Positions 1-64,000 of a stretch of 64,000 nt of DNA are shown in pieces. Origin of the DNA: Chloroflexota bacterium. Lineage in GTDB: Bacteria > Chloroflexota > Anaerolineae > UBA2200 > JACIWT01. The DNA lies in contig JACIWT010000001.1 in assembly GCA_014360825.1 (NCBI GenBank), positions 124,001-188,000 of the forward strand, read 5' to 3'. The notes under the pieces are model-generated. The model saw only the letters and a program-made list of their open reading frames with translations. It searched no databases and was not told the origin of the DNA. A program made the translations under genes and the position numbers. Within the stretch, counting starts at the first letter, position 1. Each line of letters opens with the position of its first letter.

Positions 1-1481
1 CCAGGCGTCTGCTGAGTTGTGGGTTGCCACTGGCGAACGACGGACGCAACTTGGTACAGCAAGCGGATGCTCCTTTTGTGGAGTACACGGCGGACTATAT
101 CTGGATTTACCATTCCTGGCTCCAATATGGCCTGACAGCGCTTTTCTTTGCCCTACTGGGACCCACAACCACGGCTGCGCGGTTGCCCTTTGTTACGGTG
201 GGCCTGTTGACCATTGTCTTATTCTACCGGCTTAGCACCTGTTGGCTGGAGAACGCGAGGATACCTCGTCTGGCAATGTTGCTGCTCGTTTTCTGCATCC
301 CATTCATCCTTCATATGCGGCAGTGCCGTTACTATGCTTTGGCAGCACTGTTTACACTGACGACGCTGGATGCTTATCTGCTATTGCCGAGTGGGAAGGC
401 GTACGCCATGCCCTATTTTGTGCTTTCGGCGATGCTGCTCTATCACAGTCATTATGGTGCCTTCTTTCCAACCATGGGTGCGCTCACGCTGGGCACGCTC
501 TTTTCGTCCGCACACTGCCGTGAGCGGCGCTTGTTTGTGCCTGCGCTAGTGCTGGTCATCTTAGGCGTACTGCCTTGGGCCATCTTCATGCGTGTCTGGG
601 CCCGTGGTGCGCCATTTACGTTCGACCGTTTCACGGCACACCTGACGCAGTATTTTGTTTACGTAACGGGCTGGCTTTTCCCACTGTTGCTACTGCTACT
701 TTTGGCTGGCTGGTATGCCCGCAGCCGAACAGCAGAGGGGCCACTGGATGCGCGAGAGGCTCCCTTGCTGGCTCTGTTTTCCCTGGTGATCGTCGCGAAC
801 ATCATATTGTTGGCCGCTTTCGCTGTCTACGACTGGGTGTATTTCCGCTACATCGTGCATCTCGTCCCCCTATTGCGGCTGCCGCTTGCTATCACTGTGG
901 ACAAGATTTACGGCTGGGTAAGACCTCTGGGCATCGTTGTGCTCGTGATGTTGACCACAACCAATGTGTTACACCTCGTGCCTTATGGTTTGCCAAGTTT
1001 CTCGGAGTTGCCGCTCCGCAACGTTTTTCCTACCTCAGTGGCTTGGTGGAACGCTGAGGAGGTTTGGCATAAGACCGGCCAATTTCGCTCTGAGTTATGG
1101 ATGTACGCCCTGGAATTGATACATCCCTATGAGGGACCCATCGAGGGGCTCGTGGCCTATCTTCAGACCCACGCCAAGCCTGGCGACACTGTTCTCGTCA
1201 ACAATGAGGACTTGCCCCTCATGTTTTACACTGATTTAAAGATCATAGGCGGGCTTTCGGCCCATGATGTCACTGGCATTGTTGAGCCCGATTGGGTGAT
1301 TGACCGGCAGTACGGCCATTATCGAGATACACTAGCTAAGATCATCGCCGCAGGACATTACGAGCGTATTGAATTGCCTTACCCTGATATCCATTGGGAG
1401 AACCGTCCACAGCCAGGTTCCCATCACTATCTGACAGCACGCGGTATAGCCAATGTCACCTTGTATCGGCGGATCGAGTGA
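1..1481 (+). CDS. GT39-like membrane glycosyltransferase, 5' end cut off by window
   Basis: The reading frame is open to the left edge: codons from base 3 read RRLLSCGLPLANDGRN, which aligns with the interior of the downstream paralog (1478-3142), so the gene starts outside the window and a TTG at 24 is not its start. About 492 residues are visible. There are many hydrophobic segments in the first two thirds, then a soluble C-terminal part of about 130 residues with an extracytoplasmic look. The family (dolichyl-phosphate-mannose mannosyltransferase/ArnT type, GT-C fold) moves a sugar from a polyprenyl-phosphate donor to an acceptor outside the membrane. The N-terminal catalytic Asp-Glu loop lies outside the window, so the assignment rests on the paralog. 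Its stop overlaps the start of the next gene (GTGA). Confidence 0.75.
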   Translation, partial: RRLLSCGLPLANDGRNLVQQADAPFVEYTADYIWIYHSWLQYGLTALFFALLGPTTTAARLPFVTVGLLTIVLFYRLSTCWLENARIPRLAMLLLVFCIPFILHMRQCRYYALAALFTLTTLDAYLLLPSGKAYAMPYFVLSAMLLYHSHYGAFFPTMGALTLGTLFSSAHCRERRLFVPALVLVILGVLPWAIFMRVWARGAPFTFDRFTAHLTQYFVYVTGWLFPLLLLLLLAGWYARSRTAEGPLDAREAPLLALFSLVIVANIILLAAFAVYDWVYFRYIVHLVPLLRLPLAITVDKIYGWVRPLGIVVLVMLTTTNVLHLVPYGLPSFSELPLRNVFPTSVAWWNAEEVWHKTGQFRSELWMYALELIHPYEGPIEGLVAYLQTHAKPGDTVLVNNEDLPLMFYTDLKIIGGLSAHDVTGIVEPDWVIDRQYGHYRDTLAKIIAAGHYERIELPYPDIHWENRPQPGSHHYLTARGIANVTLYRRIE

Positions 1482-3142
1482 AGATCCCTGTGGAAGCGAT
1501 TAGCAAGACTACAGCCCAGATGGGAAAAACAAACAGGTTAGCGCCTTGGCTACTACTGCTTTTGGCGGCAGTGTTGTTTTTTGCCAACCTGGATAATCAG
1601 TACCTGTGGCAGGACGAAGCCGAGACCGCGCTCCTGGCGCGGCGCATTCTGAACTATGGGTTGCCGTTAGCATTTGATGGGCGCAATATGATCAACCAGT
1701 ATCCCACTCGTACGGAACTGCAATTCAATGCCGATTATATTTGGATCTATCATCCCTGGCTCCCACATTACCTGACGGCGTTGTCTTTTTTCCTTTTCCC
1801 ACCTGGCACCCTGTCGGCCAGGCTTCCTGTGGTATTGGCCAGTCTCATTAGTGTTCTGATCTTCTATCAGTCCTGCCGCCACCATCTGGGCGGAGATCGG
1901 TTAGCGACCATAGCCACGGTATTGCTTCTCAGCATTGTGCCGTTGGTCATCCATTTGCGGCAGGCCAAATACTTTGGCTGGACGGTCCTCTTCACCATTC
2001 TCCTGGTGGACGCTTATCTGCGCTTGGAGAAGAAGGAGCGAATTGCGCTTCCACTTTTCATCTTGTCAGCACTTCTCTTGTTCCATAGTAACTTCGGTAT
2101 ATTCCTGCCGACCGTAGCCGTTTTGGGTGTCTGGCCATTCCTTGTTCCATCATGGCAGACGATACGCCGTCCCGTTGTGCTCGGTCTTGGTCTGGTGGCT
2201 GTGCTGGCTGGACCATGGGCGCTTTTCATGGCCGTAGGGAAACGCGGAGCTCCTTTCAGTATCTATCGTTTTCTCGGACATTTCGTCCATTATCTGGCTT
2301 ACATCTTCGGCTGGGTCTTCCCACTGGTGCTGGTCATCGTTTTCGTCGGGCTCTATTTCATTAGTTTGCGACGCCACCCAGTAGGTTTCACCGAAGAGCA
2401 GATGCGTCTGATCCATTTGTTCGTGGCGATCGTCGCTGCCAACGTGCTCCTCTTGTCTTATTCCTTTGACTGGATCTATTTCCGTTACGTGGTGCAACTC
2501 GTTCCTCTGCTGGTGATGCTCTTGGCCTTGTTGGTGGATAAGATTATCGGCGTCTCAAGGCCATTAGGCTATGTGTTGCTGGTGCTTTTGTGTTATACGA
2601 GCGTTCTGCACACACCGCCTTTCGCGCTGGTAACCGCTGCTAACTTGCGTATGACCAGTTGGCAGGATCGTGAAGATTTCGCCGCTGTGGACAAAGTGAT
2701 TTTGAAAGCCGCGCAATGGCGTTCAGACCAGGCGCAATATATTTACGAAATCACCCACGATTTCGATAGCCCGGATGAAGGTATTGTCAAATACTTGCAG
2801 ACCTACGCCCTGCCTACAGATAAAGTACTGACCAACTATGGCGAGCTGGTGATTGCTTTTTACACCGACTTGACGGTGGGTGGGGGTCTCTCAGGTTATC
2901 GAGCGGAAGAATTGGCGGTCGCTCCCTGGATCATCCCCCGGCAATACGGGCCTTACTACGGCGATCTGATGCATGTGGTCTCAGTTGGCCCTTATGAGCC
3001 CATCGAGATACCTTATCCGGATACTCTTTGGGGCAACGGCCCTGCTCCCGAAGATCACCTTTATGCAACCGCTAAGGGCGAGCGGAATGTAGTGATTTAT
3101 CACCGTATTGGCGCTCCGACACAGCAGGAGGGTGAGCGTTGA
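1478..3142 (+). CDS. GT39-like membrane glycosyltransferase
   Basis: A 554-residue protein. I chose the GTG at 1478 because it overlaps the upstream stop (GTGA); an ATG at 1520 is the alternative. After the first membrane segment comes YLWQDEAETALLARR, the Asp-Glu signature loop of GT-C enzymes of the PMT/ArnT kind (PMT_2-like). About ten hydrophobic helices follow, then a soluble C-terminal domain (about residues 400-554) with a KYLQTYALPTDKV stretch shared with the upstream paralog. Reaction, known of the family: lipid-linked sugar transferred on the outer face of the membrane. The tandem pair is clearly a duplication; both copies keep the C-terminal YRRI/YHRI ending. Acceptor and sugar cannot be read from sequence. 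Confidence 0.8.
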   Translation: MKIPVEAISKTTAQMGKTNRLAPWLLLLLAAVLFFANLDNQYLWQDEAETALLARRILNYGLPLAFDGRNMINQYPTRTELQFNADYIWIYHPWLPHYLTALSFFLFPPGTLSARLPVVLASLISVLIFYQSCRHHLGGDRLATIATVLLLSIVPLVIHLRQAKYFGWTVLFTILLVDAYLRLEKKERIALPLFILSALLLFHSNFGIFLPTVAVLGVWPFLVPSWQTIRRPVVLGLGLVAVLAGPWALFMAVGKRGAPFSIYRFLGHFVHYLAYIFGWVFPLVLVIVFVGLYFISLRRHPVGFTEEQMRLIHLFVAIVAANVLLLSYSFDWIYFRYVVQLVPLLVMLLALLVDKIIGVSRPLGYVLLVLLCYTSVLHTPPFALVTAANLRMTSWQDREDFAAVDKVILKAAQWRSDQAQYIYEITHDFDSPDEGIVKYLQTYALPTDKVLTNYGELVIAFYTDLTVGGGLSGYRAEELAVAPWIIPRQYGPYYGDLMHVVSVGPYEPIEIPYPDTLWGNGPAPEDHLYATAKGERNVVIYHRIGAPTQQEGER

Positions 3143-4437
3143 GCGGACGGATTATCACACTGGTCAACCCGCCCTCTGCTCCGGGCACTACTGCCAACCG
3201 CGAAGGTGCGGCGGGGTTGGGGACGGTTGTGCCGGGTGAAGGTGCTTTCGCCTACCCGCCACAGACCATTGCTACTATGGTGACAATGTTGAAGGCGGAA
3301 GGTTTTGAAGTTCGCGTCGTGGATGCCGTCGCTGGCGGACTCGATATCAAGAGAGCGTGTGCGCAGAGTGTGGTTTGCGATCCTGCCGTGGTTGGCGTAT
3401 TCACAAGTTACGCCACGCGTCAGATTGATGCTGCTTTCTTGGTGGCGCTGCGTGAGATGTGCTCGGTGCCGCTGGTTGCCTTCGGGCCAGCCACGCGCTT
3501 TCTGGTTGAACAGTTAGTGGCGGACGCGGTTCTGTGTGGTGAGCCAGAATTGGCTATTGCACCCCTCTGTCGAGTACTATTGGGGGGGAATCCCCCGCGG
3601 GGAACCATTTGGCCCCATAATCTGGGTTTGTGTGGCTACGACAATGGGGGCTTGATTGAAGATCTGGGGGCGTTGCCCCGGCCCTCTTGGGATTGCGTGC
3701 CCTGGCGTGATTATGGTTTCTTGACCATCACCGGGAGTCGAGGTTGTCCAGACCCCTGTGCTTACTGCCCGTACTCGGTTGCAGGCGGACATTGCATCCG
3801 CGTCCGTTTGCCGGAGGACATCGCTGAGGAAATGGCCTGGATAGAACGTGACTTCGCCCCGCCTCGCATGGTTTTCCGTGACCCGGTGTTCGCGCATTCC
3901 AGAGAGAGGGTAGTGAGCCTGTGCCAGGAGATCAGGCGACGGGGGATACGCATACCATGGGAGTGTGAGTCGCGCCCCGAGCATTTCGACGCCGAGCTGG
4001 TGCGGCTGATGGCTCAGTCGGGCTGCCATTGCCTCAAGATAGGGTTGGAGAGTGCCGATCCGCAGGTATTGGTGAACGTCCGGCGCGTGAATACCGTCGA
4101 TGAAGGAAATCGGTATTTGGCTCAGGTGCGTCAGTTAGTGAAGGTGTGTGCTGAGATCGGCGTTCTGTGTCGGGTTTTTGTGATGCCCGGTCTGCCTGGA
4201 AGTAATGTGGCTAGTGCAGAGAAAACGGCGGCTTTCCTGCGCGACGTCGCACCACCGGCAATCCATGTGCGAGTTTTCGATGTCTATCCTGGGACGGCAC
4301 TGGAGGGCGCGGCTCGGGCGCAGTCGTGGGCTGAACAGGCGACAATCCTGGGCGCAGCAGCAATGGAGGCAGAGAAGGTGGCGCGACAAGGAAAACCAAG
4401 TTGGCAGGGCCGTCTGAGACGGGTGCTGAGGCGATGA
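3139..4437 (+). CDS. B12-binding-domain radical SAM protein
   Basis: A 432-residue protein starting at a TTG that overlaps the previous stop. Residues 1-145 look like the cobalamin-binding Rossmann domain of class B radical SAM enzymes (LVNPPSAPG opening, then PPQTIATMVTMLKAEG). The radical SAM core follows, with Cys203, Cys207 and Cys210 in the CxxxCxxC cluster motif (GCPDPCAYC) and a GLES-type SAM segment later (KIGLESAD). No DxHxxG cobalamin-ligand motif is obvious, so B12 binding may be base-off without a protein ligand, or lost. Class B members catalyse methylations, ring contractions and other radical steps. Its coupled neighbours (glycosyltransferase, epimerase, acyltransferase) suggest a lipid or sugar substrate, which is inference. 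Confidence 0.8.
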   Translation: MSGRIITLVNPPSAPGTTANREGAAGLGTVVPGEGAFAYPPQTIATMVTMLKAEGFEVRVVDAVAGGLDIKRACAQSVVCDPAVVGVFTSYATRQIDAAFLVALREMCSVPLVAFGPATRFLVEQLVADAVLCGEPELAIAPLCRVLLGGNPPRGTIWPHNLGLCGYDNGGLIEDLGALPRPSWDCVPWRDYGFLTITGSRGCPDPCAYCPYSVAGGHCIRVRLPEDIAEEMAWIERDFAPPRMVFRDPVFAHSRERVVSLCQEIRRRGIRIPWECESRPEHFDAELVRLMAQSGCHCLKIGLESADPQVLVNVRRVNTVDEGNRYLAQVRQLVKVCAEIGVLCRVFVMPGLPGSNVASAEKTAAFLRDVAPPAIHVRVFDVYPGTALEGAARAQSWAEQATILGAAAMEAEKVARQGKPSWQGRLRRVLRR

Positions 4438-5405
4438 GAGCATTTGTGACAGGGGCCACCGGGTTCGTGGGTTCTCACGTGGCTGAAGAACTATTACGCG
4501 CCGGTTATATAGTCCGTGCTTTGGTACGGCCAGGAAGTGATGTTCGCGCTCTGACTGGGCTGGATGTAGAGCGCGTCTCGGGTAGCCTGAGTGATAAGGC
4601 CTCGTTGTATGAGGCTATGCAAGGATGTGATTTACTCTTTCATGTGGCCGCATTTTACAGCACGCGAGAGGAAGACGCGGCGCAGATGTACGCTATCAAC
4701 GTGGGCGGGACCAAAACCATTCTGCAAGTGGCAATGGAGTTGGGTGTGCAGCGCGTGGTGTACACCAGTACGATCGGCACCATTGGTCAGCCCACTGATG
4801 GCACTCTGGCCGATGAGAGCGTGCCTTTCGAACGCTGGGAGGAGAGCAGTCACTACGCCCGTTCGAAGGTCTTGGCTGAAGAGGCAGCACGAGCGGCCTT
4901 CCGTGCCGGACTGGCGGTGGTGATCGTGAATCCCTGCGCGCCCGTGGGTCCGCGGGATCATAAACCCTCCAGCACCGGGCAGCGCATCGTAGACTATCTG
5001 AACGGCCGGATGCCTTCGTACCTGGAAGGTGGCATCAATTTCATCGCCGTGCGAGACGTTGCGGTCGGGCACCGCCTGGCCGCCGAGCGTGGCGTGGCTG
5101 GCGAACGCTATATTCTCGGTCACGCTGATGGCAACTTACAACGCGAGGATTTCCTGAGGCTGATGGAACGAGTGTCAGGCGTGCCACGGCCTTTGGCTAA
5201 CGAAGGGCCGGTCAGGTGGCGAAGGCTATTCGACGGTCTATGGAGGAGGCGGAGGTTCACACAAGACTATCGCCCTCCAGCACTTACCGCTAATCCACGC
5301 AAGGCTATCGAAGAATTGGGTTTGCCACAGACGCCGTTGGAAGAGGCATTCGCCGAGGCTGTGGCTTGGTATCGAGCCAATGGATATGTGAGGGAGAGGA
5401 GATAA
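4434..5405 (+). CDS. NAD-dependent epimerase/dehydratase, HpnA-like
   Basis: A 323-residue extended SDR. The ATG at 4434 overlaps the previous stop (ATGA) and places the dinucleotide-binding TGATGFVG motif at residues 6-13. The catalytic pair is Tyr141 and Lys145 (YARSK), with the YTST strand before it. The segment NPCAPVGPRD, followed by a GRMPSYLEGG stretch, is the pattern I know from hopanoid-associated sugar epimerase HpnA. There is no squalene-hopene cyclase or other hopanoid gene here, so only the family is supported, not the pathway. The C-terminal 60 residues are Arg/Trp-rich and diverge from HpnA. Likely role: nucleotide- or lipid-linked sugar epimerisation or reduction in the same operon. 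Confidence 0.8.
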   Translation: MRAFVTGATGFVGSHVAEELLRAGYIVRALVRPGSDVRALTGLDVERVSGSLSDKASLYEAMQGCDLLFHVAAFYSTREEDAAQMYAINVGGTKTILQVAMELGVQRVVYTSTIGTIGQPTDGTLADESVPFERWEESSHYARSKVLAEEAARAAFRAGLAVVIVNPCAPVGPRDHKPSSTGQRIVDYLNGRMPSYLEGGINFIAVRDVAVGHRLAAERGVAGERYILGHADGNLQREDFLRLMERVSGVPRPLANEGPVRWRRLFDGLWRRRRFTQDYRPPALTANPRKAIEELGLPQTPLEEAFAEAVAWYRANGYVRERR

Positions 5406-6097
5406 TGGAGCGCTGGCGAAGGCTGAGGCGTTACTTGTTCACCTTGCTCTTGCGTCTGCTTATGGAAGCCACGGCTATCCCCGTTGTGGGCGCGTTCACG
5501 GTGCGCCTCGCCGAGTGGCTAGTTGGCCCATACAAAAACCGGCGCATCTTGGCACAGGTATCGTCACGGTCCTACATCTCATCCCGGGCGCAGATCCATT
5601 GTCGACAACTCAAAATAGGCCGTGGTTGCTTCATCGATGACTATGTAACCGTCTTTGCTCACCAGGACGGTGGGAGTATCACTCTGGGCGATCGCGTGCA
5701 TTTGTACAGGGGGACGATCGTTGAGGTGGGGCGAGGTGGCAGTGTGATTATTGGTGACGACACCCATATCCAGAGCGACTGCAACCTCAAAGGGTTTTTG
5801 GGCAACCTGATCGTGGGGCGCAATGTACAGATGGCGCCAGGCTGTGGGTTCAGCCCTTACGAGCATGGTTTCGAAGACTTAAGCACGCCCATACAGAAAC
5901 AGCCTATCACCAGTGCTGGAGACATCGTGCTGGAAGACGATGTCTGGCTTGGCCTGGGCGTCAAAGTATTGGATGGGGTACGCATAGGTCGGGGAGCAGT
6001 CATCGGCGCTGGTGCTGTGGTAACGAAAGACGTGCCGCCTTATGCTATTGCTGCCGGCGTACCGGCGAGAATCATCCGCATGCGGGGGCAGGGGTGA
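5405..6097 (+). CDS. Left-handed beta-helix (hexapeptide) acyltransferase
   Basis: A 230-residue protein; the ATG at 5405 overlaps the previous TAA and has a strong Shine-Dalgarno (gagaggaga). An amphipathic N-terminal segment of about 60 residues comes first. Hexapeptide-type turns then run from about residue 60 to the end (IGRGCFIDDYVTV, ITLGDRVHL, IIGDDTHI, VRIGRGAVIGAGAVVTKDVP). The ending AIAAGVPARIIR is typical of WbbJ/maltose-acetyltransferase-type enzymes, which acetylate sugars with acetyl-CoA. His in SPYEHGFED is the likely catalytic base. It is the last gene of the 5-gene coupled operon. It could supply the acetyl step for the WbpB/WbpE-like pair 34 kb downstream, but that is speculative. 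Confidence 0.8.
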   Translation: MERWRRLRRYLFTLLLRLLMEATAIPVVGAFTVRLAEWLVGPYKNRRILAQVSSRSYISSRAQIHCRQLKIGRGCFIDDYVTVFAHQDGGSITLGDRVHLYRGTIVEVGRGGSVIIGDDTHIQSDCNLKGFLGNLIVGRNVQMAPGCGFSPYEHGFEDLSTPIQKQPITSAGDIVLEDDVWLGLGVKVLDGVRIGRGAVIGAGAVVTKDVPPYAIAAGVPARIIRMRGQG

Positions 6098-6190
6098 AGG
6101 TTTTGTAATGCTGTTGCTTGAATTTTTTCATCGCCCGTTCATCTTAAGGGGCTATAATGCCCCTACAACTACAACAAAGGCGCAGTAGGG
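6098..6190 (+). promoter_or_regulatory. Probable promoter of the 6191 gene
   Basis: A perfect TATAAT lies at 6153-6158, 32 bases before the GTG at 6191. It sits between GGGGC (6148-6152) and GCCCC (6159-6163), so the -10 box is in the loop of a 5-bp inverted repeat. No good -35 box lies at normal spacing; TTGAAT at 6118-6123 is too far away. The inverted repeat could be an operator or simple coincidence. Confidence 0.5.
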
Positions 6191-7717
6191 GTGCGAGAAG
6201 CCCTGCGACACATCTTTCAAAAGAACGAACCACCATCGCCGTGGGTAAGATGCCTGGCATGGGCGGTGGCGAGCGCCGTTGTTCTGGTGGTGTTGGTTGG
6301 CTATGGTGTGTTCTATGAGCCCGACAATGTGGGTGTCGTCCGAGTGGAGGTGCCTATTGCGGGCTTGCCAGAGGCCTTAGACGGCTTCACCATCGCACAG
6401 ATTTCAGATACACACATCACCAGCCTGGGTCATCGCGAGAGGCGGGTGATCGAAATATTGGCGGACCTGTACCCCGATTTGATTGCTGTCACTGGCGACG
6501 TAATTCAGAGCGCTGCCGACTATGCCATCTGGCAGGAGCGCGTGGTGCACGTCCGCACTTTTCTTGAGCGACTGGCTGCGCCTTACGGAGCCTGGGTGGT
6601 TCTGGGCAATACGGATTGTTCTCGCTATAGTGGGCACCGCAATCTGTTAGTAGACGCCATGCGAACGGCGGGAGCACGGGTTCTGGTGAATGAGGCTCAA
6701 GCGCTGGACGTCAAGGGAGCACGACTGTATCTGGGTGGGGTTGAGTTCGCATCGTTTTATCGGCTGAACGTCACCGATTATCAGGTTGTGCGCGATCAGA
6801 TGGGCAATATGATATATCGGGCCGATTTCTCACTGGGCAACGCTTATAGCCACTATTGGGGTCAGGAAACCATCGCATGGCGAGATTATGAATACCGGGG
6901 GCGCATCCGTTACAGCGATGCCGAAGGCGGGATGGGCGTCACGTTCTACTCGCGCTTTCCAGAGGGCTACGACCGCTTTTACCGTCTGCGCCGATATGCG
7001 GATGAACCCACCTTGCATATCGCGCCACATGGGACGCGGATCACAGGCGGCGACACGGACACTGGCATCAACCCGGCCGAGAACACCTGGTATCGCTTCC
7101 GCATCCAAGTGGAGAGCGGCGTCACGCGGACGGTTATACGAGCCAAGGTGTGGGAGGAGGGCACACCAGAGCCGGATGAGTGGCAGGTGGATTGTTTCGA
7201 CGAAAATGAAACTCGCCTGAAATCAGGCACGGTGGGCCTGTGGAGCCTGGGACCGGGTTGGAAATTCGCTGACGATCTGGAGGTCGTACCCCTGGACAGA
7301 ACCGACCGTCTTTATTGGCAGGAAAACTTCAATGGTTTTACAGAGGGCGCTGACCCGCTTGGCTGGCTTGACTATGGCATCAACAAAGGCAATCTGGCGC
7401 TCGCAGTGGAGAGCGTACCGCTGGATGAGATGCTCATCGTTTTAGCCCATTCGCCGGATTTCGTTCAGGAGGCTGGCGTAGAGAAGGTGGATTTGATGCT
7501 TAGCGGCCACACTCACGGCGGCCAAGTGCGTTTGCCGTTCCTCGGTGCGTTTCACGTCCCCTCGAGTCTGGGACCCCAGTACAGTCAAGGTTTGTTTCGC
7601 TTCGGTGAAACACAATTATACGTGAACCGAGGCCTTGGCTGGACTGGGATACCCGTGCGGTTTCTTTGCCAGCCGGAAATCACACTGATCACGCTGCGAC
7701 AGGCAGCGGCGCAATGA
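6191..7717 (+). CDS. Membrane-anchored calcineurin-like metallophosphoesterase with inserted beta domain
   Basis: A 508-residue protein with one N-terminal transmembrane helix (about 24-42) and the phosphoesterase fold outside the membrane. Metal motifs seen: Asp73 and His75 (ISDTH), Asp103 (TGD), Asn140 (GNTD), His in LAHSPD (about 420) and GHTHGG (439-444). The usual GNHD is GNTD here, so the His that normally assists catalysis is missing. Between LYLGGVEF (about 179-186) and MLIVLAHSPD (about 414) there is an insertion of about 215 residues, rich in beta strands and aromatics, resembling LamG/3-keto-disaccharide-hydrolase-like jelly rolls. The start is GTG with a weak Shine-Dalgarno. Family members (YkuE/YaeI type) act on phospholipid or nucleotide phosphoesters; the substrate here is unknown. 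Confidence 0.8.
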   Translation: MREALRHIFQKNEPPSPWVRCLAWAVASAVVLVVLVGYGVFYEPDNVGVVRVEVPIAGLPEALDGFTIAQISDTHITSLGHRERRVIEILADLYPDLIAVTGDVIQSAADYAIWQERVVHVRTFLERLAAPYGAWVVLGNTDCSRYSGHRNLLVDAMRTAGARVLVNEAQALDVKGARLYLGGVEFASFYRLNVTDYQVVRDQMGNMIYRADFSLGNAYSHYWGQETIAWRDYEYRGRIRYSDAEGGMGVTFYSRFPEGYDRFYRLRRYADEPTLHIAPHGTRITGGDTDTGINPAENTWYRFRIQVESGVTRTVIRAKVWEEGTPEPDEWQVDCFDENETRLKSGTVGLWSLGPGWKFADDLEVVPLDRTDRLYWQENFNGFTEGADPLGWLDYGINKGNLALAVESVPLDEMLIVLAHSPDFVQEAGVEKVDLMLSGHTHGGQVRLPFLGAFHVPSSLGPQYSQGLFRFGETQLYVNRGLGWTGIPVRFLCQPEITLITLRQAAAQ

Positions 7718-10700
7718 GCGTGGAGTTGGATATGCGGAGGATAGTCTGGCCGGGAATTGTCTTGGCGGCGTTATGCATTGCACTGGCGATGATCGTTTTT
7801 TTCGCGGAACCGGAAGGTATCGTTGCGGTCTCGGCAGACTGCGTTACTCCGGGACCAGGCGATGTCTATACCATCACATTCAGGAACGGCGTGTGTCCCA
7901 ACAGTGGCTACACGGGCACAGTGGATACTTATATTGCCGTTGATCTGTACAACCATGAGGGGGAGACAGTCCTCAACGTTGCTAATAATGGTGGCCGACG
8001 TGCCCTCCTGCGCTTTGATCTATCCCAGCATATTCCAGCAACGGCAGTCATCCTGGGCGCGCGGTTGACCCTGCGAGTTAACTATGCCACCGGTTCTGGC
8101 AACACTATTATAAAAAGTTATCAGATTTTGCGTCACTGGGAACCTCAGGAAGTGCGGTGGGAATATGCGTCGGAGGGGGTCCCTTGGGGAAGTCCAGGGT
8201 GCAATAGCTCTGAGGACCGATCGATGAGCCCCTCATTCTCTGTGAATGTAACCGCACCTGGTGAGTATACTTGGGATGTGACCGACATGGTCCAGTTATG
8301 GGTGAATGATCCAGCGGTCAATCACGGGGTCATCCTGATTGGGGAGGGTAGTGGTGGCAGTGTAACGTGGGCGTTCGCCAGCAGCGAGAGCGCATTGGAG
8401 ATTCGACCACGCTTGCAGGTTGTGTATCAGGGCCCACCGCCGCTGGCTACCCCGACGCCCACCTGTACACCTACTCGCACGCCGACGCCCCCTAACCCCG
8501 TGACTATCACGTCCCTGACTCGCACCGGCCTCAAAGTGCAGAGTTCTCCACCAGGGATTGCCCAGGCCTCCTCTCCGGTGCTCTTACTGTGGGAAGGGGA
8601 GGCCTACACAGCGAAGTTGAGTTTGTGGGCCTGCAACGTGGAACACGCACACCCGATCTACGTGAATGGCTACCCGTTGGATGGATACATCCTGCCGACT
8701 GGCCTGAACTGCGAGATCGAGGATAACACTGGCGGCCAGTATATGGAATTCACGCTGGAACGGGAGAATGGCCTCGATCCCAACATTGTTCTCATCAATG
8801 GGTGGAATACGATCAGTACCACCAACCAGGGAGACGTATACGATTCCTTTAAGGTAAGGGATCCTCGCATCCACGTGACGGGTAACATCACTGGGCCATG
8901 GGCTGTGGATATCGGACTTGGGACCGATGTCAATGGGATTCCATTGACTGGCACGGTGGTGGTTCCTGTGGGCTACACTGGGATGGAGCCGATACCACTG
9001 CTCTTGTGTCTTCAAGGGCGTGGAGCCGATCGTATGTCCATGCCCTATGGGAATGCGTACGTCATAGAGGCCAATAGAAGACGTTGGTTGCTGGCGGCAG
9101 TGGATATGCCAACTTATGGTTATTGGGTCTCGGGTTCCTTCCGATTTGCCGCGCGTTTCACACCGTCTTGGTTGGTTCAGGATGTGATTATGAATAGATT
9201 TCTACCGGAGATTCAAAGTCGTTTTAATGTGGACCCACGCCGTATCTATCTGGCCGGGTTTTCTGCTGGGGCCAATTCGGCCCTCGTCCTGGCTGGACGC
9301 TTCCCTGACGTGTTCGCTGGGGTGGTGGAACACTCTGGACCTCTCAATCTCACCGATTGGTATTGGCAACGCCCTGACTTGCAACTGAGCCTGCAATACG
9401 ATTTGGGCGGCTCCCCGAGCGAGCAGGGCTTTGAATACGAGCGCCGCTCGGCTTTTCATTACACCCGTAACTTGCAATACACACCCATTTCTATCACTCA
9501 TGGTCTCAGCGACACGACAGTGGCCTCCAGCCATGCCACCCATTTTTACAATGAGATGGCCGCCTACTACCCGCCCGAGGCCTATGATAAGCCCATCCCT
9601 TGGCTTTTTCCGGGCTCACACGAGCTCCCGCCCAATGCTTATCAGGACGATTTCGACTTCCTATCGCAGTATCAATTGCCCGCTGATCCAACGTCCTTGC
9701 GAATCAAAACGGACCAGAGCAAGACTTTCTGGTGGCTGGGCGTGCAGCAGGATCAAGAGATCTCGAAGCCACACTGGACTGAGGTGGACGCATCTTTCAA
9801 TGCGGCTAACAACAGCATTGACGTTGTTGTGCACGCCTACTATGGTAGCAGCCAGTATTCGGGTGCACTCAGTTTTGATCTAATGCGCATGGGTTTGAAC
9901 TCCGACGTTACCTACGCCGTCGAAGCGACGAACGAGGACACAGGCGAGTTCACTTTCAGCACAGCAGTGCCATCTGAAGGAGTGCTCACCATCGCGCACG
10001 GTGCAGCACGTTATCGCTATAGTATCTACCCTTATGATGGGGTCAGTGAGCCGCTGGAGTTACGATTGCAAGAAGGTCAGAACCAATATACAGGCACAGA
10101 TGACACCCATATCACTATCTACGAGCCCTGGGGCCACGGCACGGAACCATTGCGCGTGCGGTTCGACGACTTAACCAGCACGTTGATGCGCTTCGATCTC
10201 TCCCCCTTGTCCGAGAACGCTGTAATCAAGGAAGCGCGTCTTAGGCTATACTTGCAACAGAAAGAGCAGCCTACGACTTGGGTGAACATTGAGGCTTACG
10301 AGTTGCGGCGCAGTTGGTCGGAGGCCGAGGCTACGTGGGACCAGGCGCGGATTGGAGTGCCGTGGGAGGTTGCGGGTGCACGGGGCAGTAGTGACCGCGG
10401 GACAACCCCTGTGGGAAGATTAACGAATGTGAGGACAGTAGGCGAGTGGTATGGGATGAGCATCACCCAGCAGGTGCGGAACTGGGCCAATTATCCTGCC
10501 TCTAACTTCGGGCTGATTCTACGTGGTGCGGGCGGCGAACCACGCAACACCTGGGTACGGTTCTCTTGCTCTGAAGACGCCGATGCGAACATCCGCCCCA
10601 TTTTGGAAATCAAATATATGCTGGCCACACCCACGCCAACGGCGACTTACACCCCGACTACCACGCCCACGGTGACCAATACCCCGACAGTGACCCCGAC

Positions 10701-10794
10701 ACAGACGTGCACACCGACTCCCACTCGGGAAGCAACGGCCACGCCCACGATTGTAGTACACGAGACATATTTGCCCATCATCTTGAAGTGGTAG
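7714..10794 (+). CDS. Secreted DNRLRE-esterase-DNRLRE protein with TPT linker and LP C-terminus
   Basis: A 1026-residue protein; the ATG at 7714 overlaps the upstream stop. Order: signal/anchor helix (about 8-30); DNRLRE-type beta domain (about 45-240) with GYTGTVDTYI and RFDLS motifs; short TPT linker; a beta region (265-395); an alpha/beta-hydrolase of the PHB-depolymerase/feruloyl-esterase type (about 400-660) with nucleophile Ser517 in GFSAG, likely Asp in HGLSDT and His in PGSHELP. A second DNRLRE domain follows (about 785-970), then a TPT linker and a terminal ETYLPIILKW. Family knowledge: such hydrolases cleave esters, for example on polysaccharide side chains. It is tandem to a close paralog, so both likely act on the same surface or extracellular polymer. 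Substrate unknown. Confidence 0.8.
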   Translation: MSVELDMRRIVWPGIVLAALCIALAMIVFFAEPEGIVAVSADCVTPGPGDVYTITFRNGVCPNSGYTGTVDTYIAVDLYNHEGETVLNVANNGGRRALLRFDLSQHIPATAVILGARLTLRVNYATGSGNTIIKSYQILRHWEPQEVRWEYASEGVPWGSPGCNSSEDRSMSPSFSVNVTAPGEYTWDVTDMVQLWVNDPAVNHGVILIGEGSGGSVTWAFASSESALEIRPRLQVVYQGPPPLATPTPTCTPTRTPTPPNPVTITSLTRTGLKVQSSPPGIAQASSPVLLLWEGEAYTAKLSLWACNVEHAHPIYVNGYPLDGYILPTGLNCEIEDNTGGQYMEFTLERENGLDPNIVLINGWNTISTTNQGDVYDSFKVRDPRIHVTGNITGPWAVDIGLGTDVNGIPLTGTVVVPVGYTGMEPIPLLLCLQGRGADRMSMPYGNAYVIEANRRRWLLAAVDMPTYGYWVSGSFRFAARFTPSWLVQDVIMNRFLPEIQSRFNVDPRRIYLAGFSAGANSALVLAGRFPDVFAGVVEHSGPLNLTDWYWQRPDLQLSLQYDLGGSPSEQGFEYERRSAFHYTRNLQYTPISITHGLSDTTVASSHATHFYNEMAAYYPPEAYDKPIPWLFPGSHELPPNAYQDDFDFLSQYQLPADPTSLRIKTDQSKTFWWLGVQQDQEISKPHWTEVDASFNAANNSIDVVVHAYYGSSQYSGALSFDLMRMGLNSDVTYAVEATNEDTGEFTFSTAVPSEGVLTIAHGAARYRYSIYPYDGVSEPLELRLQEGQNQYTGTDDTHITIYEPWGHGTEPLRVRFDDLTSTLMRFDLSPLSENAVIKEARLRLYLQQKEQPTTWVNIEAYELRRSWSEAEATWDQARIGVPWEVAGARGSSDRGTTPVGRLTNVRTVGEWYGMSITQQVRNWANYPASNFGLILRGAGGEPRNTWVRFSCSEDADANIRPILEIKYMLATPTPTATYTPTTTPTVTNTPTVTPTQTCTPTPTREATATPTIVVHETYLPIILKW

Positions 10795-10831
10795 AAAAGG
10801 TTTAACGAAATTTTTGGACGAAGAGGAGCGA

Positions 10832-13800
10832 ATGCGGAAAACGTTAGGCGTATTGATGGTTGTAGCAGGTGGTATGATGGCATTGGTGGCTTTGTGGTTG
10901 GTCGGCTTGATGTCCGTTGAGACTATTGCCCAACCAGCCGAGGTCTGTGCAGCATCGAACCTCGGTGTTTACACCATCACATTCCAATATGGGGCGTGGC
11001 CCGACCCAGGATACACTGGTGCCCAGGACACGTATATTGATTTGACCCAGCCATGGGCCCACGACGGGATGTTTCCGCTCAAGGTGGATACCAAGCGCTG
11101 GTGTAAGGTGCTCATTCAGTTCGATATCTCGCAGTACATCCCGCCAGATGCGACGGTGCAAAGTGCAAGACTGACGGTTAAGCCGTATGTACCGGGTAGT
11201 CGGATGCGTGTGAATCTGTACCGGGTATTGCGCCCGTGGGTTGCTGCTGAAGCCACCTGGAATAGCCCGCTCTCCGGGGTTATGTGGCAGAGCGCTGGCT
11301 GCGATGGCCCGGACGACCGCGAGCAGGACCCTGCCAGCAGTCTCATTTTCGAGGCCAACGATTTCTACACTTTCGATGTGACAGCCATGGCCCAGGATTG
11401 GGTGCGAGAGTCATCCAGCAACCGCGGGGTGATCTTGATCGGAGAGAAAATCGCTGACGAGACCTCCTGGACTCTATTCTATTCCGAGTGGAGCGAGAGT
11501 GCGCTGCGCCCCAAGTTAGTGATCACCTACCAGGGATCGCCGCCACTGGCTACTCCTACGCCGACGCCTACCATCACACCTAGCCCGACGCCACCAAATG
11601 CCATCTCCATCACCTCTACGCAGAAGTGTCTATCTGTGGGCGGTTCGGGTGTGCTTTCCAATACCGAGACGGTGATCCTAATCTGGCAGGGGACTCCCTA
11701 TACAGCGAGGCTCTACCATCGTGCCTGTGCCGTGACGCCAGATGCTCGACGTCCCCAAAGTGTCTATGTGAACGGCAATTTCATCGGCACGATCACACCT
11801 TATTATGACTATCAGCGTCCTTGCACCTGTGACAGCGCGCCAACCAGTTACATTGACATCCCAGATGCGGCACAAGTATTGACAAGTGGGCTCAACACGG
11901 TGACCATCTACAATGATGGCTCGCCGGACAAGTCGTGGAGGCTGGGCAATTTTTACATCACAGCATCTGGAGAACTGACTACGGTCACACGGATTGATTT
12001 TTCCTTTCGCTCCAGTTACGATAACAGCATCCAGAATAGTGTGGTCGTCTTGCCCATAGGTTACGATGGTAGCCAGCCGTTGCCCCTCGTCTTCGTGGTG
12101 CAGGGTGGGCGGGGCAACCCAGGGATGCGTGATGAAATGCTCTACGGTGATGGTTACGTGATCTCGTGCAACGAGCGCGGTTGGATCTCTGCGGCGACGG
12201 ACTTGGGACCGCACCCGGGTCTGCCGCAACCTAACGAGGGAATGTACGTGGGCAGGTTAGAGGCGCAACATGATATCATTGACACAATCCGTGCTATCAC
12301 GGGCCAACTTGGTATTAATGTAGACCCGTCTCGTATTTATATGGTCGGATTCTCGACCGGGGCGTCTAAGGCACTTGTGACGGCGAGCAAATACCCCGAT
12401 GTGTTCGCGGCTGTCGTTGCTCACACCCCCCCGACCGATCTCCGGGCTTGGGCTGAGTATGGCAAGACACCACCCCCCACAGGGGGAGTTCCTCCTGCAC
12501 CCTGGGTAGAAGATAACATCGCACAAGACTTGGGTGATTATCCGCATCATGTGTTCCTATGGCAACGTTGTTCGCCCATTGCGATGGCCCGCAATGTCCA
12601 GTATATCCCGATTTCGATCACTCATTCGGTCTATGATACCGTCGTCCCACCTTCGCAATCAACTGATTATTGGGGCGCGGTGGCGGAATTCTTCGATCCG
12701 ACGACGTATCACAAATTCCTCACCCTGCATGACGCGCCCGGGCCGCATAGTGGCATGCCCAACGCGAACTACAACGATTTGGAATTCTTCTCTCAATATA
12801 CATTGCAGCCAGATCCCCGCACGATTCAGGTTCGTGTGGATGAAAGCAAGGACTATTACTGGCTGGGCATCCAACGCTTAGGGGACAATAACTGGACGGC
12901 CGCCGAATACGCTGCATTCGATCCTGAGATACGTACAATTACGATGGAAGTAAGTGCCGTCGCCGATATATTTCGCGTTGATGTAAACCTGGCGCGCATT
13001 GGTTTCGACACAGATGTGCCGTACACAGTAGATGACTATGACCCTCGGACAGGTGAGTTCAGCCGTAGCCACGTGATGCCGTCTGGGGGGCGGATTCAGT
13101 TCCTGGTACGGCGCAGCCAAGAGCCTTACACTTATGAGGGCCTCCGGCGCCAATTCGCCATCTACCCACAGTCGCAGGAGATGCCATTGCAGCAGACCAC
13201 TTTGCGGCAAGGACGCGAAGGCTATCTTGGAGTAAGGGACAGTTTCTTAGACGGACGGGATCAACCTTGGGCTCATGGCAGAGATCCTAAATTAAATCTG
13301 TATAGCGGGGGTACAGAAGAGCCGATTTTTTCCTTCGATTTGACTGGAATCCCATCGTCGTCGGTCATCAAGGGCGCGCAATTCCGATTTAGCACGGTCC
13401 CACGCACGGGTGACTACAGCGCTATTGATGTGCACTTCTACCGCCTACTGCGACCTTGGCGAGATAATGAGGCGACCTGGACGCAGGCGATGGAAGGTGT
13501 GGCTTGGGAAGTGCCTGGCGCGAAGGGGATGGGCGACCGTGCGTCTCAACCAGAGGTAACACTGCGCATTAACAACCCCCAGTATCGCTACAGTGTGAAT
13601 CTGACATCCTTGGCCCAGCATTGGGTGAATCACCCAGAGGAGAACTTCGGTTTCATTGCTGAAGGCAGTATATTTTACGGGGGCTCGCACAGTAGTTATG
13701 ACATCGCCTCCAGTGAATACGGCTCGAGCGATAATAACTACCGCCCTGAGTTGTGGATTGCCTATACGGATCCGACACCTACGTGCACGCCAACAGCAAC

Positions 13801-13933
13801 GTCCACGCCTACTTGTACGTTCACGCCTACGCCGACGGAGACGCCTACGAATACACCCACCCACACCGCAACAGCCACGCCGACGGCGACCGAAGTGGTC
13901 TATGTCATTTGGCTGCCCGTTCTTCTGAAATGA
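10832..13933 (+). CDS. Secreted DNRLRE-esterase-DNRLRE paralog with LP C-terminus
   Basis: A 1033-residue protein; the ATG at 10832 follows aagaggag, better than a TTG 18 bases upstream. It has the same architecture as its upstream neighbour: signal helix, DNRLRE (GYTGAQDTYI, about 45-235), TPT linker, beta region, hydrolase with nucleophile Ser508 in GFSTG, Asp in VYDTVV and His in GPHSGMP, second DNRLRE-like domain (GYLGVRDSFL), TPT linker and the terminal VYVIWLPVLLK. The two proteins align along their whole length but are well diverged, so this is an old duplication kept under selection. A feruloyl/acetyl-xylan-esterase-like role is a family-based guess. Confidence 0.8.
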   Translation: MRKTLGVLMVVAGGMMALVALWLVGLMSVETIAQPAEVCAASNLGVYTITFQYGAWPDPGYTGAQDTYIDLTQPWAHDGMFPLKVDTKRWCKVLIQFDISQYIPPDATVQSARLTVKPYVPGSRMRVNLYRVLRPWVAAEATWNSPLSGVMWQSAGCDGPDDREQDPASSLIFEANDFYTFDVTAMAQDWVRESSSNRGVILIGEKIADETSWTLFYSEWSESALRPKLVITYQGSPPLATPTPTPTITPSPTPPNAISITSTQKCLSVGGSGVLSNTETVILIWQGTPYTARLYHRACAVTPDARRPQSVYVNGNFIGTITPYYDYQRPCTCDSAPTSYIDIPDAAQVLTSGLNTVTIYNDGSPDKSWRLGNFYITASGELTTVTRIDFSFRSSYDNSIQNSVVVLPIGYDGSQPLPLVFVVQGGRGNPGMRDEMLYGDGYVISCNERGWISAATDLGPHPGLPQPNEGMYVGRLEAQHDIIDTIRAITGQLGINVDPSRIYMVGFSTGASKALVTASKYPDVFAAVVAHTPPTDLRAWAEYGKTPPPTGGVPPAPWVEDNIAQDLGDYPHHVFLWQRCSPIAMARNVQYIPISITHSVYDTVVPPSQSTDYWGAVAEFFDPTTYHKFLTLHDAPGPHSGMPNANYNDLEFFSQYTLQPDPRTIQVRVDESKDYYWLGIQRLGDNNWTAAEYAAFDPEIRTITMEVSAVADIFRVDVNLARIGFDTDVPYTVDDYDPRTGEFSRSHVMPSGGRIQFLVRRSQEPYTYEGLRRQFAIYPQSQEMPLQQTTLRQGREGYLGVRDSFLDGRDQPWAHGRDPKLNLYSGGTEEPIFSFDLTGIPSSSVIKGAQFRFSTVPRTGDYSAIDVHFYRLLRPWRDNEATWTQAMEGVAWEVPGAKGMGDRASQPEVTLRINNPQYRYSVNLTSLAQHWVNHPEENFGFIAEGSIFYGGSHSSYDIASSEYGSSDNNYRPELWIAYTDPTPTCTPTATSTPTCTFTPTPTETPTNTPTHTATATPTATEVVYVIWLPVLLK

Positions 13934-13964
13934 GGGCTTTGTCCGCCCAGTGGCGGAGGACATA

Positions 13965-15425
13965 ATGAGAATCTGTTTTGTCTATCCGGATATTGGCGGT
14001 GTCGAGCATTATGGCACACGCAAATACTATCATGGTATTGGCTATATCTCGTCTATGCTGAAGGGGGCAGGGCACGAGACAACGCTTGTTTACGTGCAGA
14101 GTGAGCCTGACCGCGCCCATTTCTTGGCCGAGTTGGAAACTGCTCGTCCAGATATAGTGGCCTTTTCGTCCACTACTCACCAACACCCGTTTATTGAACA
14201 ATGGGCTGCCTGGATCAAAGAGGTGCATCCAGATTGGATCACCGTCTCTGGCGGTACGCACCCGACCCTTGTGCCAGAAGAAGTCATTTCCTGGCCGCAC
14301 TTGGATTTCGTGTGTGTGGGTGAGGGCGAGTACCCCATGCAGGATTTGGCTGACCGTTTGGAGCACGGCGGCGACCCGACCACCATCCCAAATCTGTGGG
14401 CTCGTCGCGACGAAGAATTTGTCCGCAACCCACTACGCCCGCTCATTGCGGACCTGGATCTCCTACCTTTCGCTGACCGCGAGCTATTCGATTTCGATGA
14501 GATATTGCGTAGCAATGGGGGTTGGGTGGATATGATGGCCGGCCGCGGTTGCCCCTATCAATGCTCCTATTGCTGTAACCCCGGATTGCAGCAGAGGTTC
14601 AGGGGGCTAGGCAAATATGTCCGCTTCCGCAGCGTGTCCAACGTTTTAGCCGAGATTCGCTCTTTGACTCGCCGCTACCCGGTGCGGGTGCTGAATTTCC
14701 AGGACGATGTGTTCACACTTGACCGAGAATGGGCGTTGGAATTTTGCCGTGCCTATATGCGAGAGTTCACTCTTCCTTTCTGGATTAACACCCGGGTGGA
14801 ACGCATCAGCGATGAGGAACTGGTGGCAGCGCTGGCAGGCGCCGGATGTCGAGGGGTGCGAATTGGGATCGAGTCCGGAAACGAGCGATTGCGAGCCGAG
14901 ATTCTCAAGAGGCGCATGACCAACGATCAGATCCGTGCTGCCTTCCGATTGTTGCGCCGATATGGCCTGGAGACCTATACTTGTAACATGATCGGTATCC
15001 CGGGTGAGACACCGGAGATGATGGCTGAGACCGTAGCACTGAACCGTGAACTGGAACCCACTGACCTACAGTTTTCAGTCTTTTATCCCTACCCGATGAC
15101 CGAACTGTACCGATTGTCGCTGGAACAAGGCTACCTGGAAGAAGGTGCACACTTGGTGAGTTACTATGGGCGGGAGAGCGTCCTGCGTTTACCCACGATG
15201 ACGAAAGAAGACTTGGCACGCGGCTATGAGGAATTCGAGCGTTTGAAAGCCGACTTGCGCTTAAAGCGCTCGGGTGGCCTCAAGCGGTGGGCCTACCGTC
15301 TTCTACGTGTCTTGTGTGGGAGCAATGACAAGCGGATGGGTGCAGTATTGCAGGTGCTGGGGAGAATGCGCGGTCGGGTGTCGAGACTAGTTCAAACCAT
15401 CCGGGCAGCGCTATTGGGAGGATAG
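13965..15425 (+). CDS. B12-binding-domain radical SAM protein
   Basis: A 486-residue protein; the ATG at 13965 is preceded by ggcggagg at good spacing, while an in-frame start 15 bases upstream is weaker. Residues 1-150 form a cobalamin-binding-type domain (ICFVYPDIGG, HYGTRKYYHGIGYISSML, DIVAFSSTTH, VSGGTHPT, VCVGEGEYP). The radical SAM core has Cys196, Cys200 and Cys203 (GCPYQCSYC), followed by LNFQDDVFT and GIESGNE. This is the BchE/P-methylase-like class B layout. It opens the exopolysaccharide region and abuts a methyltransferase directly. The substrate is not readable; sugar or lipid modification is inference from context. Confidence 0.85.
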   Translation: MRICFVYPDIGGVEHYGTRKYYHGIGYISSMLKGAGHETTLVYVQSEPDRAHFLAELETARPDIVAFSSTTHQHPFIEQWAAWIKEVHPDWITVSGGTHPTLVPEEVISWPHLDFVCVGEGEYPMQDLADRLEHGGDPTTIPNLWARRDEEFVRNPLRPLIADLDLLPFADRELFDFDEILRSNGGWVDMMAGRGCPYQCSYCCNPGLQQRFRGLGKYVRFRSVSNVLAEIRSLTRRYPVRVLNFQDDVFTLDREWALEFCRAYMREFTLPFWINTRVERISDEELVAALAGAGCRGVRIGIESGNERLRAEILKRRMTNDQIRAAFRLLRRYGLETYTCNMIGIPGETPEMMAETVALNRELEPTDLQFSVFYPYPMTELYRLSLEQGYLEEGAHLVSYYGRESVLRLPTMTKEDLARGYEEFERLKADLRLKRSGGLKRWAYRLLRVLCGSNDKRMGAVLQVLGRMRGRVSRLVQTIRAALLGG

Positions 15426-16115
15426 ATGGATCTAGTCGCTTACTATGACGCCTATTGGCGCCAAGCCGATGACACTTTTGATATGGAGCGCTTGGGGTTG
15501 CTTGCCAGGCTCGTCTCGCCGGGCGAGCATGTATTAGAGGTAGATTGCGGGCCGGGGGTTTTAGCCAATCTCATGCGGGAGCGGGGAGCCATTGTTCAGG
15601 GAACGGATCTTTCAGCGGTGGCCGTTGAGCGGACACGAGCCAAGGGTATCCCGTGTTTGCAGGTAGATCTGGATGTCCAGCCGCTCCCCTTTGCCGATGG
15701 CACCTTTGACACTGTGGTCTCTAACTCGGCTATGGAACACCGCTTTTTCCATGAGAGGTCCCTATCGGAATGCGCACGTGTCCTCAAGCCGGGTGGCAAA
15801 TTCGTCCTCTGTCTCCCCAACATCGCGCACTGGATTTGTCGGCTGTGGGTGCTAAGCGGGCGTTTTCCGTACGTGAAGAATTCTCCCACTGATTTGATGC
15901 ATATTCGTTTTTTCACTGTGCACGAGGCTCGCCTGCTGTGTGAATCTCATGGACTCACGGTATTACGGGTGGACGGCAGTGCCAGTATGTGGGCGCAGGA
16001 GTTTTACCCCTCTATTTTGCGCCACCGACGTGTGCGCGGTCTATATGCCCGACTGGCAGGTGTCTGGCCGTCGCTTTTCGCCCGAGATTTCGTTCTCCTA
16101 TGCAGGAAAAGGTGA
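15426..16115 (+). CDS. Class I SAM-dependent methyltransferase
   Basis: A 229-residue protein starting directly after the upstream stop. SAM-binding motif I is VLEVDCGPG (about residue 40), with the acidic TDLS later, then LPFADGTFDTVVSNSAMEH and RVLKPGGKF, the Methyltransf_11 pattern. The C-terminal part (PYVKNSPTDLMHIRFFT) is typical of methyltransferases in capsule and O-antigen clusters. It probably methylates a sugar, sugar-lipid or the product of the neighbouring radical SAM enzyme. Confidence 0.8.
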   Translation: MDLVAYYDAYWRQADDTFDMERLGLLARLVSPGEHVLEVDCGPGVLANLMRERGAIVQGTDLSAVAVERTRAKGIPCLQVDLDVQPLPFADGTFDTVVSNSAMEHRFFHERSLSECARVLKPGGKFVLCLPNIAHWICRLWVLSGRFPYVKNSPTDLMHIRFFTVHEARLLCESHGLTVLRVDGSASMWAQEFYPSILRHRRVRGLYARLAGVWPSLFARDFVLLCRKR

Positions 16116-16121
16116 GACAAC

Positions 16122-17600
16122 ATGTCTTTGCGACGTGATATCACATGGGGTATATTCTGGGTGGGTGTGTCGCGCATAGGAACCAGTGCGCTGCAGTTTC
16201 TGACCACTTTGGTCCTGATGCGGCTTGTCGAGCGGGCGGATTTTGGTCTGATTGGCATGGCTTACTTGGCTATCGAGACGCTGGAGTTGTTTCGCGAACT
16301 GGGTTTCACCTCGGCATTGATCTATCGCAAGAGGGATATAGAGAAGGCCGCAGATACTGCGTTTTATGTCGTTATTGGAATGGGTGCGGCTCTCTGCGCC
16401 ACTACTTTTATCGCTTCGCCCTACATAGCCTTGTTCTTTAAGACGCCTCATCTGGAAGAGGTCCTGCGCGTCCTGGCATTTACCACTGTGCTCCGTTCGT
16501 TCGGTGAGGTCCCGCTTACTTTGCTATCTAAGGAGATGTCTTTTGACAAGCGAGTGGTGCCCGATATTGTCCCCACCCTGGGTTATGGTTTAACGGCCAC
16601 GGCGTTTGCCCTGGTGGGCCTGGGAGTATGGAGTTTGGTGATCGGCCGAATTGTGGAGAGCGTACTGGATGCCACTTTGGTGTGGTTTTTTGTCTCTTGG
16701 CGGCCCAAATGGCGGTTTGATCGGGCTATTGGGCGGGAGATGTTTGACTATGGTAAACACATTCTCGGTAGCCAGGTGCTCATCTTTTTCATCACGAACA
16801 TCGATGACGCTTTCGTCGGGCGTATACTGGGGACCGATCCCTTAGGTTCGTACCAACTTGCTTATAAATTGTCGAATCAGCCCGCCACGAACATCTCACG
16901 GCTGCTTGGCCAAGTGATGTTCCCCGCCTTCTCTCGGATACAGGACAATGTCGATTCCATGCGCCGGGCGTTTTTCAAGTCAGTGCGCTATGTTTCTTTG
17001 GTTGCCATCCCGCTCACAGCAGGGATTGTTACCTTCGGGCCGGCGTTTCTCAGGACGGTGTATGCAGGCAAGTGGAATGACGCTATCATCCCGTTGCAAT
17101 TACTCGCCATCTATGGGCTTCTGCGCGCCATTGCCGTGAATATGGGCAGCGTCTTGAAAGCAGGAGGCAAGCCCGATTGGATTATGTACATCGCTGTTCT
17201 CCGCCTTTCCGTAATGGGCATTTTGCTTTATCCAGCGACGAAATACTATGGCATCGTTGGCGTAAGTGCCCTCTCGGCTATTGTTTCCATCGTAGACTTT
17301 GTTATCTCGGCAGTACTTACTAACCGGGTTATTCGGGGCACGATGTGGGAATACGTGCGCATTCTGACCCCACCGGTCGTTTACGCGACTATCTCCTCTG
17401 CAGTGGCCTGGGTGGTCTACGATCTAACATCGGTGCAACACGGATTCATCTCCTTGGTATTGGCCGGCGCACTGATGGTGCTGTTGGATGTCACCCTAAC
17501 TTGGGTCTTTGACCGGGAATTGCGTCGCACGACGCGAGAGGTCATCGAAGAAATGCAGGAGCGCGGACGGCAGTTGATCGAGAGCCTTCAGCAGTTGTGA
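16122..17600 (+). CDS. Wzx/WzxC-like polysaccharide flippase (MOP superfamily)
   Basis: A 492-residue membrane protein with about 12-14 hydrophobic segments. The opening SLRRDITWGIFWVGVSRIG and the segments MRLVERADFGLIGMA and ELGFTSALIYRK are characteristic of the WzxC/polysaccharide-biosynthesis C branch of MOP exporters, which flip undecaprenyl-linked oligosaccharides across the membrane. The last 30 residues form a charged cytoplasmic tail. It ends with a GTGA overlap into the next glycosyltransferase. With the Wzz-like and ligase-like genes nearby it marks a Wzy-type assembly route. Confidence 0.9.
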   Translation: MSLRRDITWGIFWVGVSRIGTSALQFLTTLVLMRLVERADFGLIGMAYLAIETLELFRELGFTSALIYRKRDIEKAADTAFYVVIGMGAALCATTFIASPYIALFFKTPHLEEVLRVLAFTTVLRSFGEVPLTLLSKEMSFDKRVVPDIVPTLGYGLTATAFALVGLGVWSLVIGRIVESVLDATLVWFFVSWRPKWRFDRAIGREMFDYGKHILGSQVLIFFITNIDDAFVGRILGTDPLGSYQLAYKLSNQPATNISRLLGQVMFPAFSRIQDNVDSMRRAFFKSVRYVSLVAIPLTAGIVTFGPAFLRTVYAGKWNDAIIPLQLLAIYGLLRAIAVNMGSVLKAGGKPDWIMYIAVLRLSVMGILLYPATKYYGIVGVSALSAIVSIVDFVISAVLTNRVIRGTMWEYVRILTPPVVYATISSAVAWVVYDLTSVQHGFISLVLAGALMVLLDVTLTWVFDRELRRTTREVIEEMQERGRQLIESLQQL

Positions 17601-18670
17601 CTCGGGAGGGGGCGTTGGCTAGTCAAGATATTGCCGTGGTGCAGATTTCTGCAGTGCGCCTGAACCCGTACGTGAATCTATTGAGCGAGGCATTGAATCG
17701 CGTTGAGGGCGTCCGTTGCGTTGTGCGGCAAAGGTTAGGATGGGCATGGTTATTCACTGGTGGGTGGCAGGCAGACGTTTGGCATCTTCACTGGCTGGAA
17801 TTGCTATGCGGCCAGCCGGGGGGTGGTCCAAGTCACAGCAAGTTGCATGCAATTGAGCAACAGATCAAAATAGCCCGTCGGCTGGGCGTGCGCATTGTTT
17901 ATACTGTGCACAACTTGAATGGACATGAAGCAGATGATGCGCTGGTTGGCGAGGCTCACGCTTTTATGTTTCAGATTGCCGATGCCTTGCATGTCCATGA
18001 CAAAGAGGCGAGGAAGCATCTATCTGAGCGCTATGGCCGTCAGTCTGGCGTGGTAGAGATACCACACGGAAATTATGTGGGCGTGTATCCTAACGACTGT
18101 TCGCCTTTGGAGGCACGCGCCCGGCTGGCTCTGCCTTCCGACAGTTTTATTTATCTTTTTTTAGGGCAGATTCGGCCGTATAAGGGCATTGAAGAGTTAG
18201 TGGCCGCATTCACAGCCTTGCCTGGTGAGAAATTGCGCCTAATCATCGCAGGTAATGCCCACGACCCGGCATATGCTGGCCAAATTAAGATGGCAGCAGC
18301 AGTGGATGCTCGGATCAGCGTAGTTCTGCACTACGTGCCGGCAGAAGAACTGCAATACTACTTTAACGCTAGCGATGTCTGCGTGTTACCTTACCGGGAG
18401 GTGACCACCTCAGGTGCAGCCATACTGGCTTTTTCTTTCGGCTGCCCGGTCGTGGCTCCTCATCGAGGAGCCTTTCCTGCGCTCCTGGACGGAGGCCGAG
18501 GCATATTGTATGATCCGAACCGGGCGGATGGATTGCGTGATGCCTTGATGGCAGCACAGGCCTTGGATAGGGACACGGTTCGTCGTCAAGTTTTTGCTTA
18601 TGCCGAGAGTCTGAGTTGGGATAGTATTGCAGAGCAGTTTGTGACCCTGTATCGGTCATTAGCGGGTTAG
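17597..18670 (+). CDS. GT4-type glycosyltransferase
   Basis: A 357-residue protein; the GTG start overlaps the flippase stop. It has the GT-B fold: an N-terminal domain with VWHLHWLELL and RIVYTVHNLNGHE, then the nucleotide-sugar domain with FLGQIRPYKGIEELV, VLHYVPAEELQYYFNASDVCVLPYRE and SGAAILAFSFGCPVVAP. It transfers a sugar from a nucleotide donor on the cytoplasmic face during repeat-unit assembly. The typical E-x7-E motif is only partly kept (Glu in PYREVTTSGA, no clear second Glu). Confidence 0.85.
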   Translation: MTREGALASQDIAVVQISAVRLNPYVNLLSEALNRVEGVRCVVRQRLGWAWLFTGGWQADVWHLHWLELLCGQPGGGPSHSKLHAIEQQIKIARRLGVRIVYTVHNLNGHEADDALVGEAHAFMFQIADALHVHDKEARKHLSERYGRQSGVVEIPHGNYVGVYPNDCSPLEARARLALPSDSFIYLFLGQIRPYKGIEELVAAFTALPGEKLRLIIAGNAHDPAYAGQIKMAAAVDARISVVLHYVPAEELQYYFNASDVCVLPYREVTTSGAAILAFSFGCPVVAPHRGAFPALLDGGRGILYDPNRADGLRDALMAAQALDRDTVRRQVFAYAESLSWDSIAEQFVTLYRSLAG

Positions 18671-18673
18671 ATA

Positions 18674-19846
18674 ATGATTGAAGGACAAAAAATCCTGTGT
18701 TTTGCGCCAGGGCTGTGGGACGATATCTGGCGCAATCGACATCAGTTGATGAGCCGCTTGGCTCGCCGCAACCGGGTGTTGTATATCGAACCGCGGGTTT
18801 ATCTGAGGCCGTTGCTACGAAGTTTGCGAAGGGGGAAAGTGCCCTCGGGAACCCTGTGGCCGGGGCCTGTGTCGGAGAAAGTGCCAGGGCTTTACGTATA
18901 TCATACGCCATTGGTCTGGCCACGTACGGCGCGCAAGCCCTTCGGCGAGTGGACTCACCAGGCGTTCGTGCGGGCTGTGCACCGAGTGATGGAGCGACTC
19001 GAGATGGCGTCGCCTATTCTCTGGTTATTCCTTCCCGATATGGGCGATCTGATTGGGGAGTTCGGCGAACGATTGGTGGTCTACCATGTGGTGGATGACT
19101 ATACTGGATATACGGGTGTGAGTGAGGCTATGCGGCCCGTATTGCGGGAGATGGAGCGACAAGTGATGGCTCTCGCCGATGTGGTGTTTGTGACCTCAGA
19201 GACGTTGCTGGAGCAGAAACGCGTGCTACACCCGAACGTGTATTTGGTGCCAAATGGGGTGGATTATGCTGCTTTTACTGCGGCGCGTAGTTCCATACCG
19301 CCGGGCATCACGGCACTTCCGGGGCCAGTGGTGGGCTATGTGGGAGCCATCAATGATAAGGTGGATGTGGCTCTTATACTTCGGGTGGCGCAAGCGTATC
19401 CAGATTGGATGATCCTACTCGTGGGTCCGGTCGGGGTGACGACAAAGGAGGGCTACGCCGCTATTGAGGCCCTTCACAAGCAACCCAATGTGCATTTCAC
19501 CGGGCGAGTGGCTGTGGAGGATGTGCCTGCCTATGTCTGGGCCTGCGACGTATGCCTGCTCCCTTACCATGTAAATGACTGGACGCGCCATATTGATGCA
19601 CTAAAGTTATACGAATACCTGGCCTGCGGAAAGCCAGTGGTAGCAACCGGTATCCCTGCGGCGCGAAAGTTCGGGGAAGTCGTGTACGTCGCAGAGCGGG
19701 ACGCGGATTTTGTATCATTTATTGGACATGCTCTGAACGAATGTGACCCCACATTGGCTACTCGGCGGCAAGCCATTGCCGCACAGAACACTTGGGATGA
19801 ACGCATAGAGAGGCTATCTGCAGCATTGAAGCCCCTATTGAGTTGA
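18674..19846 (+). CDS. GT4-type glycosyltransferase, TuaH-like
   Basis: A 390-residue GT-B protein. The opening KILCFAPGLWDDIWRNRHQL and VLYIEP resembles the TuaH-like group of glycosyltransferases. The donor domain holds VGYVGAINDKVDVAL, VHFTGRVAVEDVPAY and LPYHVNDWTRHIDALKLYEYLACGKPVVAT. The ATG at 18674 has little Shine-Dalgarno and lies 3 bases after the previous stop, so it is probably translated by coupling. Sugar unknown. Confidence 0.85.
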   Translation: MIEGQKILCFAPGLWDDIWRNRHQLMSRLARRNRVLYIEPRVYLRPLLRSLRRGKVPSGTLWPGPVSEKVPGLYVYHTPLVWPRTARKPFGEWTHQAFVRAVHRVMERLEMASPILWLFLPDMGDLIGEFGERLVVYHVVDDYTGYTGVSEAMRPVLREMERQVMALADVVFVTSETLLEQKRVLHPNVYLVPNGVDYAAFTAARSSIPPGITALPGPVVGYVGAINDKVDVALILRVAQAYPDWMILLVGPVGVTTKEGYAAIEALHKQPNVHFTGRVAVEDVPAYVWACDVCLLPYHVNDWTRHIDALKLYEYLACGKPVVATGIPAARKFGEVVYVAERDADFVSFIGHALNECDPTLATRRQAIAAQNTWDERIERLSAALKPLLS

Positions 19847-19872
19847 ACGGGTGCCTGAAGATGTGCTAAAAT
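19843..19872 (+). promoter_or_regulatory. Probable promoter of the Wzz-like gene
   Basis: TTGAAC at 19843-19848, an 18-base spacer, and TAAAAT at 19867-19872, placed 43 bases before the GTG at 19916. The -10 context gcTAAAATgcccc closely matches gcTATAATgcccc at 6151-6163, which supports a shared promoter style. The -35 overlaps the last codons of the upstream gene. Confidence 0.6.
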
Positions 19873-19915
19873 GCCCCCGTAATTATTATCTGGGAGAGTC
19901 AGAGGAGGATAGTAC

Positions 19916-21100
19916 GTGAACGCAAATTCTGGTTCGGAGTTTAACCTGTACTTTCGGGCAGTTCGCAAACGGTGGTGGGTTATCGTTCTCCTGTTATTCA
20001 TCACGGTTGCCGTTATTCTGTTCACTTCACTGACCGAAAAGCCAGTCTATCAAACCTTTATGTCTGTGCAAGTGTTGCCGGTGGAGCCACAGGAAGTGAG
20101 CCTGTTCGGTCAACTGCGCGTTACGAGTACTCAGGAGGAGATTTTGCTGGTAGAGCAGCAGTTCATTTCCGCTCTACGCAATGGCTATGTGGCCTGGCAG
20201 ACGATTGCTGACCTGGACCTAGGCATTTCCGCTGCGGACCTTTTGAACAATATCTCAGCCTCGGTCTCAGACGATTTCATCTACATTACCTTCCAGGCGG
20301 ACGACCCCCTGAACATCGAGGCAATTGCCAATACGCATTTCGAGAACGCTTTGGCCTATTACGGGCAAATTCGTGCCAAGCCATCGACTGTGGCCCTGAA
20401 TTTCATTGCCCAGCAGTTAGCAAACGAAGAAAACAATTTCAAGCAAGCACAGGCTGCATTCTTGCAGTTTAAAGCCGACAATCACGTGAATGACCTCAAC
20501 CGAGAGATTCTCGCTGTCCAAGATCTGATCCGCAATTTGCACATGGAACGCGAGCGTATGGCAATGACCAAAGCCCAAAATGAGAAGCGCAGAAGTGAGA
20601 CCTTAGCAGCAGCCGCAGCTGCCTACGAGGAAGCGCGCTCAGCACGAAGTAAGGGTGATCGTGAAGCCGAGTCATATTACACCAATCTGGCTCGCCAGTA
20701 TGAGGCAGGTGCTACCGCCGACAGCGTCGAGATCGCGGTCAATGATCTGGCGCTGGCGCAGTACGACCAACTCATTACGGCGAAGGAACAGGAATTGGCC
20801 GAACTCATCCAGTTGACCGCTCAATATGATTACCTACAACGGGCTGTCGAGCGCGTGCAGAGCAATTACAACTTCCTGTTGAGCAAAGAGAGCGAGGCCC
20901 GGTTGAAGCAAAGTCAGGCTGCAAATGTGAGTTTCATTCAGATCATTGAGCCGCCGCGCACACCGGATCGACCCGCACCGTCCCGATTGCCCAAGTTGCT
21001 GGCTGTGGGTGTGGTGGTCAGCCTTTTGGGCGGGGTGATACTGACGTTCTTATTGGAACTGTTTTCACGTGGAAGCCGCCCTCACCCTGCCATTGAGTAG
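19916..21100 (+). CDS. Wzz-like polysaccharide chain-length / co-polymerase protein
   Basis: A 394-residue protein; GTG start with Shine-Dalgarno agaggagg. N-terminal membrane helix (about 22-40), an extracytoplasmic domain, a long alpha-helical coiled-coil section (about 160-345, rich in Ala, Glu, Gln, Lys), then PPRTPDRPAPSRLPKL and a second membrane helix near 360-382. The Pro-rich stretch before TM2 is the classic Wzz/PCP signature. It sets polymer length together with the polymerase. There is no C-terminal tyrosine kinase domain and none is fused nearby, unlike Gram-negative Wzc. It has its own promoter. Confidence 0.85.
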   Translation: MNANSGSEFNLYFRAVRKRWWVIVLLLFITVAVILFTSLTEKPVYQTFMSVQVLPVEPQEVSLFGQLRVTSTQEEILLVEQQFISALRNGYVAWQTIADLDLGISAADLLNNISASVSDDFIYITFQADDPLNIEAIANTHFENALAYYGQIRAKPSTVALNFIAQQLANEENNFKQAQAAFLQFKADNHVNDLNREILAVQDLIRNLHMERERMAMTKAQNEKRRSETLAAAAAAYEEARSARSKGDREAESYYTNLARQYEAGATADSVEIAVNDLALAQYDQLITAKEQELAELIQLTAQYDYLQRAVERVQSNYNFLLSKESEARLKQSQAANVSFIQIIEPPRTPDRPAPSRLPKLLAVGVVVSLLGGVILTFLLELFSRGSRPHPAIE

Positions 21101-21111
21101 GTTAACGAGGG

Positions 21112-23577
21112 ATGCTATTAGAGCGTGCTGCGCAGACACCATGGCAGAGGAAGCAGGCGATATGCTGGTGGGAAATTACCGCATTCGCGCTGATCCTCGC
21201 GTTTTCCGCAGGAGCTCTTTTCTGGGAGGCGATCCTTCTGGACCGGCCGCTGTTGCCGGTGGATATCCTGTACCGCGATCCTGTGTTCCGAGCCCATGCG
21301 CCGGAGGACTTTGAGGGCCCGTCGAATATCCTCCTTTTCGATCAAGCCTACGTTTTTTACCCCTGGCGTGCCTATGCACAGCGGATGTTTTGCAGTGGGC
21401 GGTTGCCCTTGTGGAATCCATATACCTACTGTGGCATCCCGTTTGTAGCCGAAGACCAGGAAGCAGTCTTTTATCCACTCAATCTGCTGGCCTACTTGTG
21501 GCCACTGAATTACAGTTTCCTGCTGACATCAAGCCTTAAAATCCTTATCGCTGGGTTGGGTGCGTACATCTTTGCGCGAATGCTTGGTACCCGACCGATC
21601 GCCGCAGCCTTGTCGGGGTTGGCCTTTGCCTTCAGTGGATTTGTAATCGTATGGTTGGGCCACCCGCATAGTAATGTGGCTGTCTGGATGCCAGCGCTCT
21701 TTGCTGGGGCCGAATGGTTGTATCAGCGACGTGACTTACCACGCACGGTGGTGTTGGGGTTCTTGGTGGCAATGCCCCTTTTAGGCGGCCACGCTGAGAC
21801 CACGCTCTACGTGTTCCTGGCTATGGGGCTTTACTATCTCTTTCGTGTCTCGAGTCCCCGTCCGGGAGGCAGATTGGCGATAGCGTTAGCGGTTTTTGGT
21901 GGGGCGGTGTTGTTGGGATTTGCGCTGGCCGCACTGCATCTCTTCCCTTTTTCAGAGTGGCTGAGCCAGAGCGCCGAATTGGCCCAGCGAACAGGCGAGG
22001 GAGGTTTGGTACTTTTGTATCGAGGCTTTTGGCGCGATGTCTTATCCGCCATTACGCTGGTTTTCCCGAACTTCTACGGCAGTCCAGTCCTTGGGACAGA
22101 ATATCGTAGCCTTTTACCCACGCTGAATTACGTGGAGCAAAATGCCTATGTTGGTATACTGCCACTTCTATTGGCAGTTGTCTCGGTGGCGCGGAAGTGG
22201 GAGGATAGGCGCGTTCAGTTCTTCGCCGTTCTTGGCTTTGGGTCGTTGGCTATGGCATTGCGGTTGCCCTTATTCAGCGCCCTGAACGGATTACCATTGC
22301 TTAATCTGGCGCATTCTGGTCGCCTGCGATTAGTGTACACTTTCTGCGTTGCGATGCTGGCGGGGCTCGCATCGGAGGACTTGCTTCGAGCAGTACGTAC
22401 GGATCGGGCGTGGCAGCAGTTGAGGATACTTTTGTTGACCATTGTGATTGGCGGACCACTGCTATTTCTGGTAACGCGGGTGGCATTGGAGGTCTTCCGC
22501 CCTTGGTTTCTAACTGACAAATACGGTCAGAGTCTCTATGGCAACTGGCTGATGCATTTTGATCTGCGAAATGTAGCCACAAATCCCAGCCTAACCTGGC
22601 CGATTTTCATCGCGTTGGGTTGCTTTCTCGTTATCCATTTTTACCAAAAAGGGAGATTGGGAGAACGGCTGGCATTCTGTTTTTTGGTATTGCTCACCGC
22701 ATTGGATTTGCTACTTATGGGAGTGGGATTTCACCCTACCATTGATGAACAATACGTTTTCCCCGCAACCGAGGCGCTGACTTTCCTTCAAAACAAAACA
22801 CCGGGATTCCGTGTTGCGGCCACACATGATGATTTCATGCCTAACAGTAATATGTTATATGGCCTGCCGGATGTGCGCGGGATAGATTATCCGCTGCGTC
22901 GATATTACGAACTCTTTACTCGCCTTGGTGGACAAGATTTTTTGACTTATGGCCTTCTCGTGCACGAAGTACGCCCAGTAGCGTTAGGGATGTTGGGCGT
23001 GAAATACATACTATCCAGTTACCCGATGGAGGAAGATCTAGCTGAATATCTGCAGCCGGTTTTTGCCGATGGACAGGTCACAGTCTATGAAAACCGAGCG
23101 TATTTGCCTCGCGGATATATGGTACATCGCGCCGATGTATTGCCCGACAGCGCGGCACTAGCGCGGGTGGCGGACGATGATTTCGATCCCTCGGCCGTAG
23201 TGGTAGTCTCCGAGCCCATCGCAGAGGGGCCGTTGCAGGGCGATCCAACTGGGATTGCCTCGTCAGCACGCTTAATGCTTGATGAGCCGTGCGCAGTTGA
23301 GTTTGAGATCGAAGCGGCCGCGCCGGGCTTGCTTGTTTTAAGTGACAATTACTACCCCGGCTGGCAGGCTTATTTGGATGGTGGGAGGGTGCACATATAT
23401 CGCGCCAATTACGCCTTTCGCGCTGTGTATGTGCCAGAAGGACAACACAAAGTAACCTTCCGTTTTGAGTCATATTCATTCCGCCTGGGGGTTTTAGTGA
23501 GCCTGTTGGCCTTGTTGACAGCCTTGTTGGCTTTGATGGTATGGGCACGGCAGCGTGGGATGGAGAAGTCCCAATGA
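21112..23577 (+). CDS. YfhO-family membrane protein
   Basis: An 821-residue protein with about 13 hydrophobic segments and a C-terminal soluble domain. The N-terminal FYPWRAYAQRMFCSGRLPLWNPYTYCG and the C-terminal SDNYYPGWQAYLDG followed by FRAVYVPEGQHKVTFRFE are hallmarks of the YfhO family, distant GT-C proteins linked in some Gram-positives to glycosylation of surface polymers. ATG start with a gagg Shine-Dalgarno. It lies between the Wzz-like gene and a glycosyltransferase it overlaps by 4 bases. Precise function unknown. Confidence 0.85.
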   Translation: MLLERAAQTPWQRKQAICWWEITAFALILAFSAGALFWEAILLDRPLLPVDILYRDPVFRAHAPEDFEGPSNILLFDQAYVFYPWRAYAQRMFCSGRLPLWNPYTYCGIPFVAEDQEAVFYPLNLLAYLWPLNYSFLLTSSLKILIAGLGAYIFARMLGTRPIAAALSGLAFAFSGFVIVWLGHPHSNVAVWMPALFAGAEWLYQRRDLPRTVVLGFLVAMPLLGGHAETTLYVFLAMGLYYLFRVSSPRPGGRLAIALAVFGGAVLLGFALAALHLFPFSEWLSQSAELAQRTGEGGLVLLYRGFWRDVLSAITLVFPNFYGSPVLGTEYRSLLPTLNYVEQNAYVGILPLLLAVVSVARKWEDRRVQFFAVLGFGSLAMALRLPLFSALNGLPLLNLAHSGRLRLVYTFCVAMLAGLASEDLLRAVRTDRAWQQLRILLLTIVIGGPLLFLVTRVALEVFRPWFLTDKYGQSLYGNWLMHFDLRNVATNPSLTWPIFIALGCFLVIHFYQKGRLGERLAFCFLVLLTALDLLLMGVGFHPTIDEQYVFPATEALTFLQNKTPGFRVAATHDDFMPNSNMLYGLPDVRGIDYPLRRYYELFTRLGGQDFLTYGLLVHEVRPVALGMLGVKYILSSYPMEEDLAEYLQPVFADGQVTVYENRAYLPRGYMVHRADVLPDSAALARVADDDFDPSAVVVVSEPIAEGPLQGDPTGIASSARLMLDEPCAVEFEIEAAAPGLLVLSDNYYPGWQAYLDGGRVHIYRANYAFRAVYVPEGQHKVTFRFESYSFRLGVLVSLLALLTALLALMVWARQRGMEKSQ

Positions 23578-24815
23578 AATGGCCGGTCCGCGTGCTGTGT
23601 ATTGATTCTGCTCCCAGCCTGGGGGGATCGGTAGTGAGCCTGTATCAACTTGTGCGAGGGATAGACCGTGGGCGATTTGTCCCGACCGTCTTACTCTATG
23701 CGAATAACCCTTATGTCCCGCGTTTCCGTGCTCTGGGAATTGACGTGCATGTGTGGGATGTATATGACACGGCGAAAAAGCGAGACCTCCTTGTCGGGCG
23801 AGTTCGCTCGAGCCCGTGGGCAATCTGGGCCCGATCTGGTCAGAGGCGGAAAGCGCTTTATCATGCGCTAGGGTTCGCTGTCGCCCTATTGCAGAAAGTA
23901 CGGCCTTTGGCACAGGGAATAGCGATGCTTGTGCGAGAAGGTGATTTTGATCTGGTCCACACGAATTGCCGTGTTGGTCATGACCGTGCAGGGGTGTGGG
24001 CAGCCCGAATGGCTGGGGTACCTTGTGTAGCCCATATCCGGCACCCAGAGGCGCTCAACGCATTTGATCGTTGGTTAGCGAAGGGCATTAAGTGGTTCAT
24101 ATACATCTCGAAGGCTGTCGAAGCGGCTCAGTTAGCGCAGGGCCTGCCGGCAGGCACAGGTTCGGTGGTGTATAATGGAGTGGATTTGGCGGAGTTTGAG
24201 GCTGTGGGTGATCGCACTGTGATCCGCGCCAGCCTTGGTTTTGACGAAGACGATCTCGTAGTGGGTATGGTAGGCCGCTTGGAGGAGTGGAAAGGACAAT
24301 TGCCGTTTGTTGAAGTTGTGGGCCGTCTGGTCTCGGAATTTCCGCGATTACGTGCGCTCATCGTTGGTGCGCCCGAGCCATACAGTGTACACTATGAGAC
24401 CGAATTGCACGCGTTAGTCAGAGAGCGGGGATTGGAAAACCGTGTGATCTTCGCGGGTCTGCGCCAGGACATTCCTGCCATTATGTCGGCTCTCGACATA
24501 TTGGTTCAAAACTCCTTGTCCCCGGAGCCTTTTGGCAGGGCAATGATCGAAGCGATGGCTGCAGGGCGACCGGTTATTGCAACTGCACATGGTGCAGCAC
24601 CAGAAATCGTAGTAGAGGGGGAGACGGGATTGCTCGTCCCGCCAAGTGACCAAGAGGCCCTGGCTTCAGCACTGGCGATGCTGTTACGTAATGAGGGGGT
24701 ACGGGCTAAGATGGGCCGGGCGGGGCGGCAACGTGTGGAAGAATACTTCACTGCGGCTCGCTATGTGCAGGGTGTAGAAGACGTGTATTGCCGCGTTCTT
24801 TCGGAGGTTTCATGA
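23574..24815 (+). CDS. GT4-type glycosyltransferase
   Basis: A 413-residue GT-B protein; the ATG at 23574 overlaps the upstream stop (ATGA). Features: LCIDSAPSLGGSVVSLYQL (Gly-rich acceptor loop), HTNCRVGHDRAG, VVYNGVDLAEFE, VGMVGRLEEWKGQLPFVEV, VIFAGLRQDIPAIM, and the E-x7-E region SPEPFGRAMIEAMAAGRPVI. This is a complete retaining GT4. The donor sugar is unknown. Confidence 0.9.
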   Translation: MKWPVRVLCIDSAPSLGGSVVSLYQLVRGIDRGRFVPTVLLYANNPYVPRFRALGIDVHVWDVYDTAKKRDLLVGRVRSSPWAIWARSGQRRKALYHALGFAVALLQKVRPLAQGIAMLVREGDFDLVHTNCRVGHDRAGVWAARMAGVPCVAHIRHPEALNAFDRWLAKGIKWFIYISKAVEAAQLAQGLPAGTGSVVYNGVDLAEFEAVGDRTVIRASLGFDEDDLVVGMVGRLEEWKGQLPFVEVVGRLVSEFPRLRALIVGAPEPYSVHYETELHALVRERGLENRVIFAGLRQDIPAIMSALDILVQNSLSPEPFGRAMIEAMAAGRPVIATAHGAAPEIVVEGETGLLVPPSDQEALASALAMLLRNEGVRAKMGRAGRQRVEEYFTAARYVQGVEDVYCRVLSEVS

Positions 24816-26293
24816 TGGATGATGTGAGGACAGCGTTTGGAAACGAACGCTTTAGAATGATATTCGCAACAGCGATTGTGTTAATGGTTACTGTTGTTTT
24901 GGGGTTGGCTTGCGGCTTCCTCATGAAGTCAGAATACTGGACAACCGCTATCACTGTCGTCGGCGTAGGTCTGGTGATCCTCGTTTGTCTCATCAATCCG
25001 TTGGATGGGCTGCTCCTGTGGATGATGCTAGCACCCTTCTCTCGCTTTATTTACTTGGATATTCGTCTGCCGGGTGGCATCCCAGATTTGAGCCTTAGTC
25101 GGCTGACCATTGCCTTTCTCTTAATTACTTTGTCGGCACAGTGGGCAGTGGGGCGACGTCACTTAAAACCATTCTTAAGAACAGATTATTTCATGGGCTT
25201 GTTTATCCTGGGCGTACTGCCTGCTATTTTCATTTCCTGGAAGCCGCTCGACCTAGCCGGGCGCATGTTCTTTGACCATTTCCTTACCCCGATGGCGGCC
25301 TACTTCATTGTCAAGAATCTGGTCACGACCGAGCGCGACATGCAGCGGGTGGTCAATGTATTTATGATCATCGGTGTCTACCTGGCGTTGCTCGTCTTCC
25401 ACGAGGTCGTCACCGGTGAACCGCTTTTCTGGACGCCGGGCCGCGCCACTACCTATTCTCGCAGTTTGCAGAAACTGGTCAGCCTGTTAGGGAACCCCCT
25501 TTTCCTGGCTACAGGAATGGGCATGGCTTGGCCATTTGTGGTACATCGTTTTCTGAAGGAGCGCCTGGCTCCGATCAAAGCGCTGTACCTTATCTTGGGA
25601 GGTACACTGGCTCTGTGCATCTATCTCTGCTACAATCGCGGCGCCTACTTGGGCCTGGCGATGGGTTTGATGGTGATGATGGTCCTTTCATCTAACTTCA
25701 GGCGGTTGTTCATCCCACTGCTCTTGGTGCTGGGCATATTAGTGGTCATCTATTGGGGTGAGATTGCTTTGAGTCCGGTTGTCCGCGAACGGATTACCAA
25801 TGTGAGATCTGTGGACTTTCGTGCTTTAGTTTGGCAGATAGGCTTGAAGATGTTCGCTGATAGCCCCATCGTTGGGGTGGGTTACGAGAATTTCGATGCG
25901 TACTTCACCCGCTATCACTATTGGCCTCCGGAATCCCCGGTTCCACCCAGCCCACACAACACCTACCTGCTCATCCTGGCAACTACGGGTCTAGTTGGTT
26001 TCGTTCCATGGATTTTTGTTTTCCTCTCGTTGCTGTATGCTCTTTTTGGTATCTGGCTGCGTGCTCGAAGGGACCCACACAACGATGTAGACTTCCTCGT
26101 AGCAGGTATGGCTGCACTGGTCTGTTTTTTGGTGGCAGCCGCAACGGCTGATATCATCTACGATACTCTGACCAACCTCATGTTCTACACGCTCGCTGGA
26201 GCGATGTTGGGATATTGGTCTTGGCCCCACGCCCAGCAACAACCAGCAGCGGTCGAACCATCTTTGTCCGCCCAACTGAAGGCTGCAGAATGA
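24812..26293 (+). CDS. O-antigen ligase/polymerase-like membrane protein (Wzy_C)
   Basis: A 493-residue protein with about 11-12 membrane helices. The ATG at 24812 overlaps the previous stop, follows cggaggt, and is immediately followed by a second ATG. The periplasmic loop NFDAYFTRYHYWPP...PHNTYL carries the Pro-His-Asn motif of Wzy_C proteins, and CYNRGAYLGLAMG precedes it. Such proteins either polymerise repeat units (Wzy) or ligate the chain to an acceptor (WaaL); the sequence does not decide. With a Wzx and a Wzz nearby, polymerase is the more economical reading. Confidence 0.85.
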   Translation: MMDDVRTAFGNERFRMIFATAIVLMVTVVLGLACGFLMKSEYWTTAITVVGVGLVILVCLINPLDGLLLWMMLAPFSRFIYLDIRLPGGIPDLSLSRLTIAFLLITLSAQWAVGRRHLKPFLRTDYFMGLFILGVLPAIFISWKPLDLAGRMFFDHFLTPMAAYFIVKNLVTTERDMQRVVNVFMIIGVYLALLVFHEVVTGEPLFWTPGRATTYSRSLQKLVSLLGNPLFLATGMGMAWPFVVHRFLKERLAPIKALYLILGGTLALCIYLCYNRGAYLGLAMGLMVMMVLSSNFRRLFIPLLLVLGILVVIYWGEIALSPVVRERITNVRSVDFRALVWQIGLKMFADSPIVGVGYENFDAYFTRYHYWPPESPVPPSPHNTYLLILATTGLVGFVPWIFVFLSLLYALFGIWLRARRDPHNDVDFLVAGMAALVCFLVAAATADIIYDTLTNLMFYTLAGAMLGYWSWPHAQQQPAAVEPSLSAQLKAAE

Positions 26294-27426
26294 GGGTAGC
26301 ACTTCTAGGCGATTACCCCTTGTGTCCTCAGCACATAGAAGGTGGAGTAGAGGCTGTCCTATTGCATTTGGTGCGCGGCTTCACGCAATTGGGCGGGCTC
26401 GACCTGCATGTGATTACCTGCCAAGCTGGAGTAGGGGATCAGCAGCGATATACACCGGAGGGCGTACCGCTCCACTTTTTGCGCCGACATCGCATGGGAC
26501 GCCTTACTTTCCACCTTCGCGATGTGCGCCACTTGCATGAGGTATTGCAGGAGGTAGCACCCGATGTAGTGCATGCCCATGGGACGGGCATCTATGCAAC
26601 CGCAGCATTGGGTAGTGGATACCCGGCGGTGATTACTGTTCATGGGGTTGTCTTTCGCGAGACGCAAATCGCTCGGGGTCTGACCCGGAAGATGCGAGGA
26701 GCACTTGATAGCCTCATAGAGCATCGGAATCTGGCGCAAGCCAGGCACGTGATCGCCATCAGTCCTTACGTGGAACGCGAGTTTGCGCCATTGACCCGGG
26801 CGTGGATCTATCACATCGAAAACCCTGTGGGCGACGAGTTCTTTGATGTTGCTTCGAACTCCGGCTCACATATCATCTTGTTCGTGGGCCGGTTGATACC
26901 GCGCAAAGCGCCGCTGCATTTATTACAAGCATTCGTCCGGGTGCGCAAAGCAGTGCCCGATGCCCAGGTATGGTTTGCAGGGGAGGCGGAAAGCGACACA
27001 GATTATGCTGAAACTTTGCGAAAATTTGCCAGTGAACATGGTCTGCAAGATGCAGTGAGTTTCCTGGGCGCACTGGACCAGAAGGCGCTTCTGCAGACTT
27101 ATGCAGATTGTGCGTTGTTGGTATTGCCCTCAAAGCAGGAGACTGCACCGATAGCCGTGGCGGAGGCTATGGCAGCGGGGAGACCCGTTGTGGCAACGCG
27201 GGTCTGTGGATTGCCCTATATGGTGGATGACGGGCGCACCGGTCTATTGGTAGACTACGGCGATGTGGATGGCCTGGCATCCGCAATTACAATACTACTC
27301 GTTGATGAGGAAAGACGACGAGCAATGGGCGGGGCAGCACGGGAGGAAGCGGAACAGCGCTTCCGACCAAAGGTGGTAGCACAAAGGACGTTGGAGACGT
27401 ACCACCAGGTATTAAAGGCAAAGTAG
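26290..27426 (+). CDS. GT4-type glycosyltransferase
   Basis: A 378-residue protein; the ATG at 26290 (ATGA overlap) gives the normal opening RVALLGDYPL followed by EGGVEAVLLHL. Donor domain: FVGRLIPRKAPLHLLQAFV, VSFLGALDQKALLQTYADCALLVLPSKQETAPIAVAEAMAAGRPVVAT, which contains E-x7-E. It closely resembles the 31230-32375 protein (shared ISPYV and HIENP/RIDNP segments), so these two are paralogs within the same cluster. Confidence 0.9.
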   Translation: MRVALLGDYPLCPQHIEGGVEAVLLHLVRGFTQLGGLDLHVITCQAGVGDQQRYTPEGVPLHFLRRHRMGRLTFHLRDVRHLHEVLQEVAPDVVHAHGTGIYATAALGSGYPAVITVHGVVFRETQIARGLTRKMRGALDSLIEHRNLAQARHVIAISPYVEREFAPLTRAWIYHIENPVGDEFFDVASNSGSHIILFVGRLIPRKAPLHLLQAFVRVRKAVPDAQVWFAGEAESDTDYAETLRKFASEHGLQDAVSFLGALDQKALLQTYADCALLVLPSKQETAPIAVAEAMAAGRPVVATRVCGLPYMVDDGRTGLLVDYGDVDGLASAITILLVDEERRRAMGGAAREEAEQRFRPKVVAQRTLETYHQVLKAK

Positions 27427-27436
27427 TTTCGTAGTG

Positions 27437-29200
27437 ATGAGTAGACTCGCGTTCATAAACGAGGATCTGCGCCGAGACTGGCCCTGGCTGAGCCCTGTTT
27501 TGCTGGCTGGGTTAGCTCTGCGGTTGTGGGGTATTGGTTTTGGCTTGCCGGGCCTCTATCATACGGATGAGAACCTGATCGTCCGTCAGGCACTTGCGTT
27601 TGGGGCGGGTATCTTGCGCCCTTATTCCTACGTGTATTCACCGTTCCTGCCGTACTGTCTGACCTTTCTTTATGGTCTTTATTTTCTAGTGGGTTTGCTC
27701 ACCGGGCGATTTCATAGCCCTTCCGATCTAGCCATCTTGTATTTCAACGACCCCACACCTTTCTACCTTCTGGCTCGTCTGACCAGCGCTGTTTTTGGGT
27801 TAGCTGCGGTCGTGATAACCTACATTTTGGCCACAAGGATGTATGGTCGAGTGGCAGGGGTTTCAGCGGTTTTTGTCGCCCTCTCGCCAGCGCTTGTACT
27901 TCACTCACATTACGGCATGTCCGATGTCCCAGTGGCCTGCCTAATACTGGTGGCGCTCTATGCTCTGTGGTGTTTCATTGAAGAACCCACAACGCGGCGG
28001 CTCTTTATCGCGGGGATAGTAGTGGGTCTGGCAATCGTAATGAAGTATTCGGCGTGGGTGCTAATATTTCCTCTGATAGTGACAGTGATCGTGGTCGCTA
28101 GGCGCGAGCGTTGGCCTGGGCGCCGAATCCTGGGTTATCTGGCGTTAGGTGGGTTCGTGGCCATCGGCACTTTCCTCGTGATCTCGCCTTATACCGCGTT
28201 AGATTTTCGCAATTTCTGGGCTGATGTAGTGATCTTCCAATTGGGCACCCAATTGAGACAGGGTGAAAGTTTCATAGGATTATGGACTTATTATCTCTCC
28301 GCTTTCGCTGTAGAAGGATTGGGCTTCCCGCTTCTAGTGGCGGCACTGATTGGCTCGGCCTATGCTATCTACCTGCGGCGTCCTGCCGATATCCTTTTGG
28401 TTTCTTTTCTGGTGCCCTATTTAGCGATGCTCCTTTTCCAGGGACGGCAGCAGTTTAACTGGATCGTGCCTGTTATCCCCGTGCTTTGCATTTTAGCCTC
28501 TCTGACGTTGGATGCCATTTGGCGCGCCATGTCGGCTGCTTGGATGCGTTGGCGGCCGGCAGCGTTGGTTGTGTTGGCTATTATGATCGGGCCGATGGCT
28601 CACCGCGCTTATGAGCGAAGCCAGTGGCTGTCCTGGCCGGATACCCGCAACATAGCGCGAGAGTGGATTGAAGCCCATATCCCCGCTGGGGCGAGAATCC
28701 TGTCCGATCCGATGTGGACTGTGCCTCAGTTGCGTCAGAATCGCGAAAGCCTCATTCGCTACCTGGGCGAGCGGGCAAACGCAAAAGATATCGAGAACCG
28801 CCCAGAAAGCACGCGGACGGCATACAGTCAGTACGTCCACTATCAGCTAGCCGCCCTTGAAAGTTACAGCGGACCTACCTACGATATCGTATACATCCAA
28901 CATGAGTGGTGGAAGAGCGACGAAGGTGCGCCAGATATCCAGGTTTACCCAGTGTGGGGGCTTTTTGAGGGACGGGTGTTTTCCCTGGACGAATTGCGAG
29001 CGCAGGGATTCCAATACGTGGTAGTCAGTAGTTTGAAATATTTGCAGTACCTCCGCGAGGAGGGTAAGGAGAAGTGGCCTTCCTATTACGCGCTCTACTC
29101 TTCATTGGAGGAGCAGTGCCGTTTGGTCCAAGTATTCGCGCCGGATACGGGCATTGCGGGACCGATCGTCAAACTCTATGATCTCCACGGGCAACCATGA
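27437..29200 (+). CDS. GT39-like membrane glycosyltransferase (PMT_2 type)
   Basis: A 587-residue protein; ATG at 27437 (a GTG three bases earlier is possible). The first helix is followed by PGLYHTDENLIVRQAL, a GT-C Asp-Glu loop, and FNDPTPFYLLARLTSAVFGL, as in PMT_2 proteins. About ten helices, then a C-terminal soluble part from about residue 410 (WIEAHIPAGARILSDPMW). It probably glycosylates a lipid or protein acceptor outside the membrane from a polyprenyl-phosphate sugar. The stop overlaps the start of the next gene. Confidence 0.85.
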   Translation: MSRLAFINEDLRRDWPWLSPVLLAGLALRLWGIGFGLPGLYHTDENLIVRQALAFGAGILRPYSYVYSPFLPYCLTFLYGLYFLVGLLTGRFHSPSDLAILYFNDPTPFYLLARLTSAVFGLAAVVITYILATRMYGRVAGVSAVFVALSPALVLHSHYGMSDVPVACLILVALYALWCFIEEPTTRRLFIAGIVVGLAIVMKYSAWVLIFPLIVTVIVVARRERWPGRRILGYLALGGFVAIGTFLVISPYTALDFRNFWADVVIFQLGTQLRQGESFIGLWTYYLSAFAVEGLGFPLLVAALIGSAYAIYLRRPADILLVSFLVPYLAMLLFQGRQQFNWIVPVIPVLCILASLTLDAIWRAMSAAWMRWRPAALVVLAIMIGPMAHRAYERSQWLSWPDTRNIAREWIEAHIPAGARILSDPMWTVPQLRQNRESLIRYLGERANAKDIENRPESTRTAYSQYVHYQLAALESYSGPTYDIVYIQHEWWKSDEGAPDIQVYPVWGLFEGRVFSLDELRAQGFQYVVVSSLKYLQYLREEGKEKWPSYYALYSSLEEQCRLVQVFAPDTGIAGPIVKLYDLHGQP

Positions 29201-30309
29201 TGAGGGGGACGATGTCGCTGTTACGCAAATTGCTGAAGGCCGATTGGGGCGCTATCACTCGCGGATTTTATGACTATAACATCGCTCATCGTTACCACTC
29301 GCTTCCCCCGCGGCAGGTGGTGGTGGATGTAACTTACCGCTGCAATGCACGTTGCCTGATGTGCAACATCTGGCGTACTGGGGGACGAGACGAATTAAGC
29401 CGCGAGGCTCTCGTAGCCGCTATGGATGGGCGAGTCTGTGCCCATCTCGAGCGGTTGATGATCTCCGGAGGGGAACCCTTCTTGCGCAGTGATTTGGTGG
29501 CCTTGATCGATGATTTGATGGTGAGGATGCCACACCTACAAGTGCTTTCCGTGATCACAAATGGTCTCTCGCCTGACCGTATATTGGCTGGCGCTGAGGA
29601 GATTGTACAACGCTGCAAACAGCGGGGGGTACAGTTGAGTTTTTCGGTCTCATTGGATGGGGTAGGCGATGTACATGACCGCATCCGTAATGTCCCTGGC
29701 GCTTTTGATCGCACTCAAGAGACGGCGCTGCGATTGAAAGAGTTGGGTGACCAGCATGGATTTTTCGTAGGCGTTGGCTGTGTTATTTGCCGGCTGAATC
29801 TTGGCGAACTGGGGAAACTCCGCGCCTGGGGTGACGAGCATAACATTCCCATTGGGTTCCAGATCATCGGATTCCATGAAACCTACGTGGATAACTTGAG
29901 CCAACAGGCCAATCTGGACTTCCGGGAGGAAGACCGTCCGGCATTATATGCTTTGCTGCAAGAACTGGCCAGCGAGCGAGCGCTTGGCAATTTCATGGCC
30001 TACTACTGGCGCGACATGCTCCATATGTACCGTGATGGCACGCCCCGTCAGACACCTTGCCCCTTTGCCATAGAATCCTTTGTGCTCGATGCGCAGGGGA
30101 ATGTTCGCTACTGTGAGACCACAAAGAATATTGGGAACTGTGTTCGAGACGGTACATGCAGCGATATCTATTATCGTCCTGAGAATTTGACCTACCGGCG
30201 CTCTATGTGGACACATAGTTGCCCTGTCTGTAATAGCGGCTGCCTGGTGAATGTGGGCCTGCGCAAGCAAGTGACCCGGCACTTAGCCTATGCTCTCTTT
30301 GGTTTCTAG
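29197..30309 (+). CDS. Radical SAM protein with SPASM-like C-terminus
   Basis: A 370-residue protein starting in ATGATG over the upstream stop. Cys49, Cys53 and Cys56 form CxxxCxxC (CNARCLMC); MISGGEPFLR is the GGE motif and SFSVSLDG the next core strand. The C-terminal cysteines (CPFAIESF, YCETTKNIGNC, CPVCNSGC) look like an auxiliary-cluster SPASM/twitch region. SPASM proteins often modify peptides but also sugars and alcohols. In this position, between a glycosyltransferase and a methyltransferase, a glycan substrate is more likely, but that is inference. Confidence 0.85.
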   Translation: MMRGTMSLLRKLLKADWGAITRGFYDYNIAHRYHSLPPRQVVVDVTYRCNARCLMCNIWRTGGRDELSREALVAAMDGRVCAHLERLMISGGEPFLRSDLVALIDDLMVRMPHLQVLSVITNGLSPDRILAGAEEIVQRCKQRGVQLSFSVSLDGVGDVHDRIRNVPGAFDRTQETALRLKELGDQHGFFVGVGCVICRLNLGELGKLRAWGDEHNIPIGFQIIGFHETYVDNLSQQANLDFREEDRPALYALLQELASERALGNFMAYYWRDMLHMYRDGTPRQTPCPFAIESFVLDAQGNVRYCETTKNIGNCVRDGTCSDIYYRPENLTYRRSMWTHSCPVCNSGCLVNVGLRKQVTRHLAYALFGF

Positions 30310-30330
30310 TAAGTAAAAGGTGATGATAAA

Positions 30331-31233
30331 GTGCTTCTGAGCGATCATCGCGGTCAGGTTTTCGAAACGCGCTACAATGAATTCGCGGTGGCCATCCGCC
30401 CGTTGAAACCTGGCATCTGGTTTCGCGATGAACTGGAGCGCGCGGACAAGATATACGCGCGAGAGAAAGAGGTGATCACGCGCTATTTAGACGTGCGTGG
30501 TAAGCGGGTGATGGACTTCGGATGTGGTGCGGGGGCCTCTTCGGTGGCCTACGGCTGGCTGGGAGCCGAGGTCATTGGGGTGGAACCTGATGCGAATTTG
30601 GCAGCCGCGGGTCAAGTGCGTGTCCGTGAAGACGGCCTATCGGGTCTTGTGCAGATCCTACATGTGCCAGACACGACACAGTTGCCATTCCCGGACGCTT
30701 ATTTCGACGTCTGTATCTGCAATGCGGTTCTGGAACATATCCCGCCAGCCCAACGCTCGGCCCATGTGCGTGAAATATGGCGCACCTTGCGACCCGGTGG
30801 TTATCTCTATGTCACCGAGACGCCCAATCGTCTTTTCCCTTACGACGCCCACACCACGCGGCTATGGTGGGTCCCGTGGATGCCACTGCCTCTGGCACGG
30901 CGTTATGCCATCTGGCGCAGGCGAGTTGAGCCCCTTGAGAGTGAGCACGATCTGGTGTTACGGGGCATTCGTGGAGTTACTGTATGGGAGATCACCAGCG
31001 GCCTTGATAATTCGTGCTATCGTTTCGTGAAGCCGAGCGGGGTGGATGAGATCGAGGCTCATTTCGACTTCAGGCGACGGCAAAGCAGGTTGCGACTACT
31101 TGCCAAGGGGGGGTACGTGGCTCTCATGCATGTTTTGGAGACCACAATCTGCCGATGGCTACATATACCTATCGTGGCCTTGTTACCCGATCTGACCTTT
31201 TGTATCCAAAAATTGCCGGTTGAGGGAGCATGA
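30331..31233 (+). CDS. Class I SAM-dependent methyltransferase
   Basis: A 300-residue protein; GTG at 30331 with aaaagg upstream. Motif I is RVMDFGCGAGASS, then VIGVEPD, LPFPDAYFDVCICNAVLEHI and TLRPGGYLYVTETPN. The extended C-terminal region (about 200-300) is hydrophobic near its end. This is the sort of methyltransferase seen in lipopolysaccharide and capsule clusters. It overlaps the next glycosyltransferase by 4 bases. Confidence 0.8.
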   Translation: MLLSDHRGQVFETRYNEFAVAIRPLKPGIWFRDELERADKIYAREKEVITRYLDVRGKRVMDFGCGAGASSVAYGWLGAEVIGVEPDANLAAAGQVRVREDGLSGLVQILHVPDTTQLPFPDAYFDVCICNAVLEHIPPAQRSAHVREIWRTLRPGGYLYVTETPNRLFPYDAHTTRLWWVPWMPLPLARRYAIWRRRVEPLESEHDLVLRGIRGVTVWEITSGLDNSCYRFVKPSGVDEIEAHFDFRRRQSRLRLLAKGGYVALMHVLETTICRWLHIPIVALLPDLTFCIQKLPVEGA

Positions 31234-32375
31234 AGGTCGCCTTGGTAACCCCGTACCCTGTAGATGTAATGCGCATTCCGGGCGGTGTCCGCACCGTGGC
31301 CTATAATCTGGTGCAAGGGTTGCGGCACTTTGATGATCTCGATATTCACGTTTTTCACTGTCACTCGGAGGTGCCTGCAAACCGTGTTGAGTCTGAGGGC
31401 AACTTGACTGTGCATTATATGACTATGCCGCGCCGGCGGGTAGTGCCTAATACCATCCTAGCAGTGAAGCGTGTGACGCAAGCGCTGAGGCAGTTGCAAC
31501 CTGACGTGGTGAATGCCCACGCGCCGCATTACGCCGTCGCCGCGTTCCAGTCAGGTTACCCGACGGTCTATACTGTTCATGGCGTGACCCATCGCGAGGC
31601 CAGCATTTATAGAAACAACCCCTTCGATCGATTGCGCTTCGCTGTGGAATCCTACTACGCCAAGCGAGCACTTCAGGAGGCGCGACACATCATCGCCATC
31701 AGCCCTTATGTGATGCACGAGTATGAAGGCTGGACGGAAGCCCATTGGCATAGGATAGACAATCCTCTGCCTGACGACTTCTTCGCCATTGCGCGGAGAG
31801 AGGTGCCGGGACGTGTCCTATTTGTCGGTAGCATCACTGAGGTGAAGGATATACTGACGCTTTTGCAGGCGGTAGTTCTTCTGCGTGAACGGTGCCCGGG
31901 TACCTCGCTGAGCGTCCATTTAGCTGGGCGCACGACTAGCCGCAGTTACGAGAGAGTGCTGCGGGCTTTTGTCCAAGAGAAGGGATTAGAGGATATTGTA
32001 ACGTTTCTGGGATTGCTCGACCGAGAACGACTCTTCAGCGAGTATGGAGAATGTGCGCTGGTCGCATTGCCATCTTTGCAGGAGAATGCGCCGATGGCCA
32101 TCATAGAGGCTATGGCTGCTGGCGTGCCGGTTGTCGCCACGGAGGTGGGGGGTATCGCCGACCTCGTCGAAGATGGCGTGACCGGATTTCTTTTCCCAGC
32201 CAGAGATGCGATGACGATGGCGGAGAGGATGCTCTGTCTCTTAGAAAACCGTGATTTGTGCTGGCGTATGGGTTGCGAGGCCAAAGCACGGGCGCGGGGT
32301 CGCTTTGGGCTCATGGAAGTGGCCCATAAGTATCGCCAGGTCTACGAGATCGTCGCTGGGGTGAAGAGCCTGTGA
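31230..32375 (+). CDS. GT4-type glycosyltransferase
   Basis: A 381-residue GT-B protein with ATGA overlap at its start. Acceptor-side RIPGGVRTVAYNLV, then VNAHAPHYAVAAFQ, TVYTVHGVTHREA and HIIAISPYV. Donor domain: VLFVGSITEVKDILTLLQAV, VTFLGLLDRERLFSEYGECALVALPSLQENAPMAIIEAMAAGVPVVATEVGG, with E-x7-E present. Paralog of the 26290-27426 gene. Confidence 0.9.
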   Translation: MKVALVTPYPVDVMRIPGGVRTVAYNLVQGLRHFDDLDIHVFHCHSEVPANRVESEGNLTVHYMTMPRRRVVPNTILAVKRVTQALRQLQPDVVNAHAPHYAVAAFQSGYPTVYTVHGVTHREASIYRNNPFDRLRFAVESYYAKRALQEARHIIAISPYVMHEYEGWTEAHWHRIDNPLPDDFFAIARREVPGRVLFVGSITEVKDILTLLQAVVLLRERCPGTSLSVHLAGRTTSRSYERVLRAFVQEKGLEDIVTFLGLLDRERLFSEYGECALVALPSLQENAPMAIIEAMAAGVPVVATEVGGIADLVEDGVTGFLFPARDAMTMAERMLCLLENRDLCWRMGCEAKARARGRFGLMEVAHKYRQVYEIVAGVKSL

Positions 32376-33421
32376 AGGTGTGTCTTTTCTCTGAGGGCTT
32401 GATGCCGCCCTTTGATGAGGGAATCAAAAACGTCGCGATACAATTGGCATCGGCATTGATGACTGAGCACGAAATCGTGATCCTGACAACAAGTGGACAT
32501 AATATCGTCGCCCCATCGGTCACTAATGTGCCAGCCAACCGACTTCTTTGGAGTACAGAGTTGCAGAGACGGATACAATGCGCCTGCCCCGACTTAGTGC
32601 TTTACATCCCACGAGCGTGCGCTACACTGGCCAGTTTTTTGCGGGCGCGGGTGTTGCAAGCGTATGCTGGCGGAGCCCGGACGGTTCTAGTGACACTCCA
32701 GCCACGCAGTTATGGCCTACTCACAAGGTTGGCACTACGTCATCTAACACCAAACAGTGGCGTGATAGCCACATCGCCACACACGGTAGCGGAATTGCGA
32801 GCCTTGGGCTGTCGAGCGCTGCTCTGGACACCCGGCGTGGATATTGGCCGCTTTTCGCCGGCGGACGGCGACGAAAAGCAAAGACTGCGTTACCGTTATG
32901 GTGTGACTCCAGACGCCTGGGTACTGCTCCACGTTGGGCACATCAAAGAGGAACGCGGCGTGGAAATCCTGCAGGATCTGCAGGGCGATGGGGTGCAAGT
33001 GATTCTGGTGGGCAGTACGAGCACAATACAAAATGATACTCTGGCCAAAAGACTGCAAGATGCGGGCATACTCATCATCCGGGAATACGTTTCGCGCATT
33101 GAGGAGATTTACCGTTTGGCTGATTGCTATCTCTTTCTGACTACCGATGATCGTTCAGCCATCGAGGTGCCTCTCTCTGTGCTGGAGGCGATGGCTTGTA
33201 ACCTGCCAGTGATCACAACGCGCTATGGTGGGCTGCCGGCCCTTTTTTCTGAGGGTGAGGGCCTGTTCTACTTGGACGATTGCGGCCAGTTGGAAAGCAA
33301 ATTAAGGGCAGCGCGCGCCTTGGCGCGAGTAGCCACACGAGCGAAAGTGTTGCCGCACGATTGGCCGCAGGCGATGCGGCGGCTGCTGTACCTGGTAATG
33401 GGGGATGGAGCAGCGGCGTGA
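32372..33421 (+). CDS. GT4-type glycosyltransferase
   Basis: A 349-residue protein; GTG start in a GTGA overlap. It is shorter than its neighbours and opens KVCLFSEGLMPPFDEGIKN. The donor domain has LLHVGHIKEERGVEILQDL, YRLADCYLFLT and AIEVPLSVLEAMACNLPVITT, a clear GT4 E-x7-E-type region (EVPLSVLEAMA). Donor and linkage unknown. Confidence 0.85.
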   Translation: MKVCLFSEGLMPPFDEGIKNVAIQLASALMTEHEIVILTTSGHNIVAPSVTNVPANRLLWSTELQRRIQCACPDLVLYIPRACATLASFLRARVLQAYAGGARTVLVTLQPRSYGLLTRLALRHLTPNSGVIATSPHTVAELRALGCRALLWTPGVDIGRFSPADGDEKQRLRYRYGVTPDAWVLLHVGHIKEERGVEILQDLQGDGVQVILVGSTSTIQNDTLAKRLQDAGILIIREYVSRIEEIYRLADCYLFLTTDDRSAIEVPLSVLEAMACNLPVITTRYGGLPALFSEGEGLFYLDDCGQLESKLRAARALARVATRAKVLPHDWPQAMRRLLYLVMGDGAAA

Positions 33422-35211
33422 ATGAGTTCTGGCCTAAGGACGAAGTGCAAGCAGCCGTTGACTTAGTCCGCGATGCCGTAGCTGGCATTCTTTCGGAAGG
33501 TCGGACTTTGCCAGACGCTGAAATGATCCTCCCCCAGTTGCGCCGCAACAAGATCCCCCTCCTCTGGTTTGCGCACTGTGAACCCTTAAGCGCACCTTGG
33601 CGCGAAGCCATTGCAGCCGACCAGCAACGATGGCACCAACAGCGCGCTGGATACGCGCCGGTTCATGAACGATGGGCAGCGGCGGGAATCTCTCACGTCT
33701 TCATCAAGGCACTTGGACCCGCGCCATCATTCCCATATCAAAGTGACAACCTGGATGTGTTAATACCGATGGAGCATTCGCAGGAAGCACAGGAAATCCT
33801 GCGAGGCGCGGGCTTCGTCGAACTGCGCAGTGTGGAGGAGCCCCATAAGTACTTGTACCGCCGTTTCTCTGACGGAGCGGAGGTTTGTGGCATTCACCTG
33901 CACGAGCACATCGGCTGGATCGTGCCTTTCATCAATGTAGGCCCCGCCCTGGCGCACTCCCGTCTTTCTGCGGATGACCCGCTGGTAGCAGTACTTTCAC
34001 CTGAGGACGGTCTACTAACTACTCTGGCCCATTTCTTTTATGAGGATAAGGAGGTCAAACTGCTGGATTGGGCCAAGGTGGTCCATTGTTTGCGTACGTA
34101 TGAACTCGATTGGGATTATATGTACAACATGGCTGCAAGTCGGGGATGGGCGGATGGGCTAGGCGCATCGCTCTTGTTCGTGGATCATTTACACCGACGC
34201 CTGACGAGTGAGCCATTGCTGCCAGAGACATTGAGTGCACGGGCTTGGGAGGTTCAGACTCCTGGTCAACGAAACCGTTTGGCCCGGCATCTTGAAATAG
34301 CCAAGCCGCAACTGCCTTTGCGCATCCCCTTCGTTCTCAGTAAGCGTTATTTCTACGCCAAGATATTCCGTGACCCGCAGCGCGATTTCCGGCGTAAATT
34401 GTGGGACGCTGTGGTGCATACGGGCTATGGTGTGCGGATGCGCTACAAAGGCATGGATCAGAGGGCTATGTTGGTTACGTTGAGCGGGGTGGATGGCGCT
34501 GGCAAAACGAGTCACGCGCGGGTGTTGGAACAAGCCTTCGGTGGCTGTCACATCCGGACGCGATACGTGTGGAGTCGGAGTGGGTCATCATCGCTGATGA
34601 CCGCGGCGATTAGACTGGGGAAGCGGCTGCGAGGGAGAGATGCGCATCGCGGGATACCGAACAGCGATCGCATAGCAGCACGGGTGCACGCTTTTCGCTC
34701 TCCTTGGGTGCGACATATCTGGGCCTGGCTAACGGCAGTGGACTTGCTTGGACAGTACACTCTGCGGACCAGAATCCCGCTTTTGATGGGCTGGGTGGTG
34801 ATTTGCGACCGCTACGTTTATGACGCCTTGGCCGAGTGGACAGCCTACTTTGAGGATGAGGCCGTGTTGAATAGCCTGCCTGCTCGCTTACTTTTGGCTC
34901 TCAGCCCGCGTCCAGCGAAAGGATATGTCCTCGACCTGCCACCAGAGATCGCCTCGGAGCGGTCTGCCGATGACTTGCCCGCTGATTTTATGGCTCGGCA
35001 GCGGCAGGCCTACCTTGCCTTAGCCAAGAGATACGATCTGTGTGTGGTAGACGCCAGCCGTGAGCGCATTGCCGTCGCCGACGAACTGACCTATGACGTG
35101 TTAAGCCATTATTTGAACCACTTCCGTACCGTGTTAAACGGGCTTTTCCTGAAGAACCCACGCCAATGGATGTGGGGAACGCGCTGGCCAGATCAGGGGG
35201 TGGCGCCATGA
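33418..35211 (+). CDS. Nucleotidyltransferase-like / thymidylate-kinase-like fusion
   Basis: A 597-residue protein; GTG at 33418 overlaps the upstream stop, and a longer frame upstream would overlap the previous gene by 140 bases. The N-terminal half (about 1-330) resembles the uncharacterised nucleotidyltransferase family PF14907: FIKALGPAPSFPYQSDNLDVLIP with a weak D-x-D-like site, and DGLLTTLAHFFYEDKEVKLLDW. The C-terminal half from residue 351 is a P-loop kinase: GVDGAGKT at 357-364, a CDRYVYDALAEW segment like the DR(Y/H) of thymidylate kinase, and SERSADDLP like a lid. Separate versions of these domains occur in polysaccharide clusters. Here they are one chain. Function unknown; phosphorylation of a sugar or lipid is possible. 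Confidence 0.75.
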   Translation: MNEFWPKDEVQAAVDLVRDAVAGILSEGRTLPDAEMILPQLRRNKIPLLWFAHCEPLSAPWREAIAADQQRWHQQRAGYAPVHERWAAAGISHVFIKALGPAPSFPYQSDNLDVLIPMEHSQEAQEILRGAGFVELRSVEEPHKYLYRRFSDGAEVCGIHLHEHIGWIVPFINVGPALAHSRLSADDPLVAVLSPEDGLLTTLAHFFYEDKEVKLLDWAKVVHCLRTYELDWDYMYNMAASRGWADGLGASLLFVDHLHRRLTSEPLLPETLSARAWEVQTPGQRNRLARHLEIAKPQLPLRIPFVLSKRYFYAKIFRDPQRDFRRKLWDAVVHTGYGVRMRYKGMDQRAMLVTLSGVDGAGKTSHARVLEQAFGGCHIRTRYVWSRSGSSSLMTAAIRLGKRLRGRDAHRGIPNSDRIAARVHAFRSPWVRHIWAWLTAVDLLGQYTLRTRIPLLMGWVVICDRYVYDALAEWTAYFEDEAVLNSLPARLLLALSPRPAKGYVLDLPPEIASERSADDLPADFMARQRQAYLALAKRYDLCVVDASRERIAVADELTYDVLSHYLNHFRTVLNGLFLKNPRQWMWGTRWPDQGVAP

Positions 35212-35918
35212 TAGACCTGCCGACCCGGCTCATCCTCCAGCGACGATATTACCCCGCATTGGAAGAGCGTGTCTTCCGCGAATTGAAGGGCCTTTTGTCT
35301 GACATTCTTCGCCCAGGCGCAAGAGTGCTCGATGCGGGCAGTGGTCGCGGGACATGGATACTGGAACTTTACCGGGATCGCATTGCCAGTTGGGTGCGCG
35401 CGGATATCGAGCAGCCGAGAGATGAGGCGGTGGAGAATTTTGTGCAATGCGATCTGGCCGCAATGCCTTTTTCCGATGCAAGTTTTGACTTGGTGCTTTG
35501 TTACAACGTTATCGAACATCTGGCTGACCCTCCCCGTGTCTTTGCCGATATCGCCCGTGTGCTTCGACCAGGAGGCTATCTGGTTTTCAAGACACCGTCT
35601 CTGTATACTCCGGCTATATTCATCTCTCGCTTAACGTCGGTAAATTTGCATCGACGCCTGAAGGGGGCGAGCGGATCCGATAGGGCCCAAGTTTTCCCCA
35701 CGCACTACCGGTGCAATACACCTGGCGCCCTGGATAGAGCCCTAGGTGCGGTTGGCTTTGTGCGACGGTGTCTGTATACCGTGGACCAGACCTATGAGTA
35801 TTTGGCGTTCACTCGCCTCACGTATATGTTTGGGTTACTTTATAGCCGTACTGTGCAATCTCTAGGACCCTATTGGTTGCGCAATGTAATCGTTGGCGGC
35901 TATATGATGCCAGGGTGA
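35208..35918 (+). CDS. Class I SAM-dependent methyltransferase
   Basis: A 236-residue protein; ATG at 35208 overlaps the upstream stop. Motif I is VLDAGSGRGTWILEL, followed by ADIEQPR, MPFSDASFDLVLCYNVIEHLADP and ARVLRPGGYLVFKTPS (Methyltransf_11). The C-terminal part (HYRCNTPGALDRALGAVGF) is usual for methyltransferases in glycan clusters. Substrate unknown. Confidence 0.8.
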   Translation: MIDLPTRLILQRRYYPALEERVFRELKGLLSDILRPGARVLDAGSGRGTWILELYRDRIASWVRADIEQPRDEAVENFVQCDLAAMPFSDASFDLVLCYNVIEHLADPPRVFADIARVLRPGGYLVFKTPSLYTPAIFISRLTSVNLHRRLKGASGSDRAQVFPTHYRCNTPGALDRALGAVGFVRRCLYTVDQTYEYLAFTRLTYMFGLLYSRTVQSLGPYWLRNVIVGGYMMPG

Positions 35919-35923
35919 GGAAA

Positions 35924-36874
35924 ATGTCCCTGCGTGTGCTGGTAGTCACGAACATGTATCCGGATGCACAGAATCCTGACCATGGGACCTTTATTCGTGA
36001 CCAGGTGGAGGGATTACGCGCCCGAGGCTATCAGGTAGATGTGTTGTTGGTGGGCGGGAAACGGCGCTGGTGGAGTTATCTACCTGGCACTCTTCGATTG
36101 TGGCGGCAGGTTCTGACTCACGATTACGATATTTTGCACGCACATTACGTTTTCTCGGGGATCGTGGCACGGACCCAGTTTCGCTACCCCCTCGTTGTCT
36201 CCTTCCACGGCGCGGCCGAAATGGAAGGTTGGACTGGGGTGCTTTGTCGCTTACTCGCACCCCTTGTGGATGGCGTGGCAGTAACATCAAGGTATCATAA
36301 GCATGACCTGGGCTACGCGGGGGCAAAGGTTATCCCTTGCGGTGTAAACCTGGACCTGTTTTCACCCGGGCCACAAGAAGAAGCACGGCGGGTACTTGGC
36401 TTGCCGACGGATCGAAAACTCGTGCTTTACGTAGGGTTGCTTCGTCCGGAGAAACGGGTGGATATCATCGAGCGAGCAGTGGATATCTTGCGCCAAGCAG
36501 GTGAACGCGTGCAATTGGTCGTGGCCAGCGGTTTGCCTCACGAAACCATTCCACACTACATGAACGCTTGTGACGTGTTGGCTTTGGCGTCAGAATTCGA
36601 GGGCTCGCCGGTGGTGGTGAAGGAGGCGATGGCTTGCAACCTGCCGATTGTCTCGGTGGATGTGGGCGATGTTCGAGATCTTATTGGCAACACCGAGGGG
36701 TGCTATATTTGTCAGCGGGATCCCGTCGACATGGCGGCCAAACTGCGGCAGGCATTGGCCTTTGGGCGACGGACGGATGGACGAGAGCGGATACATCATC
36801 TGAATGTGGAAGCCACTATTGACGGTGTGGTCGCCTTGTATGAGGAGGCGCTGGCAAAGCGGAGGCAGCGATGA
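35924..36874 (+). CDS. GT4-type glycosyltransferase
   Basis: A 316-residue protein; ATG at 35924 with gtgagga upstream, 5 bases after the previous stop. It opens LRVLVVTNMYPDAQNPDHG, typical of TuaC-like GT4 enzymes. Then HAHYVFSGIVA, VAVTSRYHKHDL, IPCGVNLDLFSPG, VLYVGLLRPEKRVDIIERAV and EFEGSPVVVKEAMACNLPIVSVDVGD with E-x7-E. Overlaps the next gene by 4 bases. Confidence 0.9.
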   Translation: MSLRVLVVTNMYPDAQNPDHGTFIRDQVEGLRARGYQVDVLLVGGKRRWWSYLPGTLRLWRQVLTHDYDILHAHYVFSGIVARTQFRYPLVVSFHGAAEMEGWTGVLCRLLAPLVDGVAVTSRYHKHDLGYAGAKVIPCGVNLDLFSPGPQEEARRVLGLPTDRKLVLYVGLLRPEKRVDIIERAVDILRQAGERVQLVVASGLPHETIPHYMNACDVLALASEFEGSPVVVKEAMACNLPIVSVDVGDVRDLIGNTEGCYICQRDPVDMAAKLRQALAFGRRTDGRERIHHLNVEATIDGVVALYEEALAKRRQR

Positions 36875-37347
36875 GAGTCCTCGTGGTGTTGGGTTCCGGC
36901 GGACACACAAAGGAAATGATCCGTTTGGTAGATTTGTTGGGGCCAGGATACGAGTACAGTTATTTAGTGGCAGCCAACGATGAACTTTCGCCCCAGAAGA
37001 TCCGCATACCAGGGCCGGTTTACAAAGTGACCCGTCCTCGCTGGAAGACCGCAAACCTTTTGGTTGAAGTGGCGCGGACGCTATTATCAGCGCTACAATC
37101 CTTGGTCGTGCTGTTGATCGTTCGGCCACGGGCGATTATCAGTAGCGGTCCGGGCCCGGCAGTGCCGGTATCATTTTGGGGCAAACTCCTGGGCGCGAAG
37201 GTGATATTCGTTGAGACTGGCTCGCGCGTGTACGAACTGTCCACCAGCGGACGCATCCTGTATCGTTGGGCAGACCTCTTCTTTGTGCAGTGGCCGGAGT
37301 TACAGGCGAAGTACCCGAGGGCGATTTATGCAGGTCGGCTTTGGTGA
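36871..37347 (+). CDS. Alg14/PssD-like glycosyltransferase membrane subunit
   Basis: A 158-residue protein; ATG in an ATGA overlap. The N-terminal LVVLGSGGHTKEMIRLV, then ARTLLSALQSLVVLL (hydrophobic helix, about 70-90), ISSGPGPAVPVSFWGKLLGAKVIFVETGSRV and DLFFVQWPEL match Alg14. Alg14 recruits the catalytic Alg13 to the membrane to add N-acetylglucosamine or a related sugar to a polyprenyl-linked precursor. The Alg13-like partner is encoded at 39191, separated by one gene rather than adjacent. Confidence 0.85.
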   Translation: MRVLVVLGSGGHTKEMIRLVDLLGPGYEYSYLVAANDELSPQKIRIPGPVYKVTRPRWKTANLLVEVARTLLSALQSLVVLLIVRPRAIISSGPGPAVPVSFWGKLLGAKVIFVETGSRVYELSTSGRILYRWADLFFVQWPELQAKYPRAIYAGRLW

Positions 37348-37355
37348 GAAGAGTT

Positions 37356-39194
37356 ATGAACAGCCAAAGTCTGAGAGCTGCGCTGCGTAATACATGGTCC
37401 CATGGATTGGCGGTCCTATTCGCTGGAGCGGGGGCAAGCCTATTTTGGGCTGTTTCGTCATCGTTGCTGGAGAGAGCACAGTGGTGGCCGACCGCTCTCG
37501 TAGCGATACTTTCGGGAGCCACGCTTGCGTTAGGGGCTTGGATTATCACTGGACTGTGGCTTTCGAGGCGTGGGCATGACCTAACCAGAGCCCTGGCACT
37601 TGATGCCTGGAGTTACGCGATCTGGCTTGGCCCTATTTTGTTTATTCCCGTTTATCTCATGGGCGGTGACCACCCCGCCCTGGCATCGTGGCCACGATTT
37701 TATATCTTATTGGTTTCTTTGTTAACCTGGTTGGGACTGAAGGTGGTGCTTTTCTCTGAACGTTTGGGAGAATGGAACGCATTCCTCGAACAACGCGGGC
37801 GTGCTTGTCTGATTATGCTAGTGGGCTTTTATGTGACAGCGTGCATGCTCCTCTCCTGGCGCAAGTGGACAGTATTCACGCTCGGCAACATCGATGTTGC
37901 TACTATCTGGCAGAGTATGGGTTATACCTTACGAGGCGAGGGTTTCTTCTATAATACCATTGAGGGGGTCGGCCATTTTGGGGTGCATAACTCGCCAGCG
38001 CTAGTGCTGCTCTTGCCCATCTATGCCTTCTGGCCAGACCCTCGGGTTATCCTCTTGCTCAACCCCGGTTTGATCAGTCTCTCGGCGATCCCTTTCTTTG
38101 CCCTGGCGCGCAAGCGGTTGGGGGTATCTGCCGCGTTGACACTGACAGTGGCCTATCTGCTGTATCCGTCCGTCACTTACCGCGCCGTCTCGAATTTCCA
38201 CGAGATGACTATGTTGCCGTTATTCCTTTTGCTGGCCTTCTGGGCCTTTGAGCGAGAGCATCTGGGATGGTTTGTAGTGACACTTCTGTATAGCCTGGGG
38301 GTAAAAGAAAGCATAGCCCTCACTGCATTTGTCTTTGCGCCCTACGCTTTTCTCCGTCGCCGCCGATGGCCCTGGGTGGTGATCCCGCTCTTGCTCAGTG
38401 TGGCATCGCTCTGGTTATCCTTTGCCTGGGTGATACCGACCGAACTTGGTCAGGAGGTGCATCGCCGAGCGAATGCAGTCTTCGGCCAGTTTGGAGAAAC
38501 ACCAGGAGATGTGATACGCTATATGGTGTATTCGCCCGTGGATTTTGCACGGGCAGTATTTACAGCCCGAAAATTGGGTTTTGTTTACCAGATGCTGCAG
38601 CCGCTCGGGCTCGTTCTTCCGGCGCTCAGCGTAGTAGGGCTGTTTGCATTGCCTGCATTGGGGCTGAACTTAATCACGCAGATAGGTTCAGTGGGCGTGC
38701 GGGCCTGGGAGTCGGTGATTTTTGGCCCGCTTTTCTATGTTGCGACGGTGGACGCGATAACCCGGGCCAGTTTCGTGTTGCGGTTGCCAAATCGAGTGGC
38801 TTACCTGTCCCTTGTTGTGCTCGGATTAACGCTCGCATGTGCGTCATATTGGCTGCGCGTGGATGAATATCAACCCGCGCCGTATTACACGGCTCAAGTT
38901 AACGCGGTAGCAATCATTCCGCCGAGAGTTTCAGTTTCTGTGCCTAACTATATGACCGCCCGGTTTGCAGACCGCCATTATATACAGCAGCCTACTGGTG
39001 CGCCCTTTTTCGCCGAGTATCACTTGGTGGACATTCACTGGGTACGGGCACAGCGCGGGCACGAGTTGTTCTTACGTGCTGCCGATGACTACGAGGACGT
39101 TTGGGCCAATGCCCAATATGGTGAGGTTTATCGCGGGCTGGAATTGGTTTGGCGTGAGGATGGGGTGGCTGTGTATCGTAGGGTGGGGCGATGA
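37356..39194 (+). CDS. DUF2079-type polytopic membrane protein
   Basis: A 612-residue protein; ATG at 37356 with ggtgagaag upstream. It has about 12 hydrophobic segments. LGNIDVATIWQSMGYTLRGEGFFYNT and NFHEMTMLPLFLLLAFWAFE are the DUF2079 signatures (the D-x-x-x-x-x-Q region and the FHEM/FHPE region), and a soluble C-terminal part follows the last helix. The family is thought to be GT-C-like but has no settled function. It sits between the two Alg13/14-like subunits and overlaps the second by 4 bases. Confidence 0.8.
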   Translation: MNSQSLRAALRNTWSHGLAVLFAGAGASLFWAVSSSLLERAQWWPTALVAILSGATLALGAWIITGLWLSRRGHDLTRALALDAWSYAIWLGPILFIPVYLMGGDHPALASWPRFYILLVSLLTWLGLKVVLFSERLGEWNAFLEQRGRACLIMLVGFYVTACMLLSWRKWTVFTLGNIDVATIWQSMGYTLRGEGFFYNTIEGVGHFGVHNSPALVLLLPIYAFWPDPRVILLLNPGLISLSAIPFFALARKRLGVSAALTLTVAYLLYPSVTYRAVSNFHEMTMLPLFLLLAFWAFEREHLGWFVVTLLYSLGVKESIALTAFVFAPYAFLRRRRWPWVVIPLLLSVASLWLSFAWVIPTELGQEVHRRANAVFGQFGETPGDVIRYMVYSPVDFARAVFTARKLGFVYQMLQPLGLVLPALSVVGLFALPALGLNLITQIGSVGVRAWESVIFGPLFYVATVDAITRASFVLRLPNRVAYLSLVVLGLTLACASYWLRVDEYQPAPYYTAQVNAVAIIPPRVSVSVPNYMTARFADRHYIQQPTGAPFFAEYHLVDIHWVRAQRGHELFLRAADDYEDVWANAQYGEVYRGLELVWREDGVAVYRRVGR

Positions 39195-39643
39195 TATTTG
39201 TCACTGTTGGCTCAACTGATTTCGACCTTTTGGTTCGTCGCATGGATGAGTTAGCGCCGGCATTGGGCGATGAGGTAGTGATTCAGATCGGCTTGGGCCA
39301 GTACGAGCCGCGCAACTGTCGCTTCTTTCGCTTTGCGCCCTCGTTGGAACCTTATTATGAAGAGGCAGAATTAGTGGTTTCCCACGGTGGGTTAGGTAGC
39401 ATTGTGGAGGCCTTACACGCAGGCAAGCGGCTGGTCTGTGTGAACAATCCTACCACTTACGACAGTCATCAGGAACATTTATTGACTTTGTTTGCTGAGA
39501 AGGGCTACCTGCTCTGGTGTCGCGACATAGATAACTTGTTGGAAGACATCCAACGAGCGGAGACTATGACATTTGAACGCTACGAGGAACCGGACTGTCG
39601 TATTCATGAAGTCATCCGCGAGTATCTCGCGGGCCTGGAGTGA
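39191..39643 (+). CDS. Alg13/PssE-like glycosyltransferase catalytic subunit
   Basis: A 150-residue protein; ATG in an ATGA overlap. MIFVTVGSTDFDLLVRRMDE, then YYEEAELVVSHGGLGSIVEALHAGKRLVCVNN and HQEHLLTLFAEKGYL match the C-terminal half of GT28 enzymes used alone, as in Alg13 and PssE. With the Alg14-like protein at 36871 it should form a two-subunit transferase acting on a polyprenyl-linked precursor, by family knowledge. Confidence 0.85.
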   Translation: MIFVTVGSTDFDLLVRRMDELAPALGDEVVIQIGLGQYEPRNCRFFRFAPSLEPYYEEAELVVSHGGLGSIVEALHAGKRLVCVNNPTTYDSHQEHLLTLFAEKGYLLWCRDIDNLLEDIQRAETMTFERYEEPDCRIHEVIREYLAGLE

Positions 39644-39664
39644 CTGCCCAGGAGAGAAGAGCCT

Positions 39665-40732
39665 ATGATACCCATTGCCCAGCCATTGCTGGGGAGAGAG
39701 GAAGAGGAGGCGGTCTTGGAAGTGTTGCGCTCAGGCCAATTGGCGCAAGGGCCGCGGGTGGAGGCGTTCGAAAGATCCTTTGCCGAATGGCTGGGCGTGA
39801 AATACGCTGTCGCCACAAGTAGCGGCACGGCGGCACTTCACATCGCCTTACTGGCCCACGGGATTGGCCCCGGAGATGAGGTCATCACCTCACCTTTTAC
39901 CTTCATCGCTTCGGCCAACGCGATCCTTTTCTGTGGGGCGCGCCCTGTCTTTGTGGATATCGAGCCTGATACTTACAATATCAATCCAGTGCTTATTGAG
40001 GAGGCTATAACGCCGCGGACAAAGGCCATCATGCCGGTTCATATTTTCGGCAACCCTTGCGATATGCAAACCATTATGGCGGTCGCGCGGCGGCACAAGT
40101 TGGTTGTTATTGAAGATGCTTGTCAAGCCCACGGTGCGGAGGTGAACAGTCAGCGGGTCGGGACATTTGGTACCGGTTGCTTCTCTTTTTACCCCACCAA
40201 GAATATGACCACTGGTGAGGGTGGCATGGTCACCACTGACGATCCCGATCTGGCAGACCGGCTGCGCTTATTACGCAATCACGGCCAGCGTCGCCGGTAT
40301 TACCATGAGGCTGTGGGCTATAATTTCCGCATGACCGAGATCCAGGCAGCCATTGGTTTGGTCCAACTGGGGAAATTGGATAGTTTCAATGAGCGGCGCA
40401 TAGCCAATGCCGCCTACTTGGACCGGCATTTGCAAGGTGTGGTGAAACCCGTTGTGCGACCTGGTCACCGGCACGTTTACCATCAGTATACCATACGGGT
40501 GCCTGCCCCTCGAGAAAGGTGGATTCAAGGGCTGGCCGAACGCGGTGTGGGCACTATGATCTATTACCCGCTTCCGGTGCACAAGCAGCGCGTGTACCTT
40601 GAGATGGGCTACGAGGGCTCTTTTCCAGTGGCGGAGCAAGCCAGCGCGGAGGTGCTCTCCCTGCCTGTTCATCCAGCGCTGACATCTGATGACTTGGCCA
40701 CCATCGTACGAGCCGTGGAGGAATTACTATGA
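39665..40732 (+). CDS. DegT/DnrJ/EryC1/StrS aminotransferase, WbpE-like
   Basis: A 355-residue PLP enzyme; ATG with ccaggagag upstream. PLP lysine Lys179 in SFYPTKNMTTGEGGM, with VIEDACQAHGAE before it and LRNHGQRRRYYHEAVGYNFRMTEIQAAIG after it. It transfers an amino group to a keto sugar nucleotide. The directly coupled Gfo/Idh dehydrogenase downstream is what a WbpE-type 3-aminotransferase would need as the source of a 3-keto sugar. Confidence 0.85.
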   Translation: MIPIAQPLLGREEEEAVLEVLRSGQLAQGPRVEAFERSFAEWLGVKYAVATSSGTAALHIALLAHGIGPGDEVITSPFTFIASANAILFCGARPVFVDIEPDTYNINPVLIEEAITPRTKAIMPVHIFGNPCDMQTIMAVARRHKLVVIEDACQAHGAEVNSQRVGTFGTGCFSFYPTKNMTTGEGGMVTTDDPDLADRLRLLRNHGQRRRYYHEAVGYNFRMTEIQAAIGLVQLGKLDSFNERRIANAAYLDRHLQGVVKPVVRPGHRHVYHQYTIRVPAPRERWIQGLAERGVGTMIYYPLPVHKQRVYLEMGYEGSFPVAEQASAEVLSLPVHPALTSDDLATIVRAVEELL

Positions 40733-41724
40733 TCAACGCAGCGGTCATTGGTGTGGGCATGATGGGGCGTAACCACGCTCGAGTGTACGCAGAACTGGAG
40801 GATGTTAATCTGCTCGCCGTCGCCGACACAGACTTGGAAGCGGCCCAGCGGGTAGCACGTACCTACCGTGCTCGTGCTTATCAGGATTACCGCGAGATGC
40901 TTGACACTGAAAAGCCAGACATCGTCTCCGTGGCTGTGCCCACTCATTTGCACCGCCTGGTGGCGACAGACGTGATCGCCCGCGGCATGCATGTATTCTT
41001 GGAGAAACCCATCGCTACGGCGGTGGAGGATGGTCAGGCGATTATTGACGCTGCCAAGGAGCACGGCATTACATTGGGCGTTGGACATATCGAGCGCTTT
41101 AATCCCGCGATTCTGGCCCTCAAAGAGCGGCTCGATGATGGGCAACTGGGGCGTATTTTCCAGATCCATGCCCGACGCGTGGGTCCTTTTCCGCCCCGGG
41201 TCTCAGATGTGGGCGTGGTGATTGACCTGGCTACCCATGAACTCAATATTATGGAATATCTGACTGGGTCACGGGCAGAGAGCGTGTACGCCGAGACGGA
41301 GCGTAAGATACACGTTGCCCACGAGGACTTGCTTACGGGCATCATCAAATTCCGCGATGGTTGCGTGGGCATCCTGGATATCAACTGGCTGACGCCCGCC
41401 AAGATACGCGAACTCTCCCTGATCGGCGAGAAAGGCATGTTTTTGGTCAACTACCTCACTCAGGATCTCTATTTTTATGAGAACGACTACCTGAATGGAA
41501 ACTGGGAAGGGCTGGTAGCCATCATGGGGGTGAGCGAGGGGCGCAGGATTCGACATAACATTCGACGGGTGGAGCCGTTGAGAGCCGAATTAGAGGATTT
41601 CGTGCGCTCTGTGGTGGAAGGCAGGCCTCCGCTGGTGGGTGGGGAGGAGGCGTTGCGCGCTGTACTCTTAGCCCAGGCATTGCTCTGCTCCGGACGAGAG
41701 CACCGAGTAGTGTTCCTGGATTGA
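40729..41724 (+). CDS. Gfo/Idh/MocA dehydrogenase, WbpB/WlbA-like
   Basis: A 331-residue NAD(P)-dependent sugar oxidoreductase; ATG in an ATGA overlap with the aminotransferase. Rossmann motif VIGVGMMGRNHARVY (residues 6-20), Lys93 in LEKPIAT, HIERFNPA and the DLATHELNIMEYL region are diagnostic of WbpB/WlbA-type enzymes. These oxidise C3 of UDP-GlcNAcA-type sugars so that the partner aminotransferase can make a 3-amino sugar. The UDP-GlcNAc 6-dehydrogenase and N-acetyltransferase of that pathway are not adjacent, so the exact sugar is inferred. Confidence 0.8.
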   Translation: MINAAVIGVGMMGRNHARVYAELEDVNLLAVADTDLEAAQRVARTYRARAYQDYREMLDTEKPDIVSVAVPTHLHRLVATDVIARGMHVFLEKPIATAVEDGQAIIDAAKEHGITLGVGHIERFNPAILALKERLDDGQLGRIFQIHARRVGPFPPRVSDVGVVIDLATHELNIMEYLTGSRAESVYAETERKIHVAHEDLLTGIIKFRDGCVGILDINWLTPAKIRELSLIGEKGMFLVNYLTQDLYFYENDYLNGNWEGLVAIMGVSEGRRIRHNIRRVEPLRAELEDFVRSVVEGRPPLVGGEEALRAVLLAQALLCSGREHRVVFLD

Positions 41725-41883
41725 CGCTTTGTATGACCGTGTGAACCTGTGCGTGGACTGCTGCACCCCGATGAGCGGGGCTGGAGGTGCCAACATCCCC
41801 ATTTGCTCCACCCGTATCCCTCTGCTCCGTTCTCCGTCTGATAAGATGAAGTCTAAACCAAGTGGAGGAGGCTTGAACACTGC
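41725..41883 (+). promoter_or_regulatory. Leader of the 41884 gene with a hairpin
   Basis: A 159-base gap. CCCCG (41766-41770) and CGGGG (41776-41780) form a 5-bp hairpin with an ATGAG loop, inside a longer GCACC/GGTGC pairing option. No run of T follows, so it is not a standard terminator. GATAAGAT near 41840 could be a weak -10. A purine-rich ggaggagg lies about 13 bases before the ATG, farther than usual. Confidence 0.3.
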
Positions 41884-44800
41884 ATGCGTGTTGGGATAAA
41901 AGAGCGAAAGCAGATTGTGGCTGTGGTGCTGGCTGTCTTTGGTGTGATGCTTTTGGCTATGGTAATACCGGGGCCCGTCTTGGCCCGGGTGCCACCGGAA
42001 TTCGTACCGACGAACGGCATCTATATCCAGTACGACGATCCCTCTCATGGTCTTGACCCTGGCCTTTATCCAGTCATAGGTGGTTACAGGCGCTATAGTT
42101 GGAAAGACATTGAGACATCTAACAACTCCTTCAACTGGGATGGCATAGCATATTGGATCGGTCAAGAGCAGACCCACGGCAAGTATGTGGGCATCGGCTT
42201 CACTACTTACAACGAGCATGGCAATGTGGTGCCCGCGGGCCCCGGCAACGGCACCCAAGTTCCTGAGTGGTTGATCTCGATGTACCCTAGCGTTGCGCCT
42301 ATCAACACGCGGCGGCAAACTGACGAGACATATCGTGTCACCAATTACAAGGACACTAACTATCGCAACTATTACAGCCGCTTCATCAACGCCTTTGCCC
42401 AGTGGCTGGCGGATAACCCCAGCGTCCGCGCCCGCGTGGCCTGGGTGTCTATGGGCGTGGGCATGAGCGGCGAAACCCAGCCTAGTGCTCAACGGACCTC
42501 GGAATTGCCCGATTATCAGTTCTATCAGATCAACCTGGGCCTGACCTCAGCGGAATGGGTGGAATACGTGAACTGGTGCACCCAGACTTACCGCGACGCT
42601 TTCCTCAGTCGCGGCCTCAATATCCCGCTGTTCTTGGACATCGGGCCCACTTATATGGGGCCCTCGGAACGCTACCAGTTCTCGCAATACGCTGCAGATC
42701 GCGGGGTGGGCTTGCGACACAACGGCCTTATGGCCGACCACTGCTGCCCCATCAACTACCGGCTGATGCATTATTACGGCACTTACAGCACTACGGTGCC
42801 CATCGCTTGGGAAACTTATAGCAACTATGTTACCTGCTATTCTGAAATGTTATTTGCCACGTATATGGGCCTGTCTGCTCACGCCGATAACTTCGCCCTC
42901 ACCCGGGATATGATCCAGATACCCGCATACCGTGAGCCTCTGGAGTTCATGAAGCGCTATAGCGGGGTCACGATCCAGAATACTCCTAGCGTTTGGGCGG
43001 CACTGCGGGGGAACTGCACTGGCGGCGATCCCCTCAACTACGAATTCTGGCTGCGGCAGTTCGACTCGGCAGCCAATGGCACAACTGTCAAAGTCTGTGG
43101 TGAGTCAGAGCCGATATTGGATCCCTCCACCGGCTACAAATTTGACTTGCCCAACGGCACCTACACGGTGCAACTGCACTTTGCCGAATTGTATTACAGT
43201 GGTACTGGGGCCCGATATTTCAATATTGTGATTGAAGGCAATATAGTCCGGTCGAATCTCGATGTAGTAGCAGCCGCCGGAGGGTGGCGCAAGGCGTTGG
43301 TGTTGGATTTCCCCGGCATCGTTGTCACTGATGGCCAGTTGAACATTGATCTCATCAAGACTAGCGGTGACGATCCCTTCGTGAATGGCATCTACATCAG
43401 CGGCCCAGGCTATCAAAACCGGGTCAACTGTGGTTGGCAGTTCGACTACCGAGATCCCAGTGACAATATCTGGCATGGCGATCAGGAGTACCGCCCTGGC
43501 GCTTGGGGCCACCTGGGTGGCTACCCCTGGGTCTCCGGCGTTGAAATTGCTGGCACCGACATGGATCCGCTCTACCAGTCATGCCACGTGCGTGATGGTA
43601 CACTGGGTGTGGTGGCCGAAGGACGTTGGACGCGTCGCACCGACCAGGCCAGTGGCAACTCTTATATGCGCTTCGACATTGACAATGGCTATATGTATAA
43701 CCGCACCAATTTCACTACCGCCACGATCACTGTCACCTATTACGACGCGGGCACCGATCGCTGGCAGTTGCTCTACGATTCGCAGACCGATGCCAACAAG
43801 GCGGCCGTTCCAATGGGCAGCACTAACCCCTGGGTCCAGAAGACCAATTCACACCAGTGGAAGAAGGCTGTCTTCTACCTGGAGGATGCCCTTTTCGCGG
43901 GACGCCAGTATTCAGGTACTGATCCCGATTATGGTCCGTTTAGCATAGATTTCTCTATTTTCTGCAACAACGATGGTAACGAGTACATCCACTTCGTAGA
44001 AGTGTCAAAGGCGGGTGCGCCGACGCCGACTGCGACCATCAACGGGAGTGTGACGCTGGAACGAGGGACCAAGACGCCGCCGGACCCTTCGTTCTCCGTG
44101 CCGCTGACCGTTACCCTGCATACACCGGGCAACCCGACACCACTCTACACTTACAATCCCACCACCGACCAAAGCGGGAATTTCACTATCACTGACATTC
44201 CGCCGGGGTCCTATGACGTCCGCGTCAAGAACAGGCACACTCTACAGAATGTGTCCCGGTCCGATTGTCCGGTGACCCTTGTTGCTGGGGCCAATGCAGT
44301 CAATATGGGGACGTTATGGGAAGGTGATGCCAACGATGACAACCGTGTCAACTCCAGCGACTTCATCATCCTGCGCAACACCTACCTGAAGCAGCAAGGC
44401 GATCCGGGCTACGATGGCCGTGCTGACTTCAACGAAGACCAGCGCGTCAACTCGAGCGATTTCATTTTGCTGCGGAACCATTATCTTCAGGATGGCCCGC
44501 GGGTGGTGAATATGGGCGGGTGTCCTGGCTCGCTGGTTGTACAAAGCGCTACCACTCCCGTCTCGATCCAAAGCGACGGTACCATCACTTTCCTACCAAC
44601 AGAGACCACGGTAATCGCCGGGCAGGAGTTCGTTTTGGACATTTCAGTGGATACCGGTTCGCAGGATGCCGTTGCTGCCGATGTCTTTGTGGATTTCGAC
44701 CCCGCCTATCTGGAAGTAACGGGCATCGAGGATGGTTCTCCCCTGCAAGTCATTGTCAAGCAATATGATAACGAGGCAGGATCGCTCAAGATCGGCGCGG

Positions 44801-45042
44801 TTACCCTTGGCGAGCCAGCCAATGGTGGTTTTACAGTGGCAAGGCTCCATCTGCGCGCTCGGGCGCAGACTGCTGTGGATGGGACGGTCATTTCCTTCTC
44901 CCGTGATGAGCCCCGTCGAACGGTGGTCAAGAACGCGAGCGACGAAGATATCTTGGCCACTGTTGAGAGTGGCACGGTGCACGTGAACGCAGCCCCTTTG
45001 CAGTACCAACTATATGTTCCAATTATCTGCAAATGGCTTTAA
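41884..45042 (+). CDS. Secreted glycoside-hydrolase-like protein with malectin-like halves, dockerin and cohesin
   Basis: A 1052-residue protein. Signal peptide 1-35 ending near VLARV. Residues 40-370: a beta/alpha-barrel-like region (WVSMGVGMSGETQPS, IPLFLDIGP), possibly GH42-like. About 400-512: a malectin C-half (YTVQLHFAELYY, FVNGIYI); about 513-572: a malectin N-half (VNCGWQFDYRD, GTDMDPLYQS), in reversed order. About 573-715: a module with FDIDN (597) and EYIH (700-703), shared with the 50839 protein. About 718-805: carboxypeptidase-regulatory-like. About 812-875: dockerin type I with two calcium loops, each with Asp1, Asn3, Asp5, Asn9 and Asp12. About 890-1035: cohesin. Ends YQLYVPIICKWL. 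The catalytic residues of the barrel are not assigned. Confidence 0.75.
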   Translation: MRVGIKERKQIVAVVLAVFGVMLLAMVIPGPVLARVPPEFVPTNGIYIQYDDPSHGLDPGLYPVIGGYRRYSWKDIETSNNSFNWDGIAYWIGQEQTHGKYVGIGFTTYNEHGNVVPAGPGNGTQVPEWLISMYPSVAPINTRRQTDETYRVTNYKDTNYRNYYSRFINAFAQWLADNPSVRARVAWVSMGVGMSGETQPSAQRTSELPDYQFYQINLGLTSAEWVEYVNWCTQTYRDAFLSRGLNIPLFLDIGPTYMGPSERYQFSQYAADRGVGLRHNGLMADHCCPINYRLMHYYGTYSTTVPIAWETYSNYVTCYSEMLFATYMGLSAHADNFALTRDMIQIPAYREPLEFMKRYSGVTIQNTPSVWAALRGNCTGGDPLNYEFWLRQFDSAANGTTVKVCGESEPILDPSTGYKFDLPNGTYTVQLHFAELYYSGTGARYFNIVIEGNIVRSNLDVVAAAGGWRKALVLDFPGIVVTDGQLNIDLIKTSGDDPFVNGIYISGPGYQNRVNCGWQFDYRDPSDNIWHGDQEYRPGAWGHLGGYPWVSGVEIAGTDMDPLYQSCHVRDGTLGVVAEGRWTRRTDQASGNSYMRFDIDNGYMYNRTNFTTATITVTYYDAGTDRWQLLYDSQTDANKAAVPMGSTNPWVQKTNSHQWKKAVFYLEDALFAGRQYSGTDPDYGPFSIDFSIFCNNDGNEYIHFVEVSKAGAPTPTATINGSVTLERGTKTPPDPSFSVPLTVTLHTPGNPTPLYTYNPTTDQSGNFTITDIPPGSYDVRVKNRHTLQNVSRSDCPVTLVAGANAVNMGTLWEGDANDDNRVNSSDFIILRNTYLKQQGDPGYDGRADFNEDQRVNSSDFILLRNHYLQDGPRVVNMGGCPGSLVVQSATTPVSIQSDGTITFLPTETTVIAGQEFVLDISVDTGSQDAVAADVFVDFDPAYLEVTGIEDGSPLQVIVKQYDNEAGSLKIGAVTLGEPANGGFTVARLHLRARAQTAVDGTVISFSRDEPRRTVVKNASDEDILATVESGTVHVNAAPLQYQLYVPIICKWL

Positions 45043-45122
45043 GTCACCTGGTGAAGTAAAGTTTGGGACGCTCTCGCCAGGTTCCGCTATACCATTGCTG
45101 GCCTGCTGAGAGAGGACGAGTG

Positions 45123-47375
45123 ATGAGCAATCAATATGAACCCGCGGTGAATATCTCCGGCGAGCATCTACATCTGTCAGCCTTCGTGTTCGTCGCGGTG
45201 GTTTTCTTGGCATTGGTACTACTGATATGGCCGACCTCTTTTGGTTTGAGCGCTGCTACCGCCATGCAAATCAGCATTGACCCAGCAAACACGAGCGTCA
45301 ATGTCGGTGATGAGTTCGACCTGAACATCCGTATTGACGCCGGGGCAGAGGGTGTGGTGGCCACCGATGTTTACCTGAACTTCGATCCCGTTTTTCTAGA
45401 AGTGGTAGGGATCACCGACGGCACGCCACTGAGCGTCTTCACGAAGGTCTACAGCAATACTGTCGGCACCATCACCATCGGCGCGGGAACGCTCGGCGAT
45501 CCGGCATCCGGCACATTTGTGGTTGCTACGCTACGGATGCGGGCTAAGGCCGGGACGGGTGTGTCGCCAACCACCGTTGCCTTTTCGCTCACGGAGCCCC
45601 GTCGGACGGTGGTCAAAAACGCTGAAGACGTGAACATCCTGACGGCAGCCAACAACGGCCAGGTTGCCATCAGCGGCCCCACACCAGCTGGGCCCACTCC
45701 CACCACTACCTGCACTCCCACTCCAACAACGACCGTACCACCAGGGAAGCCAGCCCGTATCCTACTCCAGCCAGAAACGAGGAACGTTGCCGTTGGCGAC
45801 ACATTCGACTTCCAGATCCAGGTTCAGACTGGGGGCATCGGAGTGGTCGCCGTGGACGTGTATATGAATTTTGACCCGACGTATCTGGAGATCACTGGCA
45901 TAGACGATGGCACGCCGCTGAGTGTCTTCACCAAAGACTACAATAACACCGTCGGCACCATTACGATTGGCGCCGGGACCCTCGGCGATCCGGTCACAAC
46001 GGACTTCACTGTGGCCACGCTGCACCTCCGGGCTAAAGCCGGGACAGGTGGGGCGGCGACATGGGTGGTATTTTCGCTCGCTGAACCACGGAAGACAGTG
46101 GTGAAGGATGCTGGTGACGTGGACCGCCTGGGTGCGGCCACCGATGGCCAAGTCGTCATCAGTGGCCCTACGCCGACTGGCCCGACTCATACCCCAACGC
46201 GCACGGCCACAGCCACGGTTTCGCCGACGCATACCGTTACCCAGACGCCAACGCACACGGCCACCCCTACGGTTACGCAGACGCCACCTACCCCGCCGAC
46301 GGTGGTGGCTTTCCAATATGGCGTCAGTCCCAGTGCCGACTACGTGGGGGTGACGGATACAACTGTGGATTCCTATCCCCCCACATGGCGGTGTACAGAT
46401 ATCCGGCTGGTTGTGGATTACGCTCGCCAGAGGCGTCCGCTACTCAGGTTTGACATCAGTTCGATCCCTAGGGGCTCCTATGTCGTCTCCGCTACCCTCG
46501 AACTGGTGCAAAACGACCACATCAGAAATATGGATTGGTCCCTGGATGTAGCAGTATATCGGGTGCTCAAACCCTGGGACTGGGTTTACTGCCAAGTGTC
46601 GTGGAATCAAGCCAGGCCTGACCTGCCCTGGGAAGTACCTGGCTGCGACGGCCCTTCGGACCGGGCCAGCGTCCCCGAAGATGTCAAGACCCTTCAACCC
46701 CTGCCAGCACGCGAGAAGCGAGTCGTGGGGTGGTCGGTCACTAACATGGTGCGCGACTGGGTAGCCAACCCGGCCACGAACCAGGGGATGATCTTGATCG
46801 GGACCGGTAACACACAGGAGTTCGAGTTCGCTTCGTCGGATTACTATTACGGCGACTATGCCGAGCGGCGACCCAAACTGGTGGTGAGTTACTATGAGCC
46901 CACGCCGACGCCTACGGCCACCCTCAGCCCCACGCCCACTCGCACGAGCACGGCCACGCCCACGCCGACGAATACACCACCGCCCGGTGCAATTATGGGC
47001 ATGGTGTGGGAGGACCTGAACGGCAATGGGATCATGGACCCCGAGGAGGCCAACCGGGGATTGGCTGGCGCGATCATTCATCTCTGGAACAGCGCCAAGA
47101 CGCAAGAACTCCGCCCAGCCTACACCACCCAGTCCGATGGGCGTTTCGCTTTCGTGGATCTGGCACCAAGTAACTACGTGGTCACGGAGGACAACCCACC
47201 CGGCTATACCTCTACTACAAGTGATGAGGTGGGTGTGGTTGTCATCTCCGGTACGGCGACCACCGGGGTGAACTTTGGCAACTGGCGTGCGGGTACTACC
47301 CCAACGTTCACACCCACACCCTCACCGCGTTACCGTGTTCGCCTTCCCATCATGGTCAAGAGCATCTGGCGATAA
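45123..47375 (+). CDS. Secreted scaffold-like protein with two cohesins, DNRLRE and SdrD-like domains
   Basis: A 750-residue protein; ATG at 45123 after gagaggacgag. Signal/anchor helix about 18-45. Two cohesin-like domains at about 45-180 and 210-345, with LNFDPVFLEVVGI and MNFDPTYLEITGI, each followed by GTITIGAGTLGDP and PR(R/K)TVVK. A TPT linker, then DNRLRE (about 394-590: VAFQYGVSP, RFDISSIPRGS, WNQARPDLPWEVPG), another TPT linker, an SdrD-B-like domain (about 622-720: GMVWEDLNGNGIMDPEE), and a final linker ending in RYRVRLPIMVKSIWR. Cohesins bind dockerins; the only dockerin in the window is in the upstream gene, so this reads as a scaffold for that protein or for distant partners. Confidence 0.8.
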   Translation: MSNQYEPAVNISGEHLHLSAFVFVAVVFLALVLLIWPTSFGLSAATAMQISIDPANTSVNVGDEFDLNIRIDAGAEGVVATDVYLNFDPVFLEVVGITDGTPLSVFTKVYSNTVGTITIGAGTLGDPASGTFVVATLRMRAKAGTGVSPTTVAFSLTEPRRTVVKNAEDVNILTAANNGQVAISGPTPAGPTPTTTCTPTPTTTVPPGKPARILLQPETRNVAVGDTFDFQIQVQTGGIGVVAVDVYMNFDPTYLEITGIDDGTPLSVFTKDYNNTVGTITIGAGTLGDPVTTDFTVATLHLRAKAGTGGAATWVVFSLAEPRKTVVKDAGDVDRLGAATDGQVVISGPTPTGPTHTPTRTATATVSPTHTVTQTPTHTATPTVTQTPPTPPTVVAFQYGVSPSADYVGVTDTTVDSYPPTWRCTDIRLVVDYARQRRPLLRFDISSIPRGSYVVSATLELVQNDHIRNMDWSLDVAVYRVLKPWDWVYCQVSWNQARPDLPWEVPGCDGPSDRASVPEDVKTLQPLPAREKRVVGWSVTNMVRDWVANPATNQGMILIGTGNTQEFEFASSDYYYGDYAERRPKLVVSYYEPTPTPTATLSPTPTRTSTATPTPTNTPPPGAIMGMVWEDLNGNGIMDPEEANRGLAGAIIHLWNSAKTQELRPAYTTQSDGRFAFVDLAPSNYVVTEDNPPGYTSTTSDEVGVVVISGTATTGVNFGNWRAGTTPTFTPTPSPRYRVRLPIMVKSIWR

Positions 47376-47579
47376 CTCCACAACTCCGTCTGGGAAAGCG
47401 CCGTTGTGCAACATATCAACTGGCTTTGGCAGCGGTCACGGTGGGCGCTGGACTAAAGAAAGAATGTGTTTGGAGTAAGATGGGGAAGAAACCATACAAG
47501 TTTGTCTGGCGTCCTTTTCCCCTCCAACTCTACCTGTGCGCCGAGAACACGGTATTACCAAGAGAGCAGGGGTGAGTAT

Positions 47580-50372
47580 ATGCGCGTACATGACCTCAAT
47601 CATAAGATCTTCTGGATCATGTTGCTGTTCCTCGGTATTTGCCTGTTGCTTTGGCCCTCCTCTGATCGAGGAGCCCAGGCTTCCCCACCCCAGGCTCCTA
47701 TGCCGCAACCTACCTCTATTAGTTTCCAGTACGGGCTTTATCCCAATCCAGGTTACACGGGTGTGGGTGATACCTATATACGTTCTAATCGTTGGACCAA
47801 TGCTCATAATGAAGCGGTGCTCTGGGTGGGCGAGGATGTGATCAAATCCCGCTCCTTAATCCGATTCGAGTTGTCTCCTTATATTCCGACGAACGCAGTG
47901 GTCACATCGGCTACCTTGCATATGGTCGCGCACCTTTGTGAGCCAACGCCTTGTGCGCCACTGACCGTGGACGCTTTCCGCGTGCTGCGCCCGTGGGTGG
48001 TCACTGAAGTCACGTGGTCCTGGCCTGCCGTCAACCAGACTTGGGAGGTTAACGGCTGCGATGGTCCTACTGACCGCGAGATGACCACTAGCGGATGGGG
48101 TACGGTGTGTTGTAGTGGCGGAAACTATTTGGATATCCCGATCACTGCGCTTGTGCAGGAGTGGGTAACGCATCCAGCCACCAATTATGGTTTGATCCTC
48201 ATTCGACGGGCCCCTGCGACGGTGAGTTATAGCCTGCGCAGCAGCGAGACCGGCGCGGATGGTCCGCGCTTAGACGTTACGTATTATGTCCCTACTCCCA
48301 CGGTCACGCCCACACACACGCGCACTGCTACACCGACCCCCACCGCGACCAGCACGCCAAGCACTGGCGATGTGCGCGGGATGGTATGGAATGATGTGAA
48401 CGCAAATGGCATTTTGGACAACGGGGAGGTTGGGCTGGCGGGAGCCAAGCTGACCTTGACCGATGTCAGTGGGGTTCAAGTACCTGGCTATCCACCTGTG
48501 TGGACAGGCCCGGACGGCCAGTACGCTTTTATGGGCCTTTCGCAGGGCGTCTATAGACTGACCAGAGAGAACCCGCCCGGCTATACCTCTACTACTGTGG
48601 ATACTGTCGTATTCCCGCTGGCGGCTGGTTCAACGGTGGTCATCAACTTTGGCGCTTACACCGTGCCCACCATTACACCAACAGCGACCCAGACGGGCAC
48701 GCCTACGCGCACACTGACCCCGTCACCAACGAGCACCACCGGTCCATCGCCCACTGCTACCCGTACATCTACCCCTACGGCAACGGTGCCCACCACCCCG
48801 ACGCCTACCGCCACGACCCCGCCCGGGAAACCGGTGCGCATTGCGATAGATCCGGCCGCCACCACGCGCAGCGTGGGCGAAGAATTTGATTTGGCGATAC
48901 GGGTGGATGCGGGCACGACGGGCATTGTGGCTGCAGACGTCTACCTGGACTTCGACCCTGCCTATTTGGAAGTGGTGGGGATCACCGATGGCACGCCGCT
49001 CAGCGTACTCGTTAAGATGTACGATAACGCTGCCGGAACCATCAACATCGGCGCGGGAACACTCGGAAGCCCGGCCTCGGGGACATTTGTAATTGCTACG
49101 GTGCGAATGCGAGCCAAAGCGGCGACGGGAATATCCCCCACGGTGGTTGCTTTCTCGTTTGTGCCACCACGACAAACGGTCGTCAAAGATGAAGGCGATG
49201 TAGATCGCCTCGGCGGCTATACCAATGGCGAGGTGACTATCCTGGGCCCCACGCCTACATGGGAAGCCTCGCCGACGATGACAAACACGCCTGTTGCAAC
49301 TGGCACTCCAACTCATACACCCACCTACACGCCGGGTCCCTCACCGACACCCACCGCTACCCCACGCGGCACGTTCAACGACCCGGTGCCTGTGTACTGC
49401 GGTGGCGTCTATCGCGATACCAATGCCGGCCGACCGGGTGTCATAAGTCAATATAATTGCAAAGAGGGGTACGAGTTTGGTCCCGAGGTGGTGTATACGA
49501 TTACCATTGGCGACTGGGCACCGACGGTCACCATAGGAGCCGTGCTCACGGGGTTCACCGAGGCTCTGGATGTTTTCATTCTCGGCAGCGCGGACCCACA
49601 GGATTGCCTGGCCTGGGGGACTGAAGCAGTGGCCAACGTTACACCGGGCGTATACTACATTATTGTGGACGGACTCCTGCCGGAGTCTATAGGTAACTAC
49701 ACTCTATCTATTTACTGCTACCCGATGCCAGGATACACGCCGACCCCTACATCTACTCCAAGTCCCTCGCCCACTCACACCAGCGGCCCATCACCCACTG
49801 CCACACAGACCCATACCCCTGGTCCCTCTCCCACCGCTACCGCCACGCGGACACCCGGACCCAGTTACATCTACTTGCCGGTGATCAAAAAGGCGCCAAT
49901 TGAGATCCGCATCGATTGTGGCAGCACCGCGCCTTATGTGGACGTCCTGGGTGCTCGCTGGAGCGCAGATTACGCCTACGTTGACGGTGAACATTGGGTC
50001 GCTAGGATTCCCATTCCTGGCACGGATGATGACCCACTCTATCAGACTCAGAGGTTTTGGGAGTCCGCACAGCCCTTTGACGCCTACCGCATCCCGAACT
50101 TGCCTCCGGGCACGTATCGGGTGGAACTCCGGTTTGCAGAACTGTACTACAAGGCGATCGGATATCGGGTATTTGACGTCTATGTCGAGGGGAATTTGGT
50201 TGGAGACAATGTAGACCCCACTGCCTGGGGCATCTCTGCCACAGGTGAATTTTACGGTGCCTTCTCGATTGGCTGGGAGGGGTACATCGGCGATGGCACA
50301 CTGACTATCCGGTTTGACCCTCGGGCAGGTGCGCCTATCCTAAACGCTATCTATGTGGTCAAACTTGACTGA
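47580..50372 (+). CDS. Secreted multidomain protein: DNRLRE, SdrD-like, cohesin, PPC-like, malectin
   Basis: A 930-residue protein; ATG at 47580 after caggggtgag. Signal helix near 10-28. DNRLRE (about 52-240: FQYGLYPNPGYTGVGDTYI), TPT linker, SdrD-B-like (about 265-355: GMVWNDVNANGILDNGE), TPT linker, one cohesin-like domain (about 415-550: LDFDPAYLEVVGITDGTPLS), TPT linker, a pre-peptidase-C-like beta domain (about 605-715), and TPT linker with SYIYLPVIKK at about 762-770. A complete malectin-type carbohydrate-binding domain closes it (about 775-930: IDCGST, DDPLYQTQRF, YRVELRFAELYY, NAIYVVKL). Here the LP element is internal rather than terminal. Probable role: carbohydrate-binding scaffold on the cell surface. 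Confidence 0.8.
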   Translation: MRVHDLNHKIFWIMLLFLGICLLLWPSSDRGAQASPPQAPMPQPTSISFQYGLYPNPGYTGVGDTYIRSNRWTNAHNEAVLWVGEDVIKSRSLIRFELSPYIPTNAVVTSATLHMVAHLCEPTPCAPLTVDAFRVLRPWVVTEVTWSWPAVNQTWEVNGCDGPTDREMTTSGWGTVCCSGGNYLDIPITALVQEWVTHPATNYGLILIRRAPATVSYSLRSSETGADGPRLDVTYYVPTPTVTPTHTRTATPTPTATSTPSTGDVRGMVWNDVNANGILDNGEVGLAGAKLTLTDVSGVQVPGYPPVWTGPDGQYAFMGLSQGVYRLTRENPPGYTSTTVDTVVFPLAAGSTVVINFGAYTVPTITPTATQTGTPTRTLTPSPTSTTGPSPTATRTSTPTATVPTTPTPTATTPPGKPVRIAIDPAATTRSVGEEFDLAIRVDAGTTGIVAADVYLDFDPAYLEVVGITDGTPLSVLVKMYDNAAGTINIGAGTLGSPASGTFVIATVRMRAKAATGISPTVVAFSFVPPRQTVVKDEGDVDRLGGYTNGEVTILGPTPTWEASPTMTNTPVATGTPTHTPTYTPGPSPTPTATPRGTFNDPVPVYCGGVYRDTNAGRPGVISQYNCKEGYEFGPEVVYTITIGDWAPTVTIGAVLTGFTEALDVFILGSADPQDCLAWGTEAVANVTPGVYYIIVDGLLPESIGNYTLSIYCYPMPGYTPTPTSTPSPSPTHTSGPSPTATQTHTPGPSPTATATRTPGPSYIYLPVIKKAPIEIRIDCGSTAPYVDVLGARWSADYAYVDGEHWVARIPIPGTDDDPLYQTQRFWESAQPFDAYRIPNLPPGTYRVELRFAELYYKAIGYRVFDVYVEGNLVGDNVDPTAWGISATGEFYGAFSIGWEGYIGDGTLTIRFDPRAGAPILNAIYVVKLD

Positions 50373-50679
50373 GACGCGCCATTAAGTATTGCAGCGGGGG
50401 AGAATCGTTGATCCAAATAGGAGTCGGAGAGACGGTAGTATCTTGGAAACCATCCACAACGATTGGTCATCTTACTATGCATTCGCAGAGCTTACCCAAA
50501 TCAAGAGGCACAGCGGTCTGCCCTTCGCCGATGTGGTGTGCTCGGACTACATTGCCCAGTGTTCCTCCTGGCTCGGCGTAGCGATCCTTCTCAAAACGGT
50601 CCCCGTAGTCCTTTCGAGGAGAGGCGCCCGATCCTTTTGTGAATGAGTAACTGCAATCTGCCTATTTTGAAACTTATTT
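50373..50679. other. Intergenic stretch without convincing gene
   Basis: About 300 bases between two secreted-protein genes. One frame (50389-50646) is open for 85 codons from a TTG, but it has no Shine-Dalgarno, no recognisable motif and no family resemblance, so I treat it as noncoding or a decayed fragment. No transposon ends or strong terminator are visible. Confidence 0.4.
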
Positions 50680-50708
50680 TTGACAAATTTACGGTTTTGT
50701 GTTACATT
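50680..50708 (+). promoter_or_regulatory. Strong promoter of the 50839 gene
   Basis: TTGACA at 50680-50685, exactly 17 bases, then TACATT at 50703-50708. This is a perfect -35 with a good -10, in an AT-rich pocket, and it is the best sigma-70-type promoter in the window. Transcription would start about 120 bases before the TTG start codon, leaving a long leader. Confidence 0.75.
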
Positions 50709-50714
50709 TGTGTA

Positions 50715-50838
50715 ATTGTCAGATAGTTTGCGATCCATTACAGGAGATGCAGTTGCCTCCTGATCTCGGCGGTGCGAAACCGTGCCCATGGGGGTAGGAA
50801 TGTAACCCGGGGCAGACACTATTGCGTGGAGGTAACCT
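50715..50838 (+). other. Structured-looking 5' leader of the 50839 gene
   Basis: The leader contains CAGGAG (50741-50746) pairing with CTCCTG (50757-50762), then CGGT-GCGAA-ACCG (50770-50782), then a GGGT/ACCC pairing option around 50792-50808. GGAGG (50828-50832) lies 6 bases before the TTG start. Three stems in a row upstream of a single large secreted protein suggest cis-regulation, but I recognise no known riboswitch class and no terminator or sequestering stem is certain. Confidence 0.35.
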
Positions 50839-53800
50839 TTGCGTAACCCCTCCGGCTTGTCCAGAACAAGAACCGGCAGCCTCGCCCAGCTGATTTTCGC
50901 CCTGATATTTCTCATCGTGGTGGCTTTAGCCTTCCCCCAGTTGCTGCCCTCTGGGGTGGGCGCAACGGCAGATGTTACTCCCGAGGCCCAGATCGTCCCT
51001 CCTGGCTACGGGCCCCTGATGCCCCGTATTTTCGTCATGACCGACTGGTGGAACGGCGATTGGGGCAACCCTGACTACCTGTACGAATATGACGACTGGT
51101 TCGGGCACAATGTGGTGGTAGGGCACCCGGAGTGGGGGCCGGTGGGCGGCTGGTGGGTCTTTCGCTGGAATGAACTCAATCCCCAGAAGGGGGTGTACGA
51201 CTGGAGCCTCATTGACGATTACATCCGCACAGCCCAAAAGTACCAGACTGCCCCGTTTCCCAATGGCAGTACCATGCCCAAGCCGGTGGGCATCTCGGTG
51301 ATGGTCTATGAATTCGGTGACATGGGCACTTACTGGGGCGATTTATATATCCCCAAGTGGGTGATAGACGAGGCGGGGGGCTGGTCTGCAGTCGCAGATT
51401 GCTTTGACCCCGATGGCCCCACCGGGTCTTGCAAGCCTTTTTGCACACCCAATTTCCGCAACCCGACCTGGCGGTACTATTTTGATCAATTCGTTATGGC
51501 AATGGGGCAGCACCTCGATAACAACCCAGAATTCTTTAACTTGGCTTTCGTCATCATTTCCACTGGCATCAGCGGCGAGGGGTATCAAAGACTCAGTTTC
51601 GGCGGGTGTTCCTACGGGTCCAATGACGGTTTTTTTGACGAGTGGAGCAGCCACCTGATAGATGTTTATCACGCTGCCTTTCCCAACACGGTGGTTTTCA
51701 CGCAGCCCATCGTGCACGGCTTGCACGGGGCGGCGTCGCGTGCTGCTTCCCTCCCTGGGAACCGCATCGGGGTGAAGAGCAACGGCCTGGAGGTGGACCA
51801 CGGCGCGGCACAAATCCTCTGGGACGGGGTGCTCGTGGGTGGCATTACTGGCTTCGCTGATCTGTACCACGAACGAATCCCCATCGGTTACGAGCCGGCG
51901 CACGGGAATGATGTGGCAGGCTCCTACTGGTTCATGATGGATGCCCTCTCGCATCACCCGGACATGATGGACATCCAGTACATGAATTTGATCTACTCGG
52001 ATCAGGTCTCACGGGATACGGGGTTCCCCCTCCTCGATTTCGCCCGTGCCCACATGGGCCGTACGATCACCGATACCGAAGACGTGTGGATTGTCCTGCG
52101 AACCACTTCCAAGACCGATACCACTTGGACGGGGTACGATGGCAAGGTGGTCACCTACGGGCCACAGAAGACCGACTATACCTATTGGCTCTATCGTCCC
52201 GACGGCATCCCGCAGAACCAGACGGTAGCGCTCATCGGCTCGACGATGTCGGCCATCCCCTCTCCGGCCCGGCAGCACGCCTACGGAGCGCACAGTGTGC
52301 GTCGCACCAACCAGGCCACCAATGACATTTATATGTCCTTTGATATTGACAACCGCTGGCGTTACAGTGGGGCACGCCCGCGCTCGGCTGGAGGGGTAGC
52401 CAGTTACGATCTCACGCTCACTTTCTTGAATATGGGCAGCGACACTCTGTCGCTTCAATACACGGACATAAATGGAGTGGTGGTCAACCGCACTATCACC
52501 AAAGGCTCTGTGCTGGGTCCGGTCAACCAATGGGTGGACTACACCTGGCACCTGGAGGATGCTTATTTCAACAATGCTCTCCCGGGGAATACGGACTTTC
52601 GCATCTCCTGTAATGCCGACGGGGACGAATATATCCACCGCATTATCCTGCGCGCCTCGGGTATCCCTGGGCCCACGCCGGTGCCAACTAAGACCTACCC
52701 ACCCACTCGCACGCCGACTCGTACTACCACGCCGCCGACCTCCACGCCAACACGGACGAAGACCATTACCCCGGGTGGCCCAACGCCCACTCGCACTGCC
52801 GGGCCCACCGCGACGCCTACCCGCACCCTGTCGCCAACACCGCTGCCCCCAGGATATGTCAGCATCACCTTCCGCCAGGGTCTCACAGGCTATACTGGGG
52901 CCAGTGACACCCATTTAGTGAGGGAAGGCCCTACCCTCAACTACTGTCCGGTGGAATTGCTGCAGGTGGAGCAGACGGGGTCATACAAAGCGCTTTTCCG
53001 TTTCGACGTCTCTTCTATCCCTGCCGGGTCCCTCATCGCCGACGCCCGGCTGCGGCTGTATGCGGTGGGATGGAGTGGCTCGAACATCACCTTCGGCGCC
53101 CATTACATTACTCGCACGGTGGAGGTATGTCAGGCTACCTGGAATGAGGCGCGCCTCGGGGAGCCCTGGGGTGCGCCGGGGGCGAGCGATTACAACACCG
53201 ATATCCGGCAACAACCGGAGGCTACCGTCACGACCAATGACATCCGCCGCTGGTACGAGATAGACCTGACGCAAGTGGTTCGCGGTTGGGTGAGCGGTTC
53301 TTTGCCCAACAACGGGGTTCTCCTACAAGCGACAGGGGGGAGCACCTGGAGCAGTTTCTATTTTGCGAGTTCGGAGTATTCGAACGCTGATTTGCGGCCG
53401 CAGTTGGTGGTTACCTATCTCCCGCGGACGCCGACGCCCAGTCTTACTCCTATTTTCTCGCCGACACCGACTCGGACCAGCACGGTAACTCGCACTCCCA
53501 CCCGGACGAGGACTCCCACGGTGACGCCGACGCCATCGCTCACACTTACGCCCACCATCACGCCGACCGGGACACAGATACCGCCGACGCTCACGCGCAC
53601 ACCGACCATCACGCCGACACCCACCGGGCCCACGCGCACGGCGACCGCAACGACAACCCGGACCGCCTCACCCACGGCTACGCCAACGCGAACTATCTCG
53701 CCGACGGCTACCCCTACTGTGGCTGGGACGCCGGTCGACCGCATTGATCGGCTCACGTCGCGGGTCAACGTCCTGGAAGCGCTGTTACGACAGATTCTCG

Positions 53801-53856
53801 ACATCTTGACCCGGGCCAGTTCACTGCGAGGGTTGCTGAGGGCTCTACAAGAGTAG
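50839..53856 (+). CDS. Secreted TIM-barrel-like protein with DNRLRE, TPT linkers and C-terminal coiled coil
   Basis: A 1005-residue protein; the TTG start is supported by GGAGG 6 bases upstream. Signal helix about 14-36. Residues 60-480: a beta/alpha-barrel-like region ([41 protein letters not shown]) resembling glycoside-hydrolase-like (GH42/DUF4832 type) proteins and the 41884 protein. About 485-605: the shared FDIDN (501)/EYIH (597-600) module. TPT linker; DNRLRE (about 675-865); a very long TPT linker (about 865-962). Last 40 residues (966-1005): a heptad-repeat coiled coil starting [18 protein letters not shown]. The LP element of its neighbours is missing. Probably a polysaccharide-active enzyme that oligomerises by its tail. 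Confidence 0.75.
53430..53735 (+). repeat. Low-complexity TPT-encoding repeat
   Basis: About 300 bases of degenerate triplet-pair repeats (acg/acc/act with ccg/ccc and occasional cgc) encode the long Thr/Pro/Arg-rich linker before the coiled coil of the 50839 protein. Similar shorter tracts occur in eight other genes of the window. The antisense reading frames across it (Gly/Val-rich) are artefacts. Such tracts are prone to length change between strains. Confidence 0.8.
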
Positions 53857-53911
53857 GAGAAGAGGACCATATACCCCCGGTTCCGGATACGGGACGGGAG
53901 GAGGCATAGTA

Positions 53912-54778
53912 ATGAAACGCAGATCGGGTTGTGTATTGGTGATGACATTGCTGATTGGTGTAGGCATTGGACTCATCGTGGCCCAGACCCACCTTTTGCC
54001 GCCCCTGCTCCCGCAAATCACAAGCAAATCCTCCGCGCCCGTATATGCTCTCGATACATCGCGGACGTTGGAGAGCCGCTACGTCATTACTGCGCCTGTG
54101 CTGGACGGTAACTTGGCGGATTGGCCGACCGTGCCCTCCATCACGATGGATGCTGCCTCGTGCGATTACGTGGCGGGCACAATCGGCGGTGTGAACGATT
54201 GCTCGGCCTCGGTGCGCAGTGTGTGGGATGACACCAATGTCTACTTTGGCATTGATGTGACGGACGATGTGCTCAAGTCCGACGACCCCTCCTATATCTG
54301 GCGCGATGACTCGGTGGAAATCGGCCTGGACGGTGCCCGTGACCGCGTGTTCTGGAACCCAGACGACCACCAGTACGCAGTGGCCAGCGATGGGCGCACG
54401 TTCTACCTGGGCGCGCCCACGACCGAGTTGTCGGCGGCGGTGCAGGTGCGGTCCGGTGGCTACATTGTCGAGATGGCTGTCCCGCTCAATCGCCTGGTGC
54501 TCAGCGGGCAGGTGATCTCGGGCACAGTGTGTGGCTTCACTGTGGGACTCCGCGACGATGACGATAATGGCACCTGGGATGGCTATCTGGTTTGGGCAGG
54601 GACGACGACCTTTGGCATCGCGGAGAACTTCGGGGAGTTGCGTTTTGTGGGTCAACCTCCGCCGGTATGTGACGTGCGGTTGGATCAGTTGGAGGCCCGG
54701 TTGGCCGACCTGGAGCGGAAGATCCAGCAGTTGCTCGATATCCTGAGCGAGTTCGGCAGTATTATCCCTCCGCGCTGA
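53912..54778 (+). CDS. Secreted CBM9-like protein with C-terminal coiled coil
   Basis: A 288-residue protein; ATG after gggaggagg. Signal helix about 8-28. Residues 60-245: a CBM9/DOMON-like carbohydrate-binding domain (APVLDGNLADWPTVP, VWDDTNVYFGIDVTDD, DDSVEIGLDG, GYIVEMAVPLNRL, VGLRDDDDNGTWDGY). A Cys-containing hinge precedes a 34-residue coiled coil (255-288) starting VRLDQLEARLADLERKIQ. That tail matches the one on the upstream protein position for position, so the two may pair. It is followed by a terminator. Confidence 0.8.
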   Translation: MKRRSGCVLVMTLLIGVGIGLIVAQTHLLPPLLPQITSKSSAPVYALDTSRTLESRYVITAPVLDGNLADWPTVPSITMDAASCDYVAGTIGGVNDCSASVRSVWDDTNVYFGIDVTDDVLKSDDPSYIWRDDSVEIGLDGARDRVFWNPDDHQYAVASDGRTFYLGAPTTELSAAVQVRSGGYIVEMAVPLNRLVLSGQVISGTVCGFTVGLRDDDDNGTWDGYLVWAGTTTFGIAENFGELRFVGQPPPVCDVRLDQLEARLADLERKIQQLLDILSEFGSIIPPR

Positions 54779-54793
54779 TCCCTACGAGATAAG

Positions 54794-54830
54794 AAAGCGG
54801 GAGCGTCTAAGCCCCCGCTTTTCATTTTTA
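54794..54830 (+). terminator. Rho-independent terminator between convergent genes
   Basis: AAAGCGGG (54794-54801) pairs with CCCGCTTT (54814-54821), with a 12-base loop, followed by TTCATTTTTA. It ends the long plus-strand series just after the CBM9-like gene. On the minus strand the stem is followed by a weaker TTTCTTAT, so it may work in both directions. Confidence 0.8.
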
Positions 54831-54844
54831 TGGAGCGGGCAGCC

Positions 54845-56686
54845 TCAAGGTGCGATGGATAACTCGCAATCTGCTGTTACGTGGATCCAGTAGCCCCATC
54901 CTGGCCTCATCTCGGTCAAATCGTTCAGGAAGGGCGGGACATTCACGTCATATTTCTTCCACGGATCGGTGGTGTCGGAAGCGTCATAAGCATAGACCAG
55001 ATCGTACAGCCCATCAATTGTGCGCAGGGCGTAGGCGACCGGCTGCGATGTGTTCAGTGGGTACCCCACCAGATTCCACCCTGCGCACAAGGGGATGGTA
55101 ACCTCAGTCACGCGATGTCCCGAGATGGACAGAGTGGCGGCACTCATCCCGTGTAGCCAAAAGCCTTCCGTCTCATGGATGTTTTGCAGGTCGTTCAGGA
55201 AAGGCGGGACGTTGGTGTCGTACTTCTTCCACGGGTCTGCTTGGTCGCAACCCTCGTAGGCGTACACCAGGTCGTAGGCCCCGGCGATAGGGGCCAGGAG
55301 TTCCTCGACGGCGGGCGAATCCGGCTCGATGGGCAGGGAGAGCAGGTTCCAGCCCATCACGATGGGCAGATAGGCGGTGGCGACTGGCCCGGGAGTACGC
55401 GTCTGGGTCGGGGTGGAGGTCGGGCTGGCGGTGTGGCTGGGCGTCGGCGTGGAAGTGTTCGTTGGTGTCTGGGTGGGAGTGGATGTGGCGGTGGGGGTCA
55501 GCGCGGGCAAAGCCTTGGTATATTGCCAAACCCCTTCGTAGTAAGCGCCCGGGTCATTGCCCAGCATGGTCATCACCAAGTCCATCTGGGTGCTTTGCCA
55601 GTGCCCGGCCAGACAGGTGAAGTTCTTGAATCGGAAATCGGTTCCCAGTCCTTCGTCCATGAGTCGCCAGTTCAAGCCGTCGTTGGTTGTTTCGTACACG
55701 CCGTATCTGGTTGCCGCATAGACTGTATGGTCCAGTGGGTACCGGGCAGATACCAACACGGATCGCACGCTGTAGGCGGCCGGATAGAGGCCGGTGCCAT
55801 TGGCATAAGACCAAGTCGTGCCGCCATCTGTGGAGCGGATTATGCCCTGCGGTTCGCCCTCATTGCCCCAGGTACCGGCGTAGATCACCTGGTCGGTGAT
55901 CCCATAGCCAGGCGAAAAGGAGAAGGAGCGAACGTAAGCGCTGGGGGCAGGCACCCCACCCGGCAGCCACACGATCTGTGACCACCTGCCGCTTGCCGCA
56001 GTCCAACGGTGCAGGGTGCCATCCTTGCGCGTGCCCATAAAGATAGTGCCATCGTTGGCATAATTGGGCGAGAAAGCCAACGCCATGACAAACCCCTCCG
56101 ACGCGTTGCCGCCAACAGATAGGCCCTCGTTGAACGGAGCCCAACTATTGCCCCCATCCGTGGAGCGGTACACCCCGCCGCCCCACGTCCCCGCTATAAT
56201 CGTGTGGTCGTTGTTCCAATTGGGTGAGATGGCCAACGCTTGTATGTTGAGTTTGTACGGGATCGTTGGCAATCCGTTTTCCGCCGGCGTCCAGGTGACA
56301 CCTCGGTCCATGGAGCGGAGTATCGAGTGCTCTGGTGGGCTGGAGCCGGCGTATTCTCCGGCGAAGACCACGTAATTCCCCTCGGCATCGGGAGGTGACA
56401 CGGCCAACGCTACGATCCAGGTGTCGCTGGGGAACGACTCCACGTCCCAGTGAGCGCCCCTATCCGTCGAGATGGCCAGGTTCCCCTGTGCGCCGACGAA
56501 CAGAGTGGAATCGGTGGCGTAGTGGGGGGAGAGCGCCACCGTCCAGCAAGCCTGGACCCAATACGGCCCGCACGGTGTCCACTGGTTGATCCCCGCATCC
56601 GCCGGTACGAGCAGGAAGGTGGCTGCTGCCAGTGTGATCGCCACCGTGACGCCGATTTTGCTGTGCCTTACGCTATTCCTGGCCAT
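54845..56686 (-). CDS. Secreted Asp-box (BNR) propeller protein with duplicated GWN module
   Basis: A 613-residue protein on the minus strand; ATG at 56686 with cagggaa upstream gives a clean signal peptide (about 1-32). Residues 33-395: repeated Asp-box motifs (STDRGAHW, SMDRGVTW, STDGGNSW, STDGGTTW, TTNDGLNW), as in sialidase/Vps10-like beta propellers; no sialidase catalytic Arg triad is evident. TPT linker (about 397-435), TAYLPIVMGW, then two copies of a module of about 80 residues: GWNLLSLP or GWNLVGYP, DPWKKYD, PPFLNDL and GFWLH or GYWIH. This tail is nearly identical to that of the 58088 protein. Likely a surface-exposed binding protein. Confidence 0.8.
   Translation of the reverse strand: MARNSVRHSKIGVTVAITLAAATFLLVPADAGINQWTPCGPYWVQACWTVALSPHYATDSTLFVGAQGNLAISTDRGAHWDVESFPSDTWIVALAVSPPDAEGNYVVFAGEYAGSSPPEHSILRSMDRGVTWTPAENGLPTIPYKLNIQALAISPNWNNDHTIIAGTWGGGVYRSTDGGNSWAPFNEGLSVGGNASEGFVMALAFSPNYANDGTIFMGTRKDGTLHRWTAASGRWSQIVWLPGGVPAPSAYVRSFSFSPGYGITDQVIYAGTWGNEGEPQGIIRSTDGGTTWSYANGTGLYPAAYSVRSVLVSARYPLDHTVYAATRYGVYETTNDGLNWRLMDEGLGTDFRFKNFTCLAGHWQSTQMDLVMTMLGNDPGAYYEGVWQYTKALPALTPTATSTPTQTPTNTSTPTPSHTASPTSTPTQTRTPGPVATAYLPIVMGWNLLSLPIEPDSPAVEELLAPIAGAYDLVYAYEGCDQADPWKKYDTNVPPFLNDLQNIHETEGFWLHGMSAATLSISGHRVTEVTIPLCAGWNLVGYPLNTSQPVAYALRTIDGLYDLVYAYDASDTTDPWKKYDVNVPPFLNDLTEMRPGWGYWIHVTADCELSIAP
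54881..55416. repeat. 536-bp direct repeat, copy 1 (GWN module)
   Basis: This matches 58124-58659 at a constant offset of 3243 bases with no gaps and only scattered, mostly synonymous differences. It covers the duplicated GWN module, the LP element and the end of the TPT linker. The rest of the two genes is unrelated, so the module was copied recently or is being kept uniform by gene conversion. Confidence 0.85.
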
Positions 56687-56718
56687 CCGTTCCCTGAATC
56701 CGTTGACAGCAATCCGTG

Positions 56719-58047
56719 TTACTTCACGATGATCGGCAGGTGGACGACGTGGCTCGCCGGACCGGGATTGGAGGCCACGAACAGCCCGAAATCCGTCAGG
56801 TGGGTGAGAAGAGCCCACACCGCGTTGTCGCTCATATTGTGACCGGTGGGGATGTCCACCCAGGACCGCGTAGTTGGGTCATAATAACGCAGCACCAGAT
56901 GTTCTTCATCCAATCCAGCCACTTCGGAATCGCGATACCAAAGCACGATCATCGCGGCGCTGCGCAGGTTGGTGATGGGCAGGCCGTTCAAGTCGCGCAT
57001 CCACAGCCGGAAGTGACGCAGCGCGGCGTCATCCTGACCTTCGATGGGCAGGGGCAAGGGCACGAATTCCGCCACCGCGTTGGTGAACACACTCATAGGC
57101 GGAAAGACGATCCAATACAAATGGTCATTGGTCCAGAGGGTGCCGCCATCCGTGGGACTGATGTTGACCGCCGTGGGCGCAGTGGTAGGCAGGGGCGTTC
57201 CGCTAGGCGTGGGCGAAGCGGTAGATGTGGTGGTCGCCCGCGGCGTCTCGGTGGCGGTAGGAGAGATAGTGGGCGTGCCAGTTTCAGTGGGCGTAGGCGT
57301 GGTTGTACCCGTAGGTGAGGGCGTTGGGATGTTGCAGCGAAGATTCACAGGTTCGTTGTACGGATGGGTGCAAGACCAACTGGACCAGGCCCAGCAGGTG
57401 CTGCCGTCGGGTGTCTGGAGCATGAAGGTTACGTTGCTTCCCGCAGAGCAACACGCTTGCATCTCGTAGTAGCCGTCTGCGCCGGTGGTCTGCCCTGTTC
57501 CGACTGACACCCCGCCGCTCCAGGCGCGGATGATGGTGTGCAGCGGGGCCGGCAGATTGTTGATGGTAACGTAGCCGTGAATGGTGCTGCACTGGGGTGT
57601 GGGCGTGGCCGTGCGGGTGGGGGTGTTAGTTGGAGTGCTGGTGGGCGCCGGCGTTGACGTTGGGGTGGAGCAATACAGGTCGACTTGATCGATTCCCCAA
57701 GAGTGCCAGGTGCCCTGGCCACCCCAACAACTAGTCTGACTGGTAGTTACCCAGAACCTCACGGTGGCATTCTCGTATCCGCCTTCCGCGCTAGTGATCT
57801 CCACGCTGTACCAGGTCCATTCATCTGTCCACGTGTACACGTTGCAGGCTTTAATAAACCGGCCGTCGATATACGCTGCTACGCTGGTGCCGGGGACACC
57901 TGGGTCGGAAAGATCGACGTAAATGCGGCCCTTACAGTTCCATGGAGGCGGAGGTGGTGTCTGGGCTCCTACTGCCGTCGGCGATAGCGCCATCACCATG
58001 GCTAATGCTAGCCATACCTTTGCGACTGTGCGTGCGTGGAGCTTCAT
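56719..58047 (-). CDS. Secreted TPT-linker protein with LP C-terminus
   Basis: A 442-residue protein; ATG at 58047 with aaggag upstream. Signal peptide about 1-28 (ending VGAQTP). Residues 35-130: a Cys-containing beta domain (RIYVDLSDPG, SWGIDQVDLYC). TPT linker; a carboxypeptidase-regulatory-like domain (about 155-240: IHGYVTINNLPAP, DGYYEMQACC) with several Cys pairs; a second TPT linker; a C-terminal region (about 290-425) with ISPTDGGTLW, LWMRDLNGLPI and LRYYDPTTRSWVDI, and the ending SHVVHLPIIVK. No catalytic signature is seen. It lies between two proteins that share the GWN module, and is probably transcribed with them. Confidence 0.75.
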   Translation of the reverse strand: MKLHARTVAKVWLALAMVMALSPTAVGAQTPPPPPWNCKGRIYVDLSDPGVPGTSVAAYIDGRFIKACNVYTWTDEWTWYSVEITSAEGGYENATVRFWVTTSQTSCWGGQGTWHSWGIDQVDLYCSTPTSTPAPTSTPTNTPTRTATPTPQCSTIHGYVTINNLPAPLHTIIRAWSGGVSVGTGQTTGADGYYEMQACCSAGSNVTFMLQTPDGSTCWAWSSWSCTHPYNEPVNLRCNIPTPSPTGTTTPTPTETGTPTISPTATETPRATTTSTASPTPSGTPLPTTAPTAVNISPTDGGTLWTNDHLYWIVFPPMSVFTNAVAEFVPLPLPIEGQDDAALRHFRLWMRDLNGLPITNLRSAAMIVLWYRDSEVAGLDEEHLVLRYYDPTTRSWVDIPTGHNMSDNAVWALLTHLTDFGLFVASNPGPASHVVHLPIIVK

Positions 58048-58087
58048 AAATTTATAGTCTCCTTCATCCCAGGATAAGTGCGGGTGC

Positions 58088-61000
58088 TCATTCGGCTAAG
58101 ATCAGGGTGCAATCGCTGGTCACGTGGATCCAGTAGCCCCATCCAGGCCGCAATTCGGTTAAATCGTTCAGGAAGGGCGGGACGTTCACGTCGTATTTCT
58201 TCCACGGATCGGCGGTGTCGGAAGCGTCATAAGCATAGACCAAATCGTACCACCCGTCAATGGTGCGCAGGGCGTAGGTTACCGGTTGCGATGTGCCCAA
58301 CGGATATCCCACCAGGTTCCACCCCGCGCACAAGGGGATGGTAACCTCGCTCACGCGGTGCCCCGAGACGGGCAGGGTGGTAGTGCTCGTCCCGTGTAGC
58401 CAAAAGCCCTCCGTCTCGTGGATGTCTTGCAGGTCGTTCAGGAAGGGCGGGACGTTGGTGTCGTACTTCTTCCACGGGTCTGCTTGGTCGCAACCCTCGT
58501 AGGCGTACACCAGGTCGTAGGCCCCGGCGATGGGGGCCAGGAGGTCCTCGAGGGCGGACGAATCCGGCTCGATGGGCAGGGAGAGCAGGTTCCAGCCGAC
58601 GACGATGGGCAGATAGGCGGTGGCTACCGGCCCGGGGGTGCGCGTCTGGGTCGGGGTGGGGCTGGGGCCTGGGGTACGGGTGGGCGTTGGCGTCCGCGTG
58701 GCCGTGGGCGTGGGCAGCGGCTGCAGGGTGTAGGTGATGTTCAGCCGCGCCGCGTTGCTCGGCGAGCCCTCATAGGAACAGACATTCCGGGCGGTGGACC
58801 CCGGCTCGGGGATGAGGAGCAAGTTGATGGCGTTGCCCGATTGCCACCCCGGCCGGTTCACGATCTGCTGGATGACGGCGGCCAGGTCCGGTGATGTGCC
58901 AAATATGATCTGATCGGCGGGCAGGTGCCAGGTAACGTAGGCGCTGGTGCGGGGTCGCTCGGACAAGGTGAGCAACTGGAAATCCACGCCCCGGTCCACG
59001 TCCTCCGCGTATATCCGCACCGTCATCTCCCCCGCCGTGTAATCCTTGTTCTGCACGACCAGGCTGGCGGAGGTGATGATTGCCCCGCGGGGGATGGTGA
59101 TATCCCGAAAACGGAAGCCTGCCGGGTGCATGCCGATCTGCACGGCCAGGGTATAACTATCGGTGACCCCGTTCAATTGCCAGTGGTCGTTCCAAGGCGC
59201 GTTCACCTGCCGGGTGATAGAAACGGAGGGCATCGCCGCGTTGGAAACCGTTACGGTGCGCGTGGCCTGGGCCACCTGGGAGTAGGTGGCCGTGTCATAG
59301 GCCTCGGCTTTCACCTCGTAGGTGCCGTTGGGGTAAAGCCAGGTATTCCAGGTAACGGTGCGTTGCGTGGAGGTAGGGAATGGCTGGTTGAAGTTGTTCA
59401 CGTCGCTGCAATCCACGCGCTGGATCATGGTCCAGGTCCCACCGGCAGGCCGGACGTAGAAGTTCATCCAGCGGATGCCGCGGTCATCGGTGGCGGTTGC
59501 GGTCAGGTTGACCTCTCCGCTAACGGTGGCTCCCTGCGAAGGTGTGTCCATGGTCACCGTGGGCGGGTTCTCCGGCAGGCCACCGCTCACTACCACTTCT
59601 ACCGGATCGCTCCAGACGGCATGGCCCCAGGTGTCATAGACGCGGGCGAGCAGGACGTGGCGACCGTTGCGCTCACTGCCCGTGTTCCAGTTCCAACTGA
59701 ATCCCGCGCTCGTGCCGCCCACGCCCAGATCGCTGGAGGCGAGCGCGCCGTCCACGTAAATCCGCACTTTGCTCAGACCCTCCGCATCGCTGGCCACGCC
59801 GGTAACGTTCACCACCCCGCTCACCGGGCCAGGGATGGGCGAGGTAATGGTGGCCGATGGTTCGTCGTCTGGCGGGGTGGTCTTGATGGGAATGGAGGTG
59901 ATGGTCGAGCCACCTGCGGAGTCGGCGGCGTGCACGTAAAGGGTGTGCGGGCCTGGGCTGACACTGGAGGCATCCCACCACGCTTCCCAGAGGCCGTTCG
60001 CGTTCTGGGTCATCGCTTGCCAGCCGGTGGAATCCACCTGGTATGAGACGCTGGTAATGGTGGCCGGAGAGAAGACGACCGCTCGGACGGGTTGGAGGCC
60101 CTCGATGGCCCGCGTGTCGGTGTCGCCGGTGGAGAGAGTAGGGGTGTAATAACGTTGCGGGCTGGCGATCACCACGAAGGGCCAGGATGTCTCCTCGGTA
60201 CCCAACGTGCTGCCCACTATGTCGCCCTGGACGGTGAGAACGCGGAAATAGCCCAGTTCTCCTGCCGGGGCGCTATCAATATGAAGGGCCTCGCTACGCA
60301 ACGGATCGTCACACTGCCACTCGATGTGGATGTGCCCATTGAGATGGGCCAGCACGTTGTATTTCCTCATCAGGTCGAGGATCTGTAGGCGAGCCGTCGG
60401 GTCAGGATGCAGCCGGCTGGTGCCCCACCATTCGGCAGCCCAATCGGGCTGGACGAGGGGGTAGTGGCTAGCCAGAATGATCTTCTTATTCGGCGCGTTT
60501 TGGCGCAACTCGTTCTCCAGCCACTTTATGTTGACGTACTGAGTGTCCACGGTGTGTAGGCTGTCAAAGCCGATCACTTGCACGTCACCCAGGTCATAAC
60601 TGAAATAGCGTGGCCAGCCGTAGCCTAACCAGAGGCTCACGGGGTAGTCGTGATTGCCAGGGACCTTCAGATAGGGCACGGTAGCATGGCTGATAGCGTT
60701 GTCGGACACAGCATAAGAGTAATTGTCCACTACGGTAACTGTGTCGCCCGTGTCCACCACGATCGGGGGGCGAATGATTTCGTTGCTTTTCAATATGTTG
60801 CGCTTGAACTTGCGCTCCCAAACATTCTTGTCCTTAGTCCCCTCGTAGTCGGCGGAGGTGCCCATGTGGGCATCGCTGACGTGTACGAAATAGGTCACCT
60901 CGGCGGGGGTCGGAGTCGCAGAGAATATGGTCCCGGCGCTTTGGTATTCGTTCCGGGTTAGCAAAGACCCCTCCGATGCCACGTCCAGGGCCGTGGATTC

Positions 61001-61120
61001 CGCCTGCCAGAATGCCGAAACGAACGCATCTCCGACGCCCCACCACAGGGCTACGGCCAGACTCACTAATGCGAAAAGCGACGCTATTACTTGTCGGGAG
61101 GTGCCTCGTTCTTTCGGCAT
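58088..61120 (-). CDS. Secreted calcineurin-like metallophosphoesterase with Ig-like, DNRLRE-like and GWN modules
   Basis: About 1010 residues from ATG 61120 (GTG at 61153 would add 11). Membrane/signal helix about 10-35. Full metallophosphoesterase motif set: Asp83 and His85 (VSDAHM), Asp126 (DTGD), GNHD at 155-158, His in ASHYPL and NGHIHIEW, all canonical. Ig-like beta domains follow (PSATITSPIPG, PPTVTMDTPSQGATVSGEVNL), then a DNRLRE-like domain (ITIPRGAIITSASL), TPT linker, TAYLPIVVGW and the duplicated GWN module (842-1010). A secreted phosphoesterase with a binding tail; the substrate is unknown. The start is the least certain part. Confidence 0.8.
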   Translation of the reverse strand: MPKERGTSRQVIASLFALVSLAVALWWGVGDAFVSAFWQAESTALDVASEGSLLTRNEYQSAGTIFSATPTPAEVTYFVHVSDAHMGTSADYEGTKDKNVWERKFKRNILKSNEIIRPPIVVDTGDTVTVVDNYSYAVSDNAISHATVPYLKVPGNHDYPVSLWLGYGWPRYFSYDLGDVQVIGFDSLHTVDTQYVNIKWLENELRQNAPNKKIILASHYPLVQPDWAAEWWGTSRLHPDPTARLQILDLMRKYNVLAHLNGHIHIEWQCDDPLRSEALHIDSAPAGELGYFRVLTVQGDIVGSTLGTEETSWPFVVIASPQRYYTPTLSTGDTDTRAIEGLQPVRAVVFSPATITSVSYQVDSTGWQAMTQNANGLWEAWWDASSVSPGPHTLYVHAADSAGGSTITSIPIKTTPPDDEPSATITSPIPGPVSGVVNVTGVASDAEGLSKVRIYVDGALASSDLGVGGTSAGFSWNWNTGSERNGRHVLLARVYDTWGHAVWSDPVEVVVSGGLPENPPTVTMDTPSQGATVSGEVNLTATATDDRGIRWMNFYVRPAGGTWTMIQRVDCSDVNNFNQPFPTSTQRTVTWNTWLYPNGTYEVKAEAYDTATYSQVAQATRTVTVSNAAMPSVSITRQVNAPWNDHWQLNGVTDSYTLAVQIGMHPAGFRFRDITIPRGAIITSASLVVQNKDYTAGEMTVRIYAEDVDRGVDFQLLTLSERPRTSAYVTWHLPADQIIFGTSPDLAAVIQQIVNRPGWQSGNAINLLLIPEPGSTARNVCSYEGSPSNAARLNITYTLQPLPTPTATRTPTPTRTPGPSPTPTQTRTPGPVATAYLPIVVGWNLLSLPIEPDSSALEDLLAPIAGAYDLVYAYEGCDQADPWKKYDTNVPPFLNDLQDIHETEGFWLHGTSTTTLPVSGHRVSEVTIPLCAGWNLVGYPLGTSQPVTYALRTIDGWYDLVYAYDASDTADPWKKYDVNVPPFLNDLTELRPGWGYWIHVTSDCTLILAE
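58124..58659. repeat. 536-bp direct repeat, copy 2 (GWN module)
   Basis: This is the partner of 54881-55416. In both copies the repeat ends inside the TPT-linker sequence, which suggests that the low-complexity linker served as the recombination boundary. Confidence 0.85.
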
Positions 61121-61192
61121 CGGGTGATCGGATATCCTCTCTGTTAGGTTCACAATGCAGGCGCTAACCTTTCCGCACGCTCTACAAGCACA

Positions 61193-63379
61193 TCAGTTCA
61201 GGCGTTGCAAGTGGGCGAAACTGGCCATCAATCGCTTGATGCTGCCGCTCACGAAGGCCACGGTAACCCGCTCGTCTGCACCCTGCACCTCGCTGGAGAC
61301 GACAATCCCTTCGCCGAACTGGGGGTGTCTGACCCGATCGCCGGCGCGAAAAGAGGGAAACGCAGGTGGGTGGGGCGCTTCGGGGAGACGGGGTCGTGCG
61401 GGGGCCCTTTTCTCCTGTCCCTCGACCAGCCGTGCCGGGATATCGGCCAGAAAGCGCGAGGGTTCGCTAAGCCGTGGCATGCCGAACATCGTGCGCCGAA
61501 AGGTGTGGACCAGGTAAAGGCGGCGCTTGGCCCGCGTGATGCCAACGTAGCACAGCCGCCGCTCCTCCTCCATCTCATCCGGTTCATCCATGCTGCGACT
61601 GTGCGGGAACAGCCCCTCCTCCATCCCCACGATGAACACAGCGTAAAATTCCAAGCCTTTGGCTGTGTGCAGGGTAAGCAGTGTTGGCGCGTCTGCTGCC
61701 TCGTCCAGGTTATCCACGTCGGAGACCAGCGCTACCTCCTCCAGGAAGGTGGTGAGGCTTTCGGCAGGCGGCAGGTGCTCGTATTCCCGGGCCACAGTGC
61801 GTAGTTCCATGATGTTCGCCCAGCGGTCTTCGCCTTCATCTGTGCCATCGCGGACGTAGTCGGCGTAGCCGGTCACTTCCAATACCTCATCCAGCAGGCC
61901 CAGCACGTCTTTCTCCTGGCGGGCGGCCATCAACGCCTGCCAGGTGTTATAGAAAGCCACCAGCGCGCGCTGGCCTCGCGTATCCAGCGGAGGCACGGGC
62001 AAATCGTCCTGCACCGCGCCATCCTCCCGCGCCGCCAAGAGTTGCAGGGCCGTGTAAATGGGCATATTCATTTCTGCGGCCCAACGCTCGAGGCCGTGGA
62101 TTGTGGTTTGCCCAATCCCTCGCGGCGGAACGTTGATGACCCGCTCCAGGCTGACCCCATCGAAGGGGTTGGCGAGCAGCCGCAAGTAGGCCAGCACGTC
62201 CTTAATTTCTCGGCGCTCGTAGAAGCGCGTCGCCCCCACCAGTTTGTAGGGCAGGTTGTGTCGCACAAAGGCATCCTCGATCACCCGGGATTGGGCGTTG
62301 GTGCGGTACATCACGGCGCAATCTTTGAGCCGACATTCGCCCTGTTTCACTAGTTCCTCGATCTGGCTCACCACATAGTCCGCTTCTTCCTGCTCGTCGT
62401 AGGCCTCGAAGATGGTGAGTTGTGGCCCCTCGGGGTTTTCTGTCCATAGTTTTTTGTCTGTGCGCTGAGTGTTCAGCGAAATTACGTACCGCGCTGCATC
62501 CAAGATGACTTGGCTGGAGCGGTAGTTCTGTTCCAACAAGATCACCCGGGCCTGTGGATAATCTTGTTGGAAGCGGTGCACGTTGCGGAAGTCCGCGCCG
62601 CGCCAGGAATATACAGATTGGTCTTCGTCGCCAACCACGAACAGGTTACCACTCTGAGTGGCAATCATGCGCAAGATGGTATATTGGCAAGCGTCCGTAT
62701 CCTGGAATTCGTCCACCAGGAGGTACTGGTAACGGCGGCGGTACTTTGCCAAGATATCTTCATGACGCTGGAACGTGCGCGCGGTGAGCATCAACAGGTC
62801 ATCGAAGTCCAGGGCATTGTTCTGGGAGAGCAGTTCCTGGTAGCGACGATAGACACGCCCGGCGATCTCGTGCCAATAGGTGGGCGGGCTATATTCCTCT
62901 GGCAGCACCAGCGCGCTCTTCGCCTTTGAAATGGCGTTTTGAATCGCCCGGGGGCGGTACATTTTTTCGTCTAAGTTCAGGTCTTTGAGTGCTTGCCGGA
63001 TGAGGCGCAACTGATCGTCGTCATCATAGATGACGAAACTACTCTTGAGCCCGATACGGTCCGCCTCCCGGCGCAGAATGCGAGCGCAAATGGCATGGAA
63101 CGTGCCGATGGTTAACCGCCCCAATGGCCCTGGCCCGATGAGATCCACCAAGCGCGTCTTCATTTCGCGGGCCGCTTTGTTCGTGAAGGTAACGGCCATA
63201 ATATGATAGGGGTCAATACCGCACACCGAGATAAGGTAAGCCACACGATGAGTGAGCACACGGGTCTTGCCGGAGCCTGGGCCAGCCAGGACCAGCACGG
63301 GCCCATCCGTGGCTTGTACGGCCTCGCGCTGGGGCGGATTCAGGTTGCGCAGGAGAGCGTGAACACGTTCTTCGGGCAT
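61193..63379 (-). CDS. pcrA: UvrD/PcrA-type ATP-dependent DNA helicase
   Basis: A 728-residue SF1A helicase. Motif I is LAGPGSGKTRVL (Lys38 in the P-loop), Ia is VTFTNKAAREMK, II is VDEFQDTDACQY, III is VVGDEDQSVYSWRGAD, IV is EQNYRSSQ, V is TLHTAKGLEFYAVF, VI is VGITRAKRRLYL. The C-terminal GDRVRHPQFGEGIVVS is the Tudor-like tail through which PcrA contacts RNA polymerase. It unwinds DNA in repair and removes stalled complexes. A housekeeping gene; its length fits PcrA. Confidence 0.92.
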   Translation of the reverse strand: MPEERVHALLRNLNPPQREAVQATDGPVLVLAGPGSGKTRVLTHRVAYLISVCGIDPYHIMAVTFTNKAAREMKTRLVDLIGPGPLGRLTIGTFHAICARILRREADRIGLKSSFVIYDDDDQLRLIRQALKDLNLDEKMYRPRAIQNAISKAKSALVLPEEYSPPTYWHEIAGRVYRRYQELLSQNNALDFDDLLMLTARTFQRHEDILAKYRRRYQYLLVDEFQDTDACQYTILRMIATQSGNLFVVGDEDQSVYSWRGADFRNVHRFQQDYPQARVILLEQNYRSSQVILDAARYVISLNTQRTDKKLWTENPEGPQLTIFEAYDEQEEADYVVSQIEELVKQGECRLKDCAVMYRTNAQSRVIEDAFVRHNLPYKLVGATRFYERREIKDVLAYLRLLANPFDGVSLERVINVPPRGIGQTTIHGLERWAAEMNMPIYTALQLLAAREDGAVQDDLPVPPLDTRGQRALVAFYNTWQALMAARQEKDVLGLLDEVLEVTGYADYVRDGTDEGEDRWANIMELRTVAREYEHLPPAESLTTFLEEVALVSDVDNLDEAADAPTLLTLHTAKGLEFYAVFIVGMEEGLFPHSRSMDEPDEMEEERRLCYVGITRAKRRLYLVHTFRRTMFGMPRLSEPSRFLADIPARLVEGQEKRAPARPRLPEAPHPPAFPSFRAGDRVRHPQFGEGIVVSSEVQGADERVTVAFVSGSIKRLMASFAHLQRLN

Positions 63380-63392
63380 AGTAATTGAAAAT

Positions 63393-63422
63393 ATTATAGC
63401 CGATTTGAGACCGACTTAGCAA
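63393..63422 (-). promoter_or_regulatory. Probable promoter of the helicase gene
   Basis: On the minus strand, TTGCTA (63422-63417), an 18-base spacer, then TATAAT (63398-63393), 14 bases before the ATG at 63379. The short distance implies a very short leader. The -10 is preceded by GGC, as at 6151 and 19865. Confidence 0.65.
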
Positions 63423-63463
63423 AGCGAGGGCGCACTTTGGGGAGGATTCTTTTGTAGCCTTGG

Positions 63464-64000
63464 CTAAGTGGAGACAGCCTGCGGCATCGGGGTGGAGCGA
63501 AGCCGCTCGTACAATGCTTGGCGCAGAGAAGCCAAACGTCGCTGGAAGACCAGCGAACCAAGGGGTTCACTGGTCATGATCAAAGCATCCTCGTTGTTGT
63601 CCGAGTAGTAAGCCTTACGCAGACCTACCGTGGCGAAACCGTATTTTCGGTACAGGCTCTGGGCTGCCAGGTTGGAAACACGCACTTCTAACGTCGCCAC
63701 TTCGGCTCCCCGTTCGGTGGCCTGTTCCAGCAGTTTCACCAGTGTTAACTCGCCCAGACCCCGACCTCGCCAATCGGGGTGTACAGCCAACGTGCAGATA
63801 TGTGCCTCATCCACCATCTGCCAGAAGCCACCGTATGCCACCAGCGGTCCGTGGCTTACCGGTCCCCGTGCAAACCCCGGGTGTGATTTCGCCTGCACAA
63901 CGGGGCGCACGACCAAATAACACGACGATGGGTTGTGCTTCAGTTCGTATTCGTAGGCTCGGGCCGGCCATGGAGCGGGGAAGACGCGGCGTTCGATCTC
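63464..64000 (-). CDS. rimI: RimI-like GNAT N-acetyltransferase, 5' end cut off by window
   Basis: The frame is open to the right edge; residues before an internal TTG read ERRVFPAPWPARAYEYEL, the usual RimI N-terminal region, so the gene begins outside the window. About 178 residues are visible. The acetyl-CoA site is VHPDWRGRGLGELTL, followed by LEVRVSNLAAQSLYRKYGF and YYSDNNEDALIM, the RimI pattern. RimI acetylates the N-terminal alanine of ribosomal protein S18 in well-studied bacteria; the assignment beyond RimI-like GNAT is by similarity. A housekeeping gene with its stop 85 bases upstream of the helicase start. Confidence 0.85.
   Translation of the reverse strand, partial: EIERRVFPAPWPARAYEYELKHNPSSCYLVVRPVVQAKSHPGFARGPVSHGPLVAYGGFWQMVDEAHICTLAVHPDWRGRGLGELTLVKLLEQATERGAEVATLEVRVSNLAAQSLYRKYGFATVGLRKAYYSDNNEDALIMTSEPLGSLVFQRRLASLRQALYERLRSTPMPQAVST

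Follow-up and report, generated by a model that had tools for sequence, protein, structure and literature searches.

Three successive genes in a Chloroflexota genome encode four cohesins, and the first of them also encodes a two-loop dockerin directly ahead of its own cohesin. Our favoured explanation, held tentatively and with a little less than even confidence, is a small secreted cohesin–dockerin assembly that is not a cellulosome, in which the first protein would plug into the products of the other two genes and could be extended through its own cohesin.

Domain architecture of the locus

In the window, the whole stretch of 64,000 nucleotides that was analysed, the open reading frames of the three genes (W1, W2 and W3) follow one another at positions 41884–45042, 45063–47375 and 47466–50372, all on the + strand. 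The likely true starts of W2 and W3 are the ATG codons at 45123 and 47580, each with a purine-rich stretch ahead of it as judged by eye. The three products are secreted proteins, and inspection by eye shows a signal-peptide-like N-terminus in each.

In W1 (41884–45042, +), the signal peptide is followed by a putative GH42-like barrel (42076–43107), which matches PF02449 at the cut-off, has no meaningful PDB match by sequence, and is paralogous to the N-terminal region of the downstream gene W4. A malectin domain (43135–43362, E = 4.5e-18) comes next, and the C-terminal part runs in the order X module, dockerin, cohesin (X-Doc-Coh). The X-module-like domain (44086–44298), which resembles CarboxypepD_reg, lies directly before the dockerin and was aligned by profile with the X module of the CipA X-Doc structures (3kcp/2b59). 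The dockerin (44323–44481) contains two F-hand loops (44326–44361 and 44425–44460) with symmetric recognition residues, SS/SS, and is adjoined by the cohesin W1-Coh (44569–44997), for which Pfam, an AlphaFold2 model and structural alignment agree. The chain ends in the tail LYVPIICKWL.

W2 (45123–47375, +, longest reading frame from 45063) encodes a small scaffoldin-like chain with two cohesins, W2-1 (45255–45683) and W2-2 (45747–46172), a DNRLRE/CBM96-like domain and SdrD_B. W3 (47580–50372, +, longest reading frame from 47466) combines DNRLRE/CBM96, SdrD_B, one cohesin (48828–49253) and malectin. Two neighbours on the same strand are of uncertain membership: W4 (50839–53856), with a barrel and middle region related to W1 and a CBM96 domain, in which the domain search detected neither cohesin nor dockerin, and a fifth gene (53912–54778) for a secreted CBM9-like protein. 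Upstream of W1–W3 is a cluster for polysaccharide biosynthesis that includes a flippase-like protein and several glycosyltransferases. At the edge of this cluster, two adjoining large secreted esterase-like proteins (7666–13933) match Esterase/Peptidase_S9 models and carry CBM96/Disaggr_repeat domains. A short tail, YLPxxxK/R, ends most of these secreted chains (for example LYVPIICKWL, RLPIMVKSIWR and YLPIIRK); it was located at 45009–45039 and 47330–47372 of the window, at 7320–7344 of locus L018, and in loci L133, L134 and L098, and is possibly a C-terminal processing or sorting signal.

All three genes score above the Pfam cut-off for Cohesin (PF00963): W2 at 68.8 bits over two stretches, W3 at 39.7 bits, and W1 at 24.4 bits, just above the cut-off of 24.1. 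Dockerin_1 (PF00404) matches W1 with 39.4 bits against a cut-off of 22.9. In a profile built from the four window cohesins each member matches with an E-value of about 1e-75, as a self-match. Both dockerin loops are intact and display the pattern Asp1, Asn3, Asp5, Asn9, Asp12 that had been read from the sequence, as D815-x-N817-x-D819...N823..D826 in loop 1 and D848-x-N850-x-D852...N856..D859 in loop 2. The C-terminus of W1 was modelled by AlphaFold2 from an alignment of 20 tandems, giving a pLDDT of 87.5 and a pTM of 0.80; with a single sequence the pLDDT was 35. The W1-Coh model aligns with solved cohesins at Z 12–16.8, including the Archaeoglobus fulgidus cohesin 2xdh at Z 15.7, and with the fibrillar adhesin domain CLIPPER (9ifr) at Z 11.3. 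The fold comparison covers W1-Coh, and the cohesins of W2 and W3 were assigned by sequence. The domain assignments are far beyond chance, and the sequence-only reading of four cohesins over three successive genes, with dockerin and cohesin on one chain in the first, is borne out, as is the cohesin fold of W1-Coh.

The same reading had called the dockerin type I, a label that stands in part. The best solved match of the W1 X-Doc segment alone is the type I dockerin of Clostridium thermocellum CelS (E = 3.3e-8), and the X module ahead of it is an arrangement of type II X-Doc dyads. The first part of the C-terminal model matches such dyads by Foldseek, including 4u3s_B, and an X-Doc profile matches the C. 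thermocellum CipA X-Doc 3kcp over both X and Doc (E = 1.9e-14), as well as 2b59 and 4wi0.

Two classes in one genome and a tandem in several phyla

Profile searches of the genome (assembly of 2.9 Mb, 98% complete) identified 15 cohesins and six dockerins in two sequence classes, A and B; the Pfam models alone, with 13 and three, undercount both. In the cohesin tree the four from the window (class A) fall in one clade (100/97), and a highly supported split separates them from the remaining eleven (class B). The window is the sole class-A locus, and only one of the six dockerins belongs to class A. Every dockerin chain in this genome (6/6) also bears a cohesin, compared with 11 of 50 in six other genomes of the order, from a sister family (p = 4e-4). 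The cellulase families searched were GH9 and GH48. GH9 was not found, its positive control being detected, and the GH48 search gave no match in the genome and likewise none for its controls. Cohesins and dockerins thus occur here with no GH9 among the families searched, the non-cellulosomal pattern, and in place of a scaffoldin recruiting many dockerin enzymes there are six dockerins, of which one is class A, and each shares its chain with a cohesin. The locus lies outside the classical cellulosome organisms, as had been proposed.

Two groups of class-B genes are found on C8 and C35, contigs of the bin other than that of the window. Tetranucleotide correlation with the window is lower for C35 than for C8, so C35 may be a small binning error. 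On C35, seven successive chains on the − strand (L019:1–14427) each carry a class-B cohesin, and three of the seven also have a C-terminal dockerin, in two cases behind a beta-helix domain. At L017:6613–11223, a chain with SpoIID, Amidase_2, dockerin and cohesin appears to be a peptidoglycan-active enzyme bearing both plug and socket.

A class-B operon (L018:2497–13439; L133–L137) is present here and conserved in all but one of the six other genomes of the order. In it, a chain of about 1,600–1,780 residues with X-Doc-Coh at its end precedes a chain that joins a cohesin to three LysM domains; within the stretch read, four of the six genomes with the operon have a further cohesin gene after these. 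LysM binds peptidoglycan, and the LysM-bearing cohesin is therefore a plausible wall anchor. Since it adjoins an X-Doc-Coh chain in a conserved operon, an anchoring role for cohesins is plausible in this lineage. No anchor is visible at the class-A locus of the window.

The four window cohesins retrieved no relative when used to scan GTDB genome contigs; the X-Doc-Coh alignment, a query that contains both domains and so is biased toward tandems, retrieved 40 loci. Dockerin then cohesin on one chain was present in 19 of these, in Chloroflexota (Anaerolineae, Caldilineae, Chloroploca and Oscillochloris), Thiotrichaceae (including Ca. Thiomargarita nelsonii) and one Bacteroidia genome. The gap between the two domains is 18–27 residues in 18 of the 19 tandems, and many of the loci have an additional cohesin gene alongside. 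The cargo ahead of the tandem varies, comprising subtilase, M23 and C39-like peptidases, LVIVD repeats and carboxypeptidase-regulatory repeats. In Bacteroidota the gene after a dockerin chain encodes a cohesin, and the T9SS sorting tail was present in both loci checked (L088 and L110). In viral contigs the scan gave one dockerin-bearing locus (L120:3629–4159, an IMG/VR contig with a class-A-like dockerin reading frame), which may be host DNA. A plasmid search gave matches mainly to the malectin region, and a PHROGs search gave nothing useful.

The co-occurrence test, which is less subject to this query bias, covered 400 genomes of the phylum by profile search. Class-A cohesins were found in only 17 and class-A dockerins in 13, with 11 genomes common to both; after removal of the seed genera, six genomes had both against about 0.2 expected (p about 5e-9, a value that ignores kinship). 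The two repeats of class-A dockerins agree at recognition positions 10–11 in 53 of 84 cases, where 18.9 would be expected, a level of agreement reached in 0 of 2000 shuffles, although the sequences are related and the p value is not strict; at position 7 there is no excess agreement. Symmetry at positions 10–11 is as predicted if either repeat binds the same cohesin, and suggests dual-mode binding of the dockerin, to which recent repeat conversion could contribute as an alternative source of symmetry. Across the four window cohesins, the putative binding sheet is not more conserved than the back sheet (p = 0.24). The pTM of 0.80 exceeds the value of about 0.4 that free domains would be expected to give and points to a defined placement of X-Doc relative to Coh in the predicted structure, a single-chain model that reads alike for contact in cis and in trans. 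Genome co-occurrence, the repeat symmetry and this predicted placement lend indirect support to pairing of the W1 dockerin with the window cohesins.

Explanations of the locus

In the assembly that we favour, W2, with two cohesins and a CBM96-like domain, and W3, with a cohesin, a CBM96-like domain and malectin, would act as carbohydrate-binding hubs. W1, with its GH42-like and malectin regions, would plug into their cohesins through its calcium-dependent dockerin, and W1-Coh, being of the same local family, could receive the dockerin of a second W1 molecule and so lengthen the chain, as an A–B building block. The outcome would be branched or linear assemblies. We infer that the W1 dockerin binds the cohesins of the locus, that it does so in trans, and that what results is a chain or a hub, sited on the cell surface or on a polysaccharide; the tandem arrangement probably links surface proteins together. 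The W1-Coh fold and X-Doc homology, class co-occurrence, the recurring tandem, repeat symmetry, the single clade of window cohesins, the pTM of 0.80 and the class-B LysM operon all speak for an assembly. Against it stand the divergence of W1-Coh, which barely passes the Pfam cut-off, the mostly separate lineage of dockerin-adjacent cohesins, the sheet conservation (p = 0.24), and the missing class-A anchor. In most other loci the dockerin-adjacent cohesin forms its own lineage, 25–48% identical to neighbouring cohesins, which hints at a different job. Within the window W1-Coh stands furthest from the rest, sharing 46% identity with the other three, which share 62% among themselves; it nonetheless groups with the W2 and W3 cohesins and not with those that adjoin a dockerin elsewhere (its closest match beyond the window reaches 31%), and this clustering favours a shared specificity in the window.

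The W1 dockerin might alternatively fold back on the cohesin of its own chain, so that the C-terminal unit caps itself; this unit would then function as a stalk or stabiliser, or as a switch that calcium loss or competing cohesins would open. This closure is doubtful but deserves serious consideration, given the short linker conserved in 18 of 19 tandems, a model that sets the two domains in a defined position (pTM 0.80) and the persistence of the tandem across phyla. AlphaFold was given one chain only, however, which favours closure, and self-capping leaves unexplained both the class co-occurrence and the separate cohesin-only neighbour genes (W2, W3 and those of L080, L089, L092 and L098). 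The separate lineages of dockerin-adjacent cohesins in most loci, together with the outlying position of W1-Coh among the four, are what one would expect if the W1 dockerin bound W2 and W3 and W1-Coh, in the manner of adaptor scaffoldins, recruited another partner such as a class-B dockerin from the same genome or a dockerin of another cell. We regard this division of labour as rather unlikely, because W1-Coh clusters with W2 and W3 rather than with other dockerin-adjacent cohesins (31% at best outside the window), and the genome has no second class-A dockerin.

The weak Pfam score of W1-Coh and the similar fold of CLIPPER (9ifr, Z 11.3) would also fit cohesin-like domains that are general beta-sandwich spacers or adhesion domains, with the dockerin as a calcium-stabilised linker; class co-occurrence, the symmetry of the dockerin repeats at recognition positions and the LysM-bearing cohesins adjoining dockerin chains make this improbable. 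A true cellulosome degrading the plant cell wall, which the resemblance of W2 to a two-cohesin scaffoldin with a carbohydrate-binding domain and the GH42-like region of W1 might bring to mind, is scarcely credible with one class-A dockerin, six dockerins overall and no GH9 found where its control was detected. The classical cellulosome was rejected on these grounds, too few dockerins and no GH9. A broader and more speculative idea, which we consider unlikely, is that X-Doc-Coh would be a horizontally spread, self-complementary cassette with plug and socket in fixed register, by which diverse cargo (GH42-like/malectin, subtilase, M23, C39-like) polymerises head to tail on the cell surface, with LysM- or T9SS-bearing cohesins as the starting anchor.

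Relation to known cohesin–dockerin systems

Cohesins and dockerins outside cellulosomes have long been catalogued, and the assemblies they form are largely untested. Peer et al. (2009, cited in PMC9012536) reportedly described non-cellulosomal cohesin–dockerin proteins. Such proteins are documented, including archaeal pairs that bind and, in ANME archaea, chains that combine one dockerin with as many as five cohesins (PMC9012536), and a pair from Archaeoglobus fulgidus has been used (PMC9705933). In scaffoldins, cohesins and a dockerin on one polypeptide are standard (PMC3413522). A dockerin and a cohesin on one chain are thus not new in themselves (PMC3413522, PMC9012536). In the open-access literature, with most subscription papers outside its scope, we found no paper treating Anaerolineae cohesin–dockerin proteins in depth. 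With one class-A dockerin and four cohesins, the whole interaction set of the window is testable with five small recombinant domains, and the conserved X-Doc-Coh tandem poses a sharp question between closure in cis, a polymer in trans and an adaptor. If it polymerises, this would be a new principle for building surface polymers, and protein engineering would gain a small, orthogonal building block.

The ANME and A. fulgidus systems resemble the present one in having both modules without a known cellulosome, and in chains that bear dockerin plus cohesin. Two points set the present system apart: X-Doc-Coh forms a fixed tandem that has a short linker and occurs in several phyla, and two classes share one genome in which every dockerin chain has a cohesin. 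The type II X-Doc dyads of C. thermocellum CipA and Acetivibrio ScaA likewise place an X module directly before the dockerin, the type II likeness being one of sequence and fold match and not of binding; the W1 dockerin alone is closest to type I CelS, and in the CipA fragment of known structure (3kcp, 4fl4) X-Doc comes after the cohesin, whereas in W1 the cohesin comes after the dockerin. Adaptor and primary scaffoldins of A. cellulolyticus and R. flavefaciens also combine cohesins and a dockerin on one polypeptide (PMC3413522), but belong to large cellulosomes with many enzyme dockerins, in contrast to the one dockerin and four cohesins seen here. In Clostridium perfringens glycoside hydrolases (NagJ GH84, GH33), as in W1, an enzyme chain bears a cohesin-like module; among solved cohesins NagJ is closest in sequence, and 2vo8 and 2w1n are among the top fold matches of W1-Coh, although identity over the aligned cohesin is about 15–19%.
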